From a bacterium (lineage in GTDB: Bacteria; BMS3Abin14): a stretch of DNA of 31,406 nucleotides. Numbering within the stretch: the first letter of the stretch is position 1; every line of letters starts with the position of its first letter. Below are positions 1 to 31,406 of this stretch, in pieces. The stretch is taken from the NCBI GenBank assembly GCA_029210545.1, contig JARGFV010000020.1:1-31406 (forward strand), in the 5' to 3' direction. The notes under the pieces were generated by a model. The model saw only the letters and a program-made list of their open reading frames with translations. It did not search any database and was not told the DNA's origin. Made by a program: the position numbers and the translations under genes.

Positions 1-116
1 CGGAAAGGGAAAAGCGTCGTTTTCCCTTTCCTCACAGATCAATGACTTACGGGATGAGTCATTGATCTGGGCGCCCCGCGCGGGGCGCATTGATGACTTT
101 TTGCAAGGTCATCAAT
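1..116. repeat. Array of four consecutive palindromes (modular hairpin element, copy 1)
   Basis: Four inverted repeats follow one another. The first has perfect 12-bp arms at 2-13 and 20-31 around the loop GCGTCG. The second has 13-bp arms at 35-47 and 57-69 (CAGATCAATGACT). The third is an 18-base perfect palindrome of GCGCCCC/GGGGCGC type at 71-88. The fourth has 9-bp arms at 89-97 and 108-116 (ATTGATGAC/GTCATCAAT). Related arrays lie at 11161-11276 and 21962-22164 in the same order. The array ends about 15 bases before the corC ribosome binding site, so it would sit in the corC 5' leader or in the spacer after the preceding gene. It has no coding potential and no transposase. Function is unknown. 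Confidence 0.85.
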
Positions 117-139
117 AATGATCATAAAAAGGGAGCTTT

Positions 140-964
140 ATGGCGGGTATATTGCGCCGCACGATGAATTTTTTCAGAAGGATCGCACGAGGTCACGTCA
201 CTGAAGAGGAGATCCAGAGCCTTATCAAGGTAGGTGAACTCGAAGGGGTCATCAACCGGGAAGAACATGCCATGATCGACGCTGTCCTGGACCTGGACGA
301 CACCCTTGTCAGGGAGATCCAGGTGCCGAGGACAGACGTGGTGGCCGTGGATGAAACCGCTGTCGTGAGCGAGGTGCTCGAGGTCATCAACAACGCGGGG
401 CACAGCAGGATCCCGGTATACGCAGGTGACATCGACCACGTCACGGGGATCCTCTATGCCAAGGACCTCCTGAAGCTCTGGGGCAAGGAACCGGACCAGA
501 TCAGGATCTCATCCCTTTGCCGTAAGGCCTATTTCATTCCGGAGACGAAAAGCATTTCCGATCTGCTCAAGGAGTTCAAGGTCCGAAGAGTGCACATGGC
601 TATCGCGGTGGACGAATACGGCGGCACCTCCGGTATCGTTACCATCGAGGACATACTCGAGGAGATCGTGGGGGAGATACAGGACGAGCACGATCCGGTG
701 GGGCAGTCAGTCACGACCAGGCTCGATGACGGCAGCTACCTGTTCGATGCCAGATCACATATCGATGATGTGGAAGAGGAACTGGGTGTCAAACTTCCCA
801 GGGGCGAGTACGATACCCTGGGCGGGTTCATCAGCCATCTTCTGGGACACGTCCCGGTCCAGGGAGAAAACAGCCGTTACTCGAACCTCCTATTCACAGT
901 CCAGGAAGCAGATCCCAGGAAAGTATCGCTCATCAAGGTGAGCGCCGTCACCGAGGGAGAATAG
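140..964 (+). CDS. corC: CorC/HlyC-type CBS-domain protein (YbeX family)
   Basis: This 274-residue soluble protein belongs to the CorC/YbeX family, which has two CBS domains followed by a CorC_HlyC (transporter-associated) domain and lacks the DUF21 membrane part. The family is linked to magnesium/cobalt efflux and to ribosome or RNA-related functions; the exact role is debated. The CBS pair covers roughly residues 50-190, including the segment MIDAVLDLDDTLVREIQVPR and the VDEYGGTSGIVTIEDILEEI signature of the second CBS. The C-terminal domain begins near residue 195. The ATG at 140 is preceded by GGGAG at 131-135. The neighbour lnt matches the common ybeZ-ybeY-ybeX-lnt order, so ybeY and phoH-like genes probably lie upstream. 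Length fits the family (E. coli 292). The TAG stop is directly followed by a dispersed repeat. Confidence 0.9.
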   Translation: MAGILRRTMNFFRRIARGHVTEEEIQSLIKVGELEGVINREEHAMIDAVLDLDDTLVREIQVPRTDVVAVDETAVVSEVLEVINNAGHSRIPVYAGDIDHVTGILYAKDLLKLWGKEPDQIRISSLCRKAYFIPETKSISDLLKEFKVRRVHMAIAVDEYGGTSGIVTIEDILEEIVGEIQDEHDPVGQSVTTRLDDGSYLFDARSHIDDVEEELGVKLPRGEYDTLGGFISHLLGHVPVQGENSRYSNLLFTVQEADPRKVSLIKVSAVTEGE

Positions 965-1187
965 GAAACTTTCGGAGAACCTTTCTGTGCTCCTGGAAAA
1001 GTGGATTTGGGATATGGAATATGGAAGAAAAGTTTGCCAAATGGCTCGAAGAGGCTTTTTTGCGAGTTAGTTATATCTGGTCTTTTCCACCCCCGGGATT
1101 GCAGAGCATAAAGTGTTAAGGCGATTCCGGGGCTTCCGACAAATTTCCAGTCACGCCATCGGCGTGATCGGTTTACCCGACACGCCA
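962..1187 (+). repeat. TGTCGG/CCGACA-type repeat between corC and lnt (copy 1)
   Basis: The corC stop codon TAG (962-964) is followed at once by a segment containing TTCGGAGAACCT (971-982), as at two other gene ends in this window. The right part holds CTTCCGACAAAT (1133-1144), shared with 5126-5137 and, up to its last bases, with 29842. A stem follows, formed by GGCGTG(A)TCGG (1161-1171) and CCGACACGCC (1177-1186), with one bulged base. The stem ends one base before the preferred lnt ATG at 1188. No open frame here looks like a gene. Confidence 0.6.
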
Positions 1188-2741
1188 ATGCGGATCCTCG
1201 CGACATCATCTTTATTTATCCTTTCCTTTCCACGTTTCGACGCGGGTTTCCTGGTCCTGGTGGCCCTTGTTCCCCTTCTCGGTGCCGTGTCGAAGGGCGG
1301 GCGGCGCAGGGCCTTTCTGACAGGCTGGGCGGCCGGTACCGGGTGGCTGTTCGTCAGCTACAACTGGGTGTCCCACTCTCTTACCGTCTACGGCGAGATC
1401 TCTTTCCCGGCGGCCAAGGCCGCCATCCTCATCCTCGCCGCCCTCCACGGTTTTTACCTGGGAATCTTTGCCGCGGCTGTCCCCGGTATCTCCTCCAGGC
1501 CGATCCCGGCAAGGATCCTCGTGCTTTCTTCTGCCTGGGTTCTCCTGGAGTTCATGCGGTCATGGTTCCCGGCGCCCTTCCCCTGGCTGCTGATGGGATC
1601 CGCGTTCTGGAAGACGCCCGTCGTCTCATCCCTGTACCCCGTGGTTGGTGTTTATGGAGTCTCCTTCTGGGCTGTCGCGGTCAACGTCCTGGTGTGGTCT
1701 GTCCCTTGGAAACAGGGGGGGGAGCTGGAGGGGAAGCAGTTATTGAGGCACCTGGCTTTTCTCATGGCGGTGATGGCGATCCCTTTAATAACCTGGGCCA
1801 TGCCGCGCTCTGCAGGTGAACAGGTGACGCGTGTGGGCGTCGTCCAGGGGAATTTCCAGCAGGAACTCAAGTGGGAAGAAACGGCTTTCGAGGAAACCGT
1901 CAGCACCTATCTGGAGTACACAGACAGGGCCGTGGATGATGGTGCCGCTCTCGTCATCTGGCCGGAAACAGCCGTGACCTCCTTTTACCAGGCTGAACCG
2001 GAACTGAGAGAACGGCTCAGAAAGTACTCTTCCGATCGTAACGTGGACCTTGTGTTCGGTAGTCCGGGTTTCGATATCCAGGGCCGTGAGATCATCCTCT
2101 ACAACCGTGTGTACCATCTCTCTCCCGGGGGCGCAGAGGAGTTCTACGACAAGGTGCAGCTGGTTCCTTTCGGGGAGTACGTGCCTTTTTCAAAAACCAT
2201 CCCCTTTGTAAATCGGCTGGTTCCGGGTGAAGGTGAGTTCGCCCGAGGGACCTGGACCGGGCCCTTTTCGACCCCTGTTCCTGCCGGGACGCTCGTGTGC
2301 TACGAGATATCATTTCCAGGACTTGCCAGGAAGGAAATCGCCGGTGGGTCTGGTGTCCTGATCAACGTCACCAACGATTCCTGGTTCGGCCGCACATGGG
2401 GCCCATACCAGCACCTGGCCATTTCCGCGGTCCGTGCGGCCGAGAACGGGGTACCGGTGATCAGGGCCGCCAATACGGGGATCTCGGCCGTGATCGACGC
2501 GAAAGGGTCCATTGTCGAGAGGATTCCCATCGATGCCCGCGGTGTCATCGTGGCCGACATCCGTACCGGAGGCAGCTTAACCTTCTATACGCGATGGGGG
2601 GATTGGATTGTGCCTTTGAGCGTGGCTGTGATAACATTGTACGTTATTAAAACGATCTTTCCATGGAGGAAACGCCGATGGACCAGCTGGATGGATTTAA
2701 AAACACCCTCACCGGGGCAGTCGAAAGGTTGGAAGCCCTGA
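1188..2741 (+). CDS. lnt: Apolipoprotein N-acyltransferase
   Basis: Lnt is an inner-membrane enzyme that transfers the third acyl chain to the N-terminal cysteine of lipoproteins. The first ~170 residues are hydrophobic membrane segments. The rest is a carbon-nitrogen hydrolase (nitrilase) domain. The catalytic triad is visible with the ATG at 1188: Glu260 in WPETAVTSF, Lys322 in YDKVQLVPFGEYVPF and Cys371 in LVCYEISFPG, close to E. coli E267/K335/C387. A frame-open GTG at 1113 would add 25 residues, but these are encoded by a dispersed repeat. The ATG gives 517 residues and a family-like hydrophobic start, although no good Shine-Dalgarno sequence is visible for either. The last 64 bases overlap the start of prfB, and the TGA stop (2739-2741) touches the prfB frameshift signal. 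Confidence 0.93.
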   Translation: MRILATSSLFILSFPRFDAGFLVLVALVPLLGAVSKGGRRRAFLTGWAAGTGWLFVSYNWVSHSLTVYGEISFPAAKAAILILAALHGFYLGIFAAAVPGISSRPIPARILVLSSAWVLLEFMRSWFPAPFPWLLMGSAFWKTPVVSSLYPVVGVYGVSFWAVAVNVLVWSVPWKQGGELEGKQLLRHLAFLMAVMAIPLITWAMPRSAGEQVTRVGVVQGNFQQELKWEETAFEETVSTYLEYTDRAVDDGAALVIWPETAVTSFYQAEPELRERLRKYSSDRNVDLVFGSPGFDIQGREIILYNRVYHLSPGGAEEFYDKVQLVPFGEYVPFSKTIPFVNRLVPGEGEFARGTWTGPFSTPVPAGTLVCYEISFPGLARKEIAGGSGVLINVTNDSWFGRTWGPYQHLAISAVRAAENGVPVIRAANTGISAVIDAKGSIVERIPIDARGVIVADIRTGGSLTFYTRWGDWIVPLSVAVITLYVIKTIFPWRKRRWTSWMDLKTPSPGQSKGWKP

Positions 2742-3791
2742 GGAGGCATCTTTGACCCTGCCGGCAAATCGGAGGAGGTAGCGCGCCTGGAAAGGGAAGC
2801 TTCCTCGCCGAACTTCTGGAACAGCCCCGAAAAAGCCCAGGAGGTATCCCGCCAGATAAGTTTCCTCAATGAAGAGGTCAGGCGGTTTTCCACCCTTGAA
2901 TCCGGGTTGAGGGACCTGGAGGCAGCGATGGAGCTTATCCAGGAAGATGAGGAGATGGGACCTGAGTTGCTTGCCGAATCGATCCCGCAGCTCGGGGAGA
3001 TAACAAAAGCTCTCGACGCGCTGGAGCTGCAGTCCCTTCTGGGTGACGAAACGGATATCAGGAACGCCATCGTCAGCATCAACCCGGGGGCCGGAGGCAC
3101 CGAGTCCCAGGATTGGGCGCAGATGCTTCTTCGGATGTACCTTCGCTGGGCCGAAAGGCGCGGCTTTGTCACGGAAATGCTGGATTACCAGTACGGTGAG
3201 GAAGCCGGGATAAAAGGGGCCACCTTCGCTGTCGAAGGTCCCTATGCCTACGGCAACCTCAAGGCCGAGACAGGGGTCCACAGGCTGGTGCGGATATCCC
3301 CCTACGATGCGAGCAGCCGCCGGCACACGTCTTTCGCCTCGGTTTTCGCCTTCCCGGAGGTGGAAGAAGATGAAGACCTCGAGATCGAGGAAAAGGACCT
3401 GAGGGTCGACACGTTCCGGTCCAGCGGAGCCGGTGGTCAGCACGTCAACGTCACCGATTCCGCGGTGAGGATCACCCATCTGCCCACAGGGATCGTGGTC
3501 AGCTGCCAGAACGAAAGGTCCCAGCACAAGAACAAGTACACTGCCATGCGGATTCTTCGTGCCCGCCTTTACGAACTGAAGAAAAGGGAGAAAGAGGAGG
3601 CGCTGGCGAAAATACAGGACGAGAAGAAGGAGATCTCCTGGGGAAGCCAGATCCGCAGTTATGTTCTCCAACCTTACCGGATGGTCAAGGATCATAGAAC
3701 CGAACACGAAGTCGGTAATGTTGATGCCGTGCTGGATGGCGACCTGGACGGTTTCATCCAGGCTTACCTCGTCGGGCGGAGGAAAGGATGA
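2678..3791 (+). CDS. prfB: Peptide chain release factor 2, with programmed +1 frameshift
   Basis: RF2 recognises UGA and UAA and triggers peptide release on the ribosome. The gene starts at ATG 2678 with GGAGGA at 2665-2670. Frame 0 runs 25 codons (MDQLDGFKNTL...RRHL) to an in-frame TGA at 2753-2755. Reading continues in the +1 frame from GAC 2754 to TGA 3791, giving about 370 residues (E. coli RF2: 365). The hydrolysis motif GGQ is residues 252-254. The stop-recognition tripeptide is SPY (207-209) in the context RISPYDASSRRHTS, where SPF is usual. The coordinates given span the stop and the skipped base (T2753). The 5' end overlaps lnt by 64 bases and the 3' end overlaps ribD in an ATGA junction. 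Confidence 0.95.
2741..2756 (+). promoter_or_regulatory. prfB programmed +1 frameshift signal
   Basis: An internal Shine-Dalgarno AGGAGG (2741-2746) lies three bases before CTT TGA C (2750-2756). This is the arrangement of the classical RF2 autoregulatory site (E. coli AGGGGG, three bases, CTT TGA C). When RF2 is scarce, slow termination at TGA lets the ribosome slip from CTT to TTT and continue. The lnt TGA stop (2739-2741) shares its last base with this Shine-Dalgarno. Confidence 0.95.
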
Positions 3792-4936
3792 GCGGGTCCG
3801 GGGGAGACAGGTTCATGGCGAGAGCCTTGAAACTGGCCGCCCGGGGCAGAGGGACCACTCACCCAAACCCCATGGTAGGTGCTGTCATCGTCAAGGGCGG
3901 CAAGGTGGTTGGTGAGGGGTGGCACCGCCGCCCCGGTGAGGCTCACGCGGAACTCCTGGCTATCCAGGATGCCGGACGCGACGCAAGGGGGGCGACCCTT
4001 TATGTCACCCTTGAGCCATGCGCGCATTACGGCCGCACCCCGCCCTGTACCGAAGCGATCCTCCAGGCCGGTATCGTGAAGGTCGTCGCCTCCAGTGAGG
4101 ATCCGCACCGCCTGGTGGCAGGGAAAGGGTTCAAGGTGCTGGAAAAGGCCGGTGTCGAACTCATCATCGGTGAGGGGTATGAAAAGGCCCGGGAGCTTAA
4201 CAGGGCCTTTTTCCACTTCATTCGCGAGGGGACTCCCTACGTTACCTTGAAACTCGCGTCGTCCCTGGATGGGCGGATCGCCGCGCCGGATGGAAGTTCA
4301 AAGTGGATCACCGGGGAAAGGGCCAGGATGTCGGTCCACCGCATGAGGGCGGGGGCCAACGCTGTGCTGGTAGGTGTGGGCACTGTGATAGCCGACGATC
4401 CCCTGCTCACAGCCCGGGGTGCGGGTCGAAAGGTCCAGCCGTACAGGATCGTCCTGGATCCTCATCTCCAGACTCCCGTCGGGTCGAGGATCGTTCAGGC
4501 AGCGGGTGACGGGCGCACCGTTCTGGCGGCGGCCGATGACCTGCCGCAAGCCAGATATGAAGGGATGGAAAGGCTGGGAGTGCGGATAATGAAGCTGCCT
4601 GCAGTCGGGCGGCGTTTTAAATGGGGCGATTTTGCCGGAGCGCTGATCGCCGAGGATATTTTGCACCTGATGGTGGAGGGCGGAAGCGCGACAGCGGCCT
4701 GGTTCCTGCGGGCCGGTGCCGTCAACCGCCTGGAACTTTTTCTCGCCCCCAGGCTCCTGGGAGGGGCGGGTGTACCCTCCATCGGGGATATCGGGATCAC
4801 GTCCCTGCTCCAGGCCCCCGCCTGGTCACTGCGCGGTTGCAGACGCGTGGGAGATGACGTCCATCTGACAGCGGATGCCCCCCAGGCGCCCCCCAGGAGT
4901 CTGCGGGAGAACCCCGGCATCACCCCCACGGCGTGA
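3788..4936 (+). CDS. ribD: Bifunctional diaminohydroxyphosphoribosylaminopyrimidine deaminase / 5-amino-6-(5-phosphoribosylamino)uracil reductase
   Basis: RibD carries out the second and third steps of riboflavin synthesis: deamination of the pyrimidine ring, then NADPH-dependent reduction of the ribose. The N-terminal cytidine-deaminase-like domain (about 1-145) shows the zinc ligands His53 and catalytic Glu55 in GEAHAEL, and Cys78 and Cys87 in LEPCAHYGRTPPC. The reductase domain (about 150-365) opens with TLKLASSLDGRIA and includes a GGS segment. At 382 residues it matches the family (E. coli 367). The ATG overlaps the prfB stop (ATGA) with GGAGGAAAGG just upstream. ribE, ribBA and ribH follow. 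Confidence 0.96.
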   Translation: MSGSGGDRFMARALKLAARGRGTTHPNPMVGAVIVKGGKVVGEGWHRRPGEAHAELLAIQDAGRDARGATLYVTLEPCAHYGRTPPCTEAILQAGIVKVVASSEDPHRLVAGKGFKVLEKAGVELIIGEGYEKARELNRAFFHFIREGTPYVTLKLASSLDGRIAAPDGSSKWITGERARMSVHRMRAGANAVLVGVGTVIADDPLLTARGAGRKVQPYRIVLDPHLQTPVGSRIVQAAGDGRTVLAAADDLPQARYEGMERLGVRIMKLPAVGRRFKWGDFAGALIAEDILHLMVEGGSATAAWFLRAGAVNRLELFLAPRLLGGAGVPSIGDIGITSLLQAPAWSLRGCRRVGDDVHLTADAPQAPPRSLRENPGITPTA

Positions 4937-5180
4937 CTGGAGATCGTTTGTCGGAGGATGTTATATTTTTGTCATGAAAAGTCGAGCGAAATTCAAGGGT
5001 TGAAGCTGTTCAGACATAGTAATTGGAAACCGAGGTTAGCTTGAAAAGAGGATATGGGGTAACTCACCATGATGGTTTACAGGATGATGACCCCGGTTTC
5101 AAACAACGAAACCGAAAAAACGCTTCTTCCGACAAATCAGCTAGCAGCGTGTCGAGGTTTTCCGGCACGCTGCTAGGAGG
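4937..5180 (+). repeat. MITE-like palindromic element between ribD and ribE (TGTCGG family, copy 2)
   Basis: The 249-base gap between ribD and ribE holds no gene. TTTGTCGGAGGA (4947-4958) and TCTTCCGACAAA (5125-5136) form an inverted repeat matching at 11 of 12 positions, bounding about 190 bases. Just beyond lies a hairpin with arms CTAGCAGCGTGTCG (5141-5154) and CGGCACGCTGCTAG (5163-5176), one G-T pair. A further stem, CGGTTTC/GAAACCG, is at 5094-5100 and 5108-5114. The segment 5114-5137 is nearly identical to 29830-29853. No RFN (FMN riboswitch) consensus is visible. Confidence 0.7.
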
Positions 5181-5185
5181 TGATC

Positions 5186-5842
5186 ATGTTCACTGGGATC
5201 ATTGAGGAAACCGGGACACTTTTACGGCTGGATACCGCGGCAGGTGGAGCCCGTGTCGAGATCAGGGCCGGTGCCGTTCTGGGGGGGACGAGGATCGGAG
5301 ACAGCATCGCCGTCGACGGCGTATGCCTGACGGTTGAAAAGGTCACCGGCAGCCTGTTCACGGCATTCCTCTCCTCGGAAACCATGGCCAGGACAACCTT
5401 CGCCCGCGCACGGTCCGGTGATCCGGTAAACCTGGAAAGAGCTCTTGCCATGGGAGATCGACTGGGAGGCCACCTGGTATCCGGACACGTGGAGGCTACA
5501 GGAACCGTGCGTGAGATGAGGGAAACGGGGGAAGGCCGTCTGCTGGTCGTCTCCTGTCCTCACGGGTTCATGCCTTATGCGGTACAAAAAGGATCCGTTT
5601 CCGTCCACGGGGTAAGCCTGACCATAGCCGGTGTGGAAGGAGACCGCTTTTCGGTGGCTGTTATCCCGGAAACCTTTGAAAAAACGACCTTTAGATTGAA
5701 AAGGCCGGGTGATTTTGTTAATTTGGAACCCGATCTTATCCTCAAATATGTGATGTCTGCTGTCCGTAACCTCAGCGATGGAGACGGGGACAGGCTGGTC
5801 ACCCTGGCCAGGCTGAGAGAAGCAGGGTTTCTTGCGGACTAA
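5186..5842 (+). CDS. ribE: Riboflavin synthase, alpha subunit
   Basis: This enzyme dismutates two molecules of 6,7-dimethyl-8-ribityllumazine into riboflavin and the ribD/ribB-side pyrimidine. The protein has the family's tandem lumazine-binding barrels. The first starts with [10 protein letters not shown] and the second near residue 97 ([11 protein letters not shown], echoing the first). At 218 residues the length is typical. A GTG at 5180 is in frame, but the ATG at 5186 gives the canonical N-terminus and a five-base spacing from AGGAGG (5175-5180). That Shine-Dalgarno overlaps the end of the right arm of the repeat hairpin upstream, so the repeat could influence translation. ribBA follows after 11 bases. 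The gene is also called ribC in some species. Confidence 0.95.
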
Positions 5843-5853
5843 TAGGGGTTGGT

Positions 5854-7056
5854 ATGCCCATTTCAACTATTGAAGAAGCGATCATCGACATCAAGGCCGG
5901 TAAAGTCATCATCCTGGTGGATGACGAGGATCGCGAGAACGAAGGCGATTTCATGGTGGCGTCCGAAAAGGTGACGCCCGAGATCATTAATTTCATGTCC
6001 CTTTACGGGCGTGGCCTTGTCTGCCTGACCCTGACAGAGGATCGCTGCCGGGAACTGGACCTGCCCCAGATGGTATCCCGCAATACGGCCAAGTACGGGA
6101 CGGCCTTTACAGTGTCCATCGAGGCACGCAAAGGGGTCACGACGGGTATCTCCGCTGCCGACAGGGCCCATACCGTCCTCACGGCCATCAGGGACGATTG
6201 CACCCCTGACGATCTCGATCGTCCTGGACACGTATTCCCCATCAGGGCCAGGAAGGGCGGTGTTCTAGTCCGCGCTGGCCAGACAGAAGGATCGGTTGAC
6301 CTTTCGCGTCTGGCCGGTCTTAAACCCGCCGGAGTGATCTGCGAGATCATGAACTCTGACGGAACCATGGCCAGAATGCCTGAACTCAGGGAGGTGGCCC
6401 GGCGGCATGACCTGAAAATCGTCACCATCGCCGACCTGGTGAAATACAGGATGCGTCATGAGAGCCTTGTCACCGATGTGGCCACCACCAGGCTGCCGAC
6501 CCGGTTCGGCGAGTTCACGGCCCACGCCTACCGGAATGAGATTGACGGACAGGAGCACGTAGCCCTCGTGGCAGGGAAGATCGATCCCGACAAGCCCACA
6601 TTGGTGCGCGTTCACTCGCAGTGTTTGACCGGGGATGTTTTCCACTCCCTGCGATGTGACTGCGGCGAGCAGATGGAAAGCGCTCTTGGCTCCATCCAGG
6701 AGGAAGGCAACGGGGTTCTCCTCTACATGAACCAGGAGGGAAGGGGGATCGGGCTTGCCAACAAAATCAAGGCCTACGAACTGCAGGACGGAGGCAAGGA
6801 CACAGTGGAGGCTAACCTGGAGCTCGGTTTCGAAGCCGACCTGAGGGACTACGGGATCGGCGCCCAGATCCTGGTGGACCTCGGTATAGGAGATATCCGC
6901 CTTCTGACCAATAACCCCAGAAAGATCGTGGGCCTGGAAGGATACGGGCTAAGGATCACCGAGCGGGTACCGTTGGAGATGGCCGCCCGCCAGGAAAACA
7001 TAGGGTACCTCAAGGTCAAGAAGGACAAGCTGGGACACTTTCTCGGAAAATTGTAA
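5854..7056 (+). CDS. ribBA: Bifunctional 3,4-dihydroxy-2-butanone-4-phosphate synthase / GTP cyclohydrolase II
   Basis: RibBA supplies both precursors of the riboflavin pathway. The N-terminal half (about 1-200) makes dihydroxybutanone phosphate from ribulose 5-phosphate and carries the acidic metal-binding loop [11 protein letters not shown] and [11 protein letters not shown]. The C-terminal half (about 205-400) opens the GTP ring. Its zinc cysteines are Cys257, Cys268 and Cys270 in [15 protein letters not shown], followed by NQEGRGIGL and [10 protein letters not shown]. Length (400) is normal for the fusion. The ATG at 5854 is preceded by GGGG at 5845-5848. Both halves retain their active-site motifs, so both activities are expected. 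ribH is 113 bases downstream. Confidence 0.97.
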
Positions 7057-7169
7057 AAGCGGATACCCCGGTATGGGAGTATCGGGGTAACGGAGTGTCG
7101 GTGTGAAAATATTGACGCCGATACCATGATGGACTCGTAATAGGTCCATCAAGTATGAAAGGAGAGGTC
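7057..7169 (+). other. ribBA-ribH spacer with three small stems
   Basis: The spacer contains the stem TACCCCG/CGGGGTA (7064-7070 and 7083-7089). A second, partly G-U paired stem lies around 7097-7123. A third stem, GATGGAC/GTCCATC (7128-7134 and 7144-7150), ends eight bases before the ribH ribosome binding site. None has a T-run, so none is a clear terminator. They could process or pause the transcript, but this is speculative. Confidence 0.4.
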
Positions 7170-7640
7170 ATGTCCGGATACAAGGCCGTTGAGGGGAAAC
7201 TGGATGCCACCGGGCTCAAGACGGCGGTGGTCGCTTCCCGGTTCAACGATTTCATCACCGCGAAACTGATCGAGGGAGCTGTTGACTGTCTGGTCAGGCA
7301 CGGATCTGCCGAAAAGGATGTCACCGTGATCAGGGTTCCCGGTTCTTTTGAGATTCCCGCCGCCGCCGCCCGCGCCGCGGGTTCAGGAAAGTTCGACGCA
7401 GTGATCTGCCTGGGGGCGCTCATCAGGGGACAGACCCCCCATTTCGACTATATAGCCTCAGAGGTGACGAAGGGGATCGCACATGTGTCTCTGGAAACGG
7501 GCGTGCCGGTCACCTTTGGCATCATCACCGCAGACACTCTTGAACAGGCTGTTGATCGTGCCGGGGCGAAGGCCGGGAACAAGGGGTTCGAGGCCGCCCA
7601 GAGTGCCATTGAGATGGCTGATCTGCTCAAGCAGATCTGA
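7170..7640 (+). CDS. ribH: 6,7-dimethyl-8-ribityllumazine synthase
   Basis: RibH condenses the aminouracil product of the RibD branch with dihydroxybutanone phosphate to make lumazine, the substrate of RibE. Family motifs are [39 protein letters not shown] with the catalytic-site His91, and [11 protein letters not shown]. The open frame begins at ATG 7155, but AAAGGAGAGG (7158-7167) lies inside that extension. It is a strong ribosome binding site for ATG 7170, which gives a standard 156-residue protein. nusB starts 11 bases after the stop, a very common pairing. Confidence 0.95.
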
Positions 7641-7650
7641 AGGCATCCCT

Positions 7651-8064
7651 GTGGGTTCCAGGAGACGAGGAAGAGAGGCTGCCCTGAAGATCCTCTACAG
7701 CATGGAAATGAATCCGGGTCCTGTGGAGGATGTTTTCAGACAGGTCCTGAATTGCGGAAGCGAACCGGAAGCTGCCCATGAATTCGCGAAGATGCTGGCC
7801 GGAAGGACCATCGACCGGATGGAGGAGATCGATGGCCGGATCAGGAGCGCTTCCCTGAAGTGGGATCTCGACAGGATGGCTGCTGTGGACAGGAACGTTC
7901 TGAGGCTGGCGGTCTCCGAGCTCATCGGCCAGGAGGGCACACCGGTTAGAGTTGTGCTGAATGAAGCCATCGAGCTGGCAAAGAGGTACGGCGGTGAGGA
8001 ATCGGGAACCTTCATCAACGGGATCCTGGACCGCATCCGTATCGATCTGGGGTTGGAACCGTGA
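7651..8064 (+). CDS. nusB: Transcription antitermination factor NusB
   Basis: NusB binds boxA RNA with S10 (NusE) and supports antitermination of rRNA operons. The protein is all-helical. It starts GSRRRGREAALKILYSMEM, shows DLDRMAAVDRNVLRLAVSEL in the middle, and ends with the family signature ESGTFINGILDRI. The frame is open upstream into ribH, but GTG 7651 gives 137 residues, the usual length, and lies seven bases after AAGG (7640-7643). The stop overlaps the next gene in a GTGATG junction, suggesting translational coupling. Confidence 0.92.
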   Translation: MGSRRRGREAALKILYSMEMNPGPVEDVFRQVLNCGSEPEAAHEFAKMLAGRTIDRMEEIDGRIRSASLKWDLDRMAAVDRNVLRLAVSELIGQEGTPVRVVLNEAIELAKRYGGEESGTFINGILDRIRIDLGLEP

Positions 8065-8573
8065 TGGGCGTCCAGGTCCGGGGCGGTAACCTGCTCAACT
8101 TTCGTGGAGATGCGCTCCTCCTGTTCCATCATTCTGACGTTCGGCCCCTTGGCGGTACAGTTGCTTTTGCTGACTGGCGTTTGAACGCCGCGGTGAGCAT
8201 CCTGTGGAAGCGAAAATCCGAACTGTTCCGTTTCGGGCAACTTACCGTTGTCGCGACCCAGGGCAAAGTTCCAGCGAATACGATTATCCTGACAGGTCTG
8301 GGGGCGGTCCCGGATCTCAGCTCCGATCTGCGCCGGGAGGCCTACCGATTGGCGCTTCAGTCCGCGGTTAACCTGGGGGTCTCGAGGATCGCGGTGCAGG
8401 GGATAAACATCGAAGATGAGGTGGAGGACGGGAGCCTGAAAGCCCTCGAATCGGCCCTTGCGTCCAGCAGGATGCCTAACAGCCTGAAGGTCTCCCTGTT
8501 TCCAGACCACCGGGTGCCGGTGGCTTCACAAGTTTCTGAAAAAAGCGAAACCGCAAAACTGGCTGAAAAATGA
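8064..8573 (+). CDS. Stand-alone domain resembling the N-terminal domain of M17 leucyl aminopeptidase
   Basis: The 169-residue product has no catalytic peptidase part. Its pattern resembles the macro-like N-terminal domain of M17 leucyl aminopeptidases: FRGDALLLFHHSD, then a glycine-containing segment (PLGGTVAFADWRLNAAVS), then ILTGLGAVPDLSSDLRREAY, then a helix and a strand (LGVSRIAVQGIN). In the full enzymes this domain helps hexamer assembly. What it would do alone is unknown. The frame also allows GTG 8061, overlapping the nusB stop; ATG 8064 was chosen. The gene is joined to nusB and to the phosphoesterase by overlapping stop/start codons. The last ~25 residues are polar and probably disordered. 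The fold assignment is by eye. Confidence 0.65.
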   Translation: MGVQVRGGNLLNFRGDALLLFHHSDVRPLGGTVAFADWRLNAAVSILWKRKSELFRFGQLTVVATQGKVPANTIILTGLGAVPDLSSDLRREAYRLALQSAVNLGVSRIAVQGINIEDEVEDGSLKALESALASSRMPNSLKVSLFPDHRVPVASQVSEKSETAKLAEK

Positions 8574-9298
8574 AGATCGCCATCATCTCGGACATACATT
8601 CGAACCTGGAGGCCCTTCAGGCAGTGGACGGCGCACTGAGCGACCTGGGTGCTTTGATCGTCTACTTTGCCGGCGATGTGGTCGGGTATGGGCCGGACCC
8701 CAACCTTTGCGCAGCCTGGGTCCAGGAGAGGGCCGACCTGGCTGTCATGGGTAATCACGACTACGCAGCCCTCGGGCGGATGGATACGGACAGTTTTAAC
8801 CCTAACGCGAGGCATGCCATCGAGTGGAACTCTGACCAGATGGATGAAAAGGCGAAAGATTACCTTGCCTCACTCCCCATGGTCCTTGCCAGGAACGGGG
8901 TCACTGTGGTTCACGCCAACCCCCGGGAACCTGGAGGGTGGGATTACATTTTCTCCCTCTGGGACGCTGAGATGAATTTTGAACATTTCGAGGGAAGTTT
9001 CTGTTTTGTGGGACACTCACACCAGCCTGTCGCCGTCGGGATGGATCAGGCGGGTCAGGTTTCCGTGGTGCCGGGCGAGTCGTTCAGGGTTCAAGAGGGC
9101 GCCAGGTATCTGGTCAACGTGGGAAGCGTCGGACAGCCGCGAGACGGAAACCCCGCAGCCTGTTTCGGTCTCCTGGATACCGATGAGGGCCTTTTCACAT
9201 TTGTCAGGGTGCCCTACGATCTGGAGGTCACGCAGAAGAAGATGCTGGAGGCCGGTCTTCCGAGGCCCCTTGCTGAAAGACTGGCGGAGGGAAGGTGA
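8570..9298 (+). CDS. Calcineurin-like metallophosphoesterase (YfcE/MJ0936-like)
   Basis: A 242-residue metal-dependent phosphoesterase. All family motifs are present: DIHSN (Asp8, His10), GDVVGYGP (Asp36), GNHD (61-64), VVHANP, and GHSH (148-151). These residues would bind two metal ions. The GDVVGYGPDP form and the NVGSVGQPRDGNP segment are typical of the prokaryotic subgroup annotated as diadenosine tetraphosphatase-like or YfcE-like phosphodiesterases. The substrate cannot be told from sequence. It starts in an ATGA overlap with the upstream gene, and its stop overlaps the next gene's GTG start, so the three genes are likely co-translated. Confidence 0.88.
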   Translation: MKIAIISDIHSNLEALQAVDGALSDLGALIVYFAGDVVGYGPDPNLCAAWVQERADLAVMGNHDYAALGRMDTDSFNPNARHAIEWNSDQMDEKAKDYLASLPMVLARNGVTVVHANPREPGGWDYIFSLWDAEMNFEHFEGSFCFVGHSHQPVAVGMDQAGQVSVVPGESFRVQEGARYLVNVGSVGQPRDGNPAACFGLLDTDEGLFTFVRVPYDLEVTQKKMLEAGLPRPLAERLAEGR

Positions 9299-11154
9299 GT
9301 CCAGACACCGGAAGCGGACAGCAGGGATCCTCGGGCGCCGTCCTCGATCCCACAATGAGCCTGGTAGGCAGGCTGGAAGACCTCTCCCTCGGAGAGATCC
9401 TTCAGATCGTCAGCCTCAGCAAGAGGTCCGGATTGCTGAGGCTTGAGGCGCCTGACGGAATGGCGAACCTCTACGTCCGCGCTGGAAAGGTCATCTACTC
9501 CTCCAGATCGGACCAGAAGGACAGCGTCCTGGCTCTGCTCCTGGAATCCGGAGTTCTCAGGGAAGACCAGGTCGGGCCCCTGCGGCAGGTCCTCGAGGAA
9601 GGCGCGTCCACCAACGATTTCAGGTCCCTTCTTACGGAAACGAGCGGCCTCACCCGGGAGGCGTTCCAGGATTTTTTGAGAAAAAGGGTCGAGGACCTGG
9701 TGTATTCCTTTTTCCTTTGGGAGGAAGGGACTTTCAGCTTCCAGCTCATTGAGGACGAGACCAGGCACCCTCTCCTTTCCCGGGTAGGACCATTCTTCCT
9801 CGATGACGGTATCGGAGCGCAATTCCTGGTCATGGAGGGGGCCAGGCTGAAGGATGAGATGAACCGCCATCGGCCGGCGATTCCGGACAAGGGTGCTGAC
9901 TTCCCTGTCGAAGGGGGCTGGGAACAGGAGTTCGAAGAGCAGTTGACGGGGGAAAAGACCGCACCGTCGATTGCTTCCGAAGAGAAGCCGTCCCGGCCGG
10001 AATCGAAGGAAACCGACGAGTTCAAGATACCGGACCTGCTGCCTCCTTTGCCGGAGAGGATATCAAACGCTGTCGTGATGATAGGCCTGCCCGGACCCCT
10101 GGCCGCCGAGGTGGCCAACGGCCTCAATGACAAAGGTATTACACTGCAGGTGCACAAGGACGGGGCCGATGGTATCACAAGGATCCAGGAACTGCGGCAG
10201 CAGCGGAAATATCCCTTTGTCCTTATGGACATAGAGGCTGCCGGGATTACCGACGACAGGGTCCTGGGCGGGTTGGAAAGCGTGATCACCATGTGGGATC
10301 TGGGTTTCCATCTCCCGGTGGGGCTGGTATGCAGACGGGAGCTTTCGGATGACCTCCTCCGGAAACTGTCGGTCATCCCGGGATTGACCGTTCTGAATGT
10401 GGAGGACCCTCCGTCCAGAGATAGTGTGAAATCGGTTATCGAGCTCATTGTTCAGACTGTTCATGGGGCGCAAGCGGCCGAAGCGGAAAGCCCCGGCTCC
10501 TCCCAGACGGCGGAGGCCGAGGCCGATATGGACGAATACTACGATATCCGGCAGGAACTCAGTGAGGACCTGGAAGGGATCGATCTGCCCGTGGACACCA
10601 GCTGGGAGGGTGGCAGGAGCCCCCGGCAGGAGTCCCAGGACCCGCACATGGCTCGTCTTGGATCTTTCGTGAGTGAGCTCAACCGCCAGGATATCAGTGG
10701 GGAGATAACCCTGCTTGCCCTTCGGTTTGCTTCTGATTTCGTGTCCAGAGCCATCCTGTTCCTGGTCCGCAAGGAGGACCTGAAAGGTCTCGGGCAGTTC
10801 GGTGTGGAGCTGCCGGGCGGGCAGAACCCTGACAGCGTTGTCCGGTCCCTCTCCCTCCCCGTCGTGGAGAATTCCATCTTTCACCAGGTGACACGGAGCC
10901 AGCAGAGTTACGTGGGAGCGCCCACCGGATCCGTGACCGAGAACGCCCTGTTTGAGGCGTTGGGGGGAGGAACTCCCCGGCAGATCTACCTCGGCCCCGT
11001 GGTAAGCATGGGGAAAGTAGCCGTGCTGCTTTACGGGGACGATTATCCGGGCGGCACGGGTCTCGAGCCCAGCCATACCCTGGACATTTTTCTCAGCCAT
11101 GTCGGGCTTGCCCTGGACAGGGCTTTTCTGGAAATGAAGCTCAAGGGACGATGA
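9295..11154 (+). CDS. PATAN/DUF4388-domain signalling protein with degenerate receiver-like middle region
   Basis: A 619-residue protein. Residues about 20-130 match the PATAN (DUF4388) pattern: LVGRLEDLSLGEILQIVSLS, KRSGLLRLEAPDG and an FLWEEGTFSF end. This domain often accompanies two-component, chemosensory and gliding-type signalling proteins. Residues about 258-385 look like a receiver-like alpha/beta region (VVMIGLPGPLAAEVANGL...YPFVLMDIEAAG...HLPVGLVCRRE) without a clear set of receiver residues. An acidic linker follows. The C-terminal ~170 residues may be a GAF-like sensor fold (weak). GTG 9295 overlaps the upstream stop and has GGAGGG at 9286-9291. ATG 9355 is an alternative. Position next to cheY/cheA suggests a role in that pathway. 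Confidence 0.8.
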   Translation: MSPDTGSGQQGSSGAVLDPTMSLVGRLEDLSLGEILQIVSLSKRSGLLRLEAPDGMANLYVRAGKVIYSSRSDQKDSVLALLLESGVLREDQVGPLRQVLEEGASTNDFRSLLTETSGLTREAFQDFLRKRVEDLVYSFFLWEEGTFSFQLIEDETRHPLLSRVGPFFLDDGIGAQFLVMEGARLKDEMNRHRPAIPDKGADFPVEGGWEQEFEEQLTGEKTAPSIASEEKPSRPESKETDEFKIPDLLPPLPERISNAVVMIGLPGPLAAEVANGLNDKGITLQVHKDGADGITRIQELRQQRKYPFVLMDIEAAGITDDRVLGGLESVITMWDLGFHLPVGLVCRRELSDDLLRKLSVIPGLTVLNVEDPPSRDSVKSVIELIVQTVHGAQAAEAESPGSSQTAEAEADMDEYYDIRQELSEDLEGIDLPVDTSWEGGRSPRQESQDPHMARLGSFVSELNRQDISGEITLLALRFASDFVSRAILFLVRKEDLKGLGQFGVELPGGQNPDSVVRSLSLPVVENSIFHQVTRSQQSYVGAPTGSVTENALFEALGGGTPRQIYLGPVVSMGKVAVLLYGDDYPGGTGLEPSHTLDIFLSHVGLALDRAFLEMKLKGR

Positions 11155-11160
11155 TATATC

Positions 11161-11276
11161 GCGAACGGGCCTGGCGGGCCCTTCGCTCAACGCAACGGGA
11201 AAAGCATCGTTTCCCCGTTGCTCACGAACCAGTGGCACAGGGAATGGTCCCTGGTTCGGGCGCCTCTTGCAGGCGC
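11161..11276. repeat. Modular hairpin element, copy 2 (DUF4388 gene to cheY)
   Basis: Three or four stems lie in the 204-base gap. GCGAA(c)GGGCC (11161-11171) pairs with GGCCCTTCGC (11177-11186). CAACGGGAAAA (11193-11203) pairs with TTTCCCCGTTG (11210-11220) around GCATCG, with one mismatch. After CTCAC, CGAACCAG (11225-11232) pairs with CTGGTTCG (11251-11258). GCGCCT (11260-11265) pairs with AGGCGC (11271-11276). The order and loops match copies at 1-116 and 21962-22164, but the stem sequences differ. Beyond it, TCACGAATCA occurs twice (11286-11295 and 11329-11338). Confidence 0.75.
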
Positions 11277-11358
11277 GGTTGCCAATCACGAATCATCCGA
11301 CTACGCTCTTTGAGCTAGGACACGCGAGTCACGAATCACGGCGCTCTGAGGTGACACG

Positions 11359-11727
11359 ATGAGTAAACGGATCCTGGTTGTGGAAGATTCCCCGATGACA
11401 AGGTCTCTCATTGTTTCGTCCCTGGAGGAACTGGGGGATTTTACGGTGATCGAGGCGGCCAACGGGTTCCAGGCTTTGCGGAAACTCCCCGAGGTCAATC
11501 CTGATCTGGTCATCACCGATATCAACATGCCGGATATAAACGGGCTTGAGGTTGTCCGCTTCGTCAAGCAGAGCGACAACTTCAGGCACATCCCGGTCAT
11601 CATCGTGACGACGGAGGGCCGGGATGTGGACAAAGAGCGCGGACTCCGTCTCGGTGCCGACCGATACCTGATCAAACCGTTCGAGGCAGAGGAGCTGCAG
11701 CGGTTCGTTCAAGAGCTGCTGGGCTGA
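11359..11727 (+). CDS. cheY: Single-domain response regulator, CheY-like (first copy)
   Basis: A 122-residue receiver domain with no output domain. The acidic pair is Glu9-Asp10 (VVEDSP), the phosphoacceptor is Asp54 (VITDINMP), the switch threonine is in IIVTTEG (84-85), and the conserved lysine is Lys106 (LIKPF). It should be phosphorylated by the CheA encoded 13 bases downstream. It shares the TDINMP and TTEG segments with the second CheY at 21580. ATG 11359 has GAGGTG at 11348-11353. No flagellar gene is in the window, so its output target is unknown. Confidence 0.93.
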   Translation: MSKRILVVEDSPMTRSLIVSSLEELGDFTVIEAANGFQALRKLPEVNPDLVITDINMPDINGLEVVRFVKQSDNFRHIPVIIVTTEGRDVDKERGLRLGADRYLIKPFEAEELQRFVQELLG

Positions 11728-11740
11728 CCTGGAGGAGACA

Positions 11741-13780
11741 TTGGATCAGTCGCTGAAAGATTTTGTCGCCGAAGCTGAAGACATACTGGAGAGTCTCGAG
11801 GAATCCATAAGCTACCTTATGGAGATCAACCCGGACGATCATAGGAAGCCCGATATCATCAATGCCGTCTTCAGGCACGCCCACTCCCTGAAGGGGTTGT
11901 CAGGGATGTTCAACCTCGAGGGACTGGCTTCCCTTTCCCACAAGCTGGAAAACCTTCTGGATTCCATGAGGCTCGACAAGGTTCAGCTCTCTCCCCAGGT
12001 TGTCGAGGTCCTCGGGCAGGGCATCCAGATGCTGATGAGAATGGTCAGGGCCGTCAGCGAGGGCAAACCGGATACCTCGGTGGACAGCTCGAAGTTTCTC
12101 AAGGACCTGGAAGATCTGGGAAAGGGCGAAATCGACCAGGAAAGCGACGATCTGTCGTCCTTCATCTCGGTTCCGGGGGGGATGACCGAGATGCTCTCCG
12201 AATATGAGGAACACCGCTTCAGGGACAACATCCGGAAGAGAATACCTTTTTACCGAGTCAACTGCAGCTTCCCCCTGGAAACATTCGACGTTCAGCTGGA
12301 GAGTGTCGGCAGGGCCATCAAGGATATTGGTGAACTCCTCACGACCCTGCCGGAATCGGGCCTGGGTGATGACGGCAATATCGGGTTTATCCTCTATTTC
12401 ACATCCAGGGAACCGGAGGAAGAGGTTATCTCCCACGTCGGCACTGACGACTGGAACCTGGAGCCGGTGCCTTACACGGGGCACGCAAAGCCGTCCGCTC
12501 CCACAGCCGCGCCGGACACCGAGAAAATGGTGCCTTTGGAGGAAGGAGACACCTTCGAGGATGAGATAAAGGGGTTGAGCCAGACGGTGCGAGTGGATAT
12601 CGCCAAGCTGGATTTCCTCATGAACCTGGTGGGAGAACTGGTGATCATCAAGTCCGGTTATACCAACGTTGCCGGCCGTCTCAAGGGCGCAGGCGGGATG
12701 GTGCCCGCCGATATCCTCGTCGACCTCGAAAAGAGCAACTCCAACATGGAGAAGAAGCTTGTCGATCTGAGAGACGGCGTTATGGATATCCGTATGGTTC
12801 CCATGGGGCAGCTGTACAACAGACTCCAGAGGGTCTCGAAAAAGATCGCCAGGGAACTGGGGAAAAAGGTCAACCTGCAGTTCCTGGGTCACGATACGGA
12901 GCTTGACAAGATGATCATGGAGGAGATGGTCTCACCCCTTCTCCACATCGTGCGCAACTCCCTCGACCACGGCATCGAGGACGCGGGCACAAGGAAGGCG
13001 GCCGGAAAGAGCGAAAACGGCAATGTGAAGGTTTCCGCTTACCAGCAGGGTAACCACGTTGTCCTTGAAGTTGAGGATGACGGGCAAGGGATCGACGTTG
13101 AAAAGGTCCGCAGGGAAGCGATCCGGCGCGGGGAGTTCAGGAAGGATGATAACCCCTCCGATGACGAGGTTCTGAGCCTCCTGTTCAAGGCCGGTTTTTC
13201 GACGAAAGAAGATGTCACGGAGATTTCCGGCCGCGGTGTCGGGATGGACGTCGTCCGCAAGGAACTGGAAAACATCGGCGGTGCTGTTGAGATCCACACC
13301 CAAAGGGGCAAGGGAACGAGGATCGTCCTGACGCTCCCCATAACTCTCGCCATCCTTCAGGCGCTCCTGGTCAGGAACGGGACAAGGACCTACGCTGTCC
13401 CCATGGGCTCGATCCAGGAGACCATCGAACTGTCTGATGGCCAGATCAAGACCATGCAGGGACGGGAAGTGATCACCCTCAGGGACCGGACACTGCCTCT
13501 GATACGGCTCGATAAAGTCTTCAACCTGCAGGAGGAACAGATGCCCGGCCAGCTGTTTGCTGTCGTCATCGGGATGGCGAACCGTACCATGGCGCTTGTG
13601 ACCGGAGAACTCATCGGCAAACAGGATATCGTCATCAAGCCCCTTGGTGATTCGTTTTCCAGGAGCGTGGGCCTTGCCGGGGCTGCTGAACTCGGAGACC
13701 AGACCACGATCCTGGTCCTCGATGTCGCCGGGCTGATCATGGAATCGATCAGGCTCGGTGTCATGAGCAAAAGGGAGTAG
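11741..13780 (+). CDS. cheA: Chemotaxis-type sensor histidine kinase CheA
   Basis: CheA autophosphorylates on a histidine in response to receptor arrays and passes the phosphate to CheY and CheB. The N-terminal HPt domain carries His48 in HAHSLKGLSG. A P2-like region lies about 165-250. The dimerisation helices follow near 283-340. The ATPase domain shows the N box IVRNSLDHGIED (near 403), the G1 box EDDGQGID (near 443) and the G2 box GRGVGMDVV (near 496). A CheW-like P5 domain ends the protein (about 530-675). All kinase motifs look intact. The start is TTG 11741 with GGAGGAG at 11731-11737. No better start is seen. Length 679 is normal. Confidence 0.96.
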   Translation: MDQSLKDFVAEAEDILESLEESISYLMEINPDDHRKPDIINAVFRHAHSLKGLSGMFNLEGLASLSHKLENLLDSMRLDKVQLSPQVVEVLGQGIQMLMRMVRAVSEGKPDTSVDSSKFLKDLEDLGKGEIDQESDDLSSFISVPGGMTEMLSEYEEHRFRDNIRKRIPFYRVNCSFPLETFDVQLESVGRAIKDIGELLTTLPESGLGDDGNIGFILYFTSREPEEEVISHVGTDDWNLEPVPYTGHAKPSAPTAAPDTEKMVPLEEGDTFEDEIKGLSQTVRVDIAKLDFLMNLVGELVIIKSGYTNVAGRLKGAGGMVPADILVDLEKSNSNMEKKLVDLRDGVMDIRMVPMGQLYNRLQRVSKKIARELGKKVNLQFLGHDTELDKMIMEEMVSPLLHIVRNSLDHGIEDAGTRKAAGKSENGNVKVSAYQQGNHVVLEVEDDGQGIDVEKVRREAIRRGEFRKDDNPSDDEVLSLLFKAGFSTKEDVTEISGRGVGMDVVRKELENIGGAVEIHTQRGKGTRIVLTLPITLAILQALLVRNGTRTYAVPMGSIQETIELSDGQIKTMQGREVITLRDRTLPLIRLDKVFNLQEEQMPGQLFAVVIGMANRTMALVTGELIGKQDIVIKPLGDSFSRSVGLAGAAELGDQTTILVLDVAGLIMESIRLGVMSKRE

Positions 13781-13782
13781 GG

Positions 13783-14592
13783 ATGTATCTGGAATTTTTC
13801 GGGTTGAGCGCGAAACCGTTCGACAAAACCCCGAACCCCGCCTTTTTCTACCGCAGTCCCATCCACGAGGAGGCGCTGGCTCGCCTGCAATACGGGACCG
13901 AGGAAAGGGAGCTTACCCTCCTGACCGGTGAGATCGGTACGGGCAAGACCATGCTGAGCAGAGCCCTCATCGACTCCTTCAACGAGACGCACCTGCCCAT
14001 CCTCATGGTCAATCCGCGTCTTTCACCCAATCAGTTTCTCAAAACCATCGCCCGTAGGCTGGGGATCGACTCGCCCTCCTATTACCGGAACGACCTGCTC
14101 GATCAGATCAACGAGGCCCTGTTCCAGTGCTACGAGAGCGACATCTGCCCTGTGATCATCATCGACGAGGCCCAACTCATCCCTTCCAGGTCCACTTTCG
14201 ACGAGATCCGTCTGCTGACCAATTTCCAGCTCGACGACGCCAACCTGCTTGCCCTCATCCTCATCGGCCAGCCGGAGCTGCGCAAAAGGCTTAAACATGT
14301 TTCCTATGAAGCGGTTAAACAGCGTATAGGTATCCGATACCATCTCGGGCCCCTCGGCAGGGAGGATACAGGGCTTTACATCGCTCACCGGCTGAGTACG
14401 GCAGGCGGTGATCCCGGTATCGTGGACGAGGAGGCGGCTGATGTGATCTTCCGATATTCCGGGGGGCTGCCGAGGGTTATCAACAACATCGCCGCCAATG
14501 CCCTGCTGACCGGATTTTCGAAGGACCTATCGGTGATCGGCCCCGACATCGTTCTTGATGTCGTCGAGGATCTTGACCTCGAACCGGTCTGA
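13783..14592 (+). CDS. ExeA/GspA-like AAA ATPase within the chemosensory cluster
   Basis: A 269-residue AAA-type ATPase. It begins with MYLEFFGLSAKPFDKTPNPA, typical of ExeA/GspA and related proteins that work with secretion systems, transposition or polysaccharide export. Walker A is GEIGTGKT (49-56), Walker B is VIIIDEAQ (124-131), and later motifs include ILIGQPELRKRL and a YSGGLPRVINNIA sensor-2 region. It lacks a transmembrane segment and a peptidoglycan-binding domain, so it is the bare ATPase core. It starts three bases after cheA with AGGGAG upstream and is followed by cheW, so it is probably part of the pathway. The target it remodels is unknown. Confidence 0.88.
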   Translation: MYLEFFGLSAKPFDKTPNPAFFYRSPIHEEALARLQYGTEERELTLLTGEIGTGKTMLSRALIDSFNETHLPILMVNPRLSPNQFLKTIARRLGIDSPSYYRNDLLDQINEALFQCYESDICPVIIIDEAQLIPSRSTFDEIRLLTNFQLDDANLLALILIGQPELRKRLKHVSYEAVKQRIGIRYHLGPLGREDTGLYIAHRLSTAGGDPGIVDEEAADVIFRYSGGLPRVINNIAANALLTGFSKDLSVIGPDIVLDVVEDLDLEPV

Positions 14593-14618
14593 TCCCGTTC
14601 GCCTGAGGGAGCAAAATC

Positions 14619-15416
14619 ATGGACCTTGTAGAGATCAGGAAGAAGGCAAAGAGCAGAAAAACCAAGAGCGCCAAGGCGAAAGCCGATAAGGAAAAGGTTG
14701 CGGCCAAACCGGTTAATAAGGAGCCGGCCGCCAGGCAGATCCAGGAACTTTTACCGGAAGAGGCGGTTGTCGCCGAGAAGGCTGAACAACTCGAACCGGC
14801 CGTTTCAAGCGAGGAATCTGCGGAAAAGGAATCTGAAGATATGGATGAAAACAAGGTCATCGCTTCCGCACAGGATGAGGACAGCCTGAGCAGTCTCAAG
14901 GAGGTCCTCATGAGCCAGCACGTGGAAAAAAAAGAGGAGGAAGAGGAACAGCTGCAGCTGCTTACCTTCATGCTGGGTGGTGAGGAATATGCCCTCAACA
15001 TCATGGATATCAAGGAGATCATCCGCCCGAGGGAATGCACGGAAGTTCCCAGGGCACCCGAATATATCCTCGGCATCATCAGCTTGCGCGGGACCATTAT
15101 CCCGATCTTCGATGTCAACAAACGCCTTGGTTTGCCTGTAGGTTTACGGGGAGCCCAGAACCGTATCGTGGTCGTACGTTCCAGGGAGCACCTGTTCGGC
15201 CTGCACGTGGACAGCGTGGTGCAGGTCATGGACATTCCTCTGAGCAGCATAGAACCTCCCCCGGAGATCCTCGGCGGTGTGGAAGGGGATTATTTAAGGG
15301 GAGTCGGGAAGATCGACGACAGGTTGATCATCCTTCTCAACCTGGGGAGGATCCTCGCCATGGAGGAGGAACAAGGATCGGCAAGGCAAGCGCTTTCCCC
15401 GGGTCGCAAGGGATAG
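14619..15416 (+). CDS. cheW: CheW-like adaptor with long charged N-terminal extension
   Basis: CheW links receptors to CheA. The CheW domain occupies about residues 110-250 (QLLTFMLGGEEYALNIMDIK, APEYILGIISLRGTIIPIFD, LFGLHVDSVVQVMDIP, LIILLNLGRIL). The first ~110 residues are not conserved CheW sequence. They start very lysine-rich (residues 7-30), become acidic and alanine-rich, and end with a run of glutamates before the domain. This is probably a flexible tail. ATG 14619 has GAGGGAG at 14605-14611, seven bases upstream. An internal start would shorten the tail but has no better ribosome binding site. It lies 26 bases after the ATPase gene. Confidence 0.92.
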   Translation: MDLVEIRKKAKSRKTKSAKAKADKEKVAAKPVNKEPAARQIQELLPEEAVVAEKAEQLEPAVSSEESAEKESEDMDENKVIASAQDEDSLSSLKEVLMSQHVEKKEEEEEQLQLLTFMLGGEEYALNIMDIKEIIRPRECTEVPRAPEYILGIISLRGTIIPIFDVNKRLGLPVGLRGAQNRIVVVRSREHLFGLHVDSVVQVMDIPLSSIEPPPEILGGVEGDYLRGVGKIDDRLIILLNLGRILAMEEEQGSARQALSPGRKG

Positions 15417-15430
15417 ATCCGGGGCGTGGC

Positions 15431-16354
15431 ATGGAAAGTCCGTCAATGAGCGGGGACAACGTGGACTCAACATCCGTCATTCTTCTCAAATGCACCGGTT
15501 GCGGCAAGGCGTACAAGGTCCACCCCGAGAAACTGCCCCGGGGTGTCACCAGTTTTCCATGCCGGGCCTGCGGATCCCTTATCCCCATCGACGGGATCAA
15601 CCAGGGGGCTGATCCGTCGGGTAAGCAGCAGGTGGTCATCATTGTGGTCGAGGAGAAAGATCTGGCCCAGCTCATCGAGCGGATACTCGTTCGACACGGA
15701 TACCGCGGCCTGTCGGTCCATTCCGGCAGGGAAGCCGTGGAGTTGATTCATCGGGGCCACGTGGACCTCGTCCTGATCAGCGTTTTTCTGCCCGACATGA
15801 TGGGCTACGAGATCCTTGATGCCATCAACGAAGGGCGAAAAGACGGGAGCAGGGTCCCTTCCATCCTGCTGTCCTCCGTTCACCACGCCGCCAGATACAA
15901 AAGAGCGCCTACATCACTATACGGGGCTGACGATTACCTGGAACGCCACCATCTGCCGGATCTTCTCATCCCCAAGATCCAGCGTCTCCTGGACAGTGAC
16001 GGATCGGGAAAACCGGCCGTGGATCCGGGGATGCTCCCTCCGCCGGCGGACGAACAGGTCAGGGAAAGGCGGGAGATAGAGGACCTGGAGATGAGAGAGG
16101 AGACCGGCGGGGATCCGGTCCTGGAGGATATCCGCCGCCTATGCCGGGTTATCGCCGGCGACATCGCCCTTTACAACGAGGATGTCATCCGTGCCACAAC
16201 ACCCGGCCGGATCCTGGAGGTGATTGTCCAGGATCTCAACGAAGGTGAGGCGCTCCTGGATAGGAAGTTCCCCGGCAAGGGAGAACTGACTTCGCAGCTG
16301 CTCCGGAAGGAGATGGCCAACCTGCTGAAATCCAGAGGGATCACTGATCCCTAG
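15431..16354 (+). CDS. Zinc-ribbon plus pseudo-receiver protein
   Basis: A 307-residue protein of uncommon build. Residues 21-47 form a zinc ribbon (C21-x2-C24 and C44-x2-C47). Residues about 68-190 resemble a response-regulator receiver (VVIIVVEEKDLAQLIERIL, VDLVLISVFLPDMMGYE, IPSILLSS, GADDYLERHHL). The phosphoacceptor position holds Ser117 instead of Asp, and the usual lysine is replaced, so normal phosphorylation is not expected. The C-terminal ~100 residues are helical and unassigned. The frame is open far into cheW, but no start there is credible. ATG 15431 is preceded by a GGGGCG-type sequence and ATG 15446 is an alternative. Its TAG stop begins the repeat that follows. Confidence 0.8.
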   Translation: MESPSMSGDNVDSTSVILLKCTGCGKAYKVHPEKLPRGVTSFPCRACGSLIPIDGINQGADPSGKQQVVIIVVEEKDLAQLIERILVRHGYRGLSVHSGREAVELIHRGHVDLVLISVFLPDMMGYEILDAINEGRKDGSRVPSILLSSVHHAARYKRAPTSLYGADDYLERHHLPDLLIPKIQRLLDSDGSGKPAVDPGMLPPPADEQVRERREIEDLEMREETGGDPVLEDIRRLCRVIAGDIALYNEDVIRATTPGRILEVIVQDLNEGEALLDRKFPGKGELTSQLLRKEMANLLKSRGITDP

Positions 16355-16548
16355 GAGCCTGTCGGAGAACCTCCCTTTTTCTTAGCAGGGAGGGCACAGG
16401 CTCCTAGCAACGTGTCGGACTTTACCGACACGTTGCTAGGAGTTTTTCGAAATGCCCCTTATTTTGGATGTTTTCCCGTTTTTCGCTGAATTGACTTTCG
16501 AAAAACTTAAGCCAGGAGTCTGAAACGGATAGTACGACAGACTCCTGG
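16352..16548. repeat. Dense set of four inverted repeats between the zinc-ribbon and HEAT genes (TGTCGG family, copy 3)
   Basis: First: TAGGAGCCTGT (16352-16362) with ACAGGCTCCTA (16396-16406), enclosing CCTCCCT/AGGGAGG (16370-16376 and 16387-16393). Second: perfect 17-bp arms at 16402-16418 and 16425-16441 (core CGTGTCGG/CCGACACG). Third: perfect 12-bp arms at 16441-16452 and 16496-16507 (AGTTTTTCGAAA). Fourth: perfect 11-bp arms at 16512-16522 and 16538-16548 (CCAGGAGTCTG). The first and second share bases 16402-16406, so they cannot both form fully. The first includes the upstream stop codon. Confidence 0.88.
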
Positions 16549-16558
16549 GGAGGCTGCC

Positions 16559-18589
16559 ATGGAACCGGACAGAAGAAAAACACTCATAGCAGCTCTTTCC
16601 TCTTCCGATGAAGAGGAAAGGCGTCGGTCCATGGAAGAACTCAAGGGAGACATCACGGAGGGAGATCTTGCGTGGCTTGTGGGCCCGCTGTCGGACGAGA
16701 GCTGGCGCGTCCGGAAGGAGGCCATAGAGGGGTTGAAGGCCTGCGCGCCCACTCAGGAACTCGTCGCCGCGATGATCCCCATGATGGACCCGTCCAGGGA
16801 ACTGACCCTGCGGAACTCCATCGTCGAGGTTCTCGAGGGCATGGGGCGGGAAGTCACACCTTTTCTGACCATGCATCTTCACGTTGACCAGCCGGATACA
16901 CGGAAGTTCCTGGTGGACATCCTCGGGAACATCGGCGATGTTTCGACGATCCCGCCTATTGTGGAACTTCTGGGTGACCAGGAGGACAACATCCGGGCTG
17001 CCGCGTCCGAAGCCCTGGCTTCCATCGGAGACCCTACGGTGACGGATGCTCTCATGGCCGCCATCCCCGGTTCTGACGAATGGGTCATTTTCAGCCTCCT
17101 GGGGGCCCTGGACAAACTCCGCTGTACAGAGGCCCTTCCCATGTTTTTCCAGTACCTCGACAACCAACTCCTGGCCAAACCTTCCCTTTCGGGGATCGGG
17201 AACCTGGGGAGCACTGCCGACGGAGTGATGCTCATGGAGATGGTCCCTGCCCTTTCCAGGGGGGCGGCCAAGGCGTCTTTACTCGCAGTGGGAACGATCT
17301 ACAGGAGGCATGCAGCAGCCGGGCAGTTTGCTGAAACCACCGCCCTGAGACAGGCTGCTGCATCCGCCGCCGAGGAGGGGATGGTCGATTTTCTCATCGA
17401 ACAGCTTTCTGTCTCTGACCAGTTGGAAAAGCGCCAGAGCCTCCTGGCTGTCCTCGGTATGATCGGGAGTGAAAAGGCCATTCAGGCGATCCTGCAGTTT
17501 GTGGATGACGACGCTCTTGAATGGGATGTGAGCCTAGCCCTCCTCACCGTCGGCACAGCGGACCTGACGCTCATCAAAAAGCTTCTGGATCATTTCGATC
17601 CCCTGGTCAGGCGCAATGCTGTGCAGATACTTGAACAGGTTGGAGGTCCGGGGTCGCTGCCGGCCCTGTATGAAAAGCTGGATGACGAGAGCGGACACGT
17701 CCGGAAGGATGCGGCCAAGGCCATCTCGACCATAGGAGACAGCAGTTCCATACCCCGCCTCCTCCCGTTACTGCAGGATGAATACAGCGATGTGGCTCAG
17801 GCTGCAGCCCAGGCCCTGATCGTCATCGGGCAAAAGGCCCCGGGACAGCTCTCCAGCGCACTGGTGCCTCTCCAGACGAACGCCGATCCGGTGTTCAGAG
17901 CGCTCCTCCTGAGGATAATGACCGAGGTGCAGACGCCCGAGTGGCAGGAGATGTGCCTGAGCGCTACCCACGATGAGGATTCGGCGGTCAGGGCGGCGGC
18001 GATCAGCTGTCTGAAGAGATCCACCGATCCCAACGCGGTCCGCGCGGTGATCAACTCCCTGGCCGATGAACGCCCCGAGGTCCGGGTTCAGGCTGCGATC
18101 AGCCTGGAAACACTCAAGGCCGGCGAGGCCCTCGCTCCTTTGAAGGCGGCTCTCCACGACCATGACCCGTGGGTCAGGACAGCGGCTATTTCCTCTCTGA
18201 GCGTACAGCCCGGAGCGGTTCCAGAAGATCTGGAGGACCTGCTCACAGGGAATGATCTCATGATGCAGACCTCTGTCGTGGATGCCCTCGGGCAGATGGC
18301 GGGTTCCGGAAAACCTGGCGCCATCGGGATGCTGGAGCGGGTTTTTGACGAAGGGACTGTCGAGACGAGGCGCAGCGTATGCCATATCCTGGGCAGGGTG
18401 AGTGACAGCCGGGCTTACGACCTCATTGTGAAAGCCGTCCATGACGAGGACCCGAGCATAAGGACATTCGCGGCCCATGCTCTTGGGCAACAGGGCGGCG
18501 AAGATGCCGCGGAGATCCTCCGGAAAATGGCTCAAAGCGATCCTGACCGGAATGTGCGTGATTCGGTGCGGAACATCGTGGAGGCGTAA
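16559..18589 (+). CDS. HEAT-repeat protein of the chemosensory cluster
   Basis: A 676-residue protein made almost wholly of HEAT/PBS-type helical repeats of about 30 residues. Examples are AAASEALASIGDPTVTDALM, AAKAISTIGDSSSIPRLLPL and AAISCLKRSTDPNAV. Such solenoids are protein-binding scaffolds with no catalytic activity. There is no signal peptide or membrane segment, so it is cytoplasmic. ATG 16559 has GGGGAGG at 16547-16553, beside the right arm of the last hairpin upstream. cheR starts seven bases after its stop. HEAT genes beside che genes are known in deltaproteobacterial-type clusters, where the partner is generally not established. A role in assembling CheA/CheR/CheB or the output complex is inferred from position only. 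Confidence 0.88.
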   Translation: MEPDRRKTLIAALSSSDEEERRRSMEELKGDITEGDLAWLVGPLSDESWRVRKEAIEGLKACAPTQELVAAMIPMMDPSRELTLRNSIVEVLEGMGREVTPFLTMHLHVDQPDTRKFLVDILGNIGDVSTIPPIVELLGDQEDNIRAAASEALASIGDPTVTDALMAAIPGSDEWVIFSLLGALDKLRCTEALPMFFQYLDNQLLAKPSLSGIGNLGSTADGVMLMEMVPALSRGAAKASLLAVGTIYRRHAAAGQFAETTALRQAAASAAEEGMVDFLIEQLSVSDQLEKRQSLLAVLGMIGSEKAIQAILQFVDDDALEWDVSLALLTVGTADLTLIKKLLDHFDPLVRRNAVQILEQVGGPGSLPALYEKLDDESGHVRKDAAKAISTIGDSSSIPRLLPLLQDEYSDVAQAAAQALIVIGQKAPGQLSSALVPLQTNADPVFRALLLRIMTEVQTPEWQEMCLSATHDEDSAVRAAAISCLKRSTDPNAVRAVINSLADERPEVRVQAAISLETLKAGEALAPLKAALHDHDPWVRTAAISSLSVQPGAVPEDLEDLLTGNDLMMQTSVVDALGQMAGSGKPGAIGMLERVFDEGTVETRRSVCHILGRVSDSRAYDLIVKAVHDEDPSIRTFAAHALGQQGGEDAAEILRKMAQSDPDRNVRDSVRNIVEA

Positions 18590-18595
18590 AGGCAG

Positions 18596-19462
18596 ATGCT
18601 TTTCGAGACCGCCGGACGCGTAGAGCTTACCGACGAGGAGTTCAGACTTCTCGCGTCGTTCATTTACGACTACGCGGGAATGTATTTCGACGAATCAAGC
18701 CGGTTTCTCCTGGAAAGCCGTCTGCAGAACCGTCTCCTGGAACATCATTTCGATTCTTTCCTGAAATATTACCAGTACCTGCTCTATCATCAGGACCGCC
18801 TTGCCGAGATCAACGCCATGATCGATATTGTGACCACCAACGAGACCTATTTTTTCCGCGAAAAGAACCAGCTTGAGGCATTCGCCGAGGAGATCCTGCC
18901 CGCATTGGCCGCGAAGAACTCCGGGAAAAGGAAGATCAGGATCTGGAGTGCCGGCTGCTCCACCGGGGAAGAGGCGTATACCCTGGCCATTCTGATCAGA
19001 CAGTCCGGCCTGTTCGACAGTTCGTGGAAGGTGGAAATCATAGGTACCGATATAAGCCAGAGAGTTCTGGGTACCGCCCGGAAGGCTGTTTACTCCCAGT
19101 CCTCCTTCCGTGCCACTGAAGATGATCAACTCAACACGTGGTTCCACAAGGAGGGAGACGGGAAGCACTCCGTGGATGAATCGATCAGATCGATGGTTTT
19201 CTTCGGGCATCTGAACCTGATGGATGAGAAAATGATGGGCCTTATCGGTGAGTGCGACGTCATTATGTGCAGGAACGTGATCATCTATTTTGACAAGAAC
19301 GCCAAGGCGAAGGTTGTCAACTCTTTCTTCAAGAAGATCGCTCCGGGAGGATATCTGCTCCTGGGGCATTCAGAGTCGCTCATGAATATCACGACCGTTT
19401 TCAAACTCAAGCACCTGACGAAGGTGATGGTTTACCAGAAGCCTGAGGAGACAGATATATGA
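18596..19462 (+). CDS. cheR: Chemoreceptor glutamate methyltransferase CheR
   Basis: CheR methylates glutamates of chemoreceptors using S-adenosylmethionine. The N-terminal helical domain is about residues 10-85. The catalytic domain shows IVTTNETYFFRE, the SAM-binding loop WSAGCSTGEEAYTLA, IIGTDIS, and DVIMCRNVIIYFD. It ends with GGYLLLGHSESL. The protein is 288 residues, usual for the simple form without TPR repeats. Its stop overlaps the cheB start (ATGA). Its presence implies an adaptation system and a methylated receptor somewhere in the genome, although none is encoded here. Confidence 0.95.
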   Translation: MLFETAGRVELTDEEFRLLASFIYDYAGMYFDESSRFLLESRLQNRLLEHHFDSFLKYYQYLLYHQDRLAEINAMIDIVTTNETYFFREKNQLEAFAEEILPALAAKNSGKRKIRIWSAGCSTGEEAYTLAILIRQSGLFDSSWKVEIIGTDISQRVLGTARKAVYSQSSFRATEDDQLNTWFHKEGDGKHSVDESIRSMVFFGHLNLMDEKMMGLIGECDVIMCRNVIIYFDKNAKAKVVNSFFKKIAPGGYLLLGHSESLMNITTVFKLKHLTKVMVYQKPEETDI

Positions 19463-20565
19463 GTAACAAGGGCGGCACCGATAACCTTCGGGTCCTCGTT
19501 GTCGATGATTCTGCCTACAACAGGAAGATGCTCCGGTCCATGCTTTTGGATATGGAGGAGGTCGGGAGGGTGGACGCCGTATCTGACGGTGAGGAAGCTA
19601 TCCGCGTTGTCATGACAGATCCCCCGGACGTTATTACCCTCGATCTGAACATGCCCAGAATGGATGGTTTCACGTTTCTGCGTTGGCTCATGCGGAACCA
19701 TCCCCTTCCCGTGGTTGTGGTCAGCGCTGAGGGAGGCGAGAAAAACGTGTTCAAGGCCCTTGATCTGGGGGCCCTGGATTTCGTGGTCAAGCCGGTCCGA
19801 TACGCTTCGGAAAGGATCGTTGAGATCAGGGGTGAACTTCAGGAAAAGATCCGGGCCCTCACGGGAAAGGATCTGGGCCTGTACCTTAACCGGCTGAAGG
19901 TTAAAAAGGTGGCGGAAAAACCAGCGCCGCAGCCGGCCCGGAAAATGCCGGGTAAGAAGAGCGGGGGCATCCTCGTGATCGGGGCCTCTACGGGCGGACC
20001 GTCGGCTGTCCAGAGGGTCATTTCCGAGCTTCCAGCGGACTATCCTCTGCCGGTGATCGTCGTGCAGCACATGCCGCCTGTGTTCACGCGGCAGTTCGCC
20101 ATGCGTCTGGACCGGAACACAGCCCTTGACGGGAAAGAAGCGGAGGACGGTGATAAGCTCAGTCCCGGCACCGTGCTGGTTGTGCCCGGTGGGCACCACC
20201 TCGTCATTACCGGCAGGGACGGGAAGATAAAGATCGTTGAAAGGCAGGAGGGTGATCGCTTCGTACCTTCCGTGGACCGGACAATGACCTCGGCCGCGGA
20301 AACCTTCCGGGACCGAACGATCGGCGTCCTCCTTACCGGTATGGGCAACGATGGTGCGGAGGGTATGTTGAGGATCAGTGAGGCGGGCGGGTTCACGTTG
20401 GCCGAATCGGAGGAATCCTCGGTGGTCTTCGGGATGCCCCGTGCGGCCATCCAGAATAACGCCGCGCAGGATGTTCTGCACATCGAGAGTGTCGGTTCCA
20501 GGATCCTGGAGTTGACCGGGACCCTTACCGGCTTGAAAAATGACAGGAGCGGTGATAATAAATAA
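19459..20565 (+). CDS. cheB: Chemotaxis response regulator protein-glutamate methylesterase CheB
   Basis: CheB removes methyl groups from receptors when phosphorylated by CheA. The receiver domain has Asp16-Asp17 (VVDDSA), phosphoacceptor Asp62 (LDLNMPRMDG) and KPV. The methylesterase domain (about 170-360) has the catalytic triad Ser177 (GASTGGP), His204 (QHMPP) and Asp298 (GMGNDGAEGM), matching E. coli S164/H190/D286. Length 368 is normal. It overlaps cheR by four bases. Both domains look fully functional. Confidence 0.96.
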   Translation: MSNKGGTDNLRVLVVDDSAYNRKMLRSMLLDMEEVGRVDAVSDGEEAIRVVMTDPPDVITLDLNMPRMDGFTFLRWLMRNHPLPVVVVSAEGGEKNVFKALDLGALDFVVKPVRYASERIVEIRGELQEKIRALTGKDLGLYLNRLKVKKVAEKPAPQPARKMPGKKSGGILVIGASTGGPSAVQRVISELPADYPLPVIVVQHMPPVFTRQFAMRLDRNTALDGKEAEDGDKLSPGTVLVVPGGHHLVITGRDGKIKIVERQEGDRFVPSVDRTMTSAAETFRDRTIGVLLTGMGNDGAEGMLRISEAGGFTLAESEESSVVFGMPRAAIQNNAAQDVLHIESVGSRILELTGTLTGLKNDRSGDNK

Positions 20566-20645
20566 TGATTGGGACATTTGCCGCACAGTGAGAGGTCAAT
20601 GGCGCCTATTCACCGGGAAAGGTTCAGGAGAGGGCGGAATTCCAA

Positions 20646-21497
20646 ATGAGCATTAAGGACGACGATCAGGATATCAAGGGCGGGATTTTCGAGAAGGGTG
20701 AAGAGTTCCTGGATATGTTCCGCAAGGGACAGGAATTCACCCGCGACCTGCTGAAGGACAACGAGCGCCTGCGCTACCGTGTCGTTCAGCTTGAGGAGAG
20801 CCTGAAAAGAAAACTCGAGGGACCGGTGGAACAGGGATCAGGGATCGTTGACGAGGAATTGACTTCCAAACTGGCGCGATACGAAAACAGGCTCTCTGAA
20901 CTGGAGGCGCGCCTTCAGGAGATCGAGGCCGAGAACGTGGATTTCGTTCAGCGGTACGTCGATGTCGAGGAACAGAACAATAATCTGGCCAACCTGTATG
21001 TCGCCAGTTACCAGCTCCATTCCACCCTCGATTACCAGGAGGTCCTCCAGATAATCCTGGAGATCATCATCAACCTCATCGGAGCGGAGACCTTCGCCAT
21101 TTACCTCCTGGATGAGAAGCTCCAGATGCTCAATCCGGAGGCTTCAGAGGGGGTGCCGGTCTCAGAGATCCCTGCAGTGAAGTTCGGCGAAGGTGTCATC
21201 GGGAACACGGCAAAAACCAACGAAAGTTATTTCAACGAGAACCCTTCCAGTGACCTGAAGGTCCTTTTACTGGATCCGTTGGTCTGTATCCCCCTCACCA
21301 TCAAGGATGACGTGATCGGGGTTATCACACTTTTCAACCTGCTGCAGCAAAAGGAAAGTTTCGCCCCGGTCGATTTCGAGCTTTTCACCCTGCTGGCAGG
21401 GCATGCGGCCACAGCCATTTTCAGTTCGAAGCTTTTCACGGAGTCCAAAAGGAAGCTGAGCACCTACCAGGGTTTTCTGGACCTGCTGAGCCAGTAG
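20646..21497 (+). CDS. Coiled-coil plus GAF-domain protein
   Basis: A 283-residue cytoplasmic protein. Residues about 25-110 are heptad-like and charged (NERLRYRVVQLEESLKRKL, KLARYENRLSELEARLQEIE), predicting a coiled coil. Residues about 120-275 form a GAF domain: LDYQEVLQIILEIIINLIG, FAIYLLDEK, FGEGVIGNTAKTNE, CIPLTIKDDVIGVITLFN and an FTLLAGHAATAI helix. GAF domains bind small ligands or act in dimeric signalling; the ligand is unknown. There is no kinase, cyclase or methyl-accepting part. Placed between cheB and the second cheY, it could act as a soluble input or scaffold. ATG 20646 has only a modest Shine-Dalgarno (GGCGGA). Confidence 0.85.
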   Translation: MSIKDDDQDIKGGIFEKGEEFLDMFRKGQEFTRDLLKDNERLRYRVVQLEESLKRKLEGPVEQGSGIVDEELTSKLARYENRLSELEARLQEIEAENVDFVQRYVDVEEQNNNLANLYVASYQLHSTLDYQEVLQIILEIIINLIGAETFAIYLLDEKLQMLNPEASEGVPVSEIPAVKFGEGVIGNTAKTNESYFNENPSSDLKVLLLDPLVCIPLTIKDDVIGVITLFNLLQQKESFAPVDFELFTLLAGHAATAIFSSKLFTESKRKLSTYQGFLDLLSQ

Positions 21498-21562
21498 CGT
21501 TGATGGGCTCGCAAAATGGCTCCCCGCAACTCCACGGGAGACTTTTTGCGGCGTTATCAGCG
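21498..21562. repeat. Long hairpin between the GAF gene and second cheY
   Basis: Nested stems: CGTTGAT (21498-21504) with ATCAGCG (21556-21562, one G-U pair), CGCAAAA (21510-21516) with TTTTGCG (21544-21550), and CTCCC (21520-21524) with GGGAG (21536-21540). The GCAAAA...TTTTTGC stem resembles the one at 21962-21988 and the TTTTTGCG segments of the modular hairpin element. It starts one base after the GAF gene's stop codon. Confidence 0.65.
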
Positions 21563-21579
21563 TTGAAAGGGATAAACCA

Positions 21580-21954
21580 ATGGCAGCTTTGACTTTTCTG
21601 ATAATCGAAGATTCCCCCACCATGAGGCAGCTGATCCGTTTTGCCCTCAACAGGATCCCCGGGGCCCAGGTCGTCGAGGCCTCCGACGGTGTGGACGGAC
21701 TGAAAAAACTGTCCTCCAACAAGATCGACCTTATCCTGACCGATATCAACATGCCGATCATGGACGGGCTCAAGCTCGTGAACCTTGTCCGGTCAAACGA
21801 AGCCTACAAAGGGCTCCCAATCGTGATCATTACCACCGAGGGCGCCCGGGAAGACAAGGAAAGGGCCATGGCTCTCGGTGCCAACGCCTATATCACGAAG
21901 CCGATCCAGTCAACGACACTTCTGTCTATCGTCAAGGACCTCCTTAAACTATGA
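21580..21954 (+). CDS. cheY: Single-domain response regulator, CheY-like (second copy)
   Basis: A 124-residue receiver with acidic pair Glu10-Asp11 (IIEDSP), phosphoacceptor Asp55 (LTDINMP), ITTEG switch segment and Lys107 (ITKPI). It is closely similar in motif detail to the CheY at 11359, but the two are not identical; they may serve as output and phosphate sink, as known in other multi-CheY systems (inference). ATG 21580 has AAGGGA a few bases upstream. It is the last gene of the cluster; a hairpin with a T5 tract in its 3' arm follows after seven bases. Confidence 0.93.
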   Translation: MAALTFLIIEDSPTMRQLIRFALNRIPGAQVVEASDGVDGLKKLSSNKIDLILTDINMPIMDGLKLVNLVRSNEAYKGLPIVIITTEGAREDKERAMALGANAYITKPIQSTTLLSIVKDLLKL

Positions 21955-21961
21955 TAGGGTC

Positions 21962-22164
21962 GCAAAAAGTCCAAGCGGGACTTTTTGCTCAACGGAAAGC
22001 GAAAAGTGTCATTTTCGCTTTCCTCACGGATCAATGACTTGCCTTGCCAGTCATTGATCCGGGCGCCCTTCCCAGGCGCGGCGGGTCATTGACTTACGGT
22101 GCGGGTCATTGATTTGGGCGCCCTGCGCGGGGCGCGTTGATGACTTTTTGCGAAGCCATCAACC
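21962..22164. repeat. Modular hairpin element, copy 3 (second cheY to leuS)
   Basis: The 312-base gap starts with a perfect 11-bp stem, GCAAAAAGTCC/GGACTTTTTGC (21962-21972 and 21978-21988), possibly acting as a terminator. Next is a perfect 12-bp stem, GGAAAGCGAAAA/TTTTCGCTTTCC (21994-22005 and 22012-22023). After TCAC comes a perfect 12-bp stem, GGATCAATGACT/AGTCATTGATCC (22028-22039 and 22049-22060). GCGCC/GGCGC follows (22063-22067 and 22075-22079). GGGTCATTGA is then repeated directly twice, with another GC palindrome near 22118-22135 and a TTGATG/CATCAA stem ending near 22162. The rest, to leuS, shows only a short CCTCC/GGAGG stem near 22200. Confidence 0.85.
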
Positions 22165-22266
22165 TTGCCGGAACAGCATCGGTTAAATCAGATTTTACCT
22201 CCCCGGAGGGGGTTACCCAAAGCCGGGCAGACAAACACCCTGGATCAGTAAGGCGGGAGATACACC

Positions 22267-24753
22267 ATGTCCCCACCCAGGTACTCACCTCGTGATATCG
22301 AGGCTAAATGGCAGAAGATCTGGGAAGAGACAGGCTTAAACAGGTCTGTCGAGGATCCCGGGGCCGAAAAGTTCTACTGCCTGGAGATGTTTCCCTACCC
22401 TTCGGGAGATCTCCATATGGGGCATATGCGCAACTACGCCATCGGCGACGCCTATGCCCGTTTCCTCCGGATGAAGGGGTTCAACGTCCTTTACCCCATG
22501 GGTTATGACGCTTTCGGTCTTCCTGCTGAAAATGCGGCCATTACGAGAAATGTTGACCCGGCCGGGTGGACACGTTCATCCATCGACAAGATGATCGCTG
22601 TCCAGAAGAGAATGGGGCTTTCCTACGACTGGGAAAGGACGCTGGCGACCTGCGAGCCGGAGTATTATCGCTGGAACCAGTGGATCTTTCTCAAGTTTCT
22701 GGAAAACGGGCTGGCTTACCGGCATTCAGCTCCCGTGAACTGGTGCTCGTCGTGCAAGACGGTTCTGGCCAACGAGCAGGTGGAAAGCGGCTGCTGCTGG
22801 CGCTGCGGTACCGTTGTCCGGAAGAGGGATCTGGAGCAGTGGTTCCTGCGGATCACGAGCTATGCCGATGAGCTTCTCAGGGATCTCAACAGGCTTGAGG
22901 ATTGGCCCGAGCGGGTCAAGACCATGCAGAAAAACTGGATCGGGCGCAGCGAAGGCGCCGAGATCGATTTCAAAGTTACCGGGTCCGACCACGTCATATC
23001 CACCTTCACAACAAGGCCTGACACCGTTTTCGGGATCACCTACATGGTTCTTGCCGCGGAACACCCCATGGTGGAGGAGCTTGTCAGGGGGACGGATCGG
23101 GAAAAGGCGGTGATGCTTTTTGCCGAAACAGCCAGGGGCAGATCCCACATCGAGCGGACTGACGAAACGAAGGAAAAAGAGGGTGTCGACACGGGCAGGA
23201 CTTTCATCAACCCGGTCAACGGTGAGCAGTTCCCCATCTACGTGGCCGACTACGTGGTGATGGAGTACGGAACCGGAGCCGTCATGGGTGTGCCGGCTCA
23301 CGACCAGAGAGACTTTGAATTCGCCGGGAAATACGGATTGCCCGTGGTCCTCGTCATCCAGGGCGAGGATGGTCCTGTCGACGGTGCGGAAATGGATCGC
23401 GCCTACGTTGAAGACGGGATCATGGTCAACTCCGGTCCTTTCAACGGACAGGGTAACCGGGATGCCATGCCCGGGTTTATAAGGTTCCTTGAGGAAAACG
23501 GATGGGGCAGGGCGGGCGTCAGCTACCGGCTTCGGGACTGGCTTATCAGCCGCCAGCGTTACTGGGGTACTCCCATACCGATCATCTATTGTGACAGCTG
23601 CGGGACCGTTCCGGTACCGGAGGAGGACCTGCCTGTTGTTCTTCCGGGTGACGTGGAGTTCACCGGAGAGGGGAACCCCCTGGCCACGTCGCCGACCTTT
23701 GTCAACACCAGGTGTCCGTCCTGTTCAGGGCCCGCACGCCGTGAGACGGACACCATGGACACCTTTATCGATTCTTCATGGTACCCCTTCAGGTATACCG
23801 ATCCGAAGTACGACAAGGCGCCTTTCGATCCGGAAAAGGCGGGTTACTGGATGCCGGTGGACCAGTACATTGGCGGGATCGAACACGCCATACTGCACCT
23901 TTTATACGCCAGGTTCTTCACAAAAGGGCTCCGGGATCTGGGCCTCACAAATGCCGATGAGCCGTTCCGGAGACTTCTGACGCAGGGTATGGTCATCAAG
24001 GATGGGGCCAAGATGTCCAAGTCCATGGGCAACGTTGTTCCCGCCGCGGAGATGATGGACCGCTATGGGGCCGACACTGCCAGGATCTTTATCCTGTTCG
24101 CGTCCCCTCCCGAAAAGGAACTGGAGTGGAGTGACCAGGGTGTGGAAGGTTCATTCAGATTCCTGAGCCGTGTCTACAGGATGGTGACCGATAACCTGGG
24201 CATCTTTCCGGCCTCCGCCAGGGTGAGCGCGGCCCAACAGCCTGACGATACAAGGATGCTCATCCAGGCGGTGCACCGCTCCACGGGAAAGGTGACCGGG
24301 GACATTGAGAGAAGGTTCCAGTTCAACACGGCCATATCCGCGATCATGGAACTCGTTAACGAGATCCTTCGCTTTGTCACCGCCGGAGGACTCCATTCCG
24401 AAGACGGACACCGGGAAGCTGCCATTGCCATGGAAACGGTCATCAGGCTCATGGCCCCCTTTGCCCCCCACCTGGCGGAAGAGCTGTGGAGCATGACCGG
24501 CCACGACCAGAGCATCTTCCTGTCACCGTGGCCCGAATTCGATCCTGAACTGGCTGTCAGTGATGTGGTTGAACTCGTGGTCCAGGTCAACGGCAAGGTC
24601 AGGGCCCGTTTCGAAGCCTCTCCGGAAGCATCCGGAGAACAGCTCCAGGCCCAGGCGCTCGCCCTTCCGAGGATCCAGGAGCTTCTGATGGGCAAGGAGG
24701 TCGTCAAGGTTGTCGCCGTGCCGGGACGGCTGGTTTCCATCGTCGTCAAATGA
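22267..24753 (+). CDS. leuS: Leucyl-tRNA synthetase
   Basis: LeuRS charges tRNA-Leu and edits mischarged products. The class I signatures are HMGH (50-53, in [19 protein letters not shown]) and KMSKS (582-586). The inserted CP1 editing domain carries [14 protein letters not shown] near residue 240, plus [15 protein letters not shown]. The zinc-like cysteine segments [13 protein letters not shown]...CCWRCG and CDSCGTVP are present. The C-terminal part has the anticodon-binding helices and a [13 protein letters not shown] end. Length 828 is typical for bacteria. ATG 22267 follows GGGAGA. No T-box leader was recognised in front of it. lptE starts in an ATGA overlap with its stop. Confidence 0.97.
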
Positions 24754-25229
24754 AGCGTCTTCTATTTTCGTCCGCCGCCGCTGTTATTGTGATCCTGGCG
24801 CTTTCCGCCTGCGCTTACCGGTTCGCCGATCCATTCCCGGCCCGAAACTACGACCTGGTATCGGTTACCAACAGCACGGCAGAACCCGGACTCAGCTGGG
24901 TTCTGGAAGAGGAACTGCGTCTTACGGGCGGGTTTACTCCCGGCTCCGGCAGCCGGCTTTACGTTACAGCAACCCGGTTCACGGAACAGGTGGAAACAGT
25001 AAGTTCAGCAGGCACGCCGGTTCGCCAGAGACTGGCACTGGAAATTGCCTGGAAAGTGGAGGGGGAGGGACACCGGTCTGAAGCTGTTTTCGGGAATGAG
25101 GGTGTCAGGGAGATCTACCCCTATTCAGCCGACCCGGCATCTCTTGACTGGAACAGGAAGGCCGCCGTAAAGCTCCTGGCCAAAAAAGCTGCCGACCGCG
25201 TCATACGTCGGCTCGAGGGTGCGCCGTGA
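24750..25229 (+). CDS. lptE: LPS-assembly lipoprotein, LptE-like
   Basis: A 159-residue outer-membrane lipoprotein candidate. The signal peptide [21 protein letters not shown] ends in a lipobox with Cys21, the predicted lipidated residue. The mature part has the LptE/RlpB-type pattern: a YRF segment after the cysteine, alternating strands ([12 protein letters not shown]), and a final helix ([19 protein letters not shown]). LptE plugs the LptD translocon that inserts LPS. Sequence conservation in this family is low, so the assignment leans on the leuS-lptE-holA order, which is widespread in proteobacteria. It overlaps leuS by four bases and its stop overlaps the holA GTG start. Confidence 0.8.
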
Positions 25230-26203
25230 CCGGTTCCGGGCGAAGGAACGACAGGACTCCAGCTCCACCGGCTATCCTGTTCATCTCCCCGGAACCGTTT
25301 CTCCTCGCGCAGGCCGAACAGGAAGCTGTCCATCGGCTGATGCCCCTGGAAAACCGGGACCTGAACCTGTTGATCGCATACGGGTGGGAAACGGACCTGG
25401 GAACGGTCGTGGAGTTTCTTCAGACGCTTCCTTTCCTGGGGGACCGCAGGCTCCTCGTTTTGAGAGAGGTCAATAAACTTCCTGATTACAAGGAACTCAC
25501 AACCTATCTCAAGGATCCCAACCCGAAATCTACTCTTCTCATGACCTCGTCAGAGCTGAAAAGATCCGATTCGGGGTACAGGGTCCTGTCGCCATTGTGT
25601 GAGGCATCCGAACTGAAGCCTCCGTACGGGCGGTCCCTGGCTGGTTGGGTAAGGACCCGTTTCCGGAACCAGGGCAAGGAGATCGACAACGGACTGTGTG
25701 AGCTTCTCGTCCAGATATCGGGAGAGAACCTGGGATTGCTGGCCACGGAGATCGACAAGGTCGTCCTCAGTGCAGGGGACAAGGGTTCCATTGCCGAGGA
25801 GGATCTGGATGTAAGTGTCCCGGGTGGGGTCGAGGTTATCTTCAACTTCCTCGACGCACTGGGTGACGGAGATTCGTCCAGAGCCCTGATGTCCCTTAAG
25901 TCCCTGGTCGACAGCGACAACGCGCCTGAATATATCGTCCATATGATGGCGTGGCATTACCGCCAGCTCATAAGGGGGAAGGACCTGGTGAGATCGGGGC
26001 TTTCACCAGGTGAAGCGGCGTTAAAGATGGGGAAGAGGTATCCCAAGATCCGGGAAAAGTTCACCCGCCATATGGGGCGGGTGAACGAAGACGATCTGGT
26101 GCGGGCTCTGGATGCTCTTGCCACCGGTGATCTGGAGTTGAAGAGGGGATCGATCCCCGAGGCAGCGGTGCTCGACAGGATGGTCCTGGAACTACTCTCC
26201 TGA
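25226..26203 (+). CDS. holA: DNA polymerase III, delta subunit
   Basis: HolA opens the sliding clamp as part of the clamp loader. The 325-residue protein fits the family: an N-terminal AAA-like domain without a functional P-loop (LFISPEPFLLAQAEQEAVHR, VVEFLQTLPFLGDRRLLVLR), a middle helical part (SGENLGLLATEIDKVVL) and the C-terminal collar domain (FNFLDALGDGDSSRALMSLK, IVHMMAWHYRQLIR, GDLELKRG). It starts at GTG 25226 in a GTGA overlap with lptE. The 3' end overlaps the convergent rpsT gene by 12 bases, with no spacer for a terminator. Confidence 0.93.
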   Translation: MTGSGRRNDRTPAPPAILFISPEPFLLAQAEQEAVHRLMPLENRDLNLLIAYGWETDLGTVVEFLQTLPFLGDRRLLVLREVNKLPDYKELTTYLKDPNPKSTLLMTSSELKRSDSGYRVLSPLCEASELKPPYGRSLAGWVRTRFRNQGKEIDNGLCELLVQISGENLGLLATEIDKVVLSAGDKGSIAEEDLDVSVPGGVEVIFNFLDALGDGDSSRALMSLKSLVDSDNAPEYIVHMMAWHYRQLIRGKDLVRSGLSPGEAALKMGKRYPKIREKFTRHMGRVNEDDLVRALDALATGDLELKRGSIPEAAVLDRMVLELLS

Positions 26204-26464
26204 AGGGATTGTATTGACCCGTTTTGACAGGCGGGAGATCTTCCTGCTGGCCGTATTCTGGTGAAGGGTTCCCCTGGATGCGGCTCTCTGAATGACCGGA
26301 ACCGCTTTTTTCAGCGCGTCCTGTGCCGCCCCCTGGTTACCCGATTCGACGGCAGTCAGAACCTCCTTGGTGAGGCTCTTGATCCTTGTCCGCCTCATCT
26401 GGTTGATGAGCTGTTTCCTGGTGTTCTGGCGGTTTCTTTTAATGGCGGATTTGTGTGTTGCCAA
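26192..26464 (-). CDS. rpsT: 30S ribosomal protein S20
   Basis: S20 binds 16S rRNA early in 30S assembly. The 90-residue protein is basic and helical, starting MATHKSAIKRNRQNTRKQLI and ending in the conserved ASRKISRLSKRVN segment. It is the only minus-strand gene in the window. The start codon is TTG (complement of 26462-26464) with a strong GGAGG (complement of 26471-26475) six bases upstream. E. coli rpsT also uses UUG, where it matters for autogenous control, so the same may hold here (inference). Its stop region overlaps holA by 12 bases. Confidence 0.96.
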   Translation of the reverse strand: MATHKSAIKRNRQNTRKQLINQMRRTRIKSLTKEVLTAVESGNQGAAQDALKKAVPVIQRAASRGTLHQNTASRKISRLSKRVNTIPSGE

Positions 26465-26510
26465 TTGCTACCTCCTGATTCAAAATCGAACTGCCTGTGA
26501 CAGAACATTG

Positions 26511-26540
26511 CTAATAACCAGAAAAGAGCATATTTGTCAA
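26511..26540 (-). promoter_or_regulatory. Probable sigma70-type promoter for rpsT
   Basis: On the minus strand a perfect TTGACA (complement of 26535-26540) is followed after 18 bases by TATTAG (complement of 26511-26516, four of six matches to TATAAT). Transcription would start about 40 bases before the TTG start codon. The surrounding bases are AT-rich compared with the rest of the window. Confidence 0.55.
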
Positions 26541-26663
26541 ATAATTAAAAAGCGGGAAGCGCGAAGAACGAAGAGGGAAAGCGGATCGAACAGGATTTAC
26601 GACCTCCTTCGATCGTCGCACTTTGTCCTTCGAACGGGCGCAATGGCTGACCCTAAGGAAACC
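26541..26663 (+). other. Divergent rpsT-murJ spacer
   Basis: The segment holds a purine-rich stretch with GAAG-type repeats (about 26551-26580), similar in flavour to the GAGCGAA tandem repeat at 28798-28820, then CTTCG-containing sequence. The murJ frame stays open through it, but the encoded residues are not MurJ-like. No promoter toward murJ was convincing. Confidence 0.4.
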
Positions 26664-28238
26664 ATGAATAAGAGCACCGGGAATTCAGACACGGTTAAGA
26701 TCGTTCGCGCTGCCGGTATCGTTGGCGGCGCCACGATGTTCAGCCGTGTCCTGGGACTGGCCAGGGATGCTGTCATGGCGGCCGTTTTCGGCGCGACACC
26801 TGCAGCGGACGCCTTTTTCGTGGCCTTCCGGATACCGAACCTCATGAGACAGCTCTTCGGTGAAGGGGCCCTTGCGGCATCCTTTGTCCCCGTGTACACC
26901 GACACCCTGGAAAAGCGCGGCCGCCAGTATGCCGCGGTTTTTTCCAGCAACCTCTTTTCCTCCCTCATGGTCATCCTTACCGCCTTTACTGTTGTCGGCG
27001 TTATTTTTGCCCCCTTGCTCGTGCGGATCATCGCACACGGCTTTGCTCCGGGAACACAGGCCTTCGAACTGACGGTCATGCTGACGCGATGGATGCTGCC
27101 CTATATGGTCTTCATTTGCGCTGCTGCCATGGGTATGGGCATCCTGAACAGCCACGGCCACTTTCTGGCCCCCGCGGCCGCACCGGCCCTTCTGAACATT
27201 TCGATCATTTTCGCGGTACTCGTCGTGGCGCCGGGAATGCAGGTGCCCGTTACCGCGCTGGCATGGGGAGTCCTCGCGGGAGGGGTGCTGCAGTTCCTGC
27301 TGCAGGTTCCGCCCCTCGCGGGCAGGGGAGTCATGCCGCGGCTGGTGGTACCGTCTTTTTCGCCGGAGATCAGGAGGATCCTCGTCATGATGGGGCCCGC
27401 GGTCCTTGGTGTCGCGGTCTACCAGGTGAACATGCTCGTGGACACACTTTTAGCCTCCTTCCTCCCTACCGGCAGCATCACCTACCTGTGGTACGGGAAC
27501 AGGCTGATGCAGTTCCCCCTCGGTGTTTTCGGCATCGCCCTTGCCACCGCGGCGCTGCCAACACTTTCAGCCCAGATCGCGGAGGGACGCCGTGGGGATT
27601 TTACGAAAACGGTGTCCTTTTCCCTGGGTATGACGGCTTTTATCGGTTTCCCGGCGGCCCTCGGGCTGATAGCCCTCAAAGTTCCTATTATCGCTACCCT
27701 TTTCGGTAGGGGAGCCTTTTCAAACGCGGATGTGGCCGGTTCGGCAACGGCCCTTCTTTTCTACTCGGCGGGCCTGCCCCTGTTTATCGGGATCAAGATC
27801 CTGGGGAGGGCTTTTTTCGCCCTCGAAAACACCAGGACTCCTTTCGCCGCGGCAGGGGCGGCGCTTGCGGTCAATATCGTTCTCAACCTTCTGCTCATGG
27901 GACCCATGGGGCACGGTGGATTGGCCCTGGCGACCTCCCTTGCTTCTGCAGTCAACTTCCTCATCCTGGCCTGGTACTTTACCGCGCTGACAGGGACGGG
28001 ATGGATAGGGAAGGAGCTTGTCGGGGATGTCATTGCCTCCGCCATAGCTGCCGCGGCCATGTTTATCGCCACCACGGAACTGGCCGGCCGCGTTCCATGG
28101 TTCGAACTGGGTACCCTGTCCAGGGCCAAATGGCTGCTATGTTGTTTGGGGGTGGGAGTTGTTGTATACTTAATGTTTGCCCTCATATTAGGGTGTAAGA
28201 GCATGAAAACGTTGACAAAGCGTCTTTTTAGTACTTAG
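26664..28238 (+). CDS. murJ: Lipid II flippase MurJ
   Basis: MurJ flips the peptidoglycan precursor lipid II across the inner membrane (MOP superfamily, 14 transmembrane helices). The N-terminal signature is clear: VRAAGIVGGATMFSRVLGLARDAVMAAVFG (given in parts: ATMFSRVLGLARD), AADAFFVAFRIPNLMRQLFG and EGALAASFVPVYTD. Many hydrophobic segments follow to the end. The frame is open from 26292, but that region overlaps rpsT and encodes nothing MurJ-like. ATG 26664 has AAGGAA a few bases upstream and gives 524 residues, as expected. ATG 26643 is the alternative and adds seven residues. dtd lies about 100 bases downstream. Confidence 0.94.
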   Translation: MNKSTGNSDTVKIVRAAGIVGGATMFSRVLGLARDAVMAAVFGATPAADAFFVAFRIPNLMRQLFGEGALAASFVPVYTDTLEKRGRQYAAVFSSNLFSSLMVILTAFTVVGVIFAPLLVRIIAHGFAPGTQAFELTVMLTRWMLPYMVFICAAAMGMGILNSHGHFLAPAAAPALLNISIIFAVLVVAPGMQVPVTALAWGVLAGGVLQFLLQVPPLAGRGVMPRLVVPSFSPEIRRILVMMGPAVLGVAVYQVNMLVDTLLASFLPTGSITYLWYGNRLMQFPLGVFGIALATAALPTLSAQIAEGRRGDFTKTVSFSLGMTAFIGFPAALGLIALKVPIIATLFGRGAFSNADVAGSATALLFYSAGLPLFIGIKILGRAFFALENTRTPFAAAGAALAVNIVLNLLLMGPMGHGGLALATSLASAVNFLILAWYFTALTGTGWIGKELVGDVIASAIAAAAMFIATTELAGRVPWFELGTLSRAKWLLCCLGVGVVVYLMFALILGCKSMKTLTKRLFST

Positions 28239-28244
28239 GGAAAC

Positions 28245-28263
28245 CCCCCGGCTTTGCCGGGGG
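28245..28263 (+). terminator. GC-rich hairpin after murJ
   Basis: CCCCCGGC (28245-28252) and GCCGGGGG (28256-28263) form a perfect 8-bp stem with a TTT loop, seven bases after the murJ stop. It has no T-run on the 3' side, so it is at best a weak or pausing terminator; it might also be another small repeat. Confidence 0.4.
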
Positions 28264-28335
28264 TACATTACAAAAGTGGGTTGACATGGTTCCGGACCTG
28301 AAAAGGTTCCTGCTTGAGATTGATGGACCCGGATT

Positions 28336-28833
28336 TTGAGGGCGCTCATTCAGCGGACTGCCGAGTGCCGCGTTGAAGTGGATGGAAAACAGGTTTCCGC
28401 CACCGGTCCCGGCATCCTGGTCCTCCTGGGGATCGCTGAGGGCGACGGGGGCGACAATGCCCTTTACCTGGCTCGAAAAACAGCACAGCTCAGGATCTTC
28501 GAGGACCAGGATGGCAAGATGAACCGCTCCATCCTCCAATCGGGGGGGGAGGCCATGGTAGTGTCCCAGTTCACGCTGGTTGCCGACACGGGGAAGGGAA
28601 ACAGGCCCGGGTTCGGACAGGCCATGGCGCCTGGACCGGCGGAGGCGCTTTACAGGATGTTCATCAGTGAGTTGGAAGGACAGGGGATCATCGTCAGCAC
28701 GGGCGTATTCGGAGCAAGCATGAAAGTAACCCTGGTCAACGACGGACCGGTAACGTTTCTTCTCGAGTCACGGAAGCTCGAGAAGAAACGTGTGCTAAGA
28801 GCGAAGAGCGAAGAGCGAAGAGCTGAGAGCTGA
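28336..28833 (+). CDS. dtd: D-aminoacyl-tRNA deacylase (DTD) with repeat-encoded C-terminal tail
   Basis: DTD removes D-amino acids mischarged onto tRNA. The start is TTG 28336, giving the family N-terminus MRALIQRTAECRVEVDG. Key motifs are GPGILVLLGI, the active-site SQFTLVADTGKGNRPGF and the cross-subunit NDGPVTF with its Gly-Pro. Bacterial DTDs usually end a few residues after this motif, at about 145 residues. Here the frame runs 20 residues further, to 165. The extension is encoded by a perfect 15-bp inverted repeat (28753-28767 and 28777-28791) and a GAGCGAA tandem repeat, so the tail is probably not functional. Confidence 0.93.
   Translation: MRALIQRTAECRVEVDGKQVSATGPGILVLLGIAEGDGGDNALYLARKTAQLRIFEDQDGKMNRSILQSGGEAMVVSQFTLVADTGKGNRPGFGQAMAPGPAEALYRMFISELEGQGIIVSTGVFGASMKVTLVNDGPVTFLLESRKLEKKRVLRAKSEERRAES
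28753..28791. repeat. Perfect 15-bp inverted repeat inside the end of dtd
   Basis: ACGTTTCTTCTCGAG (28753-28767) and CTCGAGAAGAAACGT (28777-28791) are exact reverse complements with a 9-base loop. They lie within the dtd reading frame over NDGPVTF's last residues and the extra tail. Directly after it, GAGCGAA is repeated three times in tandem (about 28799-28820), then GAGCTGA twice. Confidence 0.9.
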
Positions 28834-28861
28834 GAACCGGTATGCGCAGGTTTTCTTAGTG

Positions 28862-29083
28862 TCCCCTTCGGGGATGGTGGAAACCCCTCGCCTTCAGGCG
28901 AAGCAGGTTTTCCTGAAGTCCCCGAAGGGGACGATGGTTTGCCATCCCCCGACTGAAGTCGGGGGGATTCCGGCGATGGATTGTAATTTGAAGTACCGCC
29001 GTCTGAAGACGGCGGTATCAAGTGGCGCTTCAAGTCGAATTCATTCGACGCGCCACTTCAAGCCCTCGGCTTACAGCCGAGGG
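28862..29083. repeat. Cluster of six or seven small hairpins with TTCA/TGAA-type loops
   Basis: The ~300-base gap between dtd and the hydrolase gene holds no gene. Stems: TCCCC/GGGGA (28862-28866, 28870-28874; loop TTC), CGCC/GGCG (28889-28900; TTCA), GTCCCC/GGGGAC (28918-28923, 28927-28932; GAA), CCCCCGAC/GTCGGGGG (28946-28953, 28958-28965; TGAA), a 10-bp TACCGCCGTC stem (28994-29003, 29008-29017; TGAA), AAGTGGCG/CGCCACTT (29020-29027, 29051-29058) enclosing GTCGAAT/ATTCGAC, and CCCTCGGCT/AGCCGAGGG (29063-29071, 29075-29083; TAC). Such hairpins resemble REP sequences and IS200/IS605-type ends, but no transposase is present. Confidence 0.85.
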
Positions 29084-29132
29084 TCTAGCTGACTTCATAG
29101 TTCTGCCTTTTTGTTACAGGAGATCATAATCC

Positions 29133-29762
29133 ATGGGCAAACTCGTTGTCGAACACCTCGCGGTAGGGCCCCTGCAGTCGAACTGCTTTATCGTCGGTGA
29201 CGAGATCAGCGGCGAGGCGGTCGTAATCGATCCGGGAGAGGACGGGGAGATGATCCTCGCTGCAGTCAGGAGACGGCCCTGGACCGTCAGGGCTGTTCTC
29301 AATACCCACGCCCACTTCGATCACATCGCCGCCAACGAAGTCATTGTGAAAGAGACAGGAGCGCCCCTCGTTGCGCCCCGCGCCGACGCTCCTTACATGC
29401 CTCAGGCACACATGGCTGCAAGAATGTACGGGCTTGTGGTCGCTCCTTCCCCGGACCCCGACCGCCTCATCGACGAAGGTGACGTGATCATCATCGGGGA
29501 TGAAGAGATCGGGGTACTTTCCACACCCGGACACACACCCGGTGGTGTGACTTTTGTGACGAGCGCAGGTGTATTCCCCGGGGATGCCCTGTTCGCCGGC
29601 TCCATCGGGAGGACTGACCTGCCGGGCGGCGATTACCAAACCCTGATCATCTCTATCAGGAAGAAGATCCTCACCCTTCCCGATGAGACTCCGGTGTACC
29701 CCGGCCACGGACCATTTACCACGGTGGGAAGGGAAAAAAACCTCAACCCGTTTCTGACCTAG
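29133..29762 (+). CDS. Metallo-beta-lactamase-fold hydrolase (glyoxalase II-like)
   Basis: A 209-residue enzyme of the MBL-fold superfamily. The metal-binding signature HxHxDH is His59-Ala-His61-Phe-Asp63-His64 (NTHAHFDHIAAN). Further ligands are in STPGHTPGG, GDALFAGSIGRTDLPGGD (metal-bridging Asp) and YPGHGPFTTVGREKNLNPFL. The overall pattern is that of the short glyoxalase II-like hydrolases (YcbL type), which often act on hydroxyacyl-glutathione or other thioesters. The actual substrate is unknown. ATG 29133 follows CAGGAGAT. The TAG stop runs straight into a dispersed repeat. Confidence 0.9.
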   Translation: MGKLVVEHLAVGPLQSNCFIVGDEISGEAVVIDPGEDGEMILAAVRRRPWTVRAVLNTHAHFDHIAANEVIVKETGAPLVAPRADAPYMPQAHMAARMYGLVVAPSPDPDRLIDEGDVIIIGDEEIGVLSTPGHTPGGVTFVTSAGVFPGDALFAGSIGRTDLPGGDYQTLIISIRKKILTLPDETPVYPGHGPFTTVGREKNLNPFLT

Positions 29763-29890
29763 AGTCTGTCGAAGAACCTCGCACAGACTCCCAGGTATAT
29801 TTTGTCGGCCTAAGATACAATGAGTTCATGAAAAAACGCATCTTCCGACAATTACCCGGCAGCGTGTCAGGAGGTCAGGACACGCTGCAG
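29760..29890. repeat. TGTCGG/CCGACA-type repeat between the hydrolase gene and coaBC (copy 4)
   Basis: Starting at the hydrolase stop TAG (29760-29762), GAGTCTGT (29762-29769) pairs with ACAGACTC (29783-29790). TTGTCGG (about 29802-29808) pairs with CCGACAA (29846-29852). GCAGCGTGTC (29859-29868) pairs perfectly with GACACGCTGC (29879-29888), with AGGAGG in its loop. The segment 29830-29853 is nearly identical to 5114-5137 upstream of ribE. An open frame from 29828 through it into coaBC is not credible coding sequence. Confidence 0.75.
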
Positions 29891-29929
29891 GTACAGGGAT
29901 CCGTGAACGGGCAGGAAAGGACGAGACTC

Positions 29930-31204
29930 ATGGAGGAAACCCAAAGCAGGCTTTTCGGGCGAAAGATCCTTCTCGGGATCACCGGAGGCATCGGGGCCTA
30001 CAAGGCAGCGGAACTGACGCGCGCTCTCCAGCGTGAAGGCGCCCAGGTGTCGGTTGTCATGACCGGGAACGCCACCAGGTTCATCACCCCGCTGACCATG
30101 GAGACCCTGAGCCGGAACCCCGTGGGCCTCGACATGTTCTCCCTCACCGACGAGAGGACGATCGGGCATATCGAGAGGGCAAGGTGGGCCGAACTGTTCC
30201 TCGTTGCGCCCGCGACGGCCAACTTCATAGGCAAGGCCGCTAACGGCATCGCCGACGACCTGCTCACCACGATCTTACTGGTGATGACATGCCCGGTTGT
30301 CGTGGCTCCGGCCATGAACTCGAGGATGTGGGGCCATCCCGCAGTCCGGGAGAACCTGGCGAAGCTGCGTGAACGCGGCGTCAGGATCGTGCCGCCGGAG
30401 GAGGGAGAACTGGCCTGCGGCGAGGAGGGGCCGGGGCGCCTGGCTGACCCGTCGCTGATCATCGAGGAGGTGCGAAACTGTTTGTCCGAACGAGACCTAG
30501 AGGGTATCCGCGTCCTGGTCTCGGCCGGTCCCACCCGGGAGCCCATCGATCCGGTCAGGTTCATCAGCAACCGTTCCACCGGCCGCATGGGGTATGCCCT
30601 GGCGCGAAGTGCCGCCGAGCGGGGCGCCCTGGTGACCCTTGTTTCCGGTCCCGTCGAACTGGAGAGGCCGGGAAAAGTGGCCGTTCGTGAAGTGACAACG
30701 GCAAAACAGATGAACGATGCCGTTCAGGAATCTCTTCCCGATGCCGACTGGCTGATCATGGCCGCGGCCGTGGCCGATTACACTCCATCGCGCACCCTGG
30801 ACCAGAAGATCAGGAAAGAGGGAAGGGAAGAGATGTCCATCGAACTCGTCAGGAACCCTGACATCCTCAGGGAGGCGGCACAGCTGAAAGGCAGCCGGCT
30901 CTACGTGGGGTTTGCCGCAGAAACAGAAGAGGTGGTGGCGTCTGCCAGGGAGAAACTGGCGGCCAAGGGTCTCGACATGATCGTAGCCAACGATGTTTCC
31001 GGAAAGGAAACCGGGTTTGCCTCGGATCATAACATGGGGACCATCATCGACAATGCGGGCGGCACGGTGAAGATCCCGAAGATGACGAAGAGGGAGATGG
31101 CGAACCGGATCCTGGACCATGCGCTGGTTCTCTGGAAAAGCAGAAAGTTGGAGGAGAAACCTGAAAGGGCTTTCACCACAGAGGACACAGAGAAAGCCAA
31201 ATGA
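29930..31204 (+). CDS. coaBC: Bifunctional phosphopantothenoylcysteine decarboxylase / phosphopantothenate-cysteine ligase
   Basis: CoaBC performs steps two and three of coenzyme A synthesis: joining cysteine to phosphopantothenate, then decarboxylation. The N-terminal flavoprotein domain (CoaC, about 10-185) shows GITGGIGAYKAAEL, the catalytic His in GHIERARWAE, PATANFIGKAANGIADD, PAMNSRMW and the flap cysteine in LACGEEGPGRL. The CoaB domain follows with VSAGPTREPIDPVRFISN, STGRMGYALA, AAAVADYTP, RNPDIL and KGLDMIVANDVS. ATG 29930 has AGGAAAGG at 29913-29920. An upstream ATG 29828 would add 34 repeat-encoded residues. The last ~10 residues (AFTTEDTEKAK) are encoded by a dispersed repeat. 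Length is 424. Confidence 0.95.
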   Translation: MEETQSRLFGRKILLGITGGIGAYKAAELTRALQREGAQVSVVMTGNATRFITPLTMETLSRNPVGLDMFSLTDERTIGHIERARWAELFLVAPATANFIGKAANGIADDLLTTILLVMTCPVVVAPAMNSRMWGHPAVRENLAKLRERGVRIVPPEEGELACGEEGPGRLADPSLIIEEVRNCLSERDLEGIRVLVSAGPTREPIDPVRFISNRSTGRMGYALARSAAERGALVTLVSGPVELERPGKVAVREVTTAKQMNDAVQESLPDADWLIMAAAVADYTPSRTLDQKIRKEGREEMSIELVRNPDILREAAQLKGSRLYVGFAAETEEVVASAREKLAAKGLDMIVANDVSGKETGFASDHNMGTIIDNAGGTVKIPKMTKREMANRILDHALVLWKSRKLEEKPERAFTTEDTEKAK

Positions 31205-31271
31205 TCTGGGGTTAAGCCCTGGCGAAAGCCGTAAATGCCCCGGAAGTGCTTTCACCACAGAGGACACAGAG
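31170..31271. repeat. Direct repeat of CCACAGAGGACACAGAG type at the end of coaBC
   Basis: A 23-base unit (containing TTTCACCACAGAGGACACAG) occurs exactly at 31170-31192, inside the end of coaBC, and at 31249-31271, downstream. A weaker relative lies near 31300-31318 (CACAGGGGGCCACAGGG). Another phrase, GCGGAGTACGCAAAG, lies near 31380. Sequences of this kind are common as dispersed intergenic repeats in environmental genomes. No gene was seen from 31205 to the end. Confidence 0.75.
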
Positions 31272-31406
31272 GACGCAGGTCGACCGTTCCCAGGTCGATT
31301 CACAGGGGGCCACAGGGAATGGCGGAAATCTGGGGGGAAAGCTCGGGTTCCTGTGAAAGCGGCAAGAGCTGATTGACCGCGGAGTACGCAAAGTTTCGCA
31401 AAGGAA

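Follow-up and report, generated by a model that had tools for sequence, protein, structure and literature searches.

Chemosensory clusters without receptor genes

Clusters of che genes that contain no mcp gene, the beta group, are common to Geobacter and myxobacteria, and have been known since 2008, with unpublished evidence mentioned for their involvement in the control of the extracellular matrix (Tran et al. 2008, PMC2577667). In Geobacter, three adjacent genes, GSU2220 (CheW, esnB), GSU2221 (ATPase) and GSU2222 (CheA, esnC), are important for growth on electrodes, with a transposon phenotype listed for GSU2221 alongside esnB and esnC (Chan et al. 2017, PMC5585712). The Esn system also includes a GAF-MCP, GSU1704 (esnA), and a c-di-GMP synthase, GSU3376 (esnD), both likewise important for electrode growth, and, in that organism only, a receptor-CheW-CheA complex is backed by two-hybrid data (PMC5585712); disruption of esnB leads to increased activity of a cGAMP reporter (PMC8835794). 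In Myxococcus xanthus, the locus tags of the Che8 cluster (MXAN_4751-4759) give the order cheY8b-cheA8-cheW8b-cheW8a-(two genes)-cheR8-cheB8-cheY8a, with no MCP (PMC3945109), and the function of Che8 is not yet identified (PMC9040617).

Gene content of the cluster

The window, that is, the whole stretch of 31,406 nucleotides analysed here, is contig C20 of the MAG G000 (2.72 Mb; 97.5% complete). Eleven genes, all on the + strand, fill positions 9295-21954 in the order shown in Table 1. The original prediction of a CheA, CheW, CheR, CheB and two-CheY core that is accompanied by an ATPase, a zinc-ribbon protein, a HEAT-repeat protein and a GAF protein is borne out in full, with strong Pfam support, and the PATAN (DUF4388) gene that was said to precede the cluster is best counted as part of it because it is identically placed in relatives. 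As also predicted, Pfam detects no MCP or flagellar gene among the genes of positions 9295-21954, and cheA, cheW, cheB and cheR are grouped in the cluster without an mcp gene. At positions 8061-8573 of the window, there is a short gene whose only match is Peptidase_M17_N (the N-terminal domain of cytosol aminopeptidase), with 39-55% conservation in the window's family.

Table 1. Genes of the chemosensory cluster in the window
Feature	Coordinates	Strand	Evidence and remarks
PATAN (DUF4388)-receiver-like-GAF protein, 619 aa	9295..11154	+	Pfam DUF4388 9e-22
CheY-type receiver 1, 122 aa	11359..11727	+	Pfam Response_reg 2e-28; phospho-Asp motif ITDINMPD kept
CheA kinase, TTG start	11741..13780	+	Pfam Hpt, H-kinase_dim, HATPase_c, CheW
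ExeA-like AAA ATPase	13783..14592	+	AAA_22 7e-23; TIGR03015 233 bits (cut-off 324.5)
CheW with N-terminal extension (EsnB-like)	14619..15416	+	Pfam CheW 1e-37
Zinc-ribbon, degenerate receiver and helical C-terminus, 307 aa	15431..16354	+	start reset to 15431
HEAT-repeat protein, 676 aa	16559..18589	+	HEAT_2 5e-77
CheR methyltransferase	18596..19462	+	CheR 5e-59
CheB methylesterase with receiver	19459..20565	+	CheB_methylest 3e-62; Response_reg 5e-26
Coiled-coil GAF protein, 283 aa	20646..21497	+	GAF_2 4e-14
CheY-type receiver 2, 124 aa	21580..21954	+	Response_reg 3e-28

The cluster is of the Geobacter beta-group/Esn type, with which it shares the cheA-ATPase-cheW adjacency, the cheR and cheB genes, the lack of an mcp gene inside the cluster and the presence of a GAF-MCP encoded elsewhere; by its position, the AAA ATPase is the orthologue of GSU2221. 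Judging from gene order, the cluster probably belongs to the Che8 type as well, the order of which, inferred from locus tags, is alike but without the ATPase. The M. xanthus Che7 system resembles the window's cluster in that it is reported to be associated with a protein of HEAT repeats (PMC9040617) but differs in having its own MCP (Mcp7) inside the operon (PMC3945109). The cluster had been singled out as unusual, which is not the case given the mcp-less beta group described in 2008 (PMC2577667) and the electrode-growth phenotypes of esnB, GSU2221 and esnC (PMC5585712).

Conservation of the cluster across phyla

The accessory genes are kept together with the che genes, as was expected, with the order recurring in the window's family, in Desulfuromonadales and in Nitrospirota. 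The genomes of the family have this gene order in common wherever contigs permit and encode CheA proteins that are 57-72% identical, compared with about 40% identity for the CheA orthologues in other phyla. An ATPase alignment was used to scan 84,980 species genomes. The 80 best loci, which were kept, come from Desulfuromonadales, Nitrospirota, Acidobacteriota and other groups, and cheA adjoins the ATPase gene in all of these 80 best loci; given that the query was the ATPase, this figure is no gauge of how often such a cheA occurs without the ATPase.

In profile searches, Geobacter sp. L137 and most of the Desulfuromonadales loci show the arrangement PATAN-cheY-cheA-AAA-cheW-REC-cheW-ZnREC-HEAT-cheR-cheB-GAF-cheY, in agreement with the earlier statement that related clusters exist in deltaproteobacteria. 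The order of the L137 locus is as in the window's cluster, from which the Desulfuromonadales clusters differ in having a second cheW, an extra receiver and a zinc-ribbon receiver with the Asp kept. The order is largely kept in Nitrospirota and partly in Acidobacteriota, and leuS follows the cluster in the window, in its family and, often, in Desulfuromonadales. Of the 93 loci scanned, 57 have the HEAT gene, and many of the 93 stop short of the HEAT position. The coiled-coil GAF protein is 65-72% identical within the family and 44-64% identical in other phyla, and the second CheY-type receiver is 64-90% identical in relatives.

In the CheA tree, all 30 of the AAA-linked CheAs form a single branch together with one CheA of G039 (support 100/99), and the second CheA of the window genome, encoded on contig C13, falls outside this branch. 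The G039 cluster, in a genome of 9 Mb, shows the Che8-like order cheA-cheW-cheW-HEAT-cheR-cheB-cheY, and neither the AAA ATPase nor the zinc-ribbon receiver is found in it. The second che cluster of the window genome (L059; G000:C13, positions 8837-13994) consists of genes for CheR, an MCP with a canonical tip, CheW, a receiver and CheA, with no flagellar genes recognised alongside.

Receptors encoded outside the cluster

The cluster was originally described as receptor-less, and its GAF protein or PATAN protein was suggested as a possible source of soluble input. An arrangement in which one of these two proteins feeds CheA in place of an MCP would fit the lack of in-cluster MCPs in the window's family, in Desulfuromonadales and in the Acidobacteriota loci seen, as well as the two soluble GAF proteins that are encoded close by. 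However, one to three MCPs are encoded within the orthologous clusters of Nitrospirota and others; in the Nitrospirota loci that reach HEAT, the MCP genes lie between or beside the cheW genes. In five Nitrospirota clusters (L102, L111, L113, L121 and L128), the MCP, GAF and PATAN proteins are encoded together and, because these two proteins are present beside MCPs within the same clusters, they are not stand-in receptors. Moreover, the Geobacter homologue works with EsnA, an MCP encoded elsewhere, the window genome encodes six dispersed MCPs with tips that match those of the in-cluster MCPs, and the fact that CheR and CheB are intact implies that there is a receptor to be methylated, so that a truly receptor-less system appears highly improbable.

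The in-cluster MCPs have an unusual tip: in 48 of the 48 captured by the motif, the residues that correspond to E385 and R388 of Tsr are I/L and Q, respectively. In Tsr, E385 and R388 have been described as ionic locks between the dimers of a receptor trimer (PMC8144572). The six dispersed MCPs of G000 share this I/L..Q signature, and the only canonical-tip MCP of G000 is the one within the C13 che cluster. The association was quantified in a set of 193 genomes, with a cluster-type ATPase defined as one scoring at least 330 bits, a line drawn after the scores were seen. This threshold is reached in 18 of the 193 genomes, and G074 has a lower-scoring ATPase beside cheA, which makes 19 cluster genomes. 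MCPs with the I/L..Q tip are encoded in all 19 genomes with the ATPase beside cheA, compared with 11 of the 174 others (Fisher p 6e-19 by genome, with genome counts that share ancestry, and about 6e-10 by family). G039, with its ATPase-less cluster, is one of these 11 and, because the tip also occurs in genomes without an ATPase beside cheA, it is associated with the cluster kinase rather than exclusive to it. The pairing of this receptor tip with the kinase was not found in a limited search of the literature and may be new.

No I/L..Q-tip MCP was found in G006, a genome of the window's family that is 80% complete and holds a gutted version of the cluster (L058; G006:C175, positions 3-4307), with the PATAN gene, a 276-residue CheA fragment, the zinc-ribbon protein and the CheB receiver, and without the kinase core, AAA, CheW, HEAT and CheR. 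Because both G006 and the window genome are MAGs, this loss could be an effect of assembly or completeness.

One of the dispersed I/L..Q-tip receptors of the window genome, the MCP at G000:C45:7514-9544, has the TM-GAF-MCP architecture of EsnA. It is 57-68% identical to MCPs in six members of the family and 28-29% identical, along its entire length, to a Geobacter MCP, the GAF domain of which is 65% identical to PDB 3oov, a structure that we take to be from G. sulfurreducens; the GAF domain of the C45 protein also matches 3oov. The EsnA-like MCP is absent from the near-complete relatives G001 and G007, where the cluster is present together with other I/L..Q-tip MCPs.

A further trait of the Geobacter beta-group/Esn type is the MCP heptad class 40H, with which the G000 MCPs can be compared by arm length only, and here the 28-residue periodicity of the coiled coil left the offsets ambiguous. 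Among the G000 MCPs, L006 alone lines up with the in-cluster MCPs of the long-arm kind when no offset is applied, and it does so at most positions of both arms, with scattered exceptions. Beyond the start of HAMP, this protein (G000:C161, positions 297-2633) has an insert rich in Cys (CWEELDCGKPDCP...CETCP), a possible metal or redox site. The MCP-like protein encoded at another locus, L008 (G000:C19, positions 8643-9014), has a divergent tip (SLNARIMAAQTG) and lacks any obvious membrane segment. In G116, six MCP genes stand in tandem (L234; G116:C164, positions 640-13500), five with the I/L..Q tip and the sixth with D for Q, and there is no che gene of the window's cluster type in this stretch.

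Because the ionic lock that E385 and R388 form between dimers in Tsr-type trimers is missing from the I/L..Q tip, it is conceivable that this kinase clade has a receptor class of its own and forms arrays that are insulated from the canonical chemoreceptors, in which case the AAA, HEAT and zinc-ribbon proteins would belong to the structure of the array; we put this forward tentatively and consider it rather doubtful.

Accessory proteins

As modelled by AlphaFold (mean pLDDT 77), the PATAN protein comprises a receiver-like alpha/beta domain (residues 258-397) and a GAF domain (residues 450-618); in the comparison of this model with the PDB, the target TM-scores of the matching solved GAF domains are near 0.7. 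The zinc-ribbon protein was thought to be a pseudo-receiver, and this holds within the window's family, where the phospho-Asp site is occupied by S/N/T, but not in Desulfuromonadales and others among the 19 aligned orthologues, where the Asp is kept, so that the pseudo-receiver is largely a family-specific state. The four Cys are invariant in 19 of 19 orthologues, and the receiver Lys is replaced by His in nearly all of them.

The resemblance of the AAA ATPase to the PEP-CTERM/XrtA-associated ATPase family (TIGR03015) hints, on sequence grounds, at an envelope link, and the ATPase might be the output effector itself, tied to the export of envelope polysaccharide, as would also fit the GSU2221 transposon phenotype beside esnB and esnC (PMC5585712). 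This role is unlikely given that the score is under the curated cut-off, that the orthologous cluster of G039 is without the ATPase and that no export genes are in the cluster.

A non-flagellar output

In the 97.5%-complete G000, no FHIPEP match, and hence no FlhA, was detected, and control profiles matched. A flagellar chemotaxis system is thus ruled out, in accord with the prediction that the system is not an ordinary flagellar one. G000 contains PilB/PilT genes and a type II secretion locus, along with 15 GGDEF matches, one of which is a REC-GGDEF protein (G000:C171). Combined with the Geobacter data, this gene complement, with PilB/PilT and GGDEF proteins but no FlhA, points to surface or biofilm behaviour, and surface or biofilm signalling is the likely role of the cluster, with an effector that is presumed in the window's organism. 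At L221 (G000:C86, positions 1-2514), a GAF-GGDEF gene adjoins the gene for a double-receiver protein, possibly a surface-signalling pair.

Surface-type signalling in which a chemosensory array acts on c-di-GMP is represented by the Wsp system of Pseudomonas. The Wsp receptor, WspA, belongs to class 40H (PMC2577667). Two hallmarks of Wsp, a WspR-like REC-GGDEF gene and a hybrid CheA-receiver, are missing from the window's cluster: by Pfam, none of its proteins has a GGDEF domain, and its CheA carries no receiver.

Alternatively, the chief target could be type IV pili instead of c-di-GMP or polysaccharide, and PilB could be what the PATAN protein acts on. PilB/PilT are present and FlhA is missing in G000, and PATAN-domain regulators have reportedly been linked with PilB, but the Geobacter data favour electrode growth, the c-di-GMP/cGAMP balance and the matrix, and no pil gene is seen within these clusters, so that we regard pili as an improbable chief target; there may be a connection between the pilus output and the matrix output.

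The reading that we favour, with a probability of roughly 0.85 for the proposal as a whole, is that the cluster is an Esn-type orthologue that works with dispersed I/L..Q-tip MCPs and has a non-flagellar surface output. The dispersed distinct-tip MCPs, including the EsnA-like C45 protein, would form arrays with the CheA and CheW of the cluster, CheR and CheB would provide receptor adaptation through methylation, and the phosphate of CheA would pass to both CheYs. The zinc-ribbon protein would be a receiver-like partner, with the phosphate site lost in the window's family, and the PATAN-REC-GAF, HEAT and AAA proteins would be downstream coupling parts. The output would be a surface programme that involves c-di-GMP, polysaccharide and/or type IV pili but no flagellum. 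The Esn phenotypes are carried over from the Geobacter papers, and we infer the phospho-transfer wiring, the accessory roles and the output in the window's organism.

Implications

A puzzling cluster can now be placed in a system for which experiments have revealed phenotypes, and the Esn-type system now reaches Nitrospirota and Acidobacteriota. The tip residues may provide a sequence rule that assigns orphan receptors to one of the several kinases in a cell and, if true, this rule would be a simple, testable basis for the separateness of parallel chemosensory arrays.
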